NCBI RefSeq assembly: GCF_001548055.1
Contig: NZ_AP014724.1
Coordinates: 186,001 to 250,000 of the forward strand
Direction of reading: 5' to 3'
DNA from: Sulfurospirillum cavolei
Lineage (GTDB): Bacteria; Campylobacterota; Campylobacteria; Campylobacterales; Sulfurospirillaceae
Length of the DNA: 64,000 bases
Shown here: piece after piece, positions 1-64,000 of the stretch
How the letters are laid out: every line of letters begins with the position of its first letter
How positions within the stretch are numbered: the first letter of the stretch is position 1
The notes under the pieces: model-generated
The model's input: the letters and a program-made list of their open reading frames with translations, nothing else
Told to the model about the DNA's origin: nothing
The model's database searches: none
Translations under genes and position numbers: made by a program

Positions 1-1
1 T

Positions 2-235
2 ATTTCTACAGTAGTAACTGTAGCTACAGGTGGAATTATATATGGCATTGGTGCACTATCCGAAACACAAGAAGAAAAAGAAGCAGAAGAAAAACGAAAA
101 TCAGCTAAACCCCTTTTCCCCGAAGAGCCTTTTGACGAAAATAATCCAGTGATTATTGATACGCTAAAAGTTCAAGTTTCTGACGTAAAATATGAAGTAG
201 TACAAGAGTCAAACACTACCTTGAATCAAGAGTAG
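2..235 (+). CDS. 3' end of an unrecognised membrane-anchored protein
   Basis: An open frame runs in from the left edge and ends at TAG 233-235, giving the last 77 residues of a protein whose start lies outside the window. The visible part opens with a short hydrophobic, glycine-rich stretch (GGIIYGIGAL), probably the end of a membrane segment. A very charged Glu/Lys run follows, then a soluble acidic tail. I do not recognise the family. It converges on the integrase gene and overlaps its 3' end by about 10 bp, so it is probably cargo of the same integrated element. Confidence 0.55.
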   Translation: MSTVVTVATGGIIYGIGALSETQEEKEAEEKRKSAKPLFPEEPFDENNPVIIDTLKVQVSDVKYEVVQESNTTLNQE

Positions 236-1962
236 TGTTTTTTGAGTTTATTTTCAAGCTCAGAGATATTAAGATCATAACTGCATTTGGAAATAGTTTC
301 CAATAATATTTTCATTTCGCCTCCCTTATAGCTATAACCTTTAGGTGATTCATGTCCCATACATTCGTCACGGACACTGTCTGCAACTTTTCCTTGTAAT
401 GAGCTATTAAAATTATGTCTGAATGAATGCAAATCAAGCATAATTACTTTGGCTTCCATTTTTTCAAGTGTCTCAGCAGAAAGCCACTCTTTTTTAAATG
501 GTTTTTTATTAAAGAATCTAGAAAATGCTTGTCCGTAACCTTTATTTTTTATATGATATAAGTCTTGAAATAATCGCACACAACCTTTTTGGCGTTGATT
601 TTCCACAAATTTTAAAAACCCATATTCAATAAGCTTAGGGTGAATAGGAACTTTGCGATCACTGCTGATATTTTTTAATTTTTGATCAGCATATTCGGAA
701 GAAATTTTAAATATAGGAATATTTTCTCTTTTGGTGATTTGATCTAGTCTAATTTGGGCAATTTCATTAATTCTAAATCCATGATAGAGCAAAATCAGTG
801 GTATCCAAATTCGTGAAGGGCGAGTAGAAATATTTTTTTCGAAATCTTTCGTGTAAGCACTTGATTCATTAAAGAGTTTTTCTAGTTGCTCATTTGTGTA
901 TGCTTTGCGAATATCATTTTTCTTGTCATGTGCAGGGTTTGGTTTTGTAATCTTGACTTTTGTTTTGAGGCGGTTTGTATCTAAGAGTTCACTGGAAATG
1001 GCATAATCTAAAAACGCATTGATATTAGAGAGCTTCATAGAGAGAGTTTTAGGAGATAAAGTTTTAAAATGCTCTTCTTTTGAACGCGCAGAGATGATTT
1101 TCAGAGGGGTTTTTTTATAAAGTGCAATATACTCTTTTTCTTTTGGTGGTAAATATCTGAAATCTTCTAAAAAAGTATTAAGATCGTCGTGTGTGATTTC
1201 AATTAAATATTCTTTGTCGGTTAATTCAATGAACATTTCTATATCACGCTGATTACGAAAAAATTCTTTATTTTTGAGTGTTTTTAAAGCAGCGTATTCT
1301 TCTAAGCACTTCTTAGCTGTTTTGGCAAAATAGTTTTTTTCTGGTATTTGTCTCAGAGTATCTTGTGGTGGCGTTACCACAGAAGAAAAGGAAGGTGCGA
1401 CATTAAAATTTTGATATTCATTAAGGCGTTTTTGATTACGTTCTTTATCGTAGTTTAGGACATTAAATTCCGCTTTGATTATTTCAAAGATAAAATCCTT
1501 TCGTTCTTGCTCGGTTAAGTTTGTAAGATCACTGGATTTGATATTGCTTCGCTCTAAAATGCTTTGAGCAAAACTATGAAGTTCCGTGTCGTCTTCGGGG
1601 CGTTGGAGAATTTCGATAATATACTCTAAAGCTCTATCAATCGCTTTTTCGCTATGCCCTCCAAATTTTTTGCCTTCTTCGTCCATAAAGTTAAATGCTG
1701 TATGTCTCGCATTTTCTAATTCCGAATACTCGATAATGGCTTCTTTAATGTAAGTTTCAATCAGTTTCTTAACATTTTCGCTATACATGGGGTTAGCCTT
1801 TAAATAGATAAAAAGTTTATGGATTCTAGGGGTTATCATAGCTAAAAGGGTTTTAGCCACAGATAAACTATCTGTTTGCAGAGAAATTACAATATTATCC
1901 GCTGTAAAGGGACGTTTACGTTTAAAGAAATAACGATTTTTTTGAAAGTAGAGATAGCGCAC
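226..1962 (-). CDS. Tyrosine recombinase / integrase of an integrated element
   Basis: This 578-residue protein is a phage/island-type site-specific recombinase. The N-terminus (MRYLYFQKNRYFFKRKRP) resembles the small basic DNA-binding start (DUF6538-like) of many island integrases. A SAM-like core-binding region lies in the middle. The C-terminal catalytic domain shows the family residues: Arg in HGFRINEIAQ near residue 395, the HxxR box HSFRHNF near 508, and a late GHES...GYSY segment near 540 that supplies the nucleophilic Tyr. Its 5' end faces the 3' end of tRNA-Leu about 95 bp away, the usual arrangement for an element inserted into a tRNA 3' end. Codon use is more AT-rich than in the housekeeping genes to the right. 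It probably catalyses integration and excision of the element extending leftward out of the window. Confidence 0.9.
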   Translation of the reverse strand: MRYLYFQKNRYFFKRKRPFTADNIVISLQTDSLSVAKTLLAMITPRIHKLFIYLKANPMYSENVKKLIETYIKEAIIEYSELENARHTAFNFMDEEGKKFGGHSEKAIDRALEYIIEILQRPEDDTELHSFAQSILERSNIKSSDLTNLTEQERKDFIFEIIKAEFNVLNYDKERNQKRLNEYQNFNVAPSFSSVVTPPQDTLRQIPEKNYFAKTAKKCLEEYAALKTLKNKEFFRNQRDIEMFIELTDKEYLIEITHDDLNTFLEDFRYLPPKEKEYIALYKKTPLKIISARSKEEHFKTLSPKTLSMKLSNINAFLDYAISSELLDTNRLKTKVKITKPNPAHDKKNDIRKAYTNEQLEKLFNESSAYTKDFEKNISTRPSRIWIPLILLYHGFRINEIAQIRLDQITKRENIPIFKISSEYADQKLKNISSDRKVPIHPKLIEYGFLKFVENQRQKGCVRLFQDLYHIKNKGYGQAFSRFFNKKPFKKEWLSAETLEKMEAKVIMLDLHSFRHNFNSSLQGKVADSVRDECMGHESPKGYSYKGGEMKILLETISKCSYDLNISELENKLKKHYS

Positions 1963-1980
1963 TTTGAGACCTTTCGAATG

Positions 1981-2004
1981 AAAAGTGCAACAAAAAGTGC
2001 AACA
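1981..2004. repeat. Tandem 12-bp repeat upstream of integrase
   Basis: The unit AAAAGTGCAACA occurs twice back to back (1981-1992 and 1993-2004), between the integrase start and tRNA-Leu. The position and perfect repetition fit arm-type recombinase binding sites or an autoregulatory operator; that role is inference. Confidence 0.6.
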
Positions 2005-2057
2005 TTTTAAAATACTAAGCTCAGGAAAGTCGATATATAGGGGATTTTAGAAAAAAG

Positions 2058-2142
2058 TGGTGCGGATAAAGAGACTCGAACTCCCACGCCTCTCGGCACC
2101 AGATCCTAAGTCTGGCGTGTCTACCAATTTCACCATATCCGC
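2058..2142 (-). tRNA. tRNA-Leu (anticodon TAG)
   Basis: The minus strand folds as a class II tRNA. The acceptor GCGGATA pairs with TATCCGC, the anticodon loop is CTTAGGA (TAG), there is a long variable arm and T-loop GTTCGAGTC, and the 3' CCA is encoded (2058-2060). Its 3' end points at the integrase, so this is the probable attachment gene of the element on the left. Confidence 0.93.
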
Positions 2143-2157
2143 ACATAAGTATTAAGG

Positions 2158-2234
<77 letters not shown>

Positions 2235-2252
2235 AAAGTCTCGGCTTTAAGG

Positions 2253-2329
2253 TGGTGCGCTCGAAAGGAGTCGAACCTACAACCTACGGATCCGAAGTCC
2301 GTTGCTCTATCCAATTGAGCTACGAGCGC
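2253..2329 (-). tRNA. tRNA-Arg (anticodon TCG)
   Basis: Cloverleaf on the minus strand: acceptor GCGCTCG, anticodon stem ACGGA/TCCGT around loop CTTCGGA, T-loop GTTCGACTC, encoded CCA. It is similar in the acceptor and D-arm to the neighbouring tRNA-Arg(TCT), suggesting a tandem duplication with anticodon divergence. Confidence 0.94.
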
Positions 2330-2351
2330 ATAAACTGCACTTTAAAAATAA

Positions 2352-2428
2352 TGGGGTGGGCGATGGGGATCGAACCCACGACCCTCAGAACCACAACCTG
2401 ATGCTCTAACCGACTGAGCTACGCCCAC
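2352..2428 (-). tRNA. tRNA-His (anticodon GTG)
   Basis: Acceptor GTGGGCG pairs with CGCCCAC, with the histidine-specific extra G at position -1 (2429) opposite C73. The anticodon loop is TTGTGGT, T-loop GTTCGATCC, and CCA is encoded. Confidence 0.93.
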
Positions 2429-2452
2429 CATCATTTTTATCATTATTTTACA

Positions 2453-2529
2453 TGGTCGGGGCGAAAGGATTCGAACCTTCGACCCCCTGGTCCCAAACCA
2501 GGTGCGCTACCAGGCTGCGCTACGCCCCG
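2453..2529 (-). tRNA. tRNA-Pro (anticodon TGG)
   Basis: Acceptor CGGGGCG/CGCCCCG, D-arm TAGCGCAGCCTGG, anticodon stem CCTGG/CCAGG around loop TTTGGGA, T-loop GTTCGAATC, encoded CCA. It is the first gene of the minus-strand array. Confidence 0.94.
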
Positions 2530-2604
2530 ACGTTTAAAAAAACAAACTGGTCTTTTTAAGGCTGAAATTCTAGCCAAATTCCAGCCTTTTGTCAAGCTAA
2601 AAGA

Positions 2605-3399
2605 TTAAGCTTTGGGAGAAAATTCTATGAGACCTTCGGTGGGCGAACTTGCCGTAGCGAACGGTTTTTTGGCGATACGTCCGGCGAGATAGCTTGCACG
2701 TCCCGCCAATACGGCATATTTCATGGCTTCAGCCATTAAAATCGGGTTCTTGGCTTGAGCAATCGCCGTATTCGTTAAAACGCCGTCTGCACCGATTTCC
2801 ATTGCAATTGCCGCATCACTGGCACAGCCGATACCTGCATCGACGATGACGGGAATGCTCACGGCTTCTTTAATAAAAAGAACGTTATAACGGTTTTGGA
2901 TACCAAGACCGCTTCCGATCGGAGAGGCCAAGGGCATTACGGCAGCACTTCCGGCGTTTTCCAAACGTTTTGCCATAATCGGATCATCGTTGGTATAGGT
3001 CATAATCGTAAAGCCGTCTTTGGCTAAAACTTCACATGCTTTAAGCGTTTCCATCACATCGGGATAAAGTGTTTTTGCCGTATCGCCGATGACTTCGAGT
3101 TTAATCAAGTCGATTCCCGTAGCTTCCCGTACCATTCTAAAAAGTGTGATCGCATCTTCGGCGGTCGTACAGCCGGCGGAATTTGGGAGCAGTTTGATGT
3201 CCGTACCCTTGAAATAATCCAATAAGTTTTCTTCGTGAGGATTGGTAATATTGACGCGGCGAACGGCGACCGTAATTAACTTTGAGCCGCTAGCAACCGT
3301 GGCGTCTTTCGTGGTTTGAAAATCGGGGTATTTGCCGCTTCCGACGATCAAACGACTTGCAAATTCGATATTTCCGACTTTTAGGGTATCATGATTCAT
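2605..3399 (-). CDS. thiG: Thiazole synthase ThiG
   Basis: ThiG (264 aa) forms the thiazole phosphate moiety of thiamine from 1-deoxy-D-xylulose 5-phosphate, dehydroglycine and ThiS-thiocarboxylate in the cytoplasm. The full-length TIM barrel is visible: RLIVGSGKY near the N-terminus, the Schiff-base lysine in [10 protein letters not shown] near residue 100, and the phosphate-binding region with PIGSGLGI and VDAGIG near 165-190. The start overlaps the end of purN by 11 bp, so the two are translationally coupled at the distal end of a long minus-strand operon. No other thiamine gene is present here, so ThiS, ThiF and ThiH must be encoded elsewhere. Confidence 0.96.
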
Positions 3400-3979
3400 G
3401 GTGTGTCCTATCCAATAAATTTTTGACGGTTAGAGGAAGCAGTTCATGCTCTAAAGCGTGAATTTTAGCTTCAAATGCTTCAAAACTCATCCCTTCCGTC
3501 TTTTCAAAACAACGTTGCGCAACGATTTTGCCGCCGTCAAGTTCTTCATTAACGTAATGCACGCTAATGCCGGCAACCTTCATCGGCGAATCAAAGCTTT
3601 CCTTTATAGCATTGCCTCCCTTAAAAAGCGGAAGCAAAGAGGGGTGTAAATTGAGTGCTTTAATATTTTGCGTAAAAACGGGCGTTAAGAGGCGCATAAA
3701 ACCCGCTAAAACGGTTAATTCGGCACCGCTGGCACGAATAGCGTGCACAAGTGCTTCATCGAACGCTTCGCGATTAGCATACTGCGTATGGTCGAGAATT
3801 AACGGTTCAATTCCGTAACGGCGGGATTTTTCAATGCCTTGGGCATCGGGACGGTTGCAGATGGTCGTTGCTACTTCGATACGACAGTGTTGAAATGTTT
3901 TGTGATGTAAATCGGCGAGGAGTTTTTCGAGGTTACTCCCTGTACCGCTAAAGAGAATCGCAATTTTTTTTATAACCAT
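3389..3979 (-). CDS. purN: Phosphoribosylglycinamide formyltransferase PurN
   Basis: PurN transfers the formyl group of 10-formyltetrahydrofolate to GAR in purine synthesis. At 196 aa it has family length. It shows the nucleotide/phosphate-binding FSGTGSNLE near the N-terminus, the formyl-folate and catalytic segment LAGFMRLL...LNLHPSLLP with the Asn and His near residues 105-110, and the later [10 protein letters not shown] segment with the catalytic Asp. It overlaps nnr by 10 bp and thiG by 11 bp, so it is internal to a tightly packed operon. Confidence 0.95.
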
Positions 3980-5364
3980 TTAAGACCTTTACAAATGTCG
4001 ACGGGAGTGAGGGCAAAATTGTTACATGTAAGTTTTCGCGAGACGAGTGCATGGGCTAAAGAAGCCTGAATAGCCGCTTCTTTGAGTGCATATCCTTGTG
4101 CGATAAGTGCTCCGATCATGCCCGCGAGTACGTCGCCGCTTCCGCCTTTGGCTAAAGAAGGTCGTCCGTATGCGTTAATGAAAAGTTCGCCTTGATAGGC
4201 AATGATCGTATTGGCTCCTTTGAGAACGAGGACGATATGTTTAAAACGTTCACTAAAGGTTTTTGCATAAGCAAAACGGTTGGATTGAATCTTTTCGACG
4301 TCGGCCTCTTCATCGCAGAGCAGTTTTAAAAGGGCACTAAACTCTTTGGGGTGCGGCGTTAGCACAACGGGTTTGCAAGACGCAACGATCTCTTTAATGA
4401 AGGGATGGTAGCATAAAGAGGCATCGATGACGAGTGGAAGATCGTTGTCTAAAAGCCGTTGTTTGATCGCAGACGTATCGAAATCGAGCAATCCCATACC
4501 TGCAACGACAACGTTGGCGTTGTGCGGTATGGAAGCGTCGTGCATCAGATAAACGGGTAATCTTTTCGGTTTTTCGCCGACTAAGGTTACCAAACCGGCA
4601 CCGAAATGAAATGCACCCATACCCGCAAGCCGTGCCGCTCCTTCTTTAGGGCCTTGCAGCACCGCAACATGTCCGAAAGTGCCTTTATTGCTATTTTTGG
4701 AACGACGAAACGGTAACTTCAAATCTTTTTTCTGTATCAAAACGTAAGGACTCGGTACGTCGTAAAACGTATGGGCGATACCTAAGGTCGCAACTTTAAT
4801 TTTACCGACGACGTCTTTGACGTTATCGTGAAGCAGCGCAAGTTTCAATGCGCCCATCGTTACGGTTTCGTCGGCACGAAAGAGGGTATCGCTTAAAGCG
4901 AGATTGCTTTGAATCCCGCTTGGAATATCGCAAGCGATTTTGTAGCCTTTTTGAGCGTTGATTGTTTCTAAAAGCTGACATGTAGGTATATCTAAGGGTC
5001 GATTGAGCCCGGCTCCGAAAAGTGCGTCGACGTAAACGTCGGCATCGATCAATTCCGAAACGACGGGTACGCCTAGTTTTTGCGCACGTTCGTATTGGAG
5101 CCGCGCAAGCGGCGTTTTGAGTTCGAAAGGACACAAAATCGCGACATCGCATGTGCCGTGAAGCAACCGTGCCGCCACGATGCCGTCCGCGCCGTTATGA
5201 CCGCTTCCGCAGATAAACAGTGCTTTTTTATTCCACGGCAATCTCTTTTGAACCGCTTTAGCAAGTGCTAATCCTGCGTGTTCCATTAAAATTTCGGAGC
5301 AGAGCGCAAATGCATCGTAACAACGAGCGTCTAAAAAATCCGTTTTTTCGTAAATATAGCGCAT
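3970..5364 (-). CDS. nnr: Bifunctional NAD(P)H-hydrate repair enzyme (epimerase + dehydratase)
   Basis: The 464-aa protein repairs hydrated NAD(P)H. The N-terminal YjeF-type epimerase domain (about residues 1-210) contains GSGHNGADGIVAARLL. The C-terminal ribokinase-like ADP/ATP-dependent dehydratase domain has GTFGHVAVLQG near 230, LTPHPKEFSAL near 340 and the signature GGSGDVLAGMIGAL near 425. Both domains appear intact, so the fusion should perform both steps. The gene lies between comM/yifB and purN and overlaps purN. One TTACATGTAA copy lies inside its 3' coding part. Confidence 0.94.
   Translation of the reverse strand: MRYIYEKTDFLDARCYDAFALCSEILMEHAGLALAKAVQKRLPWNKKALFICGSGHNGADGIVAARLLHGTCDVAILCPFELKTPLARLQYERAQKLGVPVVSELIDADVYVDALFGAGLNRPLDIPTCQLLETINAQKGYKIACDIPSGIQSNLALSDTLFRADETVTMGALKLALLHDNVKDVVGKIKVATLGIAHTFYDVPSPYVLIQKKDLKLPFRRSKNSNKGTFGHVAVLQGPKEGAARLAGMGAFHFGAGLVTLVGEKPKRLPVYLMHDASIPHNANVVVAGMGLLDFDTSAIKQRLLDNDLPLVIDASLCYHPFIKEIVASCKPVVLTPHPKEFSALLKLLCDEEADVEKIQSNRFAYAKTFSERFKHIVLVLKGANTIIAYQGELFINAYGRPSLAKGGSGDVLAGMIGALIAQGYALKEAAIQASLAHALVSRKLTCNNFALTPVDICKGLKWL
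4022..4031. repeat. TTACATGTAA palindrome (in nnr)
   Basis: Perfect copy inside the nnr coding sequence, read as part of LTCNN. One of 16 perfect copies in the window. Confidence 0.9.
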
Positions 5365-5372
5365 GGTTTCTC

Positions 5373-6911
5373 CTAACGTTTGCGAAAACTTAAAGCTTCG
5401 ACCATATGTTCTTTGGCAATGAGTCGAGCTTGCGCCAAATCGGCGATCGTGCGCGCAACACGTAGCACTTTATGCAGGCTACGAGCCGAAAGCCCTAAAC
5501 GTTCCCTTGCCGTTTCCAGACTTGCTTGTGCTTCGTCGTCTAAAAGGCAGTAACGCATCGTTTCGGCTTCGGAAAGTTTGCCGTTTAGCTCTTCTTGCCC
5601 GCGTTCCTTTTGCATCTTAAAGGCGTTTAAAACTTGCTCAAACATCTCCGAAGAGCTCAATCCGCTCTCTTTGGAATGCTCTTCGCTCATTTGTACGTAT
5701 AAATCGAGTCGATCCATAATGGGTTCTGAAATACGATTTTTATAGCGGGCAATTTCCGTTTCGCTGCAACGACACTCGTGCGTGCGACTCAGTAAATTTC
5801 CGCACGGACACGGATTTTGTGCGGCGGCAAAAAGAAATTTGGTAGCATAACTAACTTTCGTGTTGACGCGCGAAATTAAAACGCGATGATCTTCTAGAGG
5901 CTCTCGAAGACTCTCTAAAACGGTTTTGGAAAAGTTTGGAAATTCGTCGAAAAATAAAATGCCGTTATGGGCTAGTGCCACTTCTCCGGCTCTACTTTGC
6001 GACGATCCGCCTCCAAAAATGGAAGGACGCGAAGAGGTGTGGTGCGGCGAACGAAAAGGGCGAAGGGCACAAAGTGCCGTCTCTTCGTTTTCCAAAGAAG
6101 CATAAGCGTTGGATTCTAAAATCTCTTCGATGCAAAGCGGCGGTAAAATATAGCGTAAGCGTTTAATGCTCATACTCTTTCCGCATCCGGGACTACCTTC
6201 CATGAGAAAATTGTGCATTCCTGCCGCGGCGATCGTAAGCGCACGTTTGGCGCGGTGTTGTCCCAAAACATCGCTAAAATCGAGCGGAAAACGAGCTTCG
6301 TAAAAGTACTCTTTGCCGCCGATGCTCATACTATGTTCGCATAAAAAAGATTCGTTTAAGATCGGAGTAGTTTGCTCAAAACGTTTTTCTTTGAAAAAAA
6401 GAAGGGCATCGTGAAGCGTTTCAACGCCAAAAGCATGAATACCCGGAATATGCGCTATTTTCCGTAAAAGTTCGTCGGGAACCAAGACGTGAAGGTCTTT
6501 TTGCTGAGACGCAAGCGATAAAACGATCGGAAAGATCGCATTGCTTTTTTTGACCCTGCCGTCCAAACCCAGTTCGCCAAAGACAAAAAAATCCTTACAT
6601 GTAAAGCGTTCTTTTTGCATTGCGATCAATAAAGCAATGACCAAATCGAAATGGCTTCCCTCTTTTTTAAGATCGGAGGGTGAAAGATTGACGGTAATTT
6701 TTTGCGCCGGAAAGTGAAAATCGATGCTGGAAAGTGCCGATTTTATACGTTCGCGAGACTCCAAGATGGCCGTGTCTGCGAGCCCGACGATAGAGAATCC
6801 CGGAAGTGCTCGAACGAAAGTCGACTCGACGTCGACGCGATAGGCTTTATTGGCGTAAAACGTTGCGCATTTGGCATGCTTGACGTTGGAAAGCGCAGAA
6901 GCTTCTTCCAT
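5373..6911 (-). CDS. YifB/ComM-family Mg-chelatase-like AAA+ ATPase
   Basis: This is a member of the ComM/YifB family; ComM is a hexameric branch-migration helicase that helps integrate transforming DNA. It shows the N-terminal Lon-like/ChlI domain (ALPGFSIVGLADTAILESRERI), Walker A GSPGCGKS near residue 245, Walker B HNGILFFDEFPNF, a Cys-rich insert PCPCGNLL...CRC and the C-terminal Mg_chelatase_C region (ARSLHKVLRVARTIADL). I start at ATG 6911, two bases past the def stop, because an AAAGG-type ribosome site sits 9 nt upstream. An in-frame ATG at 6944 would extend it into def by 11 residues with no family support. The family role in transformation is known; competence in this organism is inference. 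Confidence 0.9.
   Translation of the reverse strand: MEEASALSNVKHAKCATFYANKAYRVDVESTFVRALPGFSIVGLADTAILESRERIKSALSSIDFHFPAQKITVNLSPSDLKKEGSHFDLVIALLIAMQKERFTCKDFFVFGELGLDGRVKKSNAIFPIVLSLASQQKDLHVLVPDELLRKIAHIPGIHAFGVETLHDALLFFKEKRFEQTTPILNESFLCEHSMSIGGKEYFYEARFPLDFSDVLGQHRAKRALTIAAAGMHNFLMEGSPGCGKSMSIKRLRYILPPLCIEEILESNAYASLENEETALCALRPFRSPHHTSSRPSIFGGGSSQSRAGEVALAHNGILFFDEFPNFSKTVLESLREPLEDHRVLISRVNTKVSYATKFLFAAAQNPCPCGNLLSRTHECRCSETEIARYKNRISEPIMDRLDLYVQMSEEHSKESGLSSSEMFEQVLNAFKMQKERGQEELNGKLSEAETMRYCLLDDEAQASLETARERLGLSARSLHKVLRVARTIADLAQARLIAKEHMVEALSFRKR
6595..6604. repeat. TTACATGTAA palindrome (in comM/yifB)
   Basis: Perfect copy within the coding sequence, encoding part of FTCKD on the minus strand. 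Confidence 0.9.
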
Positions 6912-6913
6912 CG

Positions 6914-7429
6914 TTACGCCTTTTCTTTTTGTTTTTTCTTCCACTCTTTTTCAAATTTTTTGCGTTTTAAATAGGAGAGCTTTTCAATAAAAAGATGCCC
7001 TCGAAGATGATCCATTTCGTGTTGAACGGCAATTGCCATCAAATCGCGAAACTCCTCTTCATGGCGTTGTCCGTAGCGGTCGTAATAGGCTAATTTGATG
7101 TGGGCGGCACGTTCGACTTCATCGTAGTATCCGGGGACGCTAAGGCATCCTTCCTGATAAACGACGGCACCGTCTTTTTCTAGAATTTCGGGGTTGAGAA
7201 TCTCATAAAGGTTCTCTTTTTTTTGCAATCCGTCTTCGTCGACGAGATTGATTAGAAGAGCGTTTAACGGGAAGCCGACTTGGATAGCCGCCAATCCGAT
7301 ACCCTCTTTAAATACCATCGTATCGTACATGTTATCCAAAAGCGTATGCAAGGTACTATCAAATACCGTGACGTCTTTGGATTTTTCGCGTAAAAGTTTA
7401 TGGGGATAGACTAAAATCTCTAAAATCAT
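6914..7429 (-). CDS. def: Peptide deformylase
   Basis: Def removes the N-formyl group from nascent polypeptides. All three family motifs are present in the 171-aa protein: motif 1 EGIGLAAIQVG near residue 42, motif 2 EGCLSVPG near 95 with the metal-binding Cys, and motif 3 QHEMDHLRG near 137 with the two metal His and the catalytic Glu. The C-terminus is unusually lysine-rich. It overlaps the upstream GGDEF-like gene by 4 bp (ATGA), indicating coupling, and keeps the clpP-def neighbourhood known from Campylobacter. Confidence 0.97.
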   Translation of the reverse strand: MILEILVYPHKLLREKSKDVTVFDSTLHTLLDNMYDTMVFKEGIGLAAIQVGFPLNALLINLVDEDGLQKKENLYEILNPEILEKDGAVVYQEGCLSVPGYYDEVERAAHIKLAYYDRYGQRHEEEFRDLMAIAVQHEMDHLRGHLFIEKLSYLKRKKFEKEWKKKQKEKA

Positions 7430-8508
7430 TCTTCCTCTTCCTGTAAAGAAGGCGTACAGACCACGTAAGGGATAAATTTTTTACCCGTATGCGGTAGCCC
7501 TTCGAGCGTTGCCGCTAAAAATTCTTCGGCGCTGTATTCGGGTTGCAATGCCGTGATGGAAAGTTCGATATCGGTTTCAATTTCGGATGTTCCGACAAAA
7601 AAGCTGGTTTGATAAACCAAATCGCTGATACGATCGCATGCTTTTTTGGCACCCGTTAAGTCGGTATGCTTTAAAATCATCGCAAAAATACCGTCTCCGA
7701 AATGCGCGACGATATCGCTTCGGCGCGATGTTTTCAGTAAAAGCTTCGCAATATTGCGTACGACGGTATCTTTGTCTTTTTTGACCGCAATCGAATCAAG
7801 AACGCTCTCTTTGACGCGAGCCAACACCAAAGAGCTCGGATGCGCGTAATTTTGAATAAGTTTCAGTTCGTCTTCGAGTGATTTTAAAAGATAACGTCGG
7901 TTGTAAACGCCGTATTTAATATCGAAAATGGATTGGTTATCGACCTCTTGTAAAATGGTCGTCGCTTTTTGGTAATACTCTTTCAAAAGATCCAATTGTT
8001 TGGTCGTGAGTTCGAACATTTTGCTTAAATCCGTCGTGAAAGAAGCGATAATATTTTGCAACGTTAGCGCGTTCGGATTGGTTTCCAATTGGTTGGAGCG
8101 TTTTTTCACGATATCTTGCATAACGCCCAAGTTGCGATAAACGGTTGAGACGACTTGCATAATATTTTTAATTTGAGAAAAACCTTCTTTAATTTCGCGC
8201 TCGATTTTCACGTGATTTTCGTCGTTGTTGGTCGTTTCAAGGTCTAAAAACTCGTTAATACGCTTCTTAAATGCGGCAGGTTTGTTTTCCAAGAGCTTGT
8301 CAAAGTAAATTTGAAAATTACTCGGTGTCGGAGGAATGTTTTCATCCCCCAACACTTTAAGGACTTGGGCGGAAAATTTCTCAAGTTCGGCGTTAGATTG
8401 TTGCGGAACGACGGGCTCTTTGATAGTCGGGGCTACCGTTAAGGCATCCTCTTTCGTATCGATCGTATAAACACCCGTTGCACCCTTTTCTTTGTTGAAA
8501 CGAACCAT
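7426..8508 (-). CDS. Degenerate GGDEF-domain protein
   Basis: This 360-aa cytoplasmic protein has an N-terminal helical, coiled-coil-prone region (about residues 30-195) and a C-terminal GGDEF-like fold. The fold opens with the recognisable YGVYNRRYLLKSLEDEL (usual LTGLxNRRxF) near 205. The catalytic signature, normally GGDEF, reads FGDGIFAMIL near 267, so the acidic residue of the active site is lost and diguanylate cyclase activity is unlikely. The preceding RRSDIVAHFGD keeps the fold's typical lead-in. It lies between clpP and def and overlaps def by 4 bp. A c-di-GMP or protein-binding scaffold role is inference. Confidence 0.75.
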   Translation of the reverse strand: MVRFNKEKGATGVYTIDTKEDALTVAPTIKEPVVPQQSNAELEKFSAQVLKVLGDENIPPTPSNFQIYFDKLLENKPAAFKKRINEFLDLETTNNDENHVKIEREIKEGFSQIKNIMQVVSTVYRNLGVMQDIVKKRSNQLETNPNALTLQNIIASFTTDLSKMFELTTKQLDLLKEYYQKATTILQEVDNQSIFDIKYGVYNRRYLLKSLEDELKLIQNYAHPSSLVLARVKESVLDSIAVKKDKDTVVRNIAKLLLKTSRRSDIVAHFGDGIFAMILKHTDLTGAKKACDRISDLVYQTSFFVGTSEIETDIELSITALQPEYSAEEFLAATLEGLPHTGKKFIPYVVCTPSLQEEEE

Positions 8509-8529
8509 AACGCGCCTTCTTATGAAATA

Positions 8530-9120
8530 TTATTTAAAGCTCTTATCCAATACTTTATCGATAAGACCGTATTCGCAAGACTCTTCCGCGCTCATGAAAA
8601 AGTCGCGTTCGGTGTCTTTGACGATTTTGGGCATTTTTTGATTACAATTTTTTGCCAAAATTTCATTTAACACTTGTTTCATGCGTAAAATTTCTTTGGC
8701 TTGAATCTCAATGTCGGTTGCTTGTCCCTGCGCGCCGCCTAAAGGTTGATGGATCATGATGCGTGCGTTGGGAAGCGCGTAACGTTTCCCTTTTGCACCG
8801 GAGCTGAGCAAAAAAGCTCCCATCGAAGCGGCTTGCCCGATACAAATCGTGCAAATATCGGGTCTGACGTAGTTCATCGTATCGTAAATACTAAAGCCGC
8901 TGGTAATCACGCCGCCCGGGGAGTTGATGTAAAGATAAATATCTTTTTCGGGGTCTTCGGCTTCCAAAAAAAGCAGTTGCGCAACGATGGAAGAAGCGAC
9001 GACGTCGTTGATTTCGCCGCTTAGCATAATAATACGATCTTTTAAGAGGCGAGAGTAAATATCGTAACTTCTCTCACCTCGACCCGTTTTTTCAATAACG
9101 ACAGGGACATAATAGCTCAT
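8530..9120 (-). CDS. clpP: ATP-dependent Clp protease proteolytic subunit ClpP
   Basis: The serine peptidase subunit of the Clp protease, which degrades substrates unfolded by ClpA or ClpX. The 196-aa sequence carries the catalytic triad: Ser in [11 protein letters not shown] near residue 98, His in [11 protein letters not shown] near 123, and Asp in [13 protein letters not shown] near 172. The start codon overlaps the tig stop by one base, the classic tig-clpP linkage. An SD-like AGG is weak, so coupling to tig translation is likely. Confidence 0.97.
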
Positions 9121-10415
9121 TATTTACCTTTAGTAAAAAGCTTGTTGAAGAGTTTTTCTTCAATGATGGACATTTTAATTGCCGGAAGAACGCCTTGTTT
9201 CTCGTAGAATTCAAGGTATTCTTTTGGGTTGGCACCTTGTTGCATTGCTTCAAAGTAGATCATTTGAAGCACTTCTTGATCGCTGACGTTGATGCCTTCG
9301 GCACGAGCAAGCTCATCGACGATAAACGTTAGTTTAACGCTTTTCTCGGCATCGTTTCTAAATTCTTCGCGTTTTTCTTTGATTTTTTCGGGATTGGAAG
9401 AGTACTCTTTGATCTCATCTTCGCTGAGTTTTCCGAAAACGCTTCTCATCTGAAGATCAATCTCTTGATCGACGATGTTTTCGGGAAGATCTAATGCGAT
9501 TTTTTCCAAAATCGTTTCAACGAATTTGGGTTTAACCTCTTCGTTGAAAAGTTTTGCCAATTTTTCGTTACGAATTTCGGTTTCAATTTGCTCTTCTAAG
9601 GTCGTAAGCGTAGGGTTTTCGACGCCCGGAAGTAAGCGTTTGATCATCTCTTCGCTCGGAGTTTCGGGAACGTCTTTTACTTTAATCTCTTTAAGTGTTA
9701 CTTTAAAGACGGAGAGTTTACCGGCGAGTTCTTGTTTGCCGTAATTTTCGGGGAAAGTTACTTCAATGTCTTTGCTTTTGCCGGCTTTCATACCGATAAT
9801 GCCGTCTTCAAAACCGGGAATAAACGAATGGCTTCCGATTTCAAGCGTATAATTTTCGGCTTTGCCGCCCTCAAACGCTACGTCGTCGATAAAGCCTTCA
9901 AAATCGATAACGACGAAATCGCCCGATTTTACCGCTCTTTTTTCTTCAACGGTTTTAAGATCGGCAACGAGAGCCAAGGTTTTTTCAAGACGCTCGGAGA
10001 TTTCTTTTTTGGTCACTTTGGGTGCTTTGTATTCGGGAACGCACTCTTTGTATCCTTCTACGTTAACCGTCGGTCTGAAAGAGAGTTTCATGACAAGCTC
10101 TAAGCCGCCCTCTTTTTCTTCAAATTTCGTAAAACTAGGCTCTCCGACGACGAGTTCGGCTTTAACGTCTAATGCTTCCAATGCTTTGGCGTAAAGTTCG
10201 CGTAAAGCGTCTGTTTGTGCGTCTTCTTTAATTTTTTTGCCGAAGCGTGCTTTTACAAGATGCGTAGGTACTTTTCCTTTTCGAAATCCGTCAACTTTCA
10301 TAGTGGACGCCGCCGATGCGAGCATCTTCTCTTCTTTTTTTTGCAAAAGCGCCGGTGAAATGGTTGCCTCGACGGCAGCATTAGCACTATTGGTACGGTT
10401 AACTTTAATTTGCAT
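9120..10415 (-). CDS. tig: Trigger factor
   Basis: Trigger factor is a ribosome-bound chaperone and peptidyl-prolyl isomerase. The 431-aa protein has the ribosome-docking signature GFRKGKVP near residue 45, a central FKBP-type domain (about 155-240, with [11 protein letters not shown] and [19 protein letters not shown]) and a long helical C-terminal chaperone domain. It is the first gene of the minus-strand run and is divergent from folE. An AAAAGGG ribosome site lies 5 nt before the ATG. Confidence 0.96.
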
Positions 10416-10446
10416 AAAATCCCTTTTCGATATAAAATTTTGCTCA

Positions 10447-10452
10447 AATATA
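10447..10452 (-). promoter_or_regulatory. Candidate -10 box for tig operon
   Basis: TATATT on the minus strand, preceded by TTTTTGC and about 30 nt before the tig start. Campylobacterota sigma-70 promoters often rely on the -10 box and AT-rich upstream DNA. Confidence 0.45.
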
Positions 10453-10504
10453 GCAAAAATTAGCTTTTAACTCGCTTTTTATCCATTAAAAAGCAAAAAG
10501 CGGA

Positions 10505-10510
10505 TAGAAT
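10505..10510 (+). promoter_or_regulatory. Candidate -10 box for folE-fliI
   Basis: TAGAAT in the divergent tig/folE gap, 34 nt before the folE ATG, in an AT-rich context. No convincing -35 element. Confidence 0.4.
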
Positions 10511-10544
10511 AAGTCGTCTTAATTACGAAATAAAGTGAAGAAAA

Positions 10545-11120
10545 ATGCACAGACAAGAAGAGTTTGAAAATGCCGTTAGAACGATGCTTGAAATCATCGG
10601 CGAAAACACAAAGCGCGAAGGGCTTTTAAAAACGCCGACTCGCGTCTTTAAGGCCTATGAATATATGACGCAAGGCTATACACAAAGCCCCAACGACGTT
10701 TTAGGCGAAGCATTGTTTGAAAGCGATAACAATCAAATGGTTCTCATTAAAGATATAGAGTTTTACTCTATGTGCGAACACCATCTTTTACCGATTATCG
10801 GACGTGCACATGTCGCTTATATTCCTAACGGGAAAGTCGTAGGGCTTTCCAAAATTCCGCGTATGGTCGACGTGTTCGCCAGACGCCTTCAAATCCAAGA
10901 ACAACTGACCGAACAAATCGCTAAAGCGATCGACGACGTTATTGCACCTAAAGGGGTCGGCGTCGTGATTCAAGCGCGTCACATGTGCATGGAGATGCGC
11001 GGCGTAGAAAAAACACATTCCAACACTACGACATCGGCATTACGTGGGCTTTTTCTGAAGCCTGATACGCGCAAAGAGTTTTTTGATATTATCAATGCAC
11101 CGCAGGCGAATCGTTACTAA
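10545..11120 (+). CDS. folE: GTP cyclohydrolase I
   Basis: FolE converts GTP to 7,8-dihydroneopterin triphosphate, the first step of folate synthesis. The 191-aa protein shows the zinc-ligand segment [19 protein letters not shown] near residue 75 (Cys and His) and the second ligand Cys in [16 protein letters not shown] near 147, with the catalytic His nearby. Length is typical. Its stop codon overlaps the fliI start (TAATG), so folE and fliI are co-translated, as in the Campylobacter arrangement. Confidence 0.97.
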
Positions 11121-12424
11121 TGCCGCTCAATCGTCTACGCGAAAAACTGCAAAGCAAAAGCCTCTCTCCGATGTTCGGCACGATTACCAAAATTAGTGCG
11201 ACAACTATCGAAGCATGCGGACTTAGACCTAGCATCGGCGATATCGTCAAAATCGTCTCCTTGGACGGACATAAAAGCGAACTCGGGATGATTACCGAAG
11301 TCAATCGAACGACATTCTATATTTCACCGTTCGGCTTTATCGAAGGGTTTAAAATCGGCGATAAAGTCTTTATCAGCGAACAAGGCATGATGATTCCGGT
11401 AGGCGAAGAGCTTTTAGGGCGCGTGGTCGATCCTTTCATTCGACCCAAAGACGGCAAAGGAACAATAGGTGCAAGTTCGCAAGCACCGATCATGAAAGCG
11501 CCTTTAGACGCGATGAAACGAGGGTTGATCAACGAGCCGTTTCGCGTCGGCGTCAAAACGATCGACGGACTTTTGACCTGCGGAAAAGGGCAAAAAATGG
11601 GTATTTTTGCCGGAAGCGGCGTCGGAAAATCGACCTTGATGGGCATGATCGTCAGAGGTTCGGAAGCCCCGATTAAAGTGGTTGCGCTTATCGGCGAACG
11701 GGGACGCGAAGTTCCCGAGTTTATCGAAAAAAACCTCGGCGGCAATTTGGAAAACACCGTCATTATCGTCGCAACCAGCGATGATTCGCCGTTGATGCGA
11801 AAATACGGAGCCTTTAGTGCCATGAGCGTGGCGGAATATTTTAAAAACCAAGGACAAGACGTCCTTTTTATGATGGATTCGGTGACGCGCTTTGCGATGG
11901 CGCAACGGGAAATCGGTCTTGCTTTGGGCGAACCTCCGACGTCCAAAGGGTATCCGCCTTCGGTGTTGGCATTGCTACCGCAACTGATGGAGCGTGCCGG
12001 AAAAGAGGAGGGCAAAGGTTCGATTACGGCGTTTTTTACCGTTTTGGTTGAGGGCGACGACTTAAGCGATCCGATTGCCGATCAGTCCCGAAGTATTTTG
12101 GATGGGCATATCGTTTTAAGCAGAGAGTTGACGGATTACGGGATTTATCCTCCGATCAATATTCAAAACAGTGCTTCAAGGGTTATGGGCGACGTGATCG
12201 ATAGCGATCACAAAAAGGCGGCGATGCGTTTTAAGCGGTTAAACTCGATTTTAAAAGAGAACGAAGTGCTCATTCGCATCGGAGCGTATGAAAAAGGTAA
12301 CGACAAAGAGTTAGACTTGGCGATTAGCAAAAAAGAGAAGATGAATCAATTTTTACAACAAAACCCCGAAGAAGCGTTTGCGTTTGAAGCGACGATCAAT
12401 GATCTGAAACAAATAGTCAATTAA
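11120..12424 (+). CDS. fliI: Flagellum-specific ATP synthase FliI
   Basis: FliI is the ATPase that energises export of flagellar proteins at the base of the organelle. The 434-aa protein has the F1-beta-like fold with Walker A FAGSGVGKSTL near residue 170, the export-ATPase GERGREVPEF box near 193, Walker B DVLFMMDSVTRFAMAQRE near 252 and the conserved SRSILDGHIVLSREL near 330. Start overlap with folE argues for one mRNA. Together with the chemoreceptors and CheY it indicates a motile organism. Confidence 0.96.
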   Translation: MPLNRLREKLQSKSLSPMFGTITKISATTIEACGLRPSIGDIVKIVSLDGHKSELGMITEVNRTTFYISPFGFIEGFKIGDKVFISEQGMMIPVGEELLGRVVDPFIRPKDGKGTIGASSQAPIMKAPLDAMKRGLINEPFRVGVKTIDGLLTCGKGQKMGIFAGSGVGKSTLMGMIVRGSEAPIKVVALIGERGREVPEFIEKNLGGNLENTVIIVATSDDSPLMRKYGAFSAMSVAEYFKNQGQDVLFMMDSVTRFAMAQREIGLALGEPPTSKGYPPSVLALLPQLMERAGKEEGKGSITAFFTVLVEGDDLSDPIADQSRSILDGHIVLSRELTDYGIYPPINIQNSASRVMGDVIDSDHKKAAMRFKRLNSILKENEVLIRIGAYEKGNDKELDLAISKKEKMNQFLQQNPEEAFAFEATINDLKQIVN

Positions 12425-12483
12425 TGGTTAAAAATTTTTAGTTTTTTTTAATAAAGAAAGTAATAGTATTCAAAAAAATAAAT

Positions 12484-13710
<1,227 letters not shown>

Positions 13711-13714
13711 AACC

Positions 13715-13724
13715 TTACATGTAA
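13715..13724. repeat. TTACATGTAA palindrome (nifS-nifU gap)
   Basis: Perfect intergenic copy, 19 nt before the nifU start codon and 4 nt after the nifS stop. Confidence 0.9.
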
Positions 13725-13743
13725 AGATTTTAAAGGATAAAAA

Positions 13744-14730
13744 ATGGCAAAAGACAGTTTGATCGGCGGCTCTATTTGGGAAGAGTACAGCCAAAAAGTT
13801 CAAGATTTGATGAATAGCCCAAAAAACATGGGTGAGTTAACCGAAGAAGACGCTAAATGGATGGGCGGTAAGCTTATCATTGCCGATTTCGGTGCGGAGA
13901 GTTGCGGCGATGCCGTGCGCCTTTACTGGATCGTCGACGAAAAGACCGAAGTTATTAAAGCGGCGAAATTTAAAAGTTTCGGTTGCGGTACGGCGATTGC
14001 GAGTTCGGATACGATGGCGGAGCTTTGCATCGGCAAAACCGTCTCCGAAGCAGTTAAAATTACCAACATCGACGTTGAAAAAGCAATGCGCGATACGCCT
14101 GACGTTCCGGCCGTTCCGCCTCAAAAAATGCACTGTTCGGTCATGGCGTACGATGTTATCAAAGCCGCCGCCGCTTCGTTTAAAGGCGTGGATGCGGCTT
14201 CGTTTGAAGACGAGATCATCGTGTGCGAATGTGCGCGCGTCAGCCTTGGGACGATCAAAGAGGTAATTCGCATCAACAACCTTACGACCGTCGAGCAGAT
14301 TACGAACTACACCAAAGCGGGTGCGTTTTGTAAATCCTGTATCAAACCGGGCGGTCATGAAGCACGCGAGTACTATTTGGAAGATATCTTACGCGATACG
14401 CGCGCCGAGATGGAGCACGACCGTTTGCTTGCGATGTCCAACGTTAAAGTCGAGGGCACGCATACGGTTAATTTCGACGACTTGACCGTCGTTAAGAAAT
14501 TCCAAGAGATCGAAAAAGTGATCGATGAAAATATTCGTCCGATGCTTGTAATGGACGGCGGCAATCTTGAAATCCTCGATATTAAAGAAAGTGAGGGTAT
14601 GAGCGACGTTTATATCCGTTATTTGGGCGCTTGTAGCGGATGTGCGAGCAGCTCTACGGGGACGCTTTTTGCTATCGAAGCGGTTTTACAAGAGAAATTA
14701 AGTAAAAATATACGAATATTACCTGTTTAA
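13744..14730 (+). CDS. nifU: Fe-S cluster scaffold NifU (three-domain)
   Basis: NifU builds Fe-S clusters with sulfur from NifS. Three modules are visible in 328 aa: an N-terminal IscU-like scaffold with conserved Cys in KFKSFGCGTAIASSD near residue 80 and PPQKMHCSV near 130; a central Bfd-like [2Fe-2S] domain with CECARVSLGTI and FCKSCIKPGG (about 158-207); and a C-terminal Nfu domain with the GACSGCASS cluster motif near 300. This full NifU serves general assembly in Campylobacterota. A clear stem-loop terminator follows. Confidence 0.96.
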   Translation: MAKDSLIGGSIWEEYSQKVQDLMNSPKNMGELTEEDAKWMGGKLIIADFGAESCGDAVRLYWIVDEKTEVIKAAKFKSFGCGTAIASSDTMAELCIGKTVSEAVKITNIDVEKAMRDTPDVPAVPPQKMHCSVMAYDVIKAAAASFKGVDAASFEDEIIVCECARVSLGTIKEVIRINNLTTVEQITNYTKAGAFCKSCIKPGGHEAREYYLEDILRDTRAEMEHDRLLAMSNVKVEGTHTVNFDDLTVVKKFQEIEKVIDENIRPMLVMDGGNLEILDIKESEGMSDVYIRYLGACSGCASSSTGTLFAIEAVLQEKLSKNIRILPV

Positions 14731-14733
14731 ATC

Positions 14734-14765
14734 GTTAAAGGCTTTTGCCTTTAACGCCTCTTTAT
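14734..14765 (+). terminator. Rho-independent terminator after nifU
   Basis: GTTAAAGGC, TTTT loop, GCCTTTAAC (9-bp perfect stem) followed by GCCTCTTTATTT, placed 3 nt after the nifU stop. Confidence 0.8.
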
Positions 14766-14780
14766 TTGGAAGGATAGTGC

Positions 14781-15002
14781 GTGGCAAAAGTCGAATTTTT
14801 AGGCCCGATAGGCCGAGCAAGCATCGAAGTCGATATTCAAAACCTCAGTGAACTCAAAAGCTTTTTCAAAGAAGACAAAGAGCTTCAAGAATGGCTTAGC
14901 ATCTGCGCCGTAGCCATCAACGATACTTTGGTCTGCGAGGCGGACGTGCCCGTCTCTTCTCACGATAAAATCTCCTTGCTTCCTCCTGTTTGCGGAGGTT
15001 GA
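14781..15002 (+). CDS. moaD: Molybdopterin synthase sulfur carrier subunit MoaD
   Basis: MoaD is the ubiquitin-like small subunit whose C-terminal thiocarboxylate supplies sulfur to molybdopterin. The 73-residue protein ends in LLPPVCGG, with the diglycine at the very end as required. It begins with GTG behind a GGAAGGATAGTGC ribosome site. moaE follows 3 bp later and moeA overlaps moaE, so this is a molybdenum cofactor operon; the formate dehydrogenase at the right edge is an obvious client. Confidence 0.9.
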   Translation: MAKVEFLGPIGRASIEVDIQNLSELKSFFKEDKELQEWLSICAVAINDTLVCEADVPVSSHDKISLLPPVCGG

Positions 15003-15005
15003 AAC

Positions 15006-15452
15006 ATGCTGGAACTTCACGAGGGATCCTTACATGTCAAAAGTATTTTGGCTTCTTGGTACGATCAAATTAGCGATAAAAACTACGGTGCGTTCATTCC
15101 TTTTGTGGGCATCGTGCGCGACGAAGATGGCATTGAGGGGCTGAGTTTTGACATTTACGAGCCCATCTTAAACAGCTGGTTTAATGCTTGGCAAGAAAAA
15201 GCCAAAGCGCAAAATGCTTACTTTTTGATGGCGCATTCACGCGGAGACGTGCCCAATCACACCTCTTCTTATATCGCCGCTGTCGTCTCCCCTAAACGCA
15301 AAGTCGCTCTTTCGATGATTAATGATTTTGTGGAAGACTTTAAAGCCAATGCTCCAATTTGGAAGTACGATCTTATCGGCGGAAAGCGTGTGTATGCCAA
15401 AGAGCGTTCGCATCTGCTTCAAGGACACGGTCTTTTAAAGGCGGATGCATGA
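15006..15452 (+). CDS. moaE: Molybdopterin synthase catalytic subunit MoaE
   Basis: MoaE inserts two sulfurs into precursor Z using MoaD. The 148-aa protein shows the family pattern GAFIPFVGIVRDED near residue 34, HSRGDVPNHTSSYIAAVVSPKR near 78-100, and the late PIWKYDLIGGKR with the catalytic lysine near 117-124. The GGAGG-like SD lies inside the 3' end of moaD. Its last codons overlap the moeA start as ATGA. A near-copy of the palindrome (TTACATGTCA) occurs early in the gene. Confidence 0.93.
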   Translation: MLELHEGSLHVKSILASWYDQISDKNYGAFIPFVGIVRDEDGIEGLSFDIYEPILNSWFNAWQEKAKAQNAYFLMAHSRGDVPNHTSSYIAAVVSPKRKVALSMINDFVEDFKANAPIWKYDLIGGKRVYAKERSHLLQGHGLLKADA

Positions 15453-16666
15453 ATAACACGCATTTTCCCCCTTTTGACGAAACGCTTCAGGCGTTAGAGG
15501 CTTCGATCGATTGTGAGTTCGGGTGTGAAAATCTTTTTGTCGCGGATGCTTTAGGGCGCATCTTAGCCGTCGATATTGTCGCCAAAGAGAACAATCCGAC
15601 CCATGAAACTGCTTCGATGGACGGCTATGCGATTCGATTCGTCGATCAGCAGTTGGGTAAATTGACGATCAGCGATTACGTTCCTGCCGGAGAGGAAGCA
15701 CGCAACGTCGTGACCAAAGGTCAATGCGTTAAAACCTTTACCGGAACGCTGATGAGCGAAGGAAGCGATACGCTGATTCCCATCGAGAACGTCGAAGTCG
15801 AAAACGACGCGATTCGCATTACCTCCGCCGTTTCCAAAGGTTTTGCGGTACGTCCTATCGGCGAGAATTACAAAGCGGGCGAAGTGCTGATTAAAAAAGG
15901 TACCAAGATCGGCTTTGCACAGATTGGTGTGATGGCAGAGCTTGGCATGGTGCAAGTTGAAGTCTTTATGCGTCCTCGCGTTGCCATTCTCTCCACAGGC
16001 AATGAAATCTTAGATTTTGGTGAGCCAAAAGTCTCTAGTGCCCAGATTCGCAGTTCCAACCATGTCACTGTTGAGGCGATTTTGCGCCAACTAGGCTGTG
16101 AGTGCATGCGTTTTAAACTGATCCGCGATGATCGCGCACTCATCGAGCAACAGCTCAGGCAAGCCTTGATGTGGAGCGACATCGTCATCACCACAGGTGG
16201 CGGAAGTGTGGGGGATTTTGACTTTATCCAGAGTATTCTCACCGATATGAAAATCGAAAATATCATCGATGGTTCGTACATGAAACCCGGACGCCATATA
16301 CGTGTTGTTAAAACAGGTCACAAATACATTTACGCGCTTCCAGGCTTTCCTTACAGCGCTTCGGTGTGTACGTTTTTATTTATCGCACCCTTGCTTCGTA
16401 AAATGCGCGCACAAACGTTCGCACTGCCAACGATCAAAGCTTACATGGGCGAACTCTACAAAAAACGCTCCAAATTCGTCGAATTTACCGCTTGCAATCT
16501 TCGTTTTTCTGAGGGACAACTCGTGGTTGACTTAGAAGGCAAAAAAGAGGGCAGTAGCGCCATTCTCAACAATCTTTTAGACAATCCTGTGCTTTTACGC
16601 GTTGAAAAAGACGTGCAAAAAATCGAAAAAGGCGAGATGGTCGACGTGGTGTTGCTGGATATTTAA
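15449..16666 (+). CDS. moeA: Molybdopterin molybdotransferase MoeA
   Basis: MoeA inserts molybdenum into molybdopterin-AMP. The 405-aa protein has the domain order of MoeA: MDGYAIRF near residue 56, FTGTLMSEGSDTLIPIENV near 100, the MogA-like domain with ILSTGNEIL and TTGGGSVGDFDFI (about 180-255), GSYMKPGRHIRV and ALPGFPYSA, then the C-terminal beta domain. I start at ATG 15449, overlapping the moaE stop as ATGA. A much earlier in-frame start inside moaE has no family support. The second half appears to use a different codon style from the first (see findings). Confidence 0.94.
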   Translation: MNNTHFPPFDETLQALEASIDCEFGCENLFVADALGRILAVDIVAKENNPTHETASMDGYAIRFVDQQLGKLTISDYVPAGEEARNVVTKGQCVKTFTGTLMSEGSDTLIPIENVEVENDAIRITSAVSKGFAVRPIGENYKAGEVLIKKGTKIGFAQIGVMAELGMVQVEVFMRPRVAILSTGNEILDFGEPKVSSAQIRSSNHVTVEAILRQLGCECMRFKLIRDDRALIEQQLRQALMWSDIVITTGGGSVGDFDFIQSILTDMKIENIIDGSYMKPGRHIRVVKTGHKYIYALPGFPYSASVCTFLFIAPLLRKMRAQTFALPTIKAYMGELYKKRSKFVEFTACNLRFSEGQLVVDLEGKKEGSSAILNNLLDNPVLLRVEKDVQKIEKGEMVDVVLLDI

Positions 16667-16686
16667 ACGTCTGGCAATACCATTTT

Positions 16687-16696
16687 TTACATGTAA
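16687..16696. repeat. TTACATGTAA palindrome (moeA-ldt gap)
   Basis: Perfect copy extended to a 16-bp palindrome by flanking T and A runs, 21 nt before the L,D-transpeptidase start. Confidence 0.9.
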
Positions 16697-16717
16697 AAAT
16701 TTTAAATTTGGAATATT

Positions 16718-17197
16718 ATGAAGTTAGTATGGTTGATGTTAACACTTATCTCTTGTTCTTTATTTTCCATGGAAAAAGCTGATTTGGTTATTGTGAAGAA
16801 GCAAGAGAAAACGCTTACACTTTATAAAGAAAATCATCCTATAGGAACTTATGCCGTAGTGTTTGGCTCCAAGCCTAGTGGTCACAAACAGCAAGAAGGC
16901 GATAAGCGAACTCCTGAGGGTTTTTATACACTTGATTATAAAAAGCAAGATAGTGCATTTTATAAAGCTATTCATATTTCTTATCCTAATAAACACGACA
17001 GTGAGATTGCCAATAAGTTGGGCGTCTCTCCTGGTAGTGCTATTATGATTCATGGACAAAAGAATGGTTTTGGCTGGGCTTTTTTTATAATGCAATTTTT
17101 CAATTGGACCAATGGATGCATTGCTCTCAAAAACAGTGATATGGATTTAGTTTGGAACTCTATTGACGAAGGAACACCAATTGAGATTCGACCATGA
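16718..17197 (+). CDS. Periplasmic L,D-transpeptidase (YkuD family)
   Basis: A small exported YkuD-fold enzyme (159 aa) of the type that cross-links peptidoglycan or anchors proteins to it. A short signal peptide (first ~18 residues) precedes the domain. The active-site region reads IMIHGQKN near residue 108, then WTNGCIALKNSDMD near 128, matching the HG...SxGCI(R) pattern with the nucleophilic Cys; Ala-Leu replaces the usual Arg-Leu/Met. Base composition is lower in GC than moeA, so it may have been acquired separately. TTACATGTAA copies lie on both sides of the gene. Confidence 0.85.
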   Translation: MKLVWLMLTLISCSLFSMEKADLVIVKKQEKTLTLYKENHPIGTYAVVFGSKPSGHKQQEGDKRTPEGFYTLDYKKQDSAFYKAIHISYPNKHDSEIANKLGVSPGSAIMIHGQKNGFGWAFFIMQFFNWTNGCIALKNSDMDLVWNSIDEGTPIEIRP

Positions 17198-17213
17198 GTG
17201 ATAGTAAAATACT

Positions 17214-17223
17214 TTACATGTAA
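17214..17223. repeat. TTACATGTAA palindrome (before binding-protein gene)
   Basis: Perfect copy 16 nt after the transpeptidase stop and 38 nt before the chosen start of the next gene. Confidence 0.9.
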
Positions 17224-17261
17224 ACAGTATGAATGAAACCTCTTTACCGTTGGAGCGCATT

Positions 17262-18293
17262 ATGAAGCAGGGTATTTATATCTTTTTTATGCTATTGATT
17301 GGCTACGTGTCTGCTTTTGCCCAGCAGACTTGGACTGATGCTGCCAATAACAGTGTAAGCTTTCCTCATTCGATAGAGCGTATCGCCGATGCGTGGCCTG
17401 CACATAATGCGATTGTGACGATGCTAGGATCGGGTGATAAAATCGTAGCCACTATCGTTACACCGCAGATGTGCCCATGGCTGTATAAAATCAATCCACA
17501 TATGCAAAAAGCTACGGTAGCGTTTAGTACAGATTCTGGGGCAATGGGGTCGATGGAAGAGTTGCTCAAAGCGAAGCCTGACGTCGTTTTTGTCTCTTCC
17601 GGCAATAAAAATAGAGAGCTTTTTAAAAGCCTTGGGCTGAATGTTTTTGAGCTTTCATTAACCGATTTTTTCTCCTTGAAAGAAACGGTCTTACTCACTG
17701 GAAAAGTTTTGGGGCAAAAAGCACTGATCAAGGCAGAGGCGTATGCTACGTATTTAGAAGAGGTAACACGCTCCATAGAAGCAAAACTCAAACCCATTCC
17801 ACAAAATCAAAAGCCGAAAGTTTTACATCTAAGCGGGATAGGAGCGTCGTATGTTGCCGATGGTTCAGATTCGATGATGGATGCTTGGATACGTTTGGCA
17901 GGAGGAATTAATGTCGCAAGTGAACTCAAAGGCGCCAATAAGGTAGTTTCGATGGAGCAAATTGTTGCATGGAATCCTGACATTGTCATTATCGGAGCAT
18001 CTTCTAGAAGTGTTCAAGCGAGTGATTTTTTAGACAATCCCGTATTTAAAACGCTTGCCGCAGTGCGAACAAAAAAAGTTTATATCAACCCTAAAGGAAT
18101 GTTTTTTTGGGACAGATACAGTGCCGAAGCAATTTTACAAGTGCAATGGGCGGCACAAATCTTCTATCCTGAACTATTCAAGACATTCGATATTGAACAC
18201 GAAACCATCTCCTTTTACACACGATTTTTTGATTATCCTCTCAGCAAAGAAGAGGCGAAAATGATCATACAAGGTATTCCACCACCGCGATAA
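17262..18293 (+). CDS. Periplasmic substrate-binding protein (BtuF/FecB type)
   Basis: A 343-aa TroA/BtuF-fold binding protein for a metal-chelate-type ABC importer. The signal peptide is MKQGIYIFFMLLIGYVSAFA. The body shows SIERIADAWPAHNAIVTMLG, MEELLKAKPDVVF and WNPDIVII, typical of FecB/BtuF proteins, and FYTRFFDYPLSKEE at the end. I start at ATG 17262 because TTGGAG lies 7 nt upstream; an ATG at 17229 has no ribosome site and would precede the signal peptide. No permease or ATPase gene adjoins it. It follows the molybdenum cofactor operon, but the ligand cannot be read from the sequence. It resembles the protein at 24313-25305. Confidence 0.85.
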   Translation: MKQGIYIFFMLLIGYVSAFAQQTWTDAANNSVSFPHSIERIADAWPAHNAIVTMLGSGDKIVATIVTPQMCPWLYKINPHMQKATVAFSTDSGAMGSMEELLKAKPDVVFVSSGNKNRELFKSLGLNVFELSLTDFFSLKETVLLTGKVLGQKALIKAEAYATYLEEVTRSIEAKLKPIPQNQKPKVLHLSGIGASYVADGSDSMMDAWIRLAGGINVASELKGANKVVSMEQIVAWNPDIVIIGASSRSVQASDFLDNPVFKTLAAVRTKKVYINPKGMFFWDRYSAEAILQVQWAAQIFYPELFKTFDIEHETISFYTRFFDYPLSKEEAKMIIQGIPPPR

Positions 18294-18300
18294 ACGAGAG

Positions 18301-18310
18301 TTACATGTAA
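18301..18310. repeat. TTACATGTAA palindrome (convergent gap)
   Basis: Perfect copy between the convergent binding-protein and chemoreceptor genes, 7 nt after the stop codon of the former. Confidence 0.9.
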
Positions 18311-18341
18311 GAAATTTTCGCTCAAAAATTCGCTTTGGCAG

Positions 18342-19946
18342 TTATATTTTATAAATCGCGATCTCTTCTTTGAGCTCAACATTCATATGATACAAGGTGT
18401 CTGCTGAGGCGGATATTGCTTCGGCACTCTTCGTATTTTCCGTGGATAAGCCGCTTACGACGTTAATGTGGTGCATAATTTTCCCTGTTGTGAGTACGTT
18501 CTCTTTGGTATCGTCGTAGAGCTTTTGGATAAGATTGATCGTATCTGTTAGGGTATATGTGGTGGTATCCGTGTGCTCATTAACCGTAAGCGACGAGTTC
18601 ACAAGATTTTGGATGCGCTCGATGTTGTGGTTCATTTTTTCTGAAATATCGCCGACGGATTGAACGATGACGTTGATGGTTGCGTTAGTATCGACCAAGC
18701 TTTTTTGCGTTCGTTCGGCAAGTTTTCGCACTTCATCGGCTACCACGGCAAATCCTCGCCCGTGTTCTCCTGCCCGCGCGGCTTCGATGGCGGCATTGAG
18801 TGCCAATAAATTCGTTTGATCGGCAATATCCGAGATAATCGTAATAATCTCTTTGACTTGGCTCGCTTCTTGGGAAAGGGTTCGAAGATGGGTGTTAATA
18901 TCGGATTCGATGTTCGACGTCAGACTGAGCTGTTCGATGGTAGAGGAGAGTGCTTTTTTGACTTCTTGCATATTGTCTTTGGTTTGAATCGCTTTTTCTA
19001 AAACTTTTTGTGCCTCATTTGATGAAACTTCCATTCCCTCTTTCATACTATCAGAATGCGCCATAATGGTTTGAATAACCTTTGATTCTTGATCGACTGA
19101 GTGCTGAATCGATGAGGTCGTAGAAGAAAAAGTTTCTGAGACGGTGAGGTTGTTGCGAAGTAAAACGTCGATAGTGTGGAACGATTGGCGTAACATAGCG
19201 ATCAGTTCATTAAGTTGAATGCTCATGTGTGCCAATTCGTCTTTGCCTTGAATGTGCAAGTTTTGCGTAAAATCTTTATAGCGAGTGATGTTTTGAATGC
19301 TTCGCCCTAAATTCTGAATGGAGGAGACAATCTTGATGGCAATGACGTAAAACACACTCATCGTCACAAGAATACTCACGACAACAATGCTTGAAATTGT
19401 GATGGAACTCTGTTTCATAATCTCAAGGTTACTTGTTTGAATATACTCTAAAAGGGTGTCCTGAGCTTCTTGAATGGAGTCTTTAAGAGCATTGGATTGG
19501 CGTGTTAAGTCTGTGAGTTTACGGTTCTCTTCGCTTTCTTGAAACGCTTTGGTTTTCATGCGGTCTTTATTTTGTATGACGATTTCGGAGATGGCATAGC
19601 GAATGGCATTCCACTCTTTGTATTGATGTGATAAATCTACGAGTTTCTTTTTGAGGCTCTCTTGATCTAAAATGCCTGAAAGCTCTTCGAGTTGGAGAAC
19701 GATTGCATCGGAATCTTTTTTAAACTTATCCAAAAACTTCTGGTCTAAAAAAAGTCTAAATCCACGTAAATCTGCGGAAGTTTCGCTGGCGAGTGTCTGA
19801 ATTTCACCTACTTTTAACAATCGCATTGTGATTGTTTGTGCTTTTTGATTGTTTGTGTACGAGATGTAACCTATCGACGCGTAGGTTATAAAGCATAAAA
19901 CGGATAAAAAGGCTAGTTTACTTTTAATGGTACTAAGATCAATCAC
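18342..19946 (-). CDS. Methyl-accepting chemotaxis protein
   Basis: A 534-aa chemoreceptor with a transmembrane helix at about residues 12-32, a helical periplasmic ligand domain of four-helix-bundle type (about 33-180), a second membrane helix (about 182-207), HAMP, and the cytoplasmic signalling rod. The rod's tip carries the family hallmark [19 protein letters not shown] near residue 380, then [19 protein letters not shown]. The start is GTG at 19946 with AAGGA 6 nt upstream. The ligand is not evident. The tip region is nearly identical at DNA level to the receptor at 34188-36314. Confidence 0.93.
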
Positions 19947-20110
19947 ATGTATCCTTTTTTTAGTGTCGGTATCATTAAAAGATTTTAACAGCTAAAAAGG
20001 AGAAAGTAGAGAGAAACGAATCCAATAAATTTGCCGATGCGGACGATAAACTTTAACGCAAAATGCGTTAAGATGGGAAACAATCGAATCTTTTTATCCA
20101 AGGAGGCTTC

Positions 20111-20728
20111 TTGATCGTGACGACTTTGATTTCACGCGAGCAAGCGTTGGACGCTCTTTACCGCGCATTAACGCCAATCTCTTACTTACCCATGCCCGTT
20201 TGGGAGGAGGCGACATGTTATTTTAGCCTTAAAGCACTCCCTAAAGGAGCGCATCTGTTCGACATCGGCGATAAAGTGAAGGATTTTTATTTTTTGGTTG
20301 AAGGGTTGGCTCGTTACTATTACATCAGCGAAAGCGGCAAAGAGTTCAACAAGTCGTTTGCGGAAAAACCGGGGCATCTTTTAAGTAGTATCTCTTCGAT
20401 TTCTATGAAAGACGAGGTGTCTCCTTTTGGTGTTGAGACACTCAGTGAATTTACGGTGCTTTTCATCAGCTATGAAGACTTTCGTGCTCTTGGTGCGAAG
20501 CATCGTGCGTGGAATGACCTGATGCTTTGCATTTACGAGCGGCTCATTGTGAAAAAAGAACGTAGGGAAGCGGATTTTTTACTCCTAAGTGCTAAAGAGC
20601 GTTACCTTAAATTTCTTAGCGACTACTCGATGATCGAGAGTGCGGTGGCAAATTATCATATCGCCTCGTATTTGGGCATCACGGAAGTTGCACTTTCTCG
20701 TATCCGAAAAGCGATGAAATTAACCTAA
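20111..20728 (+). CDS. Crp/Fnr-family transcriptional regulator
   Basis: A 205-aa regulator with an N-terminal cyclic-nucleotide-binding-like beta barrel (HLFDIGDKVKDFYFLVEGLARYYY near residue 55) and a C-terminal winged helix whose recognition region is IASYLGITEVALSRIRKAM. There is no N-terminal cysteine cluster, so it is not an oxygen-sensing Fnr of the Fe-S type. The C-terminal domain is short, as in the YeiL/Crp-like regulators of this group. The start is uncertain: TTG 20111 lies 4 nt after AGGAGG, GTG 20117 lies 10 nt after it. GNAT follows 60 bp downstream on the same strand. Confidence 0.85.
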   Translation: MIVTTLISREQALDALYRALTPISYLPMPVWEEATCYFSLKALPKGAHLFDIGDKVKDFYFLVEGLARYYYISESGKEFNKSFAEKPGHLLSSISSISMKDEVSPFGVETLSEFTVLFISYEDFRALGAKHRAWNDLMLCIYERLIVKKERREADFLLLSAKERYLKFLSDYSMIESAVANYHIASYLGITEVALSRIRKAMKLT

Positions 20729-20787
20729 GTTAATGACAACGCCTCTTTTTAGCGGTATGATGGCACATCATATTTTAGGAGCGGTGC

Positions 20788-21348
20788 ATGCACTATAAAA
20801 TTGCCGATATCAACGATATTGAAGGTATCTTTACCCTTCATTCCAAATACCAAATCGACACGATTTTAGAAGAAGACAAAAAAGACGGTTTTGTCACGAC
20901 GGCGTTTAATAAAGAACAACTGGGCGAGATTATCGAACACGAACAAGGCATTTTTGTTGCGATTGAAGAGGGTGAAGTGATCGCTTACGTGATGTCCGCT
21001 TCATGGCAATATTGGTCGGCATGGCCGATTTTTGCGCATATGATCGAAAACCTCCCCAATCTTTCGTATCTCGGACAAACCCTTAGCATTCACAACTCCT
21101 ATCAATACGGTCCGGTGTGCGTCGACAAGCGCGTACGCGGCAGCGGCGTTTTGGAAAAGTTGTTTGATTTTGCGTTGGAGAGTATGCAAAAACGCTATGC
21201 GATTTTGGTAACGTTCATCAACAAGATTAACTCACGTTCGTACGCGGCGCACACGCGAATGGGACTTGAGGTTATCTGCGAATTTTCGTTTAATGCAAAC
21301 ACCTACTACGAATTGGCTTACGACACGTCTAAAAGAGTTAGCTCTTAA
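20788..21348 (+). CDS. GNAT-family N-acetyltransferase
   Basis: A 186-aa protein with a GNAT fold. The N-terminal IADINDIEGIFTLHSKY, a central strand GVFVAIEEGEVIAYVMS-like region near residue 55-70, and the acetyl-CoA-binding segment GPVCVDKRVRGSGVLEKLFDFAL (about 110-130) carry the V.xx.RGxGxx pattern. The substrate is unknown. AGGAG lies 6 nt upstream of the ATG. It may be co-transcribed with the Crp/Fnr-like regulator. Confidence 0.82.
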   Translation: MHYKIADINDIEGIFTLHSKYQIDTILEEDKKDGFVTTAFNKEQLGEIIEHEQGIFVAIEEGEVIAYVMSASWQYWSAWPIFAHMIENLPNLSYLGQTLSIHNSYQYGPVCVDKRVRGSGVLEKLFDFALESMQKRYAILVTFINKINSRSYAAHTRMGLEVICEFSFNANTYYELAYDTSKRVSS

Positions 21349-21388
21349 GACAAAGCGCAACAAAGGGCTTTTCGGCACGAGTATTACA

Positions 21389-21417
21389 TTGACACGCCTA
21401 CTTAAACCCGTTATAAT
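21389..21417 (+). promoter_or_regulatory. Consensus sigma-70 promoter for the UspA gene
   Basis: TTGACA (21389-21394), exactly 17 nt, then TATAAT (21412-21417). This is the only perfect -35/-10 pair I found in the window. It predicts a start near 21424 and a leader of about 135 nt before the uspA-like gene. Confidence 0.8.
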
Positions 21418-21558
21418 GACGTAGCACGCCAAAAAGATACGTGCGTCGCCAATGGAAGATTAGCTCGTATGCAAATCGCGTACGCGGCTTGGTTATTCTA
21501 CCTCAGTGTTCAAATCCTCATCATGAGTATTCGCAACAGCAACCTAAAGGAGAAGATC

Positions 21559-22398
21559 ATGCATCATTCTACGATTTTAGTAGCGACCGATTTTTCGGAA
21601 GGATATACGACTGTGCTTCAAAAAGCCATTGATTTGGCATTTCAAAAACAAGCGAAGCTTCATATCGTTCATGTTGTTAAAACGACGTTTTTTAAAATAA
21701 AAAATCTTGATTATATCAAAGAGCATTGCTGGAATAACCTTCTTTGCCATTATCCGAATATTTCCAAAGAACAATTTCATTGCGTTGAAGGTAATCTTGA
21801 TAAAGTCATCTCTATCGTAGCGCAAACGATTCATGCGGAGATGATTATTATCGGAGATAATCGCGACAAGCATCCTATAGAAGCTATTTTTTTGGCTTCC
21901 GACACGAAAGCGATTATTAAAGAGTCGCGTATTCCCGTTTTAGTCGTAAAAAACTATCAGCCGAGCGAAACATACAAGACCGTTTTAATTCCGACGGATT
22001 TATCGGACAATTCTTTGAAAATGGTGCAAAATATCGTTAAACTTTTTCCCGAAGCGTATTTGATTTTGTTGCATCTCTACAGTGTGCCGTTTGAGTTTCG
22101 GCTTAACATGTACGGTTTTAACGACGATGAAATTACGAATTTTCAAGAAGAGAGTCGAAACAATGCCGAAGCGGAATTGAAGAATTTTATGCGTCAATTG
22201 AATGTTCCGGATCAAAAAATGATTCCCGTTGTCCGAAAAGATTTTTTAAGTTCGGAGCATTTTGAGAGCAATCATAAAGATCTAAAAGCCGATTTGATTG
22301 CGATTCACACGACGGGGTATATTAGCTTTTTTGCATTCGATCTTCTTGAAAAAACGCAAAACGACGTGCTTATTTTCAATGTGGTCGAATCTGCTTAA
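21559..22398 (+). CDS. Tandem universal stress protein (UspA family)
   Basis: A 279-aa cytoplasmic protein built of two Usp domains. Domain 1 begins STILVATDFSE and ends IPVLVVKN (about residues 3-137). Domain 2 begins KTVLIPTDLSDNS (about 145) and ends LIFNVVE. The classical GxxGxxxxx(S/T) ATP loop is poorly conserved in both, so ATP binding is uncertain. I chose ATG 21559, which follows AAAGGAG at 7 nt; an upstream in-frame ATG at 21469 lacks a ribosome site. Driven by a perfect sigma-70 promoter with a structured leader. Confidence 0.88.
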   Translation: MHHSTILVATDFSEGYTTVLQKAIDLAFQKQAKLHIVHVVKTTFFKIKNLDYIKEHCWNNLLCHYPNISKEQFHCVEGNLDKVISIVAQTIHAEMIIIGDNRDKHPIEAIFLASDTKAIIKESRIPVLVVKNYQPSETYKTVLIPTDLSDNSLKMVQNIVKLFPEAYLILLHLYSVPFEFRLNMYGFNDDEITNFQEESRNNAEAELKNFMRQLNVPDQKMIPVVRKDFLSSEHFESNHKDLKADLIAIHTTGYISFFAFDLLEKTQNDVLIFNVVESA

Positions 22399-22404
22399 GG
22401 CGTT

Positions 22405-24108
22405 TTACGCAGGAACAAAACGTTTTAGGACGTGATGGCTCATGCCTTTGGCGAGCTCTTCTTCTCCGAAAAAGACCGTTCCGATATTTTCGGATTGAAG
22501 CAAGGTTGCTTCATCCTCACTGTGCGTACGAAGTACCAATTCGATCGCGGGATTTAACGCACGCGACACTTCGGCTATTTTTCGTACGTTGATTGCATCG
22601 GGTGTTGCTACTATCAACATAGATGCATTACCGATATGGGCATTCCGTAAAATATCCGGATCCGTTGCGTCGCCTGAAATCGCTTGAATGCCCGTATGTC
22701 GTAGAGATTCGACGGCTGTTCGGTTTTGCTCGACGATCATATAAGGCAAATGCTGTTTTTGAAGCACTTCGGAGATGCGTTTTCCCACGCGGCCGTAGCC
22801 GACAAGGATCACATGTCGTTGGGTCAATGTTGGAGTTTGAGTCGGCTCGTTTTCGGGAAGCTTACTGTAGGGATCTTTGCGCTGATCTAGATGACGGGCA
22901 TACGCGGAGTGCTTTAAAATCCATCGGCTAACGGGGCTGAGTGTATTGAAGATAAAAGGATTGAGCGTAATCGAGATAATCGCGCCGGCTAAAATCAAAC
23001 TGTACCCTTCTTGTGGAAGCAGGTTCAACGACATTCCCAAGCTTGCTAAGATAAATGAAAACTCTCCGATTTGTGCCAAGCTTGCCGCTACCGTGAGTGC
23101 CGTATGCAAAGGATAGCGTAATGCTAAGACCAATAATGCCGCGGCAATCGATTTTCCGACGATAATGATGGCGACGACGCAAAGAACATGTAAAGGTTTT
23201 GAAACGAGAATTTGCGGCTGAAACAACATCCCCACTGCGACAAAAAATAAAACGGCAAACGCATCGCGCAAAGGAAGCGACTTTTCTGCCGCACGATGGC
23301 TAAATTCCGATTCACGTAGCACCATACCCGCAAAAAAAGCGCCGAGTGCAAACGATACGCCGAATAAGACCGATGCCCCGTACGCAATGCTCACGGCGAG
23401 TGCGATCACGGAGAGTGTAAACAGTTCGCGAGAACCCGTGCGCGAGACTTGCCAAATGCACCACGGAATGACGCGTTTACCCACAAAAAGCATGATAACG
23501 ATAAAGGCAGTGACTTGCAATAAAGTCTTGCCCACCGTCAGCAATAAGGAGCCCTCATCGGGGTGTATCGCCGCGGTACCGCCTAAAAGATTTGCTAAAG
23601 GCGGCAATAAGACTAACACCATAACCGTAGCAAGGTCTTCCATTACAAGCCAACCGACGGCAATACGACCGTTCATTGACTCTAAAATATTGCGTGCTTC
23701 CAAAGCTTTGAGTAAAACGACGGTGCTGGCGCACGATAAGGAAATGCCGAAAACCAAAGCCTCTCCGAAACTCCATTCCCAACCCCATGCCAAGACCGCG
23801 CCGAGTAGCGTTGCGACGCTCATTTGAATGACGGCTCCGGGTACGGCAATGCGCCTGACCGATAAGAGATCGTCCAAAGAAAAATGAAGCCCTACGCCGA
23901 ACATCAACAACATAACACCGATTTCGGAAAGTTGAGCGGCAATGGTCATATCGGCAACGAAACCGGGTGTCGTAGGACCGATAAGAATACCTGCAAATAA
24001 GTAGCCGACAAGCGCCGGAATACGTAATTTGATAGCGATAAAGCCGAAAATAAGTGCTAAACCAAAGCCGAAAGCAATCGTGCTGATTAACGATACGTTA
24101 TGTTCCAT
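22405..24108 (-). CDS. Kef-type cation/H+ antiporter with TrkA-N domain (CPA2)
   Basis: A 567-aa inner-membrane antiporter of the CPA2 family, related to KefB/KefC and YbaL. About 12 hydrophobic segments occupy residues 5-385, with LIGPTTPGF and GVMLLMFGVGLHFS typical of the family. A cytoplasmic RCK/TrkA-N domain follows with the nucleotide-binding motif HVILVGYGRVGKRISEVL near 425. It probably exchanges K+ or Na+ for protons. Start at the second of two Met (24108), 8 nt after AAGGAG; the first Met is too close to the SD. It converges on the UspA gene with a 6-bp gap. Confidence 0.92.
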   Translation of the reverse strand: MEHNVSLISTIAFGFGLALIFGFIAIKLRIPALVGYLFAGILIGPTTPGFVADMTIAAQLSEIGVMLLMFGVGLHFSLDDLLSVRRIAVPGAVIQMSVATLLGAVLAWGWEWSFGEALVFGISLSCASTVVLLKALEARNILESMNGRIAVGWLVMEDLATVMVLVLLPPLANLLGGTAAIHPDEGSLLLTVGKTLLQVTAFIVIMLFVGKRVIPWCIWQVSRTGSRELFTLSVIALAVSIAYGASVLFGVSFALGAFFAGMVLRESEFSHRAAEKSLPLRDAFAVLFFVAVGMLFQPQILVSKPLHVLCVVAIIIVGKSIAAALLVLALRYPLHTALTVAASLAQIGEFSFILASLGMSLNLLPQEGYSLILAGAIISITLNPFIFNTLSPVSRWILKHSAYARHLDQRKDPYSKLPENEPTQTPTLTQRHVILVGYGRVGKRISEVLQKQHLPYMIVEQNRTAVESLRHTGIQAISGDATDPDILRNAHIGNASMLIVATPDAINVRKIAEVSRALNPAIELVLRTHSEDEATLLQSENIGTVFFGEEELAKGMSHHVLKRFVPA

Positions 24109-24280
24109 TAGCATTTCTCCTTGGTTGATTGAGGGTTGTTCGGTAGCGTCTTAATATTACACTAAAATATTTAATATTTTTTAAACTCTTTCTCCTCAAA
24201 AATAAGCAAAGTGCGTCATGCCCCGCTAAGCTTGGGAATAAAAAGAGAGTGTAGCATAAAAAGAGGGCAAATTTTCAAGT

Positions 24281-24305
24281 GTCCGCGCTTCCAAACAAGG
24301 CGGAC
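24281..24305 (-). terminator. Possible stem-loop after binding-protein gene
   Basis: GTCCGC and GCGGAC arms flank a short loop just past the stop codon of the minus-strand gene. No T-run follows, so this is a weak candidate. Confidence 0.3.
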
Positions 24306-24312
24306 GATCGTT

Positions 24313-25305
24313 TTAAGGGTTGAGAATCTTGCCGACGTGCTCCTCATCGAGTGTGACGCCGAAGAAGGTTGTGTAAAACGATACGATCTCTTGTGGGATC
24401 GATACGTCTTGAAACGCAAGCGGAAAGAATTTTTCGGCAGCCCACAAAACCGCCAAAGGTTGTTCGGGCGTATAATGCGTCCATACATGTGAACCCATCG
24501 GCATCGCAAAAACCTTTTGATTTTGGATCGCATTGAGTCCGAAAAGGCGTTTATCGCGATAGATTGCCTCTTTTTCTTGTGTATTCCATACAAATAAAAA
24601 ATCCGGATTCCACGTTAAAAGTTGCTCGATAGAAATCGTCGCATGGTCTTTGACGTTTGCGGCAACGTTGATACCGCCCGCATGTTCGATCATCCATGTC
24701 GCGGTCGATACCATCGGAAGCGAAAAGTTGGTATAGCGTAAGTAAAGTGCCTTAGGTCGATGTGAAACATGAGCAACTTTTTGCGCTACGAAACGAAGCG
24801 TACGATCGTAATAGTCGTTATAAGCGGCGGCTCGATTTTGCAAGCCCAAGATTTCACCCAAAAGCGTCATCGTCTCTTTGACGCTATAGGGTGTCGACCA
24901 TTGTAGTGCGACGACGCAAAATCCCTTTTGGGCTAAGGATTCGGCACTGTTTTGGTTGACGACAAATACGACGTCGTGCGCTATCGTATGAAGTGCTTCG
25001 ACGTTGATGTCCCATTCGGGTCCGCCGTTGGAGACCGTAGGTAACGAGGCAAGTTTGGGCGCAAAAAGGGTTTGCATTTTCCAATTCTTGCCGTCGATCG
25101 CTCCGGGTAAGCCGTTGGTGATGGTATCTTGAGCACCCAAGGCAAACACAAAAGAGTTCACGGCGGGTGTTCCCCCTGCCGTCACGACACTGTGTACGGT
25201 TGAAGGGATATTTACCGTTCTTCCGTACATGTCGACAATCGTTTTGCTCTCAAATCCGAAAGCGACATGTAAGCTAACGATAAGGAGAAAAAAGAGTGCT
25301 TTCAT
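24313..25305 (-). CDS. Periplasmic substrate-binding protein paired with a TonB receptor
   Basis: A 330-aa TroA/BtuF-type binding protein with signal peptide MKALFFLLIVSLHVAFG. Visible family traits are IVDMYGRTVNIPSTVHSVVT at the mature N-terminus, LLTWNPDFLFVWN near residue 225 and PEQPLAVLWAAEKFFP near the end. It starts 3 bp after the TonB receptor stop, so both are one operon. It probably receives in the periplasm what the receptor brings across the outer membrane (an iron chelate, cobamide or similar). No permease or ATPase is encoded nearby. A paralogue lies at 17262-18293. Confidence 0.87.
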   Translation of the reverse strand: MKALFFLLIVSLHVAFGFESKTIVDMYGRTVNIPSTVHSVVTAGGTPAVNSFVFALGAQDTITNGLPGAIDGKNWKMQTLFAPKLASLPTVSNGGPEWDINVEALHTIAHDVVFVVNQNSAESLAQKGFCVVALQWSTPYSVKETMTLLGEILGLQNRAAAYNDYYDRTLRFVAQKVAHVSHRPKALYLRYTNFSLPMVSTATWMIEHAGGINVAANVKDHATISIEQLLTWNPDFLFVWNTQEKEAIYRDKRLFGLNAIQNQKVFAMPMGSHVWTHYTPEQPLAVLWAAEKFFPLAFQDVSIPQEIVSFYTTFFGVTLDEEHVGKILNP

Positions 25306-25308
25306 CGG

Positions 25309-27531
25309 TTAAAATTTGAGCGTTATGCTCGCTACGGCCGTAAACGGCGCACCCGTATAGTAACTCGTACCGCCCGTTCCCGTGTCGTCTAAGTCGTTTT
25401 TGATAATGGCGATGTATTTTTTATCCAAGAGATTTTGCAACGAAACGGAGAAAAGTGCCTCTTTAAATCCGTAAAAATTCTTGGCAACGTAGCCGGTTTC
25501 AACGTCCACGGTATAATAAGAGGGGATCGATTCGATGTTTTGAATATCGCCGTAACGTTTATCGACGTATTTCAGTGCCGGAGAGACGTAAAAGCCGTTT
25601 TGTCTGTAGGTCGTCCCCACTTTTGCTAAAATTTTCGGCGCATCGGGGACTTGGTTGCCGCTGATTGCCAACGTTGCTCCGCCCGTCGTTGTGAGATTGT
25701 CCGTGAATTTCAATTGGTTGTACGAAAAGGCGCTAAAGAGCTCAAACGAGCGCGACAACTCGTAGGTTGCGCTCAGTTCAAAGCCGTTAGCTTCTGCTTT
25801 AGCGTTATTTTGGTAGTAGGTTAGATTGACGGCTGGATCGTACGCCGTAACTTGTTTATCGTTGTAAACGATATGATAAAGCGTCGGTACGATCATCCAG
25901 TTCTCGCCTTTAATTTTTGCTCTGACGTCGAATTGATCGGACGTTTCCAACTCAAACTTATCCCAAATATCTTGAAGCGAGATACCTTTAGCTCTAAAAG
26001 TCGCATTATTGCTTTTATAGATCGAGAACAACGGTCCGATCCAAGGGCTCGCATATCCTTTGGCATATCCGGCGAAAAGATCGACGCTCTCGGAGAGCGT
26101 GTATTTGAAATTGAGGCTCGGAAGCGTTGCACTGAGCGTCGTGTCGTCCGCATAAAGATACGGTATTCGCGTACCGTGCGCAATGGCTTCACCGTCGGAG
26201 ACGTCGCCCGAAGTCGTCGTATAGCTTTGGACGCCGCCTAGCGTCATGCGCATGTAACGAATACCTGCTTCGACTTCAAGTTGATCGAACTCTTTTGTAA
26301 CGCTAAGAAACGGACTGTCGATTTCTCGGTTTCCGACGTCGTTGAGCATCGACCATGAGCTAAAAACCAACTTACCGTTAACGATGTTGTATGACTTATT
26401 GGCGGTCGGAGGCGGGATAGATTCGATCGATTGGTACCAATACCCCACCTTTACGTCGGCATCGGCTATTTTCTGAACGTATTGGGCGATAAAGCCGTTT
26501 TGTTCTTGCTCCATCTCGGTTTTCGTAACGGAATTGCCCGATTGATTGTACGCGTAACGATAGCCGTCCGTATCGATATGGTAAGGTTTGAACGAGATCG
26601 TGCCCTCAAACAAAGGCGCTTCGAAAGTCGCTTGGGCGAGGTTTTCTTTAAAGTGTTGTCGGTTGAAATCGTAGTAATATTTATTGTTGGCGGCACTGGA
26701 GGTAAGCGTGGGATTAAAGTCGTAGTTATAATACGTTCCCAAGTTTTTTGCTTGAGCGTACGTCAAAGCCCGATAGTCGTTACGTTCGATGTCGTTATGC
26801 GCCAATAAAATGTCGGTTTTGATTGTATCGAACAATAACGTACTTAAACCCGCTTCGACGTTTTCTCGTTGCGTATCGCCCGAGCCTTTCCACTTATCGG
26901 CTTGCGATGAGGAAGCAGAGAGAAACATTTTCGTATTTTCGCTAATTTTGCCCGAGTCAACCCGCATAAACGTGCGGTAAAAATCTTCGGTTCCGACGCT
27001 TTGTTTGAGCATGACGCCTAAGGTGTCGCTTGCTTTTTTTGTTCGCATATCAAGCGAACCGGCGTTATTTCCGAAACCGAATCCCGAGTCGGCTTTGGAT
27101 GCGCCCATCGTGAGGTTCATCGCTTCGATATTTTCCATATCCAAAATGCTACCCATCGCTCCTTGTCCGACGTTGACAACGGAGGGAACACCATCAGCGG
27201 TTAATGCCAAGCGGCTAAACGTATCGGCGTACAAACCTCGAATCCGAAAGGAGTTCTGATCGAGAGAAAGTCCGTAGCTATCGACTTGTCCCGTGTGAAC
27301 GGAGGCTAACATGTCAAGGGCTTTGTACGGATTGGTTGCTCCCGGCCCCACGCGTTTGTCGATACTCTCTTTTGATACCGCCACGTTATTGGCGGCATCT
27401 TGTGTTTCGACGAGTGCATGCGCCTCATCGGAAGTGACGGAAATGCTAGAGAGCGTATAAGCCTCGGAATTTGCCCAGCCGTAAACGGATAAGCATGCGA
27501 GTGCAACAAGCGATAAACGGATACTTTTCAT
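25309..27531 (-). CDS. TonB-dependent outer-membrane receptor
   Basis: A 740-aa outer-membrane receptor. The signal peptide occupies the first ~20 residues. The plug domain (about 40-160) includes VSKESIDKR, NSFRIRGLYADTFSRLALTADGVP and GFGNNAGSLDMRTKKA, and the 22-strand barrel ends in the aromatic residue F after SITLKF, the usual outer-membrane insertion signal. The plug sequence QNSFRIRG suits ferric-siderophore-type receptors, but the ligand cannot be assigned. The 222-bp gap upstream is AT-rich near its left end. I saw no clear Fur box or riboswitch there. The binding-protein gene follows 3 bp downstream. Confidence 0.92.
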   Translation of the reverse strand: MKSIRLSLVALACLSVYGWANSEAYTLSSISVTSDEAHALVETQDAANNVAVSKESIDKRVGPGATNPYKALDMLASVHTGQVDSYGLSLDQNSFRIRGLYADTFSRLALTADGVPSVVNVGQGAMGSILDMENIEAMNLTMGASKADSGFGFGNNAGSLDMRTKKASDTLGVMLKQSVGTEDFYRTFMRVDSGKISENTKMFLSASSSQADKWKGSGDTQRENVEAGLSTLLFDTIKTDILLAHNDIERNDYRALTYAQAKNLGTYYNYDFNPTLTSSAANNKYYYDFNRQHFKENLAQATFEAPLFEGTISFKPYHIDTDGYRYAYNQSGNSVTKTEMEQEQNGFIAQYVQKIADADVKVGYWYQSIESIPPPTANKSYNIVNGKLVFSSWSMLNDVGNREIDSPFLSVTKEFDQLEVEAGIRYMRMTLGGVQSYTTTSGDVSDGEAIAHGTRIPYLYADDTTLSATLPSLNFKYTLSESVDLFAGYAKGYASPWIGPLFSIYKSNNATFRAKGISLQDIWDKFELETSDQFDVRAKIKGENWMIVPTLYHIVYNDKQVTAYDPAVNLTYYQNNAKAEANGFELSATYELSRSFELFSAFSYNQLKFTDNLTTTGGATLAISGNQVPDAPKILAKVGTTYRQNGFYVSPALKYVDKRYGDIQNIESIPSYYTVDVETGYVAKNFYGFKEALFSVSLQNLLDKKYIAIIKNDLDDTGTGGTSYYTGAPFTAVASITLKF

Positions 27532-27753
27532 TCGTTCAATCCTTTTAAGTGACGAGAATTAGCGATCAAATTTTTATCAATGAAACCCAAGCGCGGCACA
27601 GAGGTATCAAGAAGTCTGCAACGCATCGGTAAAGGGGTGGTGTGACGTTCGTCTATAGCATATCGTGAGAAATAACACTATTTTGCCCCGAAATAATTAT
27701 ATATTTAAAAATATAACGAATGGCTTAGCGATTCTGAATTTAAAAAAAGCAGC

Positions 27754-28215
27754 TTAGGAGGCAAGGGAGAGCCATGCTTGATAAACGAAGAGGTAACGTA
27801 CGCCTTTGGCAAATCCGACGATGAGTATGAATTTTCGCCAATCGTATCGTAGCATACCCGCAACAAACGTTAAAGGATCGCCGATGATCGGAAGCCATGA
27901 AAAAAGAAGCGACCATGCGCCGTATTTCGCAAACAACGATGATGCTTTTTGAAGGTGAGCGGCTTTCATATAGCCTTTTTTAAGAGCAAAGTCGAGCGCG
28001 TATTTGCCCAAGACGAAATTGACGAAAGCACCTGAGGTATTTCCAAGCGTTGCGACGCACAAAAGTACAAAAGGATTGAGCGATTCGCTAAGGAGGTAAA
28101 GAAAAAGTGCCTCGCTACCGCCCGGTAAAAGCGTAGCGGAGGCGAAGGCAATGCTAAATAACGAAAAATACGCCACCGGCGAGTTACGAAATAACGGCTT
28201 TGATGGTCTCCGCAT
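27754..28215 (-). CDS. YqaA/DedA-like inner-membrane protein
   Basis: A 153-aa membrane protein of the SNARE-associated/VTT family, most like YqaA. It shows FASATLLPGGSEALFLYLL near residue 25, LGNTSGAFVNFVLGKYA near 57 and WLPIIGDPLTFVAGMLR near 105, the typical proline- and glycine-marked re-entrant motifs. Members are implicated in lipid scrambling or envelope homeostasis; function here is inference. The annotated ATG lies inside the end of the MFS gene (32-bp overlap). A GTG at 28176, just past the MFS stop, is an alternative start but neither has a good ribosome site. Confidence 0.8.
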   Translation of the reverse strand: MRRPSKPLFRNSPVAYFSLFSIAFASATLLPGGSEALFLYLLSESLNPFVLLCVATLGNTSGAFVNFVLGKYALDFALKKGYMKAAHLQKASSLFAKYGAWSLLFSWLPIIGDPLTFVAGMLRYDWRKFILIVGFAKGVRYLFVYQAWLSLAS

Positions 28216-29500
28216 CGGTCTCTTTCGAGTCGTATTTGACGATGAGGAGGCGTTCGCTTTCGTTTCGGTACCATTCGATGACGCCCTTAACGTGGTTGAG
28301 GTGCATCATACGTGTTAAATCGATCGTATCGAAGGGTAGATAGAGGTTTTTATTGATGCTCGGATTTTTAAGCGTGGCGATGAGTACGAGCCAAAAGATA
28401 CAGGCGATAAAGATGACCCATGCAATTTCCATAATACCGAAATGTTCTAAAAAGAAACCGCCGAAAACGCCGCCGATAAACGTTCCAGCGTAACCGAAGG
28501 TATTGAAAACGCCGAGTGCCGCGCCTTTTTGGTGGACTTTGGCGTATTTGCTTGCCATCGATTGCATCAACGGTTCGTGCATGTTAAAGCCGATGAAAAA
28601 GATGACGACGCCGACGATAAACCACGAAGCGCTTTTCGCGTATCCCATCATGACGTAGCTGATCGCAAATAAAGCGATGCCGATCATAAGCATCTCTTTG
28701 GCTTTATGTTTTTTCTCTCCCATGATCGCCGAAGGACCCATCGCCAAGACGCCGCAGATCATAGCGGGTAGGTAAACCATCCAGAGTTCTTTCTTGACGA
28801 ATCCGAATTCTTGAAGCATCAAAATAGGAATTACCATAAACGCAAGCGTCATCATTCCTTTTTGAAGCAAGTTGGTAATGTTCATTTTCATCAAATCTTT
28901 ATCTTTTAAAATCTCTTTCAAATCCGTCTCGTCCGCACCGTAGTGGTGGACGATTTTCGGTGGATTGGGCACTTTAGTATAGAGTACGATCATGGAAAAA
29001 ACGGAGAGTGCGGCGGTAATAAAAAAGAGTTTATCGACGCCGTAATAGCCTCCGATCAACGAACCCGCCATCATGGAAATCGCAAAGCTTGCCGCAATCG
29101 TTCCGCCCATCAATGCCATCGCATGACCGCGCACTTCTTCTTTGACCATATCGCTGATCATCGCCGTGCCGACCGCTCCGATCGCGGCAGCACCTTGTAA
29201 GAAGCGTCCGAACATTAACATGTAGATATGTTCGGAAAAACCGCAAATCAACGAGCCGATCAGAAAAATGACCAAGCCGATAAAAATCGTGATTTTTCGC
29301 CCGAGCTTGTCGGACATAATACCGAAAGGAATTTGTAAGAGCATTTGCGTCGCGGCGTATCCGCCGATGGTAATACCGACTAAAAGCTCGCTGGAACCCT
29401 CCAAATGCAGTGCGTAAACGGAAAGGACGGGAAGAACGATAAAAAGACCTAAAAAACGAAGTGAAATAATCAAATTTAAAGGCATAAGCGTTTTGAACAT
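28184..29500 (-). CDS. MFS transporter with C-terminal YAM-like domain (YajR type)
   Basis: A 438-aa major facilitator with 12 predicted membrane helices. Motif A between helices 2 and 3 reads GIMSDKLGRKITIFIG near residue 62, and RFLQGAAAIGAVG lies in helix 4. After helix 12 a soluble tail of about 65 residues (LYLPFDTIDLTRMM ... KETDAETIKAVIS) resembles the ferredoxin-like YAM domain of E. coli YajR. Probable drug or metabolite efflux; substrate unknown. It is divergent from the small membrane protein at 29635. Confidence 0.87.
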   Translation of the reverse strand: MFKTLMPLNLIISLRFLGLFIVLPVLSVYALHLEGSSELLVGITIGGYAATQMLLQIPFGIMSDKLGRKITIFIGLVIFLIGSLICGFSEHIYMLMFGRFLQGAAAIGAVGTAMISDMVKEEVRGHAMALMGGTIAASFAISMMAGSLIGGYYGVDKLFFITAALSVFSMIVLYTKVPNPPKIVHHYGADETDLKEILKDKDLMKMNITNLLQKGMMTLAFMVIPILMLQEFGFVKKELWMVYLPAMICGVLAMGPSAIMGEKKHKAKEMLMIGIALFAISYVMMGYAKSASWFIVGVVIFFIGFNMHEPLMQSMASKYAKVHQKGAALGVFNTFGYAGTFIGGVFGGFFLEHFGIMEIAWVIFIACIFWLVLIATLKNPSINKNLYLPFDTIDLTRMMHLNHVKGVIEWYRNESERLLIVKYDSKETDAETIKAVIS

Positions 29501-29601
29501 CGGTGAAAAAATCCTCGTAATAGTTTTGTGACATATTCTACACTCCCTAAACTTTGAAAATTCTATGAGGTTTAAAGCAGTTTAAGAAGCTTCTTTTATG
29601 T

Positions 29602-29607
29602 TATAAT
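29602..29607 (+). promoter_or_regulatory. Extended -10 promoter for 29635 gene and mltA
   Basis: TATAAT preceded by TG one base upstream (TGTTATAAT), an extended -10 element 27 nt before the small gene's ATG. Confidence 0.6.
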
Positions 29608-29634
29608 TTTTCACGTCATTTCAAAGGATGCATT

Positions 29635-29805
29635 ATGGAACTCAATATTTCTCATATTTTAGGTTTTCTTGGATGCGTGTCGGCTTATTTTATTTCGCTC
29701 TATTACGTCGGGTTGAACCACTGGATCGTGATGGAACACAATAAAATTTACGACGAGTTTGATGCGATTAAAAAAGAGTTGGCGGGACTCAAGAAATCTG
29801 CCTAA
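29635..29805 (+). CDS. Small single-span membrane protein (56 aa)
   Basis: A short gene with a good ribosome site (AAAGGATGC, 5-8 nt upstream) and a strong promoter. The product begins MELNISHILGFLGCVSAYF, one transmembrane helix of about 20 residues, followed by a charged, helical tail rich in Lys and Glu that ends GLKKSA. I do not recognise it. It precedes mltA by 36 bp on the same strand and is probably co-transcribed. Size, membrane span and coiled tail suggest a small regulator or stabiliser of an envelope complex, but this is inference only. Confidence 0.7.
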   Translation: MELNISHILGFLGCVSAYFISLYYVGLNHWIVMEHNKIYDEFDAIKKELAGLKKSA

Positions 29806-29841
29806 ATCAAGAGGCGATACGCCTCTTTTCACCGGATATGT

Positions 29842-30912
29842 ATGCGCTATTATTTTTCTTTCCTCGTTTGTTGCGTGTTTGTGTTGAGCGGTTGTGCTCC
29901 CAAAACGGCTCCTACGCCCCAAGACCAAGCTTTCGTCGATTCTTTAGAAGGTAGCAACGCCCGCTTTGAAGCGTTGAGTCAAAATGAAAACTTCGATCAG
30001 CTTTTAGAGCTTTTTAAAGAGAACTGTAAAGCTCCTTTGACGAAAAAAGTCTATGCAAACGTCTGCCGTCAAGCCAACGATGTTCAAGACGCCAAGAGTT
30101 TTTTCAAGCACTCTTTTACCTTGAAAAAAGTCGAACCCAACGAACAACGTTCCATGCTGACGGGGTATTACGAGCCGCTATTGCACGGCAGTTTAAAAAA
30201 GACGGAACGCTATAAATACCCCGTTTACGGCAAACCGAAAGATTTGGTTATGATCGTCGGCGAAAACGACAAAAAGATGCGCGGACGCTCCGTTAAAGGG
30301 AAAATGCTTCCGTATTACACGCGCGAAGAGATCGGCAAACGTAAACTCAATGCCGAAATTTTATGCTACGTTGACGATAAAATTGATCTATACGTGATGG
30401 AAATTCAAGGCTCTGGGCGTGTTGAACTCGAAGACGGACGGGTTATTTTCATCGGTTACGCCGATACCAACGGACATCCGTACAAATCGTTGGGACGAGA
30501 GATGATCAACCGCGGCATTTTCGCCAGCGTAGACGAAGTGTCGATGCAAGCGATGAAAGCGTGGTTATTGGCGCATCCTACGCAAATCGATACGCTTTTA
30601 AATACGAACCCAAGCTACGTTTTTTTCCGCCGAATGGAACAGCGTGCTACGGGAAGTTTAGGCTTGGTCTTAACGCCGGAGCGTTCGGTGGCGGTGGATA
30701 GAAGCTTCATTCCCTTGGGTTCGCTCTTGGCGATTCAAAGTTGCTCCGAAACGTACGACGTCGATCGCTTCGTTTTTGCGCAAGATACGGGCGGCGCGAT
30801 CAAAGGGCCTAACCGAGCCGATATGTTTATGGGGTATGGACAAAGAGCGGAGTATGTCGCGGGACAGTTGAAAGCCCCGCTTGAAGTGTGGATTATGGAA
30901 CCTAAGTTTTAA
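29842..30912 (+). CDS. mltA: Membrane-bound lytic murein transglycosylase A
   Basis: MltA cleaves peptidoglycan glycan strands with formation of 1,6-anhydromuramic ends. The 356-aa precursor is a lipoprotein: signal sequence with lipobox VLSGC near residue 19. Family features are MLTGYYEPLL near 110, MEIQGSGRVELEDG near 190, FIGYADTNGHPYKSLG near 205 and, near the C-terminus, the 3D-type segment FAQDTGGAIKGPNRADMFMGYG with catalytic Asp. Full length, probably active at the outer membrane. Confidence 0.95.
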   Translation: MRYYFSFLVCCVFVLSGCAPKTAPTPQDQAFVDSLEGSNARFEALSQNENFDQLLELFKENCKAPLTKKVYANVCRQANDVQDAKSFFKHSFTLKKVEPNEQRSMLTGYYEPLLHGSLKKTERYKYPVYGKPKDLVMIVGENDKKMRGRSVKGKMLPYYTREEIGKRKLNAEILCYVDDKIDLYVMEIQGSGRVELEDGRVIFIGYADTNGHPYKSLGREMINRGIFASVDEVSMQAMKAWLLAHPTQIDTLLNTNPSYVFFRRMEQRATGSLGLVLTPERSVAVDRSFIPLGSLLAIQSCSETYDVDRFVFAQDTGGAIKGPNRADMFMGYGQRAEYVAGQLKAPLEVWIMEPKF

Positions 30913-31018
30913 ACTAAAAAAAGGTAAACTAAACCTAGAATAACCCTCCATCGAAGCGGTTGATTTTCGCCGTGAACGAAGATAGCCGCGCTTGGAGCTG
31001 AGGATAACGGAGTAAGGT

Positions 31019-31609
31019 TTGAGAATTATTTTAGCAACGTCCAATCAAGGCAAAGTAAGAGAGTTTCAAGCATGGATCGGTGAGCATGAAGTGCTTGCGT
31101 ACAGCGACGTCATAGAACCTTTTGAGATTGAAGAGACGGGATTGAGTTTTAAAGAAAACGCGCTGATTAAAGCGCGCGCGGTGTATGAGCGGCTGGGCGA
31201 TAAAAATGTTTTGGTGTTGAGCGACGACAGCGGTATTAGCGTGCCCGCTTTGGGAGGAATCCCCGGTATTTACAGTGCGCGTTTTGCCGGAGCAAATGCC
31301 GGAGCGCAAGAGAATTTACACAAATTGATTCAAATGCTCAAAGACAACGCTCTTACCAAAACACCTGCGTTTTACACGGCGGCGATTGCGCTCGTGTGCG
31401 CCAAAGGCGAGTTTTGCGTGCACGGATGGATGCACGGCGAAGCGATTGCGCAGGCTCGCGGCAACAACGGTTTTGGATACGACCCGATGTTTATACCCGA
31501 AGGTTACGATAACACGTTGGGAGAGCTTGACGAAAGCGTGAAAAAAGCGTTTTCGCACCGAGCGCGAGCACTTGAACTCGCGCATATCGTCATCAAGAGT
31601 TTGAAATAA
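31019..31609 (+). CDS. rdgB: Non-canonical purine NTP pyrophosphatase (RdgB/HAM1)
   Basis: RdgB hydrolyses dITP, ITP and XTP to keep them out of nucleic acids. The 196-aa protein has LATSNQGKVREFQ at the start, LSDDSGISVPALGG near residue 68, NGFGYDPMFIPEG near 150 and SHRARAL near the end, all motifs of the family. The start is TTG at 31019 with GTAAGG upstream; the residue following fits the usual family N-terminus. Confidence 0.95.
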   Translation: MRIILATSNQGKVREFQAWIGEHEVLAYSDVIEPFEIEETGLSFKENALIKARAVYERLGDKNVLVLSDDSGISVPALGGIPGIYSARFAGANAGAQENLHKLIQMLKDNALTKTPAFYTAAIALVCAKGEFCVHGWMHGEAIAQARGNNGFGYDPMFIPEGYDNTLGELDESVKKAFSHRARALELAHIVIKSLK

Positions 31610-31639
31610 ATTTGAAATAAAAAAATCGTACAATACATT

Positions 31640-31688
31640 AGGCTTTTTTGATAATGGCTATGAGACATAGCTCTTATTAAAGAAGCCT
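31640..31688 (+). other. Long hairpin upstream of carboxynorspermidine synthase gene
   Basis: Two 23-nt arms (31640-31662 and 31666-31688) flank a 3-nt AGA loop. In RNA, 22 of 23 positions pair when G-U is allowed, with one mismatch. It lies between rdgB and the next gene, ending 25 nt before its start. No U-run follows, so it could be a factor-assisted terminator for rdgB or a leader regulatory element. Confidence 0.75.
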
Positions 31689-31713
31689 CATAATGAACTC
31701 CAAAAGGAAAATC

Positions 31714-32928
31714 ATGGCAACAGTTTTAATTATCGGAGCGGGTGGTGTCAGTCGCGTGGTCACCAAAAAATGCGCGATGAACAGTGATGTGTTTTCACAC
31801 ATAGTTTTAGCAAGCCGTACCAAATCCAAGTGCGACCAGATCGCTCAAGAGATCAAAGAATCTTTACATGTAAACATCGAAACGGCTGCGATTGACGCGG
31901 ATGATGTCGATGCGTTGGTCGCTCTCATCGAGAAAGTAAAGCCCGCTTTGGTGCTTAACATCGCACTTCCGTACCAAGACTTAACCATCATGGACGCATG
32001 CGTCAAAACCAAAGTGCCTTATCTAGATACGGCAAACTATGAGCATCCAGACCTCGCAAAATTTGAATACAAAGAGCAATGGGCAAGGGATAAAGCGTTT
32101 AAAGATGCCGGCATTATGGCGCTTTTAGGAAGCGGTTTTGACCCGGGCGTTACCAATGTCTTTTGTGCGTATGCACAGCAGTATCTTTTTGATGAGATCA
32201 ACTCTATCGACATCTTAGACTGTAACGCGGGCGATCACGGCTACGCGTTTGCAACGAACTTTAACCCAGAGATCAATCTTAGAGAAGTGAGCTCCAAAGG
32301 GCGTTATTGGGAAGAGGGCAAATGGATCGAAACCGAGCCAGTGTCTGTGAAAATGGTCTGGGATTACCCTGAAGTTGGGCCCAAAGACAGCTACCTACTT
32401 TACCATGAAGAGTTAGAGTCTCTCGTTCAAAACATCAAAGGACTCAAACGCATTCGTTTCTTTATGACGTTTGGTCAAAGTTACCTCACGCATATGAAAT
32501 GTTTGGAAAACGTCGGTATGCTCAGAATCGATGAAGTCGAACACAAAGGCATGAAAATCGTCCCGATGGAATTTTTGAAAACCTTACTTCCCGATCCTGC
32601 AAGTCTGGGTCCTCGAACGGTCGGCTTTACGAACATCGGTTGCGTGATCGAAGGACTTAAAGAGGGAAAAAAACGCAAAGTCTATATCTACAACGTCTGC
32701 GATCACCAAGCATGCTACCGTGAAACGGGCGCGCAAGCAGTTAGCTACACCACGGGAGTTCCTGCAATGATCGGCGCAAAGATGATGTTAGAGGGTAAAT
32801 GGGCTGGCAAGGGTGTTTTCAACATGGAACAATTCGACGCCAAGCCGTTTATGGACGAGCTCAACACCCAAGGGCTTCCGTGGAAAATCATCGAAATGAA
32901 GCCTGAAGAGACTTACGAAGTCAAATAA
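31714..32928 (+). CDS. Carboxynorspermidine/carboxyspermidine synthase (dehydrogenase)
   Basis: A 404-aa saccharopine-dehydrogenase-like enzyme that condenses L-aspartate semialdehyde with a diamine and reduces the Schiff base with NADPH, giving carboxy(nor)spermidine. Features: Rossmann start VLIIGAGGVSRVV, LNIALPYQDLTIMDAC near residue 90, GSGFDPGVTNVFCAYA near 145 and the conserved GDHGYAF segment. I start at ATG 31714, 4 nt after an AAAGGAAAATC ribosome site; an ATG 21 nt earlier is weaker. The decarboxylase partner nspC lies 3.5 kb away. A TTACATGTAA copy sits inside the gene and a palindromic terminator follows. Confidence 0.9.
   Translation: MATVLIIGAGGVSRVVTKKCAMNSDVFSHIVLASRTKSKCDQIAQEIKESLHVNIETAAIDADDVDALVALIEKVKPALVLNIALPYQDLTIMDACVKTKVPYLDTANYEHPDLAKFEYKEQWARDKAFKDAGIMALLGSGFDPGVTNVFCAYAQQYLFDEINSIDILDCNAGDHGYAFATNFNPEINLREVSSKGRYWEEGKWIETEPVSVKMVWDYPEVGPKDSYLLYHEELESLVQNIKGLKRIRFFMTFGQSYLTHMKCLENVGMLRIDEVEHKGMKIVPMEFLKTLLPDPASLGPRTVGFTNIGCVIEGLKEGKKRKVYIYNVCDHQACYRETGAQAVSYTTGVPAMIGAKMMLEGKWAGKGVFNMEQFDAKPFMDELNTQGLPWKIIEMKPEETYEVK
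31864..31873. repeat. TTACATGTAA palindrome (in carboxynorspermidine synthase)
   Basis: Perfect copy in the coding sequence, encoding part of SLHVN. Confidence 0.9.
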
Positions 32929-32940
32929 ATCTATCTCATC

Positions 32941-32966
32941 AAAAAACCTTACATGTAAGGTTTTTT
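32941..32966 (+). terminator. 26-bp palindromic terminator built on TTACATGTAA
   Basis: A run of A6, CC, TTACATGTAA, GG and T6 makes a perfect 26-bp palindrome 12 nt after the stop codon. As RNA it forms an 11-bp stem with a CAUG loop ending in a U6 run, a plausible rho-independent terminator working on either strand. Confidence 0.65.
32949..32958. repeat. TTACATGTAA palindrome (terminator core)
   Basis: Perfect copy forming the centre of the 26-bp palindrome. Confidence 0.9.
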
Positions 32967-32979
32967 GATTTCCTCTTTT

Positions 32980-32989
32980 TTACATGTAA
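32980..32989. repeat. TTACATGTAA palindrome (before DsrE gene)
   Basis: Perfect copy ending 10 nt before the DsrE-family start; its last A residues run directly into the AAAAGGA ribosome site. Confidence 0.9.
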
Positions 32990-32999
32990 AAGGACTCAC

Positions 33000-33338
33000 A
33001 TGTCACGAAAAGCAAAAATTCTCTGGACAACCGACAACAAAGAAACCTCTCTTCATATGGTCTGCCTGTACGCTCACAACGCTCTTTTAAAGGGCTGGAT
33101 GGACGAAGTCGAAGTGCTCGTTTGGGGTGCTTCACAACGATTGATCGCCGAAGATACCGAGGTGCGAGCCAAGGTCGAAGCGATGATCAAAGACGGTGTC
33201 AAAATGGTCGCGTGTCTCAAATGCGCCGATACGATGGAGCTGAGCACTTCGTTGCAAAGCTGTGGCATCGATGTCTTTTACACGGGCGAACTCTTAAGCG
33301 CGTGGATTCATTCCGGCGAAACCGTTGTGAGCGTATGA
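33000..33338 (+). CDS. DsrE-family protein
   Basis: A 112-aa soluble protein with the DsrE-like alpha/beta pattern: ILWTTDNKETSLHMVCLYAHNAL at the N-terminus, VEVLVWGASQRLIAEDTEV near residue 37 and VKMVACLKCADTM near 70. The Cys in CLKCAD is in a region used for sulfur handling in some DsrE proteins, but many homologues are of unknown function. It overlaps the SDR gene start by 4 bp, so both are made together. Confidence 0.75.
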   Translation: MSRKAKILWTTDNKETSLHMVCLYAHNALLKGWMDEVEVLVWGASQRLIAEDTEVRAKVEAMIKDGVKMVACLKCADTMELSTSLQSCGIDVFYTGELLSAWIHSGETVVSV

Positions 33339-34165
33339 TGGCTCAAACGATTTTGATCACCGGCTGTTCGAGCGGTATCGGCTATACGTGCGCACACGGA
33401 CTCAAGAAACTCGGTTACGACGTTTTTGCGACGTGCCGCAAAGAAGAGGACGTCGCTCGCTTGAAAAAGGAAGGACTGAACGCATTTAGGCTTGATTTGT
33501 GTGACTCGCAGAGTTTACATGTAGCCCTTGCGTGGATGCTCTCTCAAACGAGCGGTCGCATCGACGTGCTTTTCAACAATGCCGCGTACGGGCAACCCGG
33601 TGCCGTGGAAGATTTGAGACGTGAGGTTTTACGAGAACAGTTTGAAACCAACGTTTTCGGTACGCTGGAGCTAAGCAACCTCGTTTTGCCGTACATGCGC
33701 GCGCAAAAAAGCGGTCGCATCGTCTTTAATAGTTCCATTTTGGGTTTTGCGGCGATGAGCTATCGAGGGGCGTACAACGCTTCCAAATTTGCGATCGAAG
33801 GCTTTGCGGATACGATGCGTCTGGAGCTAAAAGGTAGCGGCGTGGAGGTTGTGCTCATTGAACCAGGACCCATTCGAAGTGCTTTTCGCAAAAACGCTTT
33901 AGCCAAATTTTTACGCAACATCGACCAAGAACGCTCCGCCCACAAAGACGTTTACGCTAAAACGTTAGAACGTCTCCAAAAAACGGGCGATGCGCCTTTT
34001 ACGCTGGGTGCGGAGGCGGTTTTAAAAGTTTTGGTGTGTGCCCTCGAATCCAAACACCCCAAAGCGCGCTACGGCGTAACCTTTCCTACAAAACTTTTTG
34101 CACTACTCAAACGCCTCTTGCCTACGTGCATGATGGACGTTATCGCACGCAAAGCGGGAGAGTAA
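33335..34165 (+). CDS. Short-chain dehydrogenase/reductase
   Basis: A 276-aa classical SDR. It has the nucleotide-binding TGCSSGIGYTC at the N-terminus, NNAAYGQPG near residue 90, catalytic Ser region FNSSILGFAAMSYRG near 138 and YNASK (catalytic Tyr and Lys) near 155. ATCRKEEDV after the second strand leaves cofactor preference open. Substrate unknown. The start is the first of two adjacent ATG codons overlapping the DsrE stop; a longer upstream frame inside the DsrE gene is not coding. Its stop codon lies in a bidirectional terminator. Confidence 0.9.
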   Translation: MMAQTILITGCSSGIGYTCAHGLKKLGYDVFATCRKEEDVARLKKEGLNAFRLDLCDSQSLHVALAWMLSQTSGRIDVLFNNAAYGQPGAVEDLRREVLREQFETNVFGTLELSNLVLPYMRAQKSGRIVFNSSILGFAAMSYRGAYNASKFAIEGFADTMRLELKGSGVEVVLIEPGPIRSAFRKNALAKFLRNIDQERSAHKDVYAKTLERLQKTGDAPFTLGAEAVLKVLVCALESKHPKARYGVTFPTKLFALLKRLLPTCMMDVIARKAGE

Positions 34166-34186
34166 AAGCCTTTTTGAGGCTTTTAC
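34162..34186. terminator. Bidirectional terminator between SDR and chemoreceptor
   Basis: GTAAAAGCCT, loop TTTTG, AGGCTTTTAC: a 10-bp perfect stem between convergent genes, with A/T runs on both sides. The SDR stop codon is inside the left arm. Confidence 0.75.
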
Positions 34187-34187
34187 G

Positions 34188-36314
34188 TTAGGTTCTAAAT
34201 TTACTTAAAATGGCGTTGAGTTTTTCGGTGAGGTCGTTGAGGTGCTCACTGGCTCCCGCGATTTCTTCGACGCTTCGCGTATTTTGGTTGGCGAGCGTGT
34301 TAATCTCTTCGATTTTGACGACGATGGTGTCGATTTGCTCGCCGGTGCGGATGTAGTCGTTGACCGTTTTTTCGTTAAGGCGGGTTGCCGTATTCATACG
34401 CTCGACCGTTTGGTTTATTTTGGCTTCGACGTCGTTCGCGACGCGGTTGAGTTCTTGGATCTCTTTGGAGTTGCGATTCATCTGTTCGCTACTGTCGTTA
34501 ATGGCTTGAACGATGACGTTAATCGTCGCATTGATCTCCAAAAGGCTTTTTTGCGTTCGCTCGGCGAGTTTTCGCACTTCATCGGCAACGACCGCAAAAC
34601 CTCGTCCGTGTTCGCCCGCGCGTGCGGCTTCGATGGCGGCGTTCAGTGCTAAAAGATTGGTTTGATCGGCAATGTCGCTGATAACGGTTAAAATGCTTTT
34701 GACTTGTTCGGCGTCATTGCTTAATTGTTGAATTTTGTTTGCGAGATCCATTTCGGTCGCTGCGCTGTTCTCTACGCGATCTCCCAAGTCTTGGATAAAA
34801 CCGCGTGCGGTTTGGAGTTCAAGGTTGGCTTTGACGATCTCTTCTTTGGAGGTTTTCGCTTCATCGACGGAAGTAACGATCTCTTTTTTGGTCGCACTTG
34901 ACATGTCGGTTGCTTGAGCGATAATCAGCGAAGATTCTTCGACGCGTTTGCCGACTTGTAAGGTCGTTGCGGAGAGTTCGTGCGCGATGGAGGCGTTTTC
35001 GCTGCTCGTATTTTTAGCAAGCGCGATGGTAGAGCGTACTTTTTCAATGAAATCGTTGATTTCCAAAGAGGCTTCGCCGATTTCGTCGCGGTGTTTGACT
35101 TCGAGTTGTTTGGTCAAATCGCCGTCCCCCGAAGCCAAATTATTGGCGGTCGTTTTGAGGTTCACAAGCGGTTTGGCGATCAAAGAGTTGATAAGAAAAT
35201 AGATGCAAGCGATCGCTATGATTGCCATCAAACTTCCAAGAACGATCGTATCGGAGATCATGGAGTTGATATTGGCATTGATTTTATCGCTCTTTTGTGC
35301 GACATGCGTATCGATATGTCCGATGTAAACACCTGAAACCAAGACCCAATCCCACTCTTTATAGTACCTAGCGTACGTGAGTTTGGGTTCGTCTTTTTTG
35401 GTTTCCGGATTCATAAAATTATACGTGATAAAGGCTCCGTCTTTCGATCCCGTTGCTCCTTCGATGATCTGTTTTCTAAAAGGGCGTCCTTGGGAATCTT
35501 TCCCGTCAATCGGAATCTCTTTGCCGATCCAGTCGTGATTGACACCGTGAAATGCGTAGCTATAGCCTTTATCGGTTTTTTGAATACCGTAAAAATAGCC
35601 GTCTCCCGCATAGCGAAGCTCTTGCAGTAGCTTAATCGCTTGCGTTTGAAAATAGGCTTTTATATCCGAAGCATAGTCGCCCGTGCCGATAACGATGTCA
35701 AGCGGCTCGTAATAAAAATTGTACGAAAGTTTGGGTTCGTCTTTTTTGCTGAGCGGATGAGGCCAGATAAAACGCGTGACGCCGTTTCCTTCTTTTGCCG
35801 CCTTAATGAGGTCTTTGATAACGAAATTTCCCTCTTTGTCTTTCATCTCGATCAAGTTTTTTCCGACTAAGGCTTTGTTGATCGGGTGGACGACGTTAAT
35901 GCCCTCGGTCGTATAAGCGTAAAAATAGCCTACGTCGTTGTTGTAGCGATACCCCTCAATGAGGCTTAAGAGCATCGTACGAAGCTCTTCTTTGGAAAGC
36001 TTGTCACGATTGTTTTTGTACATGTCGTCTAAAATTTTTTTAAACGTCAAAGCGTCGTTTTTGATTTTTGCGGCAATCTGTTCTTGCGAAGACGAGGCTT
36101 TGTAAAAGGCGTCGATCGCCTTTTCCGCCATCATCGTGTAGGCTTTAAGTTCATTTTGATTGGTCTCTAAGATCAATTCTTGCTCGTCGGCGACTTGCGC
36201 TTTGGCTAATGCGTGAGACTTGTAAATTGTGACGCACAGTGAACTTGCCGCAACAAAAAAAATCCCCGCGATAAAGAGCATCAACGTTTTGACTCGAATA
36301 CTTAAAGCATTCAT
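34188..36314 (-). CDS. Chemoreceptor with tandem Cache domains
   Basis: A 708-aa methyl-accepting chemotaxis protein. A membrane helix (about residues 8-30) is followed by a large periplasmic part containing two Cache_2-like modules. Each carries the family pattern: [15 protein letters not shown] with [13 protein letters not shown], then [18 protein letters not shown] with [14 protein letters not shown] second helix (about 360-385), HAMP and the signalling rod with [19 protein letters not shown] follow. I start at ATG 36314, with AAGGA 9 nt upstream, rather than the ATG at 36365. Cache_2 modules often bind small organic acids; the ligand is not known here. Confidence 0.93.
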
Positions 36315-36445
36315 TACATTTCCTTCTTTTTCATATCGGTATTTATAATAACGCAATTGTGCCAAAAGTTTGCTCTAAAAACGATATAGGGCATTATTAA
36401 GAGGAAAAATGTTACATTAAATTAAGTTATTTTGGGAGAAGCGCC

Positions 36446-37591
36446 GTGGAAAAACAAAGCCAAATAGAAACGATTATGAAACAGATCCAAACCCCCGCAT
36501 ACGTCTGTGAGGAGGCACTTTTAGAGCAAAACTTAAAGCTTTTAAACGACGTCAGTAAACGCTCGGGTGCGACCATCTTACTTGCCCTTAAAGGCTTTGC
36601 GTTTAAAGCACTTGCCCCGTTGGTAGACCGATACCTTAGCGGTTGTACATGTAGCGGACTTCACGAAGCTAAATTTGCCAAAGAATTTTTCAAAGGCTCG
36701 GTGTGTACCTATTCACCTGCGTACAAAGAAGCAGACATCGACGAGGTCATCGCTTTGAGCGATCATCTTATCTTTAACTCGTTTAACCAATGGGAAAAAT
36801 ACAAGCATAAAGCCATGGGTAAAACCAGTTGTGGTCTGAGACTCAACCCTGAGGTCTCTTCCAGCCCCGTCGATTTGTACAATCCTTGCGGTCTTTATAG
36901 CCGTTTGGGCATCACCAAGGAAAATATGCAGTACGACAAACTAGAGGGCATCGAAGGGCTTCATTTTCACGCCCTGTGTGAGCAAGACGCGAGTGCTTTA
37001 GAAGAGGTCTTAAAAGGGTTTGAAGCGCGCTTTGGCGACTTGATCCCTCGCATGAAATGGGTCAATTTCGGCGGAGGGCATCACATCACGCGTGATGGGT
37101 ATGATGTGGAAAAACTCATCGCGCTGATCCAAGATTTTAGAGCGCGCTATAACGGCATTACGGTTTATTTGGAGCCGGGTGAAGCGGTAGGCTGGCAAAC
37201 AGGCCCGCTCGTGGCAAGTGTTTTAGACATCGTACACAACGGCATGGACATCGCTATTTTGGACATCTCCGCGGAAGCACATATGCCCGATACCCTTGCC
37301 ATGCCTTACCGTGCCGCTATTCGAGGGGCTGGAGAAGTCGGTGAAAAACCTTACATGTACCGCCTTGGAGGCCCGACGTGTTTAGCCGGCGACATCATGG
37401 GCGATTACAGTTTTGATGCACCGCTTAAGATCGGCGATAAGCTCATCTTTGAAGATATGATCCACTATACGATTGTGAAAAATACGACCTTTAACGGTGT
37501 CAAATTGCCCGATCTTGCCGTGCTTCACAAAGACGGACGCTACGAAGTAACGAGTCGGTTCGGGTACGACGAGTACGCAAGACGCAATTAA
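36446..37591 (+). CDS. nspC: Carboxynorspermidine decarboxylase NspC
   Basis: A 381-aa PLP enzyme of the alanine-racemase fold that decarboxylates carboxynorspermidine or carboxyspermidine, completing spermidine synthesis with the dehydrogenase at 31714. Visible: TPAYVCEEALLEQNL at the N-terminus, the PLP lysine in LLALKGFAF near residue 52, HFHALCEQDA near 175, VNFGGGHHIT near 210 and YLEPGEAVGW near 250, with CLAGDIMGDY near 315 supplying the second active-site residues. The start is GTG 8 nt after GGGAG. It converges on the phosphonate operon with a 4-bp overlap of stop regions. Confidence 0.92.
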   Translation: MEKQSQIETIMKQIQTPAYVCEEALLEQNLKLLNDVSKRSGATILLALKGFAFKALAPLVDRYLSGCTCSGLHEAKFAKEFFKGSVCTYSPAYKEADIDEVIALSDHLIFNSFNQWEKYKHKAMGKTSCGLRLNPEVSSSPVDLYNPCGLYSRLGITKENMQYDKLEGIEGLHFHALCEQDASALEEVLKGFEARFGDLIPRMKWVNFGGGHHITRDGYDVEKLIALIQDFRARYNGITVYLEPGEAVGWQTGPLVASVLDIVHNGMDIAILDISAEAHMPDTLAMPYRAAIRGAGEVGEKPYMYRLGGPTCLAGDIMGDYSFDAPLKIGDKLIFEDMIHYTIVKNTTFNGVKLPDLAVLHKDGRYEVTSRFGYDEYARRN

Positions 37592-39261
37592 CGCGCCTTG
37601 CGCCATTGTTGACTTTGTTTTAAAGCGACATGTGAAAGCATGTCAAAAGCAAGCGTGATAACAAGCGAAGTGGCGACGATCACGCTTGCCATCGCCGCGG
37701 CGGAGCTGATGTCTCCCGCGTCGTCCATATTTAAAACCGCGACCGATGCGAGCGTCGTAGAGGGCGCATAGAGAAAAACGACTGCGGAAACCGTGGTCAT
37801 CGCATTAACGAAAAAGTAACGCGCGATGTGCAAGATAGAAGGCGTTGCGATCGGGACGATGACTTTGAAAAACGTTTCGTAGCAGGCAACACCCATCGAT
37901 TCGGCGACGTCTTCAAATTCGTCGTCGATTTGTTTGATCGTCGTCGTTGCGGTGATAAAGCTTGCGGTAAAAAAGTGTGCGACCGTACACACGACCAAAA
38001 TGCCCATCGTTTGATACAACGCGTTTAAGGGATTGTCGGGGTGGTTGAAAAAAAAGATATACCCAAGCCCCAAGACCAAGCCCGGAACGGCCATAGGAAG
38101 CAGTGCCAAAAGCTTTAAAAATGCGCGTAAGTGCGGGAAAACCTTTCCGCGTTCGACAACATACGCGGTCGTAAAAACCGCAATCGTTCCGAGCAAAGCA
38201 CTCCAAAATGCCAAAGAAAGACTGTTAAAGTACGAATCCCAACCGCCGCCGTCCATCGACGAAAAGTCGTAATGCTTGAGGACGAGGCTGAGATCGTAAG
38301 GCCAAAATTTAACGAACGAAGCAAAGAACGAAACGCCTAAGACGATAAGAAAAAACAAGGCGATTACAAGCGCGAAAATCAACATCGCGGTATCGAAAAT
38401 CGGAGCTTTTTGGGGCACGTAAAGAACGAATTTCGAGCCTAAAACCGCCTTTTGTTTGCGTTGCACGAAGCTATCTACGATAAACGTAACGACGGAAGGA
38501 ACGAGCAGTAAAACGCCGACGGTCGCCCCGAGCGCAAAGTTTTGCTGACCGATGACATGTTTGTAGATTTCCGTCGCCAAAACGTTAAAATCGCCGCCGA
38601 TAACTTTAGGAACGCCAAAGTCGGTAACGACGAGCGTAAAACTCACTAAAGTTGCCGAAACGAGCGCGTATTTGAGTGCGGGAAGCGTGATCGTAAAAAA
38701 TTTTTTTAAACTGCTCGCACCCATACTTTGTGCCGCTTCGTAAAGCCGTGCGTCGGAGAGCGAAAGCGCGCTTAAAAAGATCATCACGATATGCGGAAAA
38801 ACGTAAAAGCATTCGCCCAAGACGATGCCCCACGCCCCGTAAATCGTACTGCCGCCCATCCACGGTTTGAAAAAGCCTTGGTGTCCGAAAAGATACACGA
38901 ACGAAATGGCGGGAAGCAAGGACGGAGCGAGCAAAGGCAAAAACGCGACATAGCGAAAGAAAGGTTTCAACGGCATGCGCGAACGCATCAGTGCATATGC
39001 AAAACCAAATGCCGAGGGTACGACGATCAGCGTGCTGGTTAAAGCGACAAAAAGGGAATTGCGAATGAGGCGTAAGGATTTTTCTTGCGAAAGGTAGTCG
39101 ATGAAATTGTCTAAAAAGACAAATCGATGCGTCGCATCAAAAAAGCTTTGCGCCAAAATCTGAACCAGAGGCGCTAAAATCATCACGCACAAGCCAAGCG
39201 TCAGCAAAAGCGTGAGTGCGCTTAAAACCAAACGGTTGGAGTCTTCCCAAACGCTACGCAT
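37588..39261 (-). CDS. 2-aminoethylphosphonate ABC permease (fused double permease)
   Basis: A 557-aa inner-membrane permease with two binding-protein-dependent transport domains in one chain (about residues 60-260 and 335-545), roughly 12 helices. Each half carries an EAA-like loop: YEAAQSMGASSLKKFFTITLP near 190 and EDVAESMGVACYETFFKVIVP near 470. This fused form fits the PhnV/FbpB-type permeases. Its place after the ATPase and binding-protein genes and downstream of phnW and phnX supports 2-aminoethylphosphonate as substrate. The start overlaps the ATPase gene by 8 bp. Specificity for iron is an alternative from sequence alone, but context argues against it. Confidence 0.86.
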   Translation of the reverse strand: MRSVWEDSNRLVLSALTLLLTLGLCVMILAPLVQILAQSFFDATHRFVFLDNFIDYLSQEKSLRLIRNSLFVALTSTLIVVPSAFGFAYALMRSRMPLKPFFRYVAFLPLLAPSLLPAISFVYLFGHQGFFKPWMGGSTIYGAWGIVLGECFYVFPHIVMIFLSALSLSDARLYEAAQSMGASSLKKFFTITLPALKYALVSATLVSFTLVVTDFGVPKVIGGDFNVLATEIYKHVIGQQNFALGATVGVLLLVPSVVTFIVDSFVQRKQKAVLGSKFVLYVPQKAPIFDTAMLIFALVIALFFLIVLGVSFFASFVKFWPYDLSLVLKHYDFSSMDGGGWDSYFNSLSLAFWSALLGTIAVFTTAYVVERGKVFPHLRAFLKLLALLPMAVPGLVLGLGYIFFFNHPDNPLNALYQTMGILVVCTVAHFFTASFITATTTIKQIDDEFEDVAESMGVACYETFFKVIVPIATPSILHIARYFFVNAMTTVSAVVFLYAPSTTLASVAVLNMDDAGDISSAAAMASVIVATSLVITLAFDMLSHVALKQSQQWRKAR

Positions 39262-40342
39262 GCGTCGGCTCTAGAAAATAGCGAATATCTTTAGGGGCGA
39301 TCGCCAATGTGATCGGGCTTTGTTCTCGAATCGCGTCGCGCAGTAAAAGCTTGTGCGGCAGATCGAGCAGTAAAACGTTTTCCAATAAACCGTTAATCGA
39401 GACGAAAAGCCGGCAAAAGCTCCCTAAAAACGTCATCTTAAGCACGATACCTTCGATGATATTTTCCGCTTCGGCGTCGTAGAGTTTAATGTCTTCGGGA
39501 CGAATCAGCAGTTTTGCGGCTTGATCTTCAACGGGGAGGGCGTTTTCTTCCAGATGCACGCTAAACGAAAGCTTACCGACGCTAAAAAGATTTTCGCCTC
39601 GATAAAGGGCATTGAGAAGATTGATTTTACCGATAAAATCCGCTACGAAGAGCGTTTTTGGATGACGGTAAATCTCTAAAGGCGTTCCGATTTGCTCAAT
39701 CACGCCGTGGTTCATCACGACGATTTTGTCGGCGATGCTTAACGCTTCTTCTTGATCGTGCGTGACCATGATCGTCGTAATGCCGAGGGTTTTTTGCAGT
39801 TCCCGAATCTCTTGTCGCAGGTGTTCGCGCACCCGTGCGTCTAATGCCGAAAGCGGCTCGTCCAGCAACAACAAGGAGGGCTTGGTCGCGATGGCTCTGG
39901 CAAAAGCGACGCGCTGTTGTTGTCCGCCGCTGAGTTCGCTGGGGTATTTCTCTTCGCTACCGCTTAGTCCCACCAACGCCAAAAGCTCTTTGACGCGCTT
40001 TTTCGTCTCCTTTTTTTCCATCCCTTTTTCCCGCAATCCGTATCCGATGTTTTTCGCGACGGTAAGGTTGGGAAAGAGGGCATAGCTTTGAAAGACGATA
40101 CCGTAGTCGCGTTTGGAAGGCGGAAGCTGCGTTACGGTTTTGCCGTACTGGACGATTTCGCCCTCATCGCAACTCTCCAGCCCCGCGATAATGCGAAGCA
40201 GCGTTGTTTTACCGCAACCGGAAGGGCCTAAAAAGCAGACCAATTCACCTTTTTTAACTTCTAAATGAATCGCCTCAAGAGCGCGGAAGGTTTCAAAGCG
40301 TTTGGAAACATTGTAAATGGCAAGAGCCGTCGTATCGGACAC
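39254..40342 (-). CDS. 2-aminoethylphosphonate ABC transporter ATPase
   Basis: A 362-aa ABC ATPase with Walker A GPSGCGKTTLLRI near residue 38, Q-loop IVFQSYALFPNLT, signature LSGGQQQRVAFARAIA near 140, Walker B LLLDEPLSALDA, and the H-loop MVTHDQEEA near 195. The C-terminal ~130 residues form a TOBE/OB-type regulatory domain (LLIRPEDIKLY near 275). It is of the PotA/FbpC/PhnT class. Operon context indicates phosphonate import. It overlaps the permease gene. Confidence 0.88.
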   Translation of the reverse strand: MSDTTALAIYNVSKRFETFRALEAIHLEVKKGELVCFLGPSGCGKTTLLRIIAGLESCDEGEIVQYGKTVTQLPPSKRDYGIVFQSYALFPNLTVAKNIGYGLREKGMEKKETKKRVKELLALVGLSGSEEKYPSELSGGQQQRVAFARAIATKPSLLLLDEPLSALDARVREHLRQEIRELQKTLGITTIMVTHDQEEALSIADKIVVMNHGVIEQIGTPLEIYRHPKTLFVADFIGKINLLNALYRGENLFSVGKLSFSVHLEENALPVEDQAAKLLIRPEDIKLYDAEAENIIEGIVLKMTFLGSFCRLFVSINGLLENVLLLDLPHKLLLRDAIREQSPITLAIAPKDIRYFLEPTHA

Positions 40343-40386
40343 GTTTTTTCCTTACGCATCGGGGAAAAATTCCCCGTTAGCGTCTG

Positions 40387-41406
40387 TTATTTTTTGGGTT
40401 CGGATTTGGATTCGTAGCGTTTAGACCACTCTTTGAGAATGCTCTCTCTGTTTTTTGCCGACCATGCAAAGTCGTTGTCGATCAGCATCGAAGCGTAGTT
40501 GGAAGGGATAAATTCAATCGGTTTGGAAAGCCCTTGATACGCGACGACGGCAAAGTTTTCGGCGTAAAGTTTGTTCGCGTCTTCTCCCGTTGCCCAGTCG
40601 ACGAAGGTTTTAGCGGTTTTGAGGTTTTTCGTTCCTTTCATGATCGCCGTGGCTTCCAAATCCCAGCCTAAACCCTCTTTGGGGAAAACGACGGCAATCG
40701 GCGCGCCCTCTTTTTTAGACTTGGCGGCACGGTATTCGAAGCTGATACCGATGGGAAATTCGCCCGATGCCGCCATTTTGCACGGTTTGGAACCCGAATG
40801 GGTGTACTGACCGATATTGTCGTGGAGTTTGTCCATATACTCCCAGCCTTTTTGTTCGCCGAAGATTTTAAGCCAAGCGGTAACGTCTAAAAAGCCCGTG
40901 CCCGAACTTGCGGGATTGGGCATAACGATTTTGCCTTTATAAACGGGGTTCGTTAAATCTTCCCAACTCGTAGGAATCGGTAGGTTTTGTTTTTTAGCTT
41001 CCACTTCGTTGACGCAAATCGCACTGCCCCATACGTCGTTGCCGACCCATGCCGGAGGTGTTTTCGTGTCTTTGAATTTGGCGTCAATGTGTTTGAGTGC
41101 CGCGGGTGCGTACGGCTCAAGCATACCGTTTTGCTCTAAGAGTACCAAACTGGTCGCGGCGGTTCCCCAGACGACGTCGGCTTGAGGATTTTCTTTTTCG
41201 GCAAGGAGTTTAGCGGTGATGATACCCGTGGAATCACGTACGATTTTGACTTCGATGTCGGGTTGCGCTTTTTTGAAAGCTTCTAAATAGGGCTTAACTT
41301 GATCAGACTCCAACGCGGTGTAAACCGTGATGCTCTCTTTTGCCGCGAACATGTGCGTCGCCAACATTAACCCCGTTACTGCCAAAATACTTTTTTTGAG
41401 TACCAT
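40387..41406 (-). CDS. 2-aminoethylphosphonate-type periplasmic binding protein
   Basis: A 339-aa extracellular solute-binding protein (family 1/FbpA-like) with signal peptide ending near THMFA. The mature part opens KESITVYTALESDQV, followed by AEKENPQADVVWGTAATSLVLLE and the hinge region NPASSGTGFLDVTAWL near residue 165, as in PhnS/FbpA proteins. The neighbouring phnW and phnX make 2-aminoethylphosphonate the likely ligand; Fe3+ binding of the FbpA kind is the main alternative. Confidence 0.86.
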   Translation of the reverse strand: MVLKKSILAVTGLMLATHMFAAKESITVYTALESDQVKPYLEAFKKAQPDIEVKIVRDSTGIITAKLLAEKENPQADVVWGTAATSLVLLEQNGMLEPYAPAALKHIDAKFKDTKTPPAWVGNDVWGSAICVNEVEAKKQNLPIPTSWEDLTNPVYKGKIVMPNPASSGTGFLDVTAWLKIFGEQKGWEYMDKLHDNIGQYTHSGSKPCKMAASGEFPIGISFEYRAAKSKKEGAPIAVVFPKEGLGWDLEATAIMKGTKNLKTAKTFVDWATGEDANKLYAENFAVVAYQGLSKPIEFIPSNYASMLIDNDFAWSAKNRESILKEWSKRYESKSEPKK

Positions 41407-41468
41407 CGTTTCCCCTTTGGGTATAAATTATCGTAGCGACATCCTAACGCGAGATCGCCACAAATTGG

Positions 41469-42002
41469 TTACCGTAACCGTTTGGTAACGATAGCCCTGC
41501 TTGTTTGAAAAAGAATGTAACTGTAAATGACGTTTGTCACGATAAGTCCGACAAATACGACCGTGCGCTCGTGCTCATACCATGCTACATGTAAGAAAAA
41601 AAGATTGGCGACGAAGATCAAGGCGTAGTGTAAAAAGCTGACGTCTTGAGGGGAGAGGGCACGGTAACTTTTGTACGCTTGCGCGATGCCGCCGATGAGG
41701 TTGAACGAGCCGAGCAAGGCTACGGCAAACACGCCCAAATCTTTTTTGGAAAAAGCGACGCGACGCGCGTGTTTGTAGATGTATGCAAAGGTGAGCGTGT
41801 GTAAACCAAGCTCCAAGATTTTCGCCGTACCGATCGTGCTTTTTGCCCACGCGATGTAGCTCAAAAGCGTGATAAACGTGACGAGATAGCCGTTTAAGGC
41901 GATCCCGTCGCTTTGTTTGGTGCGAAAGATTTTGTAGAGTTGCGCAAAGTATGCTAAAAAAACGAAACTAAAGCCGATCTCTAGGGCATAAGGAATTACC
42001 AA
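41469..42002 (-). CDS. PQ-loop (SWEET-like) membrane protein in the phosphonate operon
   Basis: A 177-aa hydrophobic protein with about six membrane helices in two halves. A PQ-loop-like motif occurs at the same place in each half: [17 protein letters not shown] (from residue 20) and [17 protein letters not shown] (from residue 107), 87 residues apart, with Ala-Gln in place of Pro-Gln. This is the pattern of PQ-loop/SWEET-type transporters. The gene lies between phnW, which it overlaps by 7 bp, and the binding-protein gene. I know of no described role for such a protein in phosphonate use. Transport of a substrate or product is inference. Confidence 0.6.
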
Positions 42003-43132
42003 AAAATAGCCTCTTGTACCGCTTTTAGCAAGCGCGTAATGTCTTCGGGAAAAACGTGACCGATCGTGCCGATGCGAAAACTTTCGACATGTGAGACTTT
42101 CCCGGGGTAAATCACGAAGCCTTTTGCTTTGAGGCGCGCGTAAAAGGTCTGAAAGTCGTACGAAGCACTTTTAGGACTGTAAAAACTCGTAATAATAGGA
42201 CTTTGCAAGGCTTTCTCCACCACGCATTCAAAGCCCAAGGCTTCCATACCTTCGACCAAAAGGCGTTGGTTGGTGCGGTAACGCGCATATCGCGCCGCGA
42301 CGCCGCCTTCGTCTTCAAGTTCGCACAAAGCTTCTGCAAAAGCGCGCACGACGTGGGTCGGCGACGTAAAACGCCATTTGCCGCCGCCGTTTTCCATTGT
42401 CGCGTATTGTTCGTACGCATCAAGGCTCAAAGAGCGCGCATTGCCCTGACATGTCGCTAAGGTCGTCTTTTTAAAGAGCATAAAGCCAAATCCCGGAACC
42501 CCTTGAATGCACTTGTTGGAGCTTGAGATCAACACGTCGGCGTCCAACGCGTCAAGGTCGATTTCGATGCCGCCGAAACTGCTCATCGCATCGACGATCA
42601 ACAGTTTGTGGTGCGCTTTAACGATGCGCGCGATCTCGACAATGGGATTTAAAATGCCCGTCGTTGTTTCGCAATGTACCACGGCGACGGCACGGATAGA
42701 CGGATCGTTGCAAAGCAGGTGTTCAAGGGCTTCGAGCGAAAACGTCGTCGTCTCTTCAACGTTACATGTAAGGCACGGAATTTTGGCGTACGAAGCGATT
42801 TGCGCGATGCGTTCGCCGTACGCGCCGTTGGTTAAGACCAGCACTTTCGCGTCGATCGGCGGAAGAAGCGTCGTCACGGCGGACTCGACGCTAAACGTGC
42901 CGCTTCCTTGCATCAACACGGCGGTATAAGCACCGCTTTTGGACGCCAAAGCGACCAAACGGGAGCGAATCTCCTGTACGACGTCGTTGTACTCCTTGTC
43001 CCACGTACACCAATCTTTCAGTAAAGCCGCGCGAACACGTTTACTCGTGCTTAAAGGACCGGGTGTTAAAAGAAGGTATGGGTTGTCCGGTATGAGTGTC
43101 GGATCGATCGTATTTAGGCATGAATGCGGCAT
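41996..43132 (-). CDS. phnW: 2-aminoethylphosphonate-pyruvate transaminase
   Basis: PhnW converts 2-aminoethylphosphonate and pyruvate to phosphonoacetaldehyde and alanine. The 378-aa class V aminotransferase begins with [18 protein letters not shown], has [11 protein letters not shown] near residue 75, [13 protein letters not shown] near 180 and the PLP lysine in [16 protein letters not shown] near 210. It overlaps phnX by 19 bp upstream and the PQ-loop gene by 7 bp downstream, so the operon is tightly coupled. One TTACATGTAA copy lies in its coding sequence. Confidence 0.94.
42762..42771. repeat. TTACATGTAA palindrome (in phnW)
   Basis: Perfect copy in the coding sequence, encoding part of LTCNV on the minus strand. 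Confidence 0.9.
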
Positions 43133-43929
43133 GGTTTTTCTCCGTTTTTGATCTTTTCTTCGATGCGTTCAAGAACCTCCAACGCGTCCCAAATACCGTC
43201 GATGACGTAGTGCGCTCCGGCATTTTCCAGCTTCTCTTTCGCTTGGCGGCGTTTTTCGTCCAAAACGGATTTGGGAAGGTGCTCGTACGCGTCGTGCGAG
43301 ATGCCCGTTTCGTTGCCGCTCAACGCCACACCGATGCTCCAACACCCCGCGTTTAAGCCCTCACGTATATCGCTTAAGGTGTCGCCGATTTTCACGATGG
43401 AACTTAACGGATAGATTTCTAATTCGATGGCGTTTTTGTAGATCATAAAAGGGTGCGGACGTCCGGGAAGATAAGCCGATGGGCTCACGTAACAATCCGG
43501 TTTGTAACCGTGTTTTGCCGCTTCGCGCGTCACGACGTCCATCATCGAAGCGGTATATCCCGTCGTAGAACCAAGCTTTATCGAGCGTTTTTTCAACGTT
43601 TCGGCAAACGCCACCGCACCTTTGATCGGCACGCTATGGCTTGCTAAAACGTCAAAAAGTGCCGGTTCGAAATACGCGTAAATCGCGCGCGCGTCCTTTT
43701 CGTCCGGAAAGCGTCCGAACTGCTCCGAAAAACGCTCTTTTGTCAACTCTAAAATTGCTTGGGTATGGTCAAACTTAAGCATTCCCATAAACGTCCGAAT
43801 CTCTTCAAAATTCACGCTAAACCCGAAACGATCGAACGCTTCGGCAAACGCCGCAACCGGAGAGAGCGACCCGAAATCCACCGTCGTCCCCGCCCAATCG
43901 CAAATAACCCCTTGAATCCCTGATTTCAT
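43114..43929 (-). CDS. phnX: Phosphonoacetaldehyde hydrolase
   Basis: PhnX splits phosphonoacetaldehyde into acetaldehyde and phosphate. The 271-aa HAD-fold protein has the nucleophile motif [13 protein letters not shown] near residue 10, the Schiff-base lysine in [10 protein letters not shown] near 52, [12 protein letters not shown] near 128 and the acidic motif [13 protein letters not shown] near 185. It is the first gene of the minus-strand phosphonate operon; AAGGGG lies 7 nt before its ATG. Together with PhnW it releases phosphate from 2-aminoethylphosphonate. Confidence 0.95.
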
Positions 43930-43982
43930 AAAAACCCCTTCATCGTTTTAGCGAATCGTAGTACGAAAGAGTTTCCAGACGG

Positions 43983-43992
43983 TTACATGTAA
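43983..43992. repeat. TTACATGTAA palindrome (upstream of phnX)
   Basis: Perfect copy in the divergent phnX/hsdR gap, 53 nt upstream of phnX, in the probable promoter zone of the phosphonate operon. Confidence 0.9.
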
Positions 43993-44106
43993 GGCAAAAA
44001 CTGCCGCTTTGCGCGGTTTCATGGGCTAAGACTTTAAGTAACAATCTAATAAAATATAAAACTTACTAAAATATGCCATGTTAGAACATCATCGGGAACA
44101 ATCATT

Positions 44107-47061
44107 ATGACCAAAGAAGCACAAATCGAACAAAACTTCATTCGAAAATTAAGCGATTTAAAGTACGTTTACAGAGATGACATTCGTGATAAACAATCCC
44201 TACATAACAATTTCCGTCAAAAATTTCAAGAACTCAACCAAGTGCATCTAAGCGATGCCGAGTTTGCGCGATTGATGGACAGCATCATCACGCCCGATGT
44301 TTTCACTTCCGCTAAAATTTTACGTACAAAAAACACCTTCATCAGAGACGATGATACGCCTTTAGATTACACGCTTGTCAATATCAAAGATTGGTGCAAA
44401 AACAGTTTTGAAGTGATTCATCAGCTCCGTATCAACACGGACAACAGTCATCACCGTTACGATGTCATTTTGCTGATTAACGGCGTGCCTGTGGTGCAAG
44501 TTGAGCTTAAAAACTTGGAAATTAGCCCACGACGTGCAATGCAACAAATCGTTGATTATAAAAACGATGCGGGAAACGGCTACACCAAAACGCTCCTCTC
44601 TTTCATTCAACTCTTCATTATCAGCAATCAAACGAACACATGGTACTTTGCCAATAACAATACAACCCATTTTAGTTTTGATGCCGATGAGCGATTTTTA
44701 CCCATCTACAAATTTGCCGACAAAGACAACAACAAAATAACCCATCTCGATAGCTTCTCAGAGCACTTTTTAAGCAAGTGTGTCTTAGGCGAGATGATAA
44801 GCCGTTACATGGTGCTTGTTGCCGTGGAGCAAAAGCTTTTGATGATGCGCCCGTATCAGATTTATGCGGTCAAAGCCATCGTGGATTGCATTCATGAAAA
44901 CTGCGGTAACGGCTACATCTGGCACACTACGGGAAGCGGTAAAACCTTGACCTCGTTTAAAGCCTCAACGCTTCTCAAAGACAATCCCGACATCGAAAAA
45001 TGCCTCTTTGTCGTTGATAGAAAAGACTTAGACAAACAAACCAGAGAAGAGTTTAACCGATTTCAAGAAAATTGCGTCGAAGAAAACACCAATACCGAAG
45101 CACTGGTTAAAAGACTTCTATCATCTGACTATGCCGATAAAGTCATCGTGACGACGATCCAAAAATTAGGACTCGCCCTTGATGATACGAACAAAAAGAA
45201 CTACAAAGAGCAGTTAAAACCTCTTAGCGATAAACGCATCGTTTTCATCTTCGATGAGTGTCATCGTTCGCAATTTGGCGAAAACCATAAAGCCATCAAA
45301 GCATTTTTTCCCAAAGCGCAACTGTTCGGTTTTACGGGAACGCCTATTTTTGAAGAAAATGCCGTCCAAAAGCAGGTCGAAGAGACTGAAAAAACATTCA
45401 TTACCACCGAAGATGTCTTTAAAAGAGAACTGCACGCCTATACCATCACGCATGCCATTGACGATGAAAATGTTTTACGCTTTCACATCGACTATTATAA
45501 GCCAGACGCTCAGGTTTCTAACGGTTCTCCTATCACGCAAAAAGCCATCGTTGAGGCGATTTTGGAAAAACATGAGGGCGCGACATCGGGGCGAAAGTTT
45601 AACGCTATTTTAGCCTCTGCTTCCATTAACGATGCCATAGAGTATCACAAACTTTTCAAAGCATTGCAAGCTGAAAAAGTAGCTCAAAATAGCGAATACA
45701 CACCGCTTAATGTTGCGTGTGTTTTCTCTCCCCCTGCTGAGGGTAACAAAGACATTAAACAGCTCCAAGAAGACTTAGACCAAGAGCGCAAAGACAACGA
45801 AGAAAACCCTAACGAGAAAAAAGAGGCGTTAAAAGCCATCATCGCAGACTACAACGCACGCTATGGCACAAACCACACCATCAACACGTTTGATCTCTAC
45901 TACCAAGACGTGCAAAAGCGCATTAAAGATCAAAAATACACCAACAAAGACTACGCGCACAAAAACAAAATCGACATCGTCATCGTGGTCGATATGCTCT
46001 TAACGGGCTTTGACTCCAAATACCTCAATACCCTCTACGTCGATAAAAATCTCAAATACCACGGGCTCATTCAAGCCTTTTCACGCACCAATCGCATCTT
46101 AAACGACACTAAACCCTATGGCAATATACTCGATTTTAGAGGGCAACAAAAAGCCGTGGAAGACGCCATCGCTCTGTTTTCAGGCAAGTCGTCAAAACCT
46201 GCCAAAGAGATATGGCTCGTTGATGCGGCTCCAAAAGTCATCGACACTCTCAGTCACGCCATGCAAGCACTAGATACCTTTATGACCTCGCAAGGACTCA
46301 GTGCAAAGCCTGAAGCCGTGGCAAATCTCAGAGGCGATGAAGCCAGAGGGCAGTTTATAAACCTTTTCAAAGAAGTGCAACGCCTTAAAACCCAACTCGA
46401 CCAGTACACCGACCTAAACGACGAGCATAAAAAACGCATAGAAAGCATCATCCCTTTAGATACACTAAGAGCATTTAAGGGTATGTATCTCGAAACTGCT
46501 GCACGCCTTAAGGAAAAACAAGGCAAAAGCGAAGCACCAAACAGTACCCTAGAACAGCTTGACTTTGAGTTTGTGCTCTTTGCTTCAGCGGTGGTGGACT
46601 ATGACTTCATCATGCGCCTCATCGCCAAATACACCCAAAGCACCAAAAAGCACAAGATGACCAAAGAACAACTGATGGGCATCATCGAGTCCGATGCGAA
46701 GTTCATCGATGAAAAAGAGGAGATTCGCTCTTACATCGACACCCTAGAAGTGGGTGCGGGTCTGAGTGAGGACGCCATCAAAAAAGGCTACGAAGCTTTT
46801 AAAGCAGAGCTTGCAACCAAGCAACTTGACGCCATCGCCAAGCGTCATGGCATCGACAAAGAAGCGTTGCATACGTTCGTCGAGCGCATCATGCACCGTA
46901 TGATTTTCGATGGGGAACTTTTAAGCGACCTCTTAGCACCTCTTGAACTGGGCTGGAAAGCACGAGCACACAAAGAGCAAGAACTTATGGAAGAACTCGC
47001 ACCCTTTTTACGAAAATTGGCGGGAGAGAGCGATATATCGGGGTTAAAAGCCTATGAGTAA
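44107..47061 (+). CDS. hsdR: Type I restriction enzyme R subunit
   Basis: HsdR is the DNA translocase and nuclease of a type I restriction-modification system. The 984-aa protein has the N-terminal nuclease with the D...ExK pattern YDVILLINGVPVVQVELK at about residues 118-135, then SF2 helicase motifs: Walker A TTGSGKT near 275, DECHRS near 382, GFTGTPIF near 410 and later MLLTGFDSKYLNTLY and QAFSRTNR near 640-665. The C-terminus is a long helical HsdM/S-interaction region. It overlaps hsdS by 8 bp. It contains no copy of the TTACATGTAA palindrome. Confidence 0.96.
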   Translation: MTKEAQIEQNFIRKLSDLKYVYRDDIRDKQSLHNNFRQKFQELNQVHLSDAEFARLMDSIITPDVFTSAKILRTKNTFIRDDDTPLDYTLVNIKDWCKNSFEVIHQLRINTDNSHHRYDVILLINGVPVVQVELKNLEISPRRAMQQIVDYKNDAGNGYTKTLLSFIQLFIISNQTNTWYFANNNTTHFSFDADERFLPIYKFADKDNNKITHLDSFSEHFLSKCVLGEMISRYMVLVAVEQKLLMMRPYQIYAVKAIVDCIHENCGNGYIWHTTGSGKTLTSFKASTLLKDNPDIEKCLFVVDRKDLDKQTREEFNRFQENCVEENTNTEALVKRLLSSDYADKVIVTTIQKLGLALDDTNKKNYKEQLKPLSDKRIVFIFDECHRSQFGENHKAIKAFFPKAQLFGFTGTPIFEENAVQKQVEETEKTFITTEDVFKRELHAYTITHAIDDENVLRFHIDYYKPDAQVSNGSPITQKAIVEAILEKHEGATSGRKFNAILASASINDAIEYHKLFKALQAEKVAQNSEYTPLNVACVFSPPAEGNKDIKQLQEDLDQERKDNEENPNEKKEALKAIIADYNARYGTNHTINTFDLYYQDVQKRIKDQKYTNKDYAHKNKIDIVIVVDMLLTGFDSKYLNTLYVDKNLKYHGLIQAFSRTNRILNDTKPYGNILDFRGQQKAVEDAIALFSGKSSKPAKEIWLVDAAPKVIDTLSHAMQALDTFMTSQGLSAKPEAVANLRGDEARGQFINLFKEVQRLKTQLDQYTDLNDEHKKRIESIIPLDTLRAFKGMYLETAARLKEKQGKSEAPNSTLEQLDFEFVLFASAVVDYDFIMRLIAKYTQSTKKHKMTKEQLMGIIESDAKFIDEKEEIRSYIDTLEVGAGLSEDAIKKGYEAFKAELATKQLDAIAKRHGIDKEALHTFVERIMHRMIFDGELLSDLLAPLELGWKARAHKEQELMEELAPFLRKLAGESDISGLKAYE

Positions 47062-48316
47062 GACGATGAAAAATATACCCAAAGTGCGCTTTCCTGAGTT
47101 TCGAGATACGCCTGCGTGGGAGGAAAAAAAACTAGGTGAAATAAGTACCTATGTGGATTATAGAGGACGAGCTCCTATTAAAACGGAAATAGGTTATTTC
47201 TTAGTAACAGCCAAAAATATTAAAAAAGGATTCATTGATTACAACTGTTCAAAGGAATATGTGGCAGAAGATGATTATTTAAATGTAATGAGTAAAGGAT
47301 TACCTGAAATTGGGGATATTTTATTTACAACCGAAGCACCCTTAGGAAATGTCGCTTTAGTAGATAACAAAAATATTGCACTTGCACAAAGAGTAATAAA
47401 ATTTAGAAACAAAGAAATGCTTTCAAATATTTATTTACTTCAATATATGCTTTCAGATGTTTTTCAAAAAGCAATATTTTGTAAATCAATTGGATCAACT
47501 GTTCAAGGAATTTCAGGAAAAGAATTACAACAAATTAAATTATTGATCCCCTCACTTAAAGAGCAACAAAAAATTGCGGAGTGTTTAAGCTCACTTGATG
47601 CGCTGATTTTGGCGCAAAGTAGTAAAGTCGAAGCGCTCAAAGCGCATAAAAAAGCCTTGATGCAACAGCTTTTTCCCGCCGAGGGCGAAACCACCCCCCG
47701 CCTCCGCTTTCCTCAATTTCAAAACGCCTCCGAGTGGGAGAAAAAACCGTTAGAAAATTTCTTTGATTTTTTACGAGGTAGTTTACTTTCAAAAGCGGAT
47801 ATTGTTCAGAATGGTGTAAGCAAATGTATTCATTACGGCGAATTATTTACTATATACAAAGAAAAAATATCTGAGATAAAATCATCTACAAATCTTGAGA
47901 ATGGACAATTTAGCCAAAATGGTGACATCTTAATGCCTAGTTCAGATGTAACTCCCGAGGGATTGGCAACAGCGAGTGCAATATTTGAAACTGGAGTTAT
48001 CATCGGCGGTGATGTGAATCTTTTGAGACCTAAAAACCAAATCAATTCCTTGTATATATCGTATTTATTGAATTTTAGTAAAAAAGAAATCATGAAGTTG
48101 GTTACAGGTACAACTGTAAAACATATATATAATAAAGATATTGCCAAACTTGAAATAAGAATACCGCAACAACTAGAAGAACAACAAAAAATCGCCGATT
48201 GTCTTAGCTCTCTTGATGCACTGATTTTGGCGCAAAGTAGCAAAGTCGAAGCCCTAAAACAACACAAAAAAGCGTTAATGCAACAACTTTTCCCTACATG
48301 TAAGGTCACTTCATGA
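47054..48316 (+). CDS. hsdS: Type I restriction enzyme specificity subunit
   Basis: HsdS sets the DNA target of the methylase and restriction complex. The 420-aa protein is two similar halves. Each has a lead (VRFPEFRDTPAWEEKKLGEI; LRFPQFQNASEWEKKPLENF), a divergent AT-rich target-recognition domain, and a conserved helix with the shared text SSLDALILAQSSKVEAL.HKKALMQQLFP. Two recognition domains imply a bipartite site. The repeated helices are also long direct repeats at DNA level, which would permit exchange of half-specificities. The stop overlaps the ATG of the rhuM remnant. Confidence 0.95.
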   Translation: MSKTMKNIPKVRFPEFRDTPAWEEKKLGEISTYVDYRGRAPIKTEIGYFLVTAKNIKKGFIDYNCSKEYVAEDDYLNVMSKGLPEIGDILFTTEAPLGNVALVDNKNIALAQRVIKFRNKEMLSNIYLLQYMLSDVFQKAIFCKSIGSTVQGISGKELQQIKLLIPSLKEQQKIAECLSSLDALILAQSSKVEALKAHKKALMQQLFPAEGETTPRLRFPQFQNASEWEKKPLENFFDFLRGSLLSKADIVQNGVSKCIHYGELFTIYKEKISEIKSSTNLENGQFSQNGDILMPSSDVTPEGLATASAIFETGVIIGGDVNLLRPKNQINSLYISYLLNFSKKEIMKLVTGTTVKHIYNKDIAKLEIRIPQQLEEQQKIADCLSSLDALILAQSSKVEALKQHKKALMQQLFPTCKVTS

Positions 48317-48450
48317 ATGAAAACAACATCATCATCTGCAACACCGATGACGGTAGAACTTCCGTTTCTCTTTTAGCCAAAGATGGCATGACGTGGCTGA
48401 ATCAAGCTCAGATAGCAAAAAAAGGAATGTACAAAAATGAGCATAACTAG
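48313..48450 (+). pseudogene. Truncated rhuM 5' remnant
   Basis: A 45-codon frame overlapping the hsdS stop (ATGA). Its first ~35 residues (NIIICNTDDGRTSVSLLAKD, then WLNQAQIA) align with the start of the complete RhuM protein at 50065. A 30-bp stretch is identical in DNA (48359-48388 and 50120-50149). Similarity ends at about 48418, where the AlbA_2 leader begins. This marks where a rhuM gene once directly followed hsdS. Confidence 0.85.
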
Positions 48451-49906
48451 AAGTAACGACTATGTTATATCTCTCATTAAAGAGTTGATTAAACAGCCAA
48501 ATGAAACGGAATGGTTGGAGTTTAAACACAACAATGATGATAAAGAGATGATAGGCGAATATATAAGTGCCTTATCAAACTCGGCAGCACTCAACAGTAA
48601 AACAAATGCCTATATGATTTGGGGAGTTGATGATGCAACACACAAAATACTTGGAACTACTTTTAAGCCATCGGCGACAACCAAGGGCAATGAAGCTTTA
48701 GAAAACTGGCTATTAAAGCTTCTAACTCCAAAAATAGATTTTAAATTTTATGAAGTAACGATAGATGAGAAGGAGGTGGTATTGCTAGAAATAGCACCTG
48801 CCAATATCAACCCTGTTACTTTCAGCGGGGTGGAATATATACGGCTAAACTCTCACAAAAAGAAGTTAAAAGAGTTGCCAGAAAAAGAAAGAGAACTCTG
48901 GAGAGTATTTGATCGAATTCCTTTTGAAAAGCAGATAGCAGTGGATAATATCGATGATAGTGAAGTTTTAAATTATTTAGAATATACAAAATATTTTGAA
49001 CTGTTAAACTTGCCATTGCCAGAGAACAGGCAAGCTATTTTAGAAAGCTTAACAAATGATGACCTCATAAAGAAAACAGAAAATGGAAAATACTCCATAA
49101 CAAACTTAGGGGCTATTCTTTTTGCAAAAAATTTAAATAGCTTCAGCAATCTAAAGCGCAAAGCGATTAGAGTTATACAATACAAAGATAATACAAAATT
49201 TGAAACTATAAAAGAGAGAGAGGGTACTAAAGGATATGCGGTTGGATTTGAAGGCTTAATCGATTATATAAATAATATATTGCCTTCAAATGAAGTTATC
49301 AAACAGGCATTTAGAGAAAATGTAAGAATGTATCCTGAACTTTCAATTAGAGAGATTGTAGCCAATGCCATTATTCATCAAGATTTTTTTCAAACAGGCA
49401 GTTCTGTAATGATTGAAATTTTTTCAAATCGTTTTGAAGTGACTAATCCTGGAACTCCACTTGTTGATACCGATAGATTTTTAGACTCTCCCCCAAAATC
49501 ACGAAATGAGGCTTTGGCTTCTTTTATGAGACGAATTGGTGTTTGCGAAGAGAGAGGCAGTGGTGTTGATAAAATAGTAATGCAAAGCGAAATCTATCAA
49601 CTTCCCGCTCCTATATTTGAAAAGACCAATGAGCATACGGTAGCAATATTATTTGCTCACAAAGAACTTAAAGATATGGATAAGTCAGATAAAACACGAG
49701 CTTGTTATCAACATGCGAGTTTAAGATATATTCAACGAGACTATATGACGAATACTTCTTTAAGAGAAAGATTTGACATAGATAAAAAAAATATTTCTAT
49801 GGTTTCAAAAATCATTAATGAAACGCTTAAAGAGAAAAAAATCTTTATCTATGATGAGAGTGTTGGAAGCAAAGCAAGAAAGTATATACCATGGTGGGCA
49901 AAATGA
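48437..49906 (+). CDS. AlbA_2/Schlafen-like ATP-binding protein (COG2865 type)
   Basis: A 489-aa protein with an N-terminal AlbA_2 (divergent AAA-4/Schlafen-like) domain, ETEWLEFKHNNDDKEMIGEY near residue 19 and the strand YMIWGVDDATHKILG near 58. Its middle and C-terminal part has a GHKL-type ATP-binding segment (IREIVANAIIHQDF near 305, FEVTNPGTPL near 332, GSGVDKIV near 375). A wHTH-like tail follows. Such proteins are often found inside type I R-M loci and are usually called transcriptional regulators; a defence role is possible. It sits between a broken and an intact rhuM and is AT-rich compared with hsdR. Confidence 0.82.
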   Translation: MSITRSNDYVISLIKELIKQPNETEWLEFKHNNDDKEMIGEYISALSNSAALNSKTNAYMIWGVDDATHKILGTTFKPSATTKGNEALENWLLKLLTPKIDFKFYEVTIDEKEVVLLEIAPANINPVTFSGVEYIRLNSHKKKLKELPEKERELWRVFDRIPFEKQIAVDNIDDSEVLNYLEYTKYFELLNLPLPENRQAILESLTNDDLIKKTENGKYSITNLGAILFAKNLNSFSNLKRKAIRVIQYKDNTKFETIKEREGTKGYAVGFEGLIDYINNILPSNEVIKQAFRENVRMYPELSIREIVANAIIHQDFFQTGSSVMIEIFSNRFEVTNPGTPLVDTDRFLDSPPKSRNEALASFMRRIGVCEERGSGVDKIVMQSEIYQLPAPIFEKTNEHTVAILFAHKELKDMDKSDKTRACYQHASLRYIQRDYMTNTSLRERFDIDKKNISMVSKIINETLKEKKIFIYDESVGSKARKYIPWWAK

Positions 49907-50064
49907 TTTTAAATTTGTTTCACCGTTGTTTCATTGAGAACTTAAATTTTACTGATCATAGATATAGAACAGCCTATAACAAGGGTTTTCCCGTGATAAA
50001 TTTGCTTGATGGTTGTTTGATTTACAAGAAAATAATAGCAAAATAATAGGGACAATTTTAAATA

Positions 50065-51075
50065 ATGACGAATCAAATCAAAACAAATATCATCATCTAC
50101 AACACTGCTGATGGCAAGGCTTCCGTTTCTCTTTTAGCCAAAGATGGCACGGCATGGCTGAATCAAAGCCAAATTGCCGAACTGTTTGCAACATCCATCC
50201 CAAATATCAGTATGCACATATCAAATATATTTGACGAGGGTGAGCTGGATAAAGATTCAGTTGTTAAGGATTACTTAACAACTGCGAGTGACGGCAAAAA
50301 CTACTCTGTTGCTTATTATTCCCTAGCGATGATTTTAGCCATAGGCTTTCGGGTGCGAAGCAAACGTGGTACTCAGTTTCGCCAATGGGCAAATAAAAAC
50401 CTGAGCGAATACATGATAAAAGGCTTTGTCATGGACGACGAACGCCTTAAAAATCCAGACGGCAGACCTGATTATTTCGATGAGCTTATCGAACGCATTC
50501 GTGATATACGGGCGAGCGAAAAACGCTTTTACCAAAAAGTGCGAGAGCTTTTTGCGCTGAGTCGTGATTATGATGCGAGCGATAAAGCGACGCAACTCTT
50601 TTACGCCGATACGCAAAATAAGCTTTTATTTGCCATCACCGGACACACTGCCGCCGAGATTATTACCCATCGCGCCGATGCGTCAGCTCCCAATATGGCA
50701 CTAACAAGCTTTCAAGGCTCAAAGGTGCGAAAAAGCGATATTTATACCGCAAAAAATTATTTGACCGAGGACGAACTCGATAGCCTCAACCGTTTTGTCG
50801 TTGTATTTTTAGAAACGGCAGAATTAAGAGCCAAAAACCGTCACGATCTCAGCATGGATTTTTGGAGAGAAAACATCGACCGTATTATCGAGTTTAACGA
50901 TAAAAAGCTCCTCAAAGGGCATGGAAGCATCAGCAAAGAGCAGATGGAAAAGATGGTTGAGCAGGTGTATGCCGTTTTTGATACAAAACGAAAAAAAGAA
51001 GAAGCTATCGAAGCCGATAGGCAAGACTTGGAAGAACTAAAGCAACTCGAAGAAAAGGTGACAAAGAGAAGATGA
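50065..51075 (+). CDS. RhuM-family protein
   Basis: A 336-aa cytoplasmic protein of the RhuM family (named from a Salmonella pathogenicity island gene), frequently found in type I R-M loci. The N-terminal half has a winged-helix-like segment TAWLNQSQIAELFATSIPNISMHISNIF near residue 30. The middle contains FRQWANKNLSEYMIKGFVMDDERLK near 115 and RIRDIRASEKRFYQKVRELF near 150, and the C-terminus is a charged helix. Biochemical function is not established. It overlaps hsdM by 4 bp. Confidence 0.88.
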   Translation: MTNQIKTNIIIYNTADGKASVSLLAKDGTAWLNQSQIAELFATSIPNISMHISNIFDEGELDKDSVVKDYLTTASDGKNYSVAYYSLAMILAIGFRVRSKRGTQFRQWANKNLSEYMIKGFVMDDERLKNPDGRPDYFDELIERIRDIRASEKRFYQKVRELFALSRDYDASDKATQLFYADTQNKLLFAITGHTAAEIITHRADASAPNMALTSFQGSKVRKSDIYTAKNYLTEDELDSLNRFVVVFLETAELRAKNRHDLSMDFWRENIDRIIEFNDKKLLKGHGSISKEQMEKMVEQVYAVFDTKRKKEEAIEADRQDLEELKQLEEKVTKRR

Positions 51076-52679
51076 GCGAGACAGAATACCAAGAATTAGG
51101 AAAAACCCTTTGGAGCATAGCCGATAATCTCCGTGGAGCAATGAATGCCGATGACTTTCGTGATTATATGCTCTCGTTTTTATTTTTGCGTTATCTTTCC
51201 GACAATTACGAAAGTGCCGTCCAAAAAGAACTCGGAAGTGACTACCCTGACAATACTAAAACCCCTAGCATCACACCGCTTCAGTTGTGGTATGATGCCA
51301 ACAAAAGTGATGTCAAAGCCTTTGAAGCGCAAATGCGTAAAAAAGTGCATTATGTCATAGAGCCGCGCTTTTTATGGAAAGCTATCGCTGAGATGGCTCG
51401 CACACAACACACTGACTTGTTACAGACACTAAGAGACGGGTTTAAGTATATCGAAAATGAATCGTTTGAAAGCAGCTTTCAAGGACTCTTCTCCGAAATC
51501 AATCTTGATTCTGAAAAGCTCGGAAGAAACTACGCTCAACGCAATGAAAAGCTATGCGTGATCATCCAAAAAATTGCCGATGGCATTGCGAGTTTTTCAA
51601 CCTCTAGCGATATTTTAGGCGATGCGTATGAGTATCTCATCGGTCAGTTTGCCGCAGGTTCAGGCAAAAAAGCAGGAGAATTTTACACCCCTCAACAAAT
51701 TTCGACCATTTTATCGTCCATCGTTACACTCGATAGTCAAGACCCAACAACGGGCAAAAAGAAAAAACTAGAGCGAGTCTTTGACTTTGCGTGCGGTTCA
51801 GGCTCTTTGCTTTTAAATGTTCGTAAACAGTTAGGCGCGCATGGCATCGGGAAAATCTACGGACAAGAAAAAAACATCACAACTTACAACCTTGCACGGA
51901 TGAATATGCTTCTACATGGGGTCAAAGACTCGGAGTTTGAGATACACCATGGCGACTCACTCTTAAATGACTGGGAGATGCTCAGAGAGTCAAACCCTGC
52001 TAAAAAGATGACCTTTGATGCCATCGTCGCCAATCCTCCTTTTAGTTATAGGTGGGAAGCCAATGAAACGATGGGTGAAGATTTTCGTTTTAAAAATTAT
52101 GGGTTAGCGCCTAAGTCTGCGGCGGACTTTGCTTTTTTACTGCACGGGTTTCACTTTTTAAAACAGGACGGTACGATGGCGATCATCTTGCCGCACGGTG
52201 TACTCTTTCGTGGTGGAGCAGAGGAGCGTATACGCACAAAACTCCTCAAAGATGGACACATCGACACGGTTATCGGATTGCCTTCCAATCTTTTCTTTTC
52301 AACAGGTATTCCTGTGTGTATATTGGTGCTTAAAAAGTGTAAAAAATACGATGATGTGCTTTTTATCAATGCGGCGGAACATTTTGAAAAAGGAAAACGC
52401 CAGAACCGTTTGCGTGAAGAGGACATCGAAAAAATCATCGCGACGTATCAGTACAGAAGAGTAGAAGAGAGATACGCTCGTCGTGTTTCCTTAGAAGAGA
52501 TCGAAAAAGAGGGCTACAACTTAAATATCTCTCGCTACATCAGCACTGCCGTGCAAGAAGAAGAGATCGACCTTAATGCCGTACATCAAGAACTTGCGGA
52601 AGCGGAGAAGAAAATCGTAGAGGCTTTAAAAGAACACAATGCCTTTTTAAAAGAGTTGGGACTGCCGCTTTTACCGTAA
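51072..52679 (+). CDS. hsdM: Type I restriction enzyme methyltransferase subunit
   Basis: HsdM is the N6-adenine methyltransferase of the type I complex. The 535-aa protein has an N-terminal HsdM_N helical domain, GEFYTPQQISTIL near residue 205, the SAM-binding motif DFACGSGSLLLN near 238 and the catalytic NPPF motif (AIVANPPFSYRWEAN) near 320. It overlaps the rhuM stop by 4 bp, so it is translationally coupled to an accessory gene. The order hsdR-hsdS-accessory-hsdM puts the methylase last. Confidence 0.95.
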   Translation: MSETEYQELGKTLWSIADNLRGAMNADDFRDYMLSFLFLRYLSDNYESAVQKELGSDYPDNTKTPSITPLQLWYDANKSDVKAFEAQMRKKVHYVIEPRFLWKAIAEMARTQHTDLLQTLRDGFKYIENESFESSFQGLFSEINLDSEKLGRNYAQRNEKLCVIIQKIADGIASFSTSSDILGDAYEYLIGQFAAGSGKKAGEFYTPQQISTILSSIVTLDSQDPTTGKKKKLERVFDFACGSGSLLLNVRKQLGAHGIGKIYGQEKNITTYNLARMNMLLHGVKDSEFEIHHGDSLLNDWEMLRESNPAKKMTFDAIVANPPFSYRWEANETMGEDFRFKNYGLAPKSAADFAFLLHGFHFLKQDGTMAIILPHGVLFRGGAEERIRTKLLKDGHIDTVIGLPSNLFFSTGIPVCILVLKKCKKYDDVLFINAAEHFEKGKRQNRLREEDIEKIIATYQYRRVEERYARRVSLEEIEKEGYNLNISRYISTAVQEEEIDLNAVHQELAEAEKKIVEALKEHNAFLKELGLPLLP

Positions 52680-52686
52680 TAAATCT

Positions 52687-52696
52687 TTACATGTAA
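52687..52696. repeat. TTACATGTAA palindrome (after hsdM)
   Basis: Perfect copy 7 nt after the hsdM stop codon. Confidence 0.9.
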
Positions 52697-52782
52697 AAAC
52701 TTTTTCGATGTTACCCACCGTTTACCGCTTTGGCGTTAGGATTGCTATCGGGAAATTCCCAAGCCAAAAACAGGAGGAGAAG

Positions 52783-53721
52783 ATGACGCTTAGCTCAAAT
52801 TCTCTTTACGGAGCGTCTTTGGGCGCAACGTACGGTTACGGTACTAAAAATTCCGCTACGTCCGAGTCCTCGTTCGCAGAAGCGTTGCTTACTTCTATGG
52901 ACAGCGATTCAAGCGGATCAATCGATAGTGCCGAGTTTAGTAGTGCCGCTTTGGCGCTTTCCATCAGTGACGAAAGTGCTATCAGTAGTGCTTTTACTGC
53001 TATGGATAGCGACGGAGACGGTTCCGTTAGTTTTGATGAGTTGAACTCTACGCTAGCGCAAATGTCTTCTTCGGCGGCAGGTTCTATGCCCCCACCTCCG
53101 CCGCCTTCATCCTCGTCTGAGCACGATACCGGATTGAGCGAAGAGGAGATGACTTCTTTATTGAAAGAGGTTTCCTCTACGGACGATCCTTTGGCAGATT
53201 TGCTCTCTTCGGTGGTCGAAAATTTTGACGCCGCCGATGCCGACGGAGACGGAAAAGTGACATTTGCCGAAGCGATGAGCTATCGTCAATCGAGCGAATC
53301 GAGCACCGATACGACGGAGATGAGTACCGTATCTGCGGCAGGAGGCACGCCCCCGCCCCCACCGCCGCCTTCTTCTTCTGAGGAAGAGGATACGGGCTAT
53401 ACCGAAGACGAACTTTCGGCTATGGCAAATGACGTTTCTTCGACAGATAGTGCTTTATCTTCGCTTTTTGAGACGCTGGCTTCGAACTTTGACGATGCCG
53501 ATGCCAACGGCGACGGTAAGGTAAGTGCCGCAGAAGCACGTGCTTATCGGGATTCACAAAACTCAAGCGATACGACGACAAATACTTCCGAGGTAGCCTC
53601 TACGCAAGAGCGTACGATGGATCGCAACGACGAGATGATGAAAACGCTTTTAGCGCAAATCATTTCGAACTATGCTTCTCAAAATACCTTGTCGGGAATG
53701 TCCGTTAGCTTTAACGCTTAG
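52783..53721 (+). CDS. EF-hand calcium-binding protein with polyproline linkers
   Basis: A 312-aa acidic, Ser-rich protein. Four EF-hand loops are readable: DSDSSGSIDSAEF near residue 44, DSDGDGSVSFDEL near 79, DADGDGKVTFAEA near 154 and DANGDGKVSAAEA near 245, each with Asp at positions 1, 3 and 5 and an acidic residue at 12. Two Pro6-Ser linkers (MPPPPPPSSS-like, then TPPPPPPPSSSEEE) separate pairs of repeats. No signal peptide is evident, so export would need another route. I start at ATG 52783, just after AGGAGGAG. A terminator separates it from the two-component genes. Calcium sensing or buffering is likely; the partner is unknown. Confidence 0.85.
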   Translation: MTLSSNSLYGASLGATYGYGTKNSATSESSFAEALLTSMDSDSSGSIDSAEFSSAALALSISDESAISSAFTAMDSDGDGSVSFDELNSTLAQMSSSAAGSMPPPPPPSSSSEHDTGLSEEEMTSLLKEVSSTDDPLADLLSSVVENFDAADADGDGKVTFAEAMSYRQSSESSTDTTEMSTVSAAGGTPPPPPPPSSSEEEDTGYTEDELSAMANDVSSTDSALSSLFETLASNFDDADANGDGKVSAAEARAYRDSQNSSDTTTNTSEVASTQERTMDRNDEMMKTLLAQIISNYASQNTLSGMSVSFNA

Positions 53722-53727
53722 TTTAGG

Positions 53728-53756
53728 AACCGCGCTCTAAGCAAGGCGCGGTTTTT
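53728..53756 (+). terminator. Rho-independent terminator after EF-hand gene
   Basis: AACCGCGC, a 10-nt loop, GCGCGGTT followed by TTTTG; an 8-bp GC-rich stem with a U-run, 6 nt after the stop codon. Confidence 0.85.
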
Positions 53757-53785
53757 GTGTTACTCTTCATTTACTTGCGCTTTGC

Positions 53786-53791
53786 TATAAT
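53786..53791 (+). promoter_or_regulatory. -10 box abutting the response-regulator start
   Basis: A perfect TATAAT ends 6 nt before the ATG, so transcription would begin about at the start codon. No ribosome site can fit between them; the mRNA is probably leaderless. Confidence 0.6.
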
Positions 53792-53797
53792 CAAGCC

Positions 53798-54478
53798 ATG
53801 ATTAAGATTTTAATGATCGAAGACGACGTCGAATTGGGACAACTGCTTCAAAACGCGCTTGAAAAAGAGCAGATCGAAACGCTCTTGACATGTACGCCTT
53901 TGGAAGGACTTGTCGCGTTGCAAAACGAAAATTTCGACGCCTTGGTGCTTGATCTCTCTTTACCGCAAATCGACGGACTTGAAATTTGCCGTATCGTTCG
54001 CGAAACGTTTCCTTCCCTTGCGATTATCATCTCTTCGGCGCGCTCCGATATGAACGATAAAGAGATGGGTTTTGCGCGGGGTGCGGACGACTTTTTACCC
54101 AAACCTTATGATCCTAGAGAATTAGCCTTTCGCTTACGGGCTATTTTACGAAGAGGCACGACGAACGGTACGCATCACGAAGCGACATGTCAAACGTTTT
54201 GTATCGACGAAGAGCGTCATACGGTCACGCGAGCCGATCGCGAGCTACGTTTAACCATGGCGGAATACGACATCGTTTCGTACATGTTAAAAAAAGAAGG
54301 GTTTGTGATTTCCAGAGAAGAATTGCTCTTAAACATCGGTTCGATCAAATACGAAAGCAGTCTAAAAAGTATCGACGTGATTATGGGTAGAATTCGCCAA
54401 AAAATAGGCGATGATCCTAAAAAGCCGCGTTTTATCGTCTCCGTAAGAGGAGTCGGGTATAAATTCGTCAATGCGTAA
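53798..54478 (+). CDS. OmpR-family response regulator
   Basis: A 226-aa two-component regulator. The receiver domain has the acidic pair IEDD near residue 8, phospho-acceptor Asp in LVLDLSLP near 52, the switch Ser/Thr in IIISSARS and Lys in FLPKPYDP near 103. An OmpR/PhoB winged-helix DNA-binding domain follows (about 128-225, with TMAEYDIVSYMLK and SIDVIMGRIRQKIG). The kinase gene overlaps its end by 8 bp. Confidence 0.94.
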   Translation: MIKILMIEDDVELGQLLQNALEKEQIETLLTCTPLEGLVALQNENFDALVLDLSLPQIDGLEICRIVRETFPSLAIIISSARSDMNDKEMGFARGADDFLPKPYDPRELAFRLRAILRRGTTNGTHHEATCQTFCIDEERHTVTRADRELRLTMAEYDIVSYMLKKEGFVISREELLLNIGSIKYESSLKSIDVIMGRIRQKIGDDPKKPRFIVSVRGVGYKFVNA

Positions 54479-55730
54479 AGCTTCTATCTTAACGCTTATC
54501 TGCATCTTTTTTGCCTTAACGTTCACGGTCATTAACATCGCTTTCATGATCGAATACAAACGCCAGCAAAGCGATTTGCGGTACTTTACGTTTCAGCGTT
54601 TTATTATGGCGGTTAAAATCTTACACGATCATCCCGACGATCAAGACGCATCACTCGCAAAACTCGGCGTCCGCATCTCTTTGCTCGATAAACACTTGCT
54701 CGATAACGTGGGAGAAAAACTCTTGGAAGATCCGTTTTTTCATATGGTACTTTTTGAAAAGCGACTCTTTTTCGTTCCCAATCCCCCTCCGCCGCCTCCG
54801 CCTTTTGCGAAAGAACATCCGATGCCTTTTGATGCGCCCATGAAACCGAGGTTTGCGGAAGAGTCGGTTTTGGAAAATACCGAAAGCTACTCACCGTACC
54901 GTTTATGGATTTTAGGCGGCGTGATTAATGTTTTATTGCTTCTTTTTTTTACGATGGTACTTCAAAAGTTACTTCGTTTGCGGCAGCTGAAAAGCGACAT
55001 TCGGCATGTGGGCGAACGAAAAAAATTTCACCCTATTGCGATTGAAAGCGAAGACGAGTTAGGCGAAATCGCGGTCGAGTTTAATCTGGCGATGGAAAAG
55101 ATTCACATGTTAAAAGAGGCGCGAACGCTTTTTTTACGCAATATCCTTCACGAACTCAAAACGCCGATTATGAAAGGGAAGCTGCTCTCAAACACTTTGG
55201 AAAACAATCAAAAACAAGAACAGATGGAGCGTATTTTCGAGCGTTTGGAAACGCTTTTGGGCGAAATGGTAAAAATTGAGAAGTTGAGTTCCAACGAATG
55301 GGTGCTCGAAGCTAAGGAGTACCGTTTGGTGGACGTGCTCGATCATGCGATGGATTTACTGTTGTGCGATACGAAACGTATTCACTTTCGCTACCACGAA
55401 GAAGCCCCTTTGATCAACGTCGATTTTGAGCTTTTTGCGACGGCGGTCAAAAACTTGCTTGACAACGCTTTGAAACATTCGAGCGAAGCGATTGAGGTTG
55501 ATGTTGACGTGCACGCTTTAACGGTGGGAAGTTACGGCGAGGCTCTTTTAGAGAGTTGTCGCGATTTTTCACGCCCGTTCAATCGCACGACGGAAGGATC
55601 GAGCAACGGCTTGGGACTTGGTTTGTACATCGCAAACGCGATTGTCGAAAAACACGGGTTTCGTTTGAGTTATCTTTACGCGGAAGGGCAGAATTTCTTT
55701 ACGATTCATTTTGATGCCTCGGTATCATAA
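54471..55730 (+). CDS. Sensor histidine kinase (ArsS-like) with polyproline periplasmic loop
   Basis: A 419-aa inner-membrane kinase. Helix 1 lies at about residues 5-25. A periplasmic domain (about 26-145) contains NPPPPPPPFAKEHP, and helix 2 is about 146-168. HAMP-like linker, H-box with phospho-acceptor His in ILHELKTPIMKGKLL near 226, N-box VKNLLDNALKHS near 328 and G-box NGLGLGLYIAN near 383 follow. The sequence resembles the ArsS-family kinases of Campylobacterota. The signal is unknown. The proline-rich periplasmic segment echoes the linkers in the neighbouring EF-hand protein. Confidence 0.93.
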   Translation: MRKASILTLICIFFALTFTVINIAFMIEYKRQQSDLRYFTFQRFIMAVKILHDHPDDQDASLAKLGVRISLLDKHLLDNVGEKLLEDPFFHMVLFEKRLFFVPNPPPPPPPFAKEHPMPFDAPMKPRFAEESVLENTESYSPYRLWILGGVINVLLLLFFTMVLQKLLRLRQLKSDIRHVGERKKFHPIAIESEDELGEIAVEFNLAMEKIHMLKEARTLFLRNILHELKTPIMKGKLLSNTLENNQKQEQMERIFERLETLLGEMVKIEKLSSNEWVLEAKEYRLVDVLDHAMDLLLCDTKRIHFRYHEEAPLINVDFELFATAVKNLLDNALKHSSEAIEVDVDVHALTVGSYGEALLESCRDFSRPFNRTTEGSSNGLGLGLYIANAIVEKHGFRLSYLYAEGQNFFTIHFDASVS

Positions 55731-55742
55731 CCGAGGCTTTTT
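55716..55742. terminator. Terminator overlapping the kinase 3' end
   Basis: GCCTCGGT, loop ATCATA, ACCGAGGC then TTTTT. The 8-bp stem includes the last codons and stop of the kinase gene and lies between convergent genes. Confidence 0.85.
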
Positions 55743-55747
55743 AGATT

Positions 55748-56104
55748 TTAGACGATGTCTTTGAGTTTTTCTCTTAAAACAAATGCGGTAAAAGGCTTGA
55801 CGATATAATTGTTCACGCCTTCTTTGATTGCGGTAAGGACTTCTTGCTTGCCGCCCTCGGTCGTTACCATAATAATCGGCGTTTTTTTATACTCTTCCAT
55901 CGCTCGGAGTGCTCGTACCAAATGCAGTCCGTCCATTCGCGGCATATTCCAGTCGGTCATAATCACGTCGAATTTTTGATCTTTCGCTTTTTCCAGTGCA
56001 TCGATTCCGTCTTCGGCGGCCGTGGTCGTATAGCCGATACTGTTGATGGTATTGCACAAAATTCTACGCATGGTTGAGCTATCGTCAACAACTAAAAAAT
56101 GCAT
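55748..56104 (-). CDS. cheY: CheY-type chemotaxis response regulator
   Basis: A 118-aa single-domain receiver, the diffusible messenger from the chemotaxis kinase to the flagellar motor. It has VVDDSSTMRRI near the N-terminus, phospho-acceptor Asp in VIMTDWNMPRMDG near residue 54, Thr in IIMVTTEGG and Lys in NYIVKPFT near 105, all as in CheY. I chose ATG 56104, which follows AAAGGATACC; an ATG at 56155 would add a stretch unlike CheY. Confidence 0.92.
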   Translation of the reverse strand: MHFLVVDDSSTMRRILCNTINSIGYTTTAAEDGIDALEKAKDQKFDVIMTDWNMPRMDGLHLVRALRAMEEYKKTPIIMVTTEGGKQEVLTAIKEGVNNYIVKPFTAFVLREKLKDIV

Positions 56105-56275
56105 CGAGGTATCCTTTAAACTGAGTTTTGATGTTCGTAAGCAAAAAGCGTTCACTCTTGTAAATTATATAAAATTTTTGGTATATGTTTACTATATTAA
56201 TTAAAGATTTTGTAAAGATTTATTGGACGGGAGGTATAAAAAACGGAAAATGACACATTGTTTATGAAATCGGAG

Positions 56276-56281
56276 TACAAT
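56276..56281 (+). promoter_or_regulatory. Candidate -10 box for small basic protein
   Basis: TACAAT in an AT-rich stretch, 34 nt before the start of the gene at 56316. Confidence 0.4.
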
Positions 56282-56315
56282 GCGATTTTATTTTTCAGTA
56301 AGGAGAGAAAAGGAG

Positions 56316-56606
56316 ATGTTCAAACGTTTCTTCGCAGTTTTAGTCAGTCTTTTAGTTTTAAGTTCAGGCGTTTATGCAAGCGGTAGCACTACAAGTGATA
56401 CGGTTCAAACCAAAAAACATACGGTTAAAGAAAAAGCCCATAAAGCACCTCAAAAAAACGTCAAACATGCAACGCATTCCGCATCAAAAGTAGCATCGAA
56501 AAATACGCCAAGAGCTCATAAACCAACGCAAAAATCTTCTAAACAAGCCTTAGCCGCGGCTAAGAAAAAGAGCGTCAAAAGCCATAAGAGCGCAACCGTT
56601 TCTTAA
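56316..56606 (+). CDS. Small exported Lys/Ala-rich basic protein
   Basis: A 96-aa precursor. The first ~22 residues (MFKRFFAVLVSLLVLSSGVYA) form a clear signal peptide. The mature part is low-complexity and strongly basic, rich in Lys, Ala, Ser, Thr and His (HKAPQKNVKHATHSASK and similar). I do not recognise it; such proteins may coat DNA, bind acidic surface polymers or carry histone H1-like charge. I start at ATG 56316, preceded by GGAGAGAAAAGGAG; a longer frame from 56280 would place non-signal residues in front. It is followed by a strong terminator. Confidence 0.7.
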   Translation: MFKRFFAVLVSLLVLSSGVYASGSTTSDTVQTKKHTVKEKAHKAPQKNVKHATHSASKVASKNTPRAHKPTQKSSKQALAAAKKKSVKSHKSATVS

Positions 56607-56613
56607 GCAAATT

Positions 56614-56661
56614 AAACCGTTTAGAGTTTTCGTTTTTAGAAAAACTCCAAACGGTTTTTTT
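56614..56661 (+). terminator. Strong terminator after small basic protein gene
   Basis: A 17-bp stem with one mismatch (56614-56630 and 56641-56657), 10-nt loop, and a T-run at 56655-56661. Confidence 0.85.
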
Positions 56662-56775
56662 AAGCAAACTCACTGTAGAATCCTCTCAATGCACGACGTC
56701 TAAGGCTTAGACAAACATAATCGCAACAACCATACTTTATGACTTCTTTTATGTTTTTCCCCTCTTCGTGCCACT

Positions 56776-56785
56776 TTACATGTAA
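56776..56785. repeat. TTACATGTAA palindrome (before transglutaminase gene)
   Basis: Perfect copy ending 9 nt before the ATG; it merges with the ribosome site AAGGA. Confidence 0.9.
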
Positions 56786-56794
56786 GGATCTTTT

Positions 56795-57883
56795 ATGCAA
56801 AGAAGAACGTTTATGAAAGGCTGCGTAGCTCTAGGGGCTAGTTCGGTCATCCTCCCTCAAGTTTCGATCTTAGAAGCGAGTGAACCAAAGAGCAAAACGC
56901 GTATTTTTTTCGTCAAAAACAGTTATAACCTCAAACACGAAAACAAAAACGGTTTAACCAAATTGTGGGTTCCGCTTCCTCAGGAAACAAGTTATCAAAA
57001 AGTGAGCGATTTTAAATTTAGCTCCAATGCAACGAATGCCTATGTGACGGATAAAAATGCTTATAAAGCTCGAACACTTTACGCTGAGTGGAAAAATGGC
57101 GGCGAAAAAGTGCTTGAAGTCACTTACACCATCACAACCAATGAGCGCAATGCCGATCTTAGCAAAGCAACCGCTTCTACCAAATACCCTAAAGATGTCG
57201 CACACTACCTCAAACCAACGGCGCACATCCCAACGAGCGGTAAAGTCAAAGAGTTAGCGCTTAAAATCACCGCGGAGGCTAAAACGCCCCTCGATAAAGC
57301 CAAAGCGATCTACGCATGGGTCACTGAGAATATGTACCGTGACAACGCTGTTGTGGGTTGTGGCGTGGGTGATGCAGGCAAAGCGATCGAGCAGAACATC
57401 ATGGGTGGAAAATGCACCGACATCAGCTCTGTTTTTGTGGCACTTCTTAGAAGTGTAGGTGTTCCTGCGCGTGAGATCTTTGGTATCCGTTTAGGCAGTT
57501 CTCGCTACTCCAAAGCGTGCGGAAGCAGTGATGAAAACGGACTCGCGAAGATCACGGGAGGTGAGCACTGTAGGGCAGAGTTTTACCTTGATGGCGCGGG
57601 CTGGGTTCCATGCGATCCTGCCGATGTCGCAAAAGTCATCTTGACCGAGAAAATGACGCTAAACGATCCACTTATCAAAGAGGTTCGTGAGTATTTCTTC
57701 GGCAACTGGGAGATGAACTGGATGGGCTACAACACCGCGCGTGACTTTGTACTCTCACCAACACCAGCGCAAAAACCACTCAATATGTTTGGCTACCCGT
57801 ACGCGGAAGTGGAAGATGATGTCTTAGACTACTACGCACCAGCGGCATTTGCGTACAGTTTTGTCTCACAAGAAAAACTCTAA
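56795..57883 (+). CDS. Tat-exported transglutaminase-like protein
   Basis: A 362-aa exported protein. The N-terminus has a twin-arginine-type signal (QRRTFMKG, then an Ala-rich hydrophobic stretch). The C-terminal half is a transglutaminase-like cysteine peptidase/transferase core: active-site Cys in GGKCTDISSVFVALLR near residue 206, His in ITGGEHCRAEFYL near 252 and Asp in WVPCDPADV near 270. The N-terminal half (about 30-135) is a beta-rich domain found in such bacterial proteins. Periplasmic substrate unknown. It precedes the MerT-like gene by 3 bp, suggesting one transcript. Confidence 0.85.
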   Translation: MQRRTFMKGCVALGASSVILPQVSILEASEPKSKTRIFFVKNSYNLKHENKNGLTKLWVPLPQETSYQKVSDFKFSSNATNAYVTDKNAYKARTLYAEWKNGGEKVLEVTYTITTNERNADLSKATASTKYPKDVAHYLKPTAHIPTSGKVKELALKITAEAKTPLDKAKAIYAWVTENMYRDNAVVGCGVGDAGKAIEQNIMGGKCTDISSVFVALLRSVGVPAREIFGIRLGSSRYSKACGSSDENGLAKITGGEHCRAEFYLDGAGWVPCDPADVAKVILTEKMTLNDPLIKEVREYFFGNWEMNWMGYNTARDFVLSPTPAQKPLNMFGYPYAEVEDDVLDYYAPAAFAYSFVSQEKL

Positions 57884-57886
57884 GCG

Positions 57887-58219
57887 ATGAAAAAAGAGAT
57901 TCTAGGCGTACTAACAGCTCTGCTTTCAGCGGTTGGGGCAACCGCATGCTGTCTGCCTCCACTGCTGTTTTTACTCTTTGGTATCTCTTTTGGATTTTTA
58001 AGTTTTTTAGAAACACTCACTCCTTTTCGTATACCGCTCTCGCTTTTATCGCTCTTTGTTTTGTGGCTTTCATGGCGAAGTTACGCGCATCATACCTTTA
58101 CATGTAACCCTCAAAAGAGAAAGCGTTATATCTGGTTTTATTCGATACTTCTAGGCGTTATTTTAGTCGTATTGTTGTATCCTGAATGGGTTAATTTATT
58201 GATAGGAAGCGATGAATGA
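57887..58219 (+). CDS. MerT-like membrane protein
   Basis: A 110-aa inner-membrane protein with three to four hydrophobic segments. The first carries a vicinal Cys pair in GATACCLPPLLFLL near residue 21, as in MerT mercury transporters, and a further Cys occurs in TFTCNPQKRKR near 77. It overlaps the MerP-like gene by 4 bp, as in mer operons. No merA reductase or merR regulator is present here, so mercury specificity is not proved; another thiophilic metal is possible. Confidence 0.7.
   Translation: MKKEILGVLTALLSAVGATACCLPPLLFLLFGISFGFLSFLETLTPFRIPLSLLSLFVLWLSWRSYAHHTFTCNPQKRKRYIWFYSILLGVILVVLLYPEWVNLLIGSDE
58098..58107. repeat. TTACATGTAA palindrome (in merT-like gene)
   Basis: Perfect copy in the coding sequence, encoding part of FTCNP. 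Confidence 0.9.
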
Positions 58220-58488
58220 AAAAATGGTTGATACTCCTTTTACCGTTGATGCTCTTTGCCAAAGAAGAAGTGGTCATAAAAGTGGCTGAAATGCACTGCC
58301 CGATGTGCACCACAGCGGTCAAAAAAGCACTCAAAAGTGTTGAGGGTGTAGAAAATGCCAAGGTGACATTGGAGACAAAATTAGCCGTCGTTATCGCCAA
58401 AGATGGCATCGACGATAAGACATTTTTAGAAGCGGTAAAAACGACGGGGTATGAGGGCGCGATGGTGTCACGCACCTCAAAAAAGTAA
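58216..58488 (+). CDS. MerP-like periplasmic heavy-metal-binding protein
   Basis: A 90-aa precursor with a signal peptide (first ~15 residues) and one HMA domain. The metal loop is EMHCPMCTTAVKKAL with CxxC near residues 33-36, followed by the usual VEGVENAKV strand and TGYEGA end. It is the MerP half of a MerT/MerP-type pair and probably hands metal to the membrane partner. Confidence 0.8.
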   Translation: MKKWLILLLPLMLFAKEEVVIKVAEMHCPMCTTAVKKALKSVEGVENAKVTLETKLAVVIAKDGIDDKTFLEAVKTTGYEGAMVSRTSKK

Positions 58489-58493
58489 TTTAC

Positions 58494-58832
58494 TTAATCA
58501 TCTATATTACAAACTTTATTGTAATCTTTAAAATTAAGAAATATATTGTGAATCATTTTACTGTCGTCAGTAAAATTAAATTCAAAATTAATATAGTTTC
58601 CAAATTCTTTTATGATTTTTTGTCTATTGTTTTTGTTACAACCATTTGTTGCTTCATCTAATATTTTATATAACTCATATAAAAAATCATATTTTTGCTT
58701 ACAAACCATTAATCTATCAATAATCCCTGAGTTAATGCCATTTTCTTGTAATGATCGTCTAAAAAACCAACTTAGTTCACCTATTGGATGTTGCTTTAGT
58801 ACTTGGATGAATTTTAAATCTCTATCGATCAT
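58494..58832 (-). CDS. Unrecognised AT-rich hypothetical protein
   Basis: A 112-aa frame on the minus strand, notably richer in A and T than its neighbours, with AAAAGAG upstream of its ATG. The product is mixed charge and helical (MIDRDLKFIQVLKQHPIGEL ... KKIIKEF-like). It has no membrane segment and no motif I know. It converges tightly on the MerP-like gene. Composition suggests recent transfer, and it could be non-functional. Confidence 0.5.
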   Translation of the reverse strand: MIDRDLKFIQVLKQHPIGELSWFFRRSLQENGINSGIIDRLMVCKQKYDFLYELYKILDEATNGCNKNNRQKIIKEFGNYINFEFNFTDDSKMIHNIFLNFKDYNKVCNIDD

Positions 58833-58969
58833 TTTATCTCTTTTATGATATCTAAATTTGTTTAGATATTATAGTAGCAAAAATAAGTTAAAATTTATAA
58901 TCATAAACTGATAGGTGAAGAGTTTTATTAGTGTATTAGGGCTCTGGGCTAAACTTTTAACTTTTCTCT

Positions 58970-58979
58970 TTACATGTAA
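58970..58979. repeat. TTACATGTAA palindrome (intergenic)
   Basis: Perfect copy in the gap between the AT-rich gene and the LysE gene. Confidence 0.9.
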
Positions 58980-59087
58980 ATATTTTCCAAGAAATCCTAT
59001 CAAAAAAACCATTTAAACAACCTCTCTTATCTCGCTATCCACATTCACATGCTAAACTTTCATAAGCCAAAATTCTGGTAAAAATTT

Positions 59088-59097
59088 TTACATGTAA
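59088..59097. repeat. TTACATGTAA palindrome (before lysE-like gene)
   Basis: Perfect copy ending 9 nt before the ATG, merging with the ribosome site AAAGG. Confidence 0.9.
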
Positions 59098-59106
59098 AGG
59101 CACATC

Positions 59107-59733
59107 ATGGGTGAATATGCTTTTCTTTTAGCGATAGCAACGGTATTTATGTTAGGGACGATGAGTCCGGGACCTAGTTTTATCTTGATCGCCAAAACGG
59201 CTGTTTCAAAGTCTCGCAAAGAGGGGTTTGGGGTGGCGATCGGTTTGGGGATGGGTGCTGTGGTTTTTTCGCTTTTAGCCATTTTTGGACTCTACGCCAT
59301 TTTAGAAACCGTGCCTTTTTTATACGGCGCTTTAAAAGTAGCAGGAGGGATGTATCTGGTCTATTTAGCCTATAAAATGTGGAAATACGCCGATACACCT
59401 TTGGAAACCACACTTAGTTTGGAGCAAAAACCCAAGAGTTTTTTCAAAGCTGTTTTATTTGGGTTTGCGACACAGATGAGCAATCCAAAAACCGCCATTA
59501 TCATCGGAAGTATCTTTGCTGCGTTGCTTCCAAAAGAGGTGCCGCCTTTTGGAACGCTGTTTATCTGTCTCATCGCGTTTATCATCGATGCTACGTGGTA
59601 CTCGTGTGTTGTAGGTCTTTTATCGACGCAAAAAGCGCAAAAGATTTACTTGCGCACGAAGAGATACATCGACAGAATCGCAGGAAGTGTGTTGGGGTTG
59701 TTAGGTCTTAAATTGGCGTTTGATAGGGTGTAG
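59107..59733 (+). CDS. LysE/RhtB-family amino acid exporter
   Basis: A 208-aa inner-membrane protein with six hydrophobic segments. The first helix ends in MSPGPSFILIAKTAVSKSRKEG near residue 20, the family signature with its Pro-Gly-Pro. FATQMSNPKTAIIIGSIFAALLP near 120 is also typical. Probable export of an amino acid or related metabolite. The TTACATGTAA element directly precedes its ribosome site. Confidence 0.88.
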   Translation: MGEYAFLLAIATVFMLGTMSPGPSFILIAKTAVSKSRKEGFGVAIGLGMGAVVFSLLAIFGLYAILETVPFLYGALKVAGGMYLVYLAYKMWKYADTPLETTLSLEQKPKSFFKAVLFGFATQMSNPKTAIIIGSIFAALLPKEVPPFGTLFICLIAFIIDATWYSCVVGLLSTQKAQKIYLRTKRYIDRIAGSVLGLLGLKLAFDRV

Positions 59734-59787
59734 CGTCAAAAACGGTTACGGTACGTTACGCCGTAAATTGAGTATATAAGGTTTGAT

Positions 59788-60315
59788 ATGAAGAAGATAG
59801 TATTGGGTTTGGCGGTTCTTCTGGTCGTTGCGGCGGGAGTGCTGTTTTTTTTGAAAGGTAAAGATACGTATGCGGGACAGACTGCTTCGGTGTCGCTAAG
59901 CGATGGATTGAATGTTGGATCAACGATCTCCTACACCCTTTTCGATCAATTTGGAAAAGCACATACGCTGGACGATTCGATTCATACGTTGATTTTAGTG
60001 TTTGCAAAAGATACGGGGCATACGGTCAAAGCGTATCTTGGAGCACAAGGTGCGGATTATTTAGAAAAGTATCATGTCGCATTTGTGGCGGACATCAGTC
60101 CTATGCCCGTGGTTATACGCAATACGTTTGCGCTTCCCGATCTTAAAACACAACCCTATAGTGTCAATCTCATTTTGGATGGAGCTATAGCTGAAAAGTT
60201 TAAAAAAGGTGCGAAAATAGACGGTATTACGCTTGTGTCTCTCAACCATAAACAGGTCGAAAAAGTAGAATATGTGGGAGACAGTGAAGCATTGAAAAGA
60301 GCTATCGAGCAGTAA
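59788..60315 (+). CDS. Exported or anchored protein of unknown function
   Basis: A 175-aa protein with an N-terminal hydrophobic signal or anchor (residues 4-22). The rest has an alternating strand/helix pattern: YTLFDQFGKAHTLDDSIHTLILVF, VAFVADISPMPVVIRNTFALPDL, then YSVNLILDG. It resembles a thioredoxin-like fold without a CxxC pair, as in YtfJ-like periplasmic proteins, but I cannot assign a family. AAGG lies 8 nt upstream of the ATG. It converges on the helicase gene. Confidence 0.65.
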   Translation: MKKIVLGLAVLLVVAAGVLFFLKGKDTYAGQTASVSLSDGLNVGSTISYTLFDQFGKAHTLDDSIHTLILVFAKDTGHTVKAYLGAQGADYLEKYHVAFVADISPMPVVIRNTFALPDLKTQPYSVNLILDGAIAEKFKKGAKIDGITLVSLNHKQVEKVEYVGDSEALKRAIEQ

Positions 60316-60364
60316 ATATTCATGGAAATGACGGCGTGATTGTTTCACGCCATCTTCTTAAAAA

Positions 60365-62056
60365 TTAGTCTTTTTTGTAAGCGTTTCTCGGTGCGGCTTT
60401 GGGTGCGCGTCCTGCGTCAGAGCGCGGTGCGCCGCTTGGTTTGGCCCCTCTGGGTGCACGTGGAGCTCTGCTCTCGCCGCCGTCGCGATTGCCTTTGTAT
60501 CCGCCGCCTTCTTTGGCAAACGGGTTACGGCTTTCGCCTCTTGGAGGACGCGCGTCTTTGCTTCCGCCATCACGTGAGCCTTTGTAACCGCCGCTATCGC
60601 GTGAACCGCCCTCACGACTGCCTCTGTAGCCGCCGCCCTCACGTGAAGAACTTCGGTATCCGCCGCTTCTGCTATCGCGTCTGCCGCCGCTTCTTCCGCG
60701 ACTGTTTTCGCGCTCTTCGATATTTTTGACGACGTTTTCGAATGTTTTTTTATCCAAACCGATTTTATCCGGTCCTACGGGACTGTTTTCGCGTAAAAGG
60801 TTAGAGAGTAGTTTAAGCGCGATTTGCGACATATCCATCTCTTCTTCCAAAAGGGCTAAAAGTTTGCTTGCACTGTCGTTAACTTCGGCATTTTTGATCT
60901 CGTCGGCAATTTTGACGAGCTTGTTTTCTTTGACGTCTCGAAGACTTGGAACCATGCGGTGTTCCATTTTTGAGCCGACTTTTTTGCCGATACGTTGCAT
61001 AGAGTGAAATTCGATCGGCGTGACAAGCGTAATCGCCGTTCCTTTTTTACCCGCACGTCCGGTTCTGCCGATGCGGTGAACGTAGCTTTCCGGATCAAAC
61101 GGCATATGGTAGTTGAACACGTGGCTGATGTCGGCGACGTTCAAACCGCGGGCGGCGACGTCGGTTGCGACTAAAATTTCGATTTGGGAATTACGAAAGC
61201 CCTTAATGACGCTTTCGCGTTGGTTTTGTTCCATATCGCCGTGTAAGCCTTTGGCCGCATGTCCTACTGCCATCAGTTGCGTTGAAAGGCGGTCGACCTC
61301 TTTTTTCGTACGGCAGAAAACGATGGCTTTTTCAGGCTCAAGCGCATCCAAAAGGCGAATCATCGCATCGTCTCTTTCGTATTCGTTAATAACGTAATAG
61401 AGTTGTTCGATGTCTTCATTCGTCGTGTGGTCTTTGGGCGTAATGCTCACAAATTGCGGTTCGTGCAAAATCTTGGTTGCAAGACGTTTGATGGGATCGG
61501 GCATGGTTGCTGAAAAAAGAAGGGTTTGACGTTCTTTGGGAAGGTAGGTAAAAATCTCTTCGATGTCTTCTAAAAAGCCCATATCGAGCATTTCGTCTGC
61601 TTCGTCTAAGACAACCATTTTAGGGGCAAAACCGGGTAATTTACCGTTTTTGAGAAGATCAAGCATTCGTCCCGGAGTAGCGACGATGACGCTAGCCCCT
61701 TTTTCGATCAAACCGATTTGACGGGAATAGGAACTTCCTCCGTAAATCGTAACGGTTTTAATACCGCAAAAACGACCGAGCGAATAAAGTTCGTCGCTGA
61801 CTTGCGTCGCGAGTTCGCGTGTAGGAGTAATGACTAAAAGTTGGACTTTGTTCAGGTTCGCATCGATCATGCTCATGGTCGGAAGACCGAATGCCGCGGT
61901 TTTACCCGTTCCGGTTTGGGCTTGTGCGACGATGTCGTGACCTTGGAGAACCAAAGGAATGGCTTGTTGTTGAACGGGACTCGGTTCTTTAAAACCGGCC
62001 TCGGTAATGGCTTTGAGAATATCTTGGTGTAAACCGAAAGATTCAAATGTTTGCAT
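60365..62056 (-). CDS. DEAD-box RNA helicase with RGG/Ser-rich tail
   Basis: A 563-aa ATP-dependent RNA helicase. Motifs in order: Q-motif EPSPVQQQAIPLVL near residue 24, motif I AQTGTGKTAAFG near 50, motif II VLDEADEMLD near 152, motif III SAT, and motif VI HRIGRTGRAGKKG near 325. From about residue 450 the chain becomes a low-complexity Gly/Arg/Ser tail with repeated GGYRGSREGG-type units and ends in basic Pro-Arg-rich sequence, an RNA-binding RGG tail as in CsdA/RhlE helicases. Likely roles are ribosome assembly and cold adaptation. A long leader precedes it. Confidence 0.94.
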   Translation of the reverse strand: MQTFESFGLHQDILKAITEAGFKEPSPVQQQAIPLVLQGHDIVAQAQTGTGKTAAFGLPTMSMIDANLNKVQLLVITPTRELATQVSDELYSLGRFCGIKTVTIYGGSSYSRQIGLIEKGASVIVATPGRMLDLLKNGKLPGFAPKMVVLDEADEMLDMGFLEDIEEIFTYLPKERQTLLFSATMPDPIKRLATKILHEPQFVSITPKDHTTNEDIEQLYYVINEYERDDAMIRLLDALEPEKAIVFCRTKKEVDRLSTQLMAVGHAAKGLHGDMEQNQRESVIKGFRNSQIEILVATDVAARGLNVADISHVFNYHMPFDPESYVHRIGRTGRAGKKGTAITLVTPIEFHSMQRIGKKVGSKMEHRMVPSLRDVKENKLVKIADEIKNAEVNDSASKLLALLEEEMDMSQIALKLLSNLLRENSPVGPDKIGLDKKTFENVVKNIEERENSRGRSGGRRDSRSGGYRSSSREGGGYRGSREGGSRDSGGYKGSRDGGSKDARPPRGESRNPFAKEGGGYKGNRDGGESRAPRAPRGAKPSGAPRSDAGRAPKAAPRNAYKKD

Positions 62057-62392
62057 AATGTATTTCCGTTGTGATTAATTTTTCAAAACAAACTTAAAGT
62101 GCGGCGCGGCACAAACTCGTATACATAAAAATTTAATGGGGAGCAACCCGTCAATATCGTATGTAAAAACCTACATACTCACTGAGGATATCCCAAATCC
62201 GGTAGGTTTTCGTTGAAGTTCTTTTTTCTCGAAGTCTTGAATTGGAGACATTATAGTGAAAATAGATTAAAACGAGGTTAATACTTTTTTTAAGGTATAC
62301 CGCTAAACTTCGAGAAACATTCGTCGTACCGAAACGATCTTAGCATCAATCGATGTTTTAAGTAAGATCGTTTCGGTGTCGTACGCAGTGTT
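62057..62392. other. 336-bp non-coding leader between helicase and fdhA
   Basis: No coding frame of note. On the minus strand it holds the fdhA terminator-like inverted repeat and then the long helicase leader. That leader contains paired arms AAAACCTAC and GTAGGTTTT with an inner GGAT/ATCC stem. A long 5' leader is common for cold-induced helicase genes; that regulation is inference. Confidence 0.6.
62328..62377. terminator. 15-bp inverted repeat after fdhA
   Basis: ACCGAAACGATCTTA (62328-62342) and TAAGATCGTTTCGGT (62363-62377) form a perfect 15-bp stem with a 20-nt loop, 15 nt past the fdhA stop. There is no T-run on the minus strand, so the mechanism is uncertain. Confidence 0.6.

Positions 62393-64000
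<1,608 letters not shown>

What the first reader, a model, noticed from the sequence alone, without database searches (positions are those of the whole stretch)
52783..55730. EF-hand protein and sensor kinase share polyproline segments
The EF-hand protein has two Pro6-type linkers, and the sensor kinase two genes downstream has a Pro7 run in its periplasmic loop. Such runs stall ribosomes without EF-P and can be binding surfaces. The juxtaposition with a calcium-binding protein suggests a calcium-responsive module in which the EF-hand protein is ligand, reporter or target of the two-component pair.
Basis: partly seen in the sequence, partly recalled or inferred. Interest (0 to 1): 0.5.

Follow-up and report, generated by a model that had tools for sequence, protein, structure and literature searches.

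The report
Calcium-binding protein paired with proline-rich sensor
A calcium-binding protein with proline-run linkers and the two-gene sensor-regulator pair beside it form a conserved three-gene unit with its own promoter signature, and in many distantly related bacteria the proline-rich linkers of the protein go with a proline-rich outer loop in the partner sensor.

Summary
The EF-hand protein (52783-53721) has Pro6 and Pro7 linkers; the kinase (54471-55730) has Pro7 in its periplasmic loop. These are the only genuine Pro>=6 runs in the 2.70-Mb genome. EF-hand gene, OmpR-type regulator and ArsS-family kinase form a conserved cassette: EF-regulator order in 22 of 22 EF-bearing relatives, all three genes in 21 (the 22nd is cut by a contig end), and in 10 of 11 polyproline-EF loci of a second family. 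A 34-bp promoter signature (TTAC-N7-TTAC, 11 bp, -10 box) occurs exactly twice in the genome: before the EF gene and before the regulator. Among 60 genomes, 50 of 55 such sites lie at these genes or at a second EF-hand gene. So the regulator very probably activates itself and the EF gene. In 74 named loci, 23 of 34 kinases partnered with a polyproline EF protein have a Pro>=4 sensor run, against 1 of 11 partners of EF proteins without one and 0 of 29 control kinases. Calcium response, EF export and physical contact were not tested. Best reading: a private two-component system whose dedicated target is an EF-hand protein that probably acts back on the proline-rich sensor loop. New variant of a known kind.

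The parts
52709..52742 (+). EF-gene promoter signature TGTTAC-N7-TTAC-N11-TANNNT (two TTAC half-sites 11 bp apart, -10-like TAGGAT); predicted response-regulator site
   Evidence: conserved in relatives; one of only two matches in the 2.70-Mb genome
52783..53721 (+). EF-hand protein, 312 aa, no signal peptide or membrane segment; three EF-hand blocks joined by two polyproline linkers; conserved C-terminal tail
52900..52935 (+). EF-hand loop 1 (residues 40-51)
53005..53040 (+). EF-hand loop 2 (residues 75-86)
53089..53106 (+). Pro6 linker
53236..53271 (+). EF-hand loop 3 (residues 152-163)
53350..53370 (+). Pro7 linker
53500..53535 (+). EF-hand loop 4 (residues 240-251)
53724..53757 (+). terminator-like hairpin between EF gene and regulator gene (weak evidence)
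   Evidence: 13-pair stem; the scan as a whole is not enriched over shuffles; folding inconclusive
53758..53791 (+). second promoter signature, before the regulator gene (predicted autoregulation site), -10 TATAAT
   Evidence: the other of the two genomic matches
53798..54478 (+). OmpR-type response regulator, 226 aa
54471..55730 (+). ArsS-family sensor histidine kinase, 419 aa; its start overlaps the regulator stop
   Evidence: NF038389, 351.5 bits, cut-off 250
54783..54803 (+). Pro7 run in the unstructured part (about residues 104-133 of the model) of the kinase periplasmic loop

Best explanation
The three genes are one signalling unit. Step 1 (supported by conservation, not by experiment): the kinase and regulator form a nearly private two-component system; the phosphorylated regulator binds TTAC-N7-TTAC direct repeats near the -35 position and activates its own operon and the EF-hand gene (and, in some relatives, a second EF-hand gene). 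Step 2 (inferred): the acidic, Ser-rich EF-hand protein leaves the cytoplasm by a route that needs no Sec signal, perhaps through its conserved C-terminal tail, and binds calcium. Step 3 (inferred from correlation): in or beyond the periplasm it acts back on the kinase through the proline-rich, unstructured sensor loop, giving calcium-tuned feedback, much as the periplasmic proline motif of EnvZ is needed for contact with MzrA. My confidence is about 0.85 for step 1 and 0.4 for steps 2 and 3 together; the figure below is for the whole.
For: Co-occurrence: an EF match is in 22 of 60 genomes and a kinase match better than 1e-100 in the same 22 and in 0 of the other 38. Order EF-regulator in 22 of 22 and EF-regulator-kinase in 21 of 22 (G003 cut by a contig end), amid changing neighbours. 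Second family: 10 of 11 polyproline-EF loci linked, 0 of 3 EF loci without polyproline beside this pair. Promoter signature: 2 sites in the own genome; 55 sites in 60 genomes = 24 EF promoters (one at a contig end in G001, one left in a deletion scar in G010), 21 regulator promoters, 5 second EF-hand genes, 5 others; reversed-pattern control 10. In 11 genomes of the second family 20 sites, all at EF (11) or regulator (9) promoters, control 2. The unlinked EF gene of G414 keeps the site. In G010 the EF gene, regulator and most of the kinase are gone together. Kinase loop: Pro>=4 in 18 of 21 triad kinases of the first family and 8 of 10 of the second. Named loci (74): partner-kinase sensor Pro>=4 in 23 of 34 with polyproline EF, 1 of 11 without (Fisher 0.0011), 0 of 29 control kinases from eight of the same genomes (3.6e-9); the sensor parts of the kinases outside Campylobacterota show no detectable similarity to this one, and the three of them that were typed have CpxA-like transmitters. 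Precedents: EnvZ-MzrA (PMC6023141, passages), BfmR activating the EF-hand gene efhP (PMC8025907, passages), EF-hand protein ALG-2 binding Pro-rich peptides with calcium (PMC5037681 and PMC4346919, abstracts in the listing).
Against: No Sec signal or membrane segment in the EF protein, so how it would meet a periplasmic loop is unknown. Four paralogous kinases with no EF neighbour still carry PPPP (L063-L066). 11 of 34 polyproline-EF partners lack a Pro>=4 run, among them the triad kinase of G028 (longest run 2); in G414 the kinase has only PPP although its EF protein keeps Pro6. Loci within a clade are not independent, so the P values overstate. In 11 of 26 EF upstream regions outside Campylobacterota a sigma-54-like element is seen, so step 1 does not generalise as such. 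No calcium or binding data.
Confidence: 0.5

Rival explanations
1. Output only: the two-component system switches on the EF-hand protein as a calcium buffer or exported structural protein, with no feedback; the two proline-rich segments bind some third partner or each fulfil a separate role.
For: The promoter evidence needs no contact between the proteins; no export signal was found; EF genes without polyproline are also under the same promoter signature in five genomes.
Against: The polyproline of the EF protein and that of the partner sensor co-vary across unrelated sensor domains, which a pure output does not explain.
Confidence: 0.35
2. Low-complexity drift or simple flexible spacers: proline runs arise by codon-repeat slippage and carry no joint function.
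For: Run length and position vary strongly between orthologues; long and short EF forms differ by an internal block; the loop is predicted to be unstructured.
Against: Such runs are otherwise absent from the own genome; proline richness of the loop is kept while its sequence changes; 0 of 29 control kinases have one.
Confidence: 0.25
3. Translation control: both runs stall ribosomes and so couple kinase and EF-hand levels to elongation factor P activity.
For: Consecutive prolines are known stall sites and CadC copy number is set that way (PMC6023141, passages).
Against: In EnvZ the proline motifs acted through protein contacts, with little effect on levels (PMC6023141, passages); it does not explain why the kinase run sits in the sensor part of unrelated kinases.
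Confidence: 0.1
4. The kinase senses acid, as Helicobacter pylori ArsS does, and the EF-hand protein is part of an acid or envelope response unrelated to calcium.
For: The kinase passes the ArsS-family cut-off; ArsS senses pH through its periplasmic domain (PMC2736386, passages).
Against: The periplasmic histidines of ArsS are not conserved even in orthologues of related genera (PMC2736386, passages); several kinases per genome match here, so family membership does not fix the signal.
Confidence: 0.2

Closest known systems
BfmRS and EfhP of Pseudomonas aeruginosa (PMC8025907, PMC11559002; passages read)
   Same: A response regulator strongly activates a nearby EF-hand gene and its own operon (top ChIP peaks; efhP 11,268-fold).
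   Different: BfmR has a large regulon (172 genes); no polyproline is mentioned for EfhP in PMC11559002 (0 occurrences); homology to the present proteins was not tested.
EnvZ-MzrA of Escherichia coli (PMC6023141; passages read)
   Same: A periplasmic proline motif in a sensor kinase goes with, and is needed for contact with, an accessory protein.
   Different: Two prolines against four to eight; MzrA is a membrane protein, not an EF-hand protein.
ArsRS of Helicobacter pylori (PMC2736386; passages read)
   Same: Kinase family by NCBIfam model NF038389.
   Different: No EF-hand partner or proline-rich loop is mentioned in the passages seen ('proline' 0 occurrences); signal of the present kinase unknown.
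XopAW-type EF-hand proteins (NCBIfam NF041410)
   Same: Nearest named EF-hand family by model score.
   Different: 59.8 bits against a cut-off of 120; type III export not shown.
ALG-2 penta-EF-hand protein (PMC5037681, PMC4346919; abstracts in listing)
   Same: Shows that an EF-hand protein can bind Pro-rich peptides in a calcium-dependent way.
   Different: Mammalian protein; used only as a precedent.

Membership tests
ArsS family sensor histidine kinase (NF038389) | Full-length model score over curated cut-off | tested here: met
   351.5 bits, cut-off 250; a second-family kinase 351 bits
ArsS family sensor histidine kinase (NF038389) | Response to acid pH | not testable with these tools
   needs expression data
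OmpR/PhoB response regulators | Receiver domain plus Trans_reg_C domain | tested here: met
   PF00072 and PF00486 over cut-off
OmpR/PhoB response regulators | Direct-repeat sites about 11 bp apart before target promoters | tested here: met
   (binding itself not shown)
EF-hand calcium-binding proteins | Canonical 12-residue loops with acidic ligands and E at position 12 | tested here: met
   four loops
EF-hand calcium-binding proteins | Calcium binding | not testable with these tools
   needs titration
XopAW family (NF041410) | Model score over curated cut-off | tested here: not met
   59.8 bits, cut-off 120
Lanmodulin (NF053806) | Model score over cut-off; proline at loop position 2 (recalled) | tested here: not met
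   19.1 bits, cut-off 135; loop position 2 is S or A
EnvZ-MzrA-like accessory-protein control | Physical contact through the periplasmic proline motif | not testable with these tools
   only co-variation shown
BfmRS-EfhP | Homology of EF-hand protein and kinase to EfhP and BfmS | not tested
   compared by function only

The most novel reading that the evidence does not exclude
A widespread proteobacterial signalling unit in which an exported EF-hand protein reads out calcium and binds a proline-rich loop of its partner kinase, its own polyproline linkers acting as built-in mimics of that loop; the loop arose or was kept in unrelated sensor domains because the EF-hand protein is the common ligand.
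Probability: 0.2. Interest if true: 0.85.

Novelty: new variant of a known kind. Interest (0 to 1): 0.6.

Why it matters
EF-hand proteins are found in many bacteria but few have a known signalling partner. This cassette gives a defined pair with a private promoter, a repeated sequence feature on both sides and natural controls (EF proteins without polyproline, kinases without it, a whole-unit deletion), so the question whether bacterial EF-hand proteins act as calcium-dependent ligands of sensor kinases becomes directly testable. It also offers a possible reason for costly polyproline runs in sensor kinases.

Tried and rejected
Sigma-54 promoter for the window's EF gene: TGGCGTTAGGATTGC fits in the window, but the GG is not kept in orthologues; dropped in favour of the direct repeat plus -10. 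Upstream ATG at 52708 as start: rejected, it lies at the promoter signature and a ribosome site stands before 52783. XopAW and lanmodulin membership: scores below cut-off. Terminator between EF and regulator genes: one good hairpin, but the scan is not enriched and the fold is inconclusive. The fold search with the kinase model listed histidine-kinase cores and other kinase-like photoreceptors among its top 50 and told nothing about the sensor loop; kinase model mean pLDDT 74, EF model 63, both from shallow alignments. Literature: ten searches showed no paper describing this unit among the titles and abstracts listed; two searches returned zero papers and the library holds only open-licence papers, so absence in print is not established.

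Rows and subsets: alignment A1 used 16 of 22 EF proteins, A2 17 of 21 triad kinases plus 3 of 6 paralogues. In one search a kinase was found in 34 of 44 polyproline-EF loci and 11 of 30 others; loci without a kinase were not counted in the sensor comparison. Of the 11, five (L172, L182, L183, L188, L191) look like true family members with a linked pair, and none of the five has a Pro>=4 sensor run. The 29 controls are ORFs from the 30 best HisKA loci of 8 genomes. In one search matches outside the locus were listed in other genomes and not checked for reading frame; the 'only runs' claim is made for the own genome alone.

Full report
1. Observation. The window is bases 186001-250000 of a 2,698,323-base genome. 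Named records place it with Sulfurospirillum: the closest EF homologue is from Sulfurospirillum sp. UBA4058, 86% identity, and the contig of one same-genus relative (G023) has the length of the S. diekertiae JPD-1 chromosome. The EF-hand gene (52783-53721), an OmpR-type regulator gene (53798-54478) and an ArsS-family kinase gene (54471-55730) follow each other on the + strand. The EF protein has Pro6 and Pro7, the kinase Pro7 between its two membrane helices. A scan for six CCN codons over the genome gave four places: these three and one antisense to a long ORF.

2. Linkage. Among 60 genomes (own included), 22 have an EF match and exactly these 22 have a kinase match better than 1e-100; the best kinase match in the other 38 is 1e-55 or weaker, that is, other kinases. 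EF then regulator, same strand, in 22 of 22; the kinase follows in 21, and in the last (G003) the contig ends inside the regulator gene. Two of the 22 belong to other genera of the family. Neighbouring genes differ (by eye: potassium-transport genes, restriction genes, transporters and others). In one relative without the cassette (G010) the EF promoter signature is fused to the last part of the kinase gene, so the unit was lost in one piece. In 397 genomes of the phylum 26 have an EF match at 1e-12, 11 of them in a second family; one contig there (G176) has the length of a Sulfuricurvum record. Of 14 EF loci fetched there, 11 have polyproline and 10 of these 11 are the same three-gene cassette; the 3 without polyproline are not beside this pair. 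The exception, G414, has the EF gene and the pair on different contigs; its kinase has only PPP.

3. Control of the EF gene. Upstream of the EF start in all 21 first-family and 11 second-family regions aligned lies TGTTAC-N7-TTAC, two half-sites 11 bp apart, with a -10-like hexamer 11 bp further on; in most genomes the same lies before the regulator gene. The 34-bp pattern occurs twice in the own genome, at these two places. In the 60 genomes it occurs 55 times: 24 at EF promoters, 21 at regulator promoters, 5 before a second EF-hand gene elsewhere (G012, G013, G015, G017, G023) and 5 elsewhere; the reversed pattern occurs 10 times. In 11 genomes of the second family it occurs 20 times, all at EF (11) or regulator (9) promoters; reversed 2. 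This is what a nearly private regulon of an OmpR-type regulator looks like. It is inference from conservation; binding was not shown. Related pairs without an EF gene have similar sites before other genes (L063-L068), so the site type belongs to the regulator subfamily.

4. The two proline-rich segments. The EF protein is predicted as three EF-hand blocks separated by two unstructured proline linkers, then a helix and a low-confidence tail. The tail ends in a similar Ser-rich, Ala-ending pattern in many distant members. In the kinase model the stretch of about residues 104-133, holding the Pro7, has no regular structure. In orthologues the loop sequence changes but stays proline-rich: Pro>=4 in 18 of 21 triad kinases of the first family and 8 of 10 in the second. 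A scan of the species-genome collection gave 74 named loci. EF proteins with Pro>=4 had a regulator gene within 3.5 kb in 37 of 44 cases, those without in 13 of 30. Where a kinase beside that regulator could be identified, its sensor part had Pro>=4 in 23 of 34 against 1 of 11; control kinases from eight of the same genomes 0 of 29. Outside Campylobacterota the sensor parts share no detectable similarity with this one and the three transmitters typed are CpxA-like. Against a strict rule: four paralogous kinases without an EF neighbour carry PPPP, and 11 of 34 partners lack a run.

5. Mechanism. Shown by conservation: one unit, one regulator, EF gene as main target. Inferred: export of the EF protein and feedback on the sensor loop. 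EnvZ gives the closest tested parallel, where a periplasmic proline motif is needed for contact with MzrA and co-occurs with it (PMC6023141, passages); BfmR-efhP shows that such a regulator can have an EF-hand gene as its top target (PMC8025907, passages); ALG-2 shows that an EF-hand protein can take Pro-rich peptides (abstracts). Whether calcium matters is open.

6. Verdict. New variant of a known kind (two-component system with accessory protein).

Noticed in passing
L053, L054, L120, L121, L128: A second, short EF-hand gene without polyproline, followed by an ApbE-family gene (PF02424 in L053; the others by resemblance), carries the same promoter signature in five relatives far from the cassette.
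   Followed up: partly
L153, L159, L160, L162, L164, L165, L166, L171, L173, L174, L184, upstream of the EF gene: Sigma-54-like element TGGCCGATNNNTTGC (with small variants) in 11 of 26 upstream regions examined outside Campylobacterota; 2-7 such sites per genome in four genomes.
   Followed up: partly
L067 4158-4185, L068 7200-7216: A paralogous regulator-kinase pair lies beside a porin-like gene and a FAD-binding reductase-like gene, with TGTTACCAAAA repeats between ('porin-like' by eye).
   Followed up: partly
L136 1501-1779 (G010): Deletion scar: EF promoter signature joined to the last part of the kinase gene.
   Followed up: yes
window 44107-52679: Type I restriction-modification genes with a RhuM-family gene (PF13310) directly before the EF gene; the restriction names are by eye. 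Similar neighbours occur at an EF locus of the second family (L109).
   Followed up: no
window 37588-43929: By eye, a phosphonate uptake and breakdown cluster; names recalled, no family search run.
   Followed up: no
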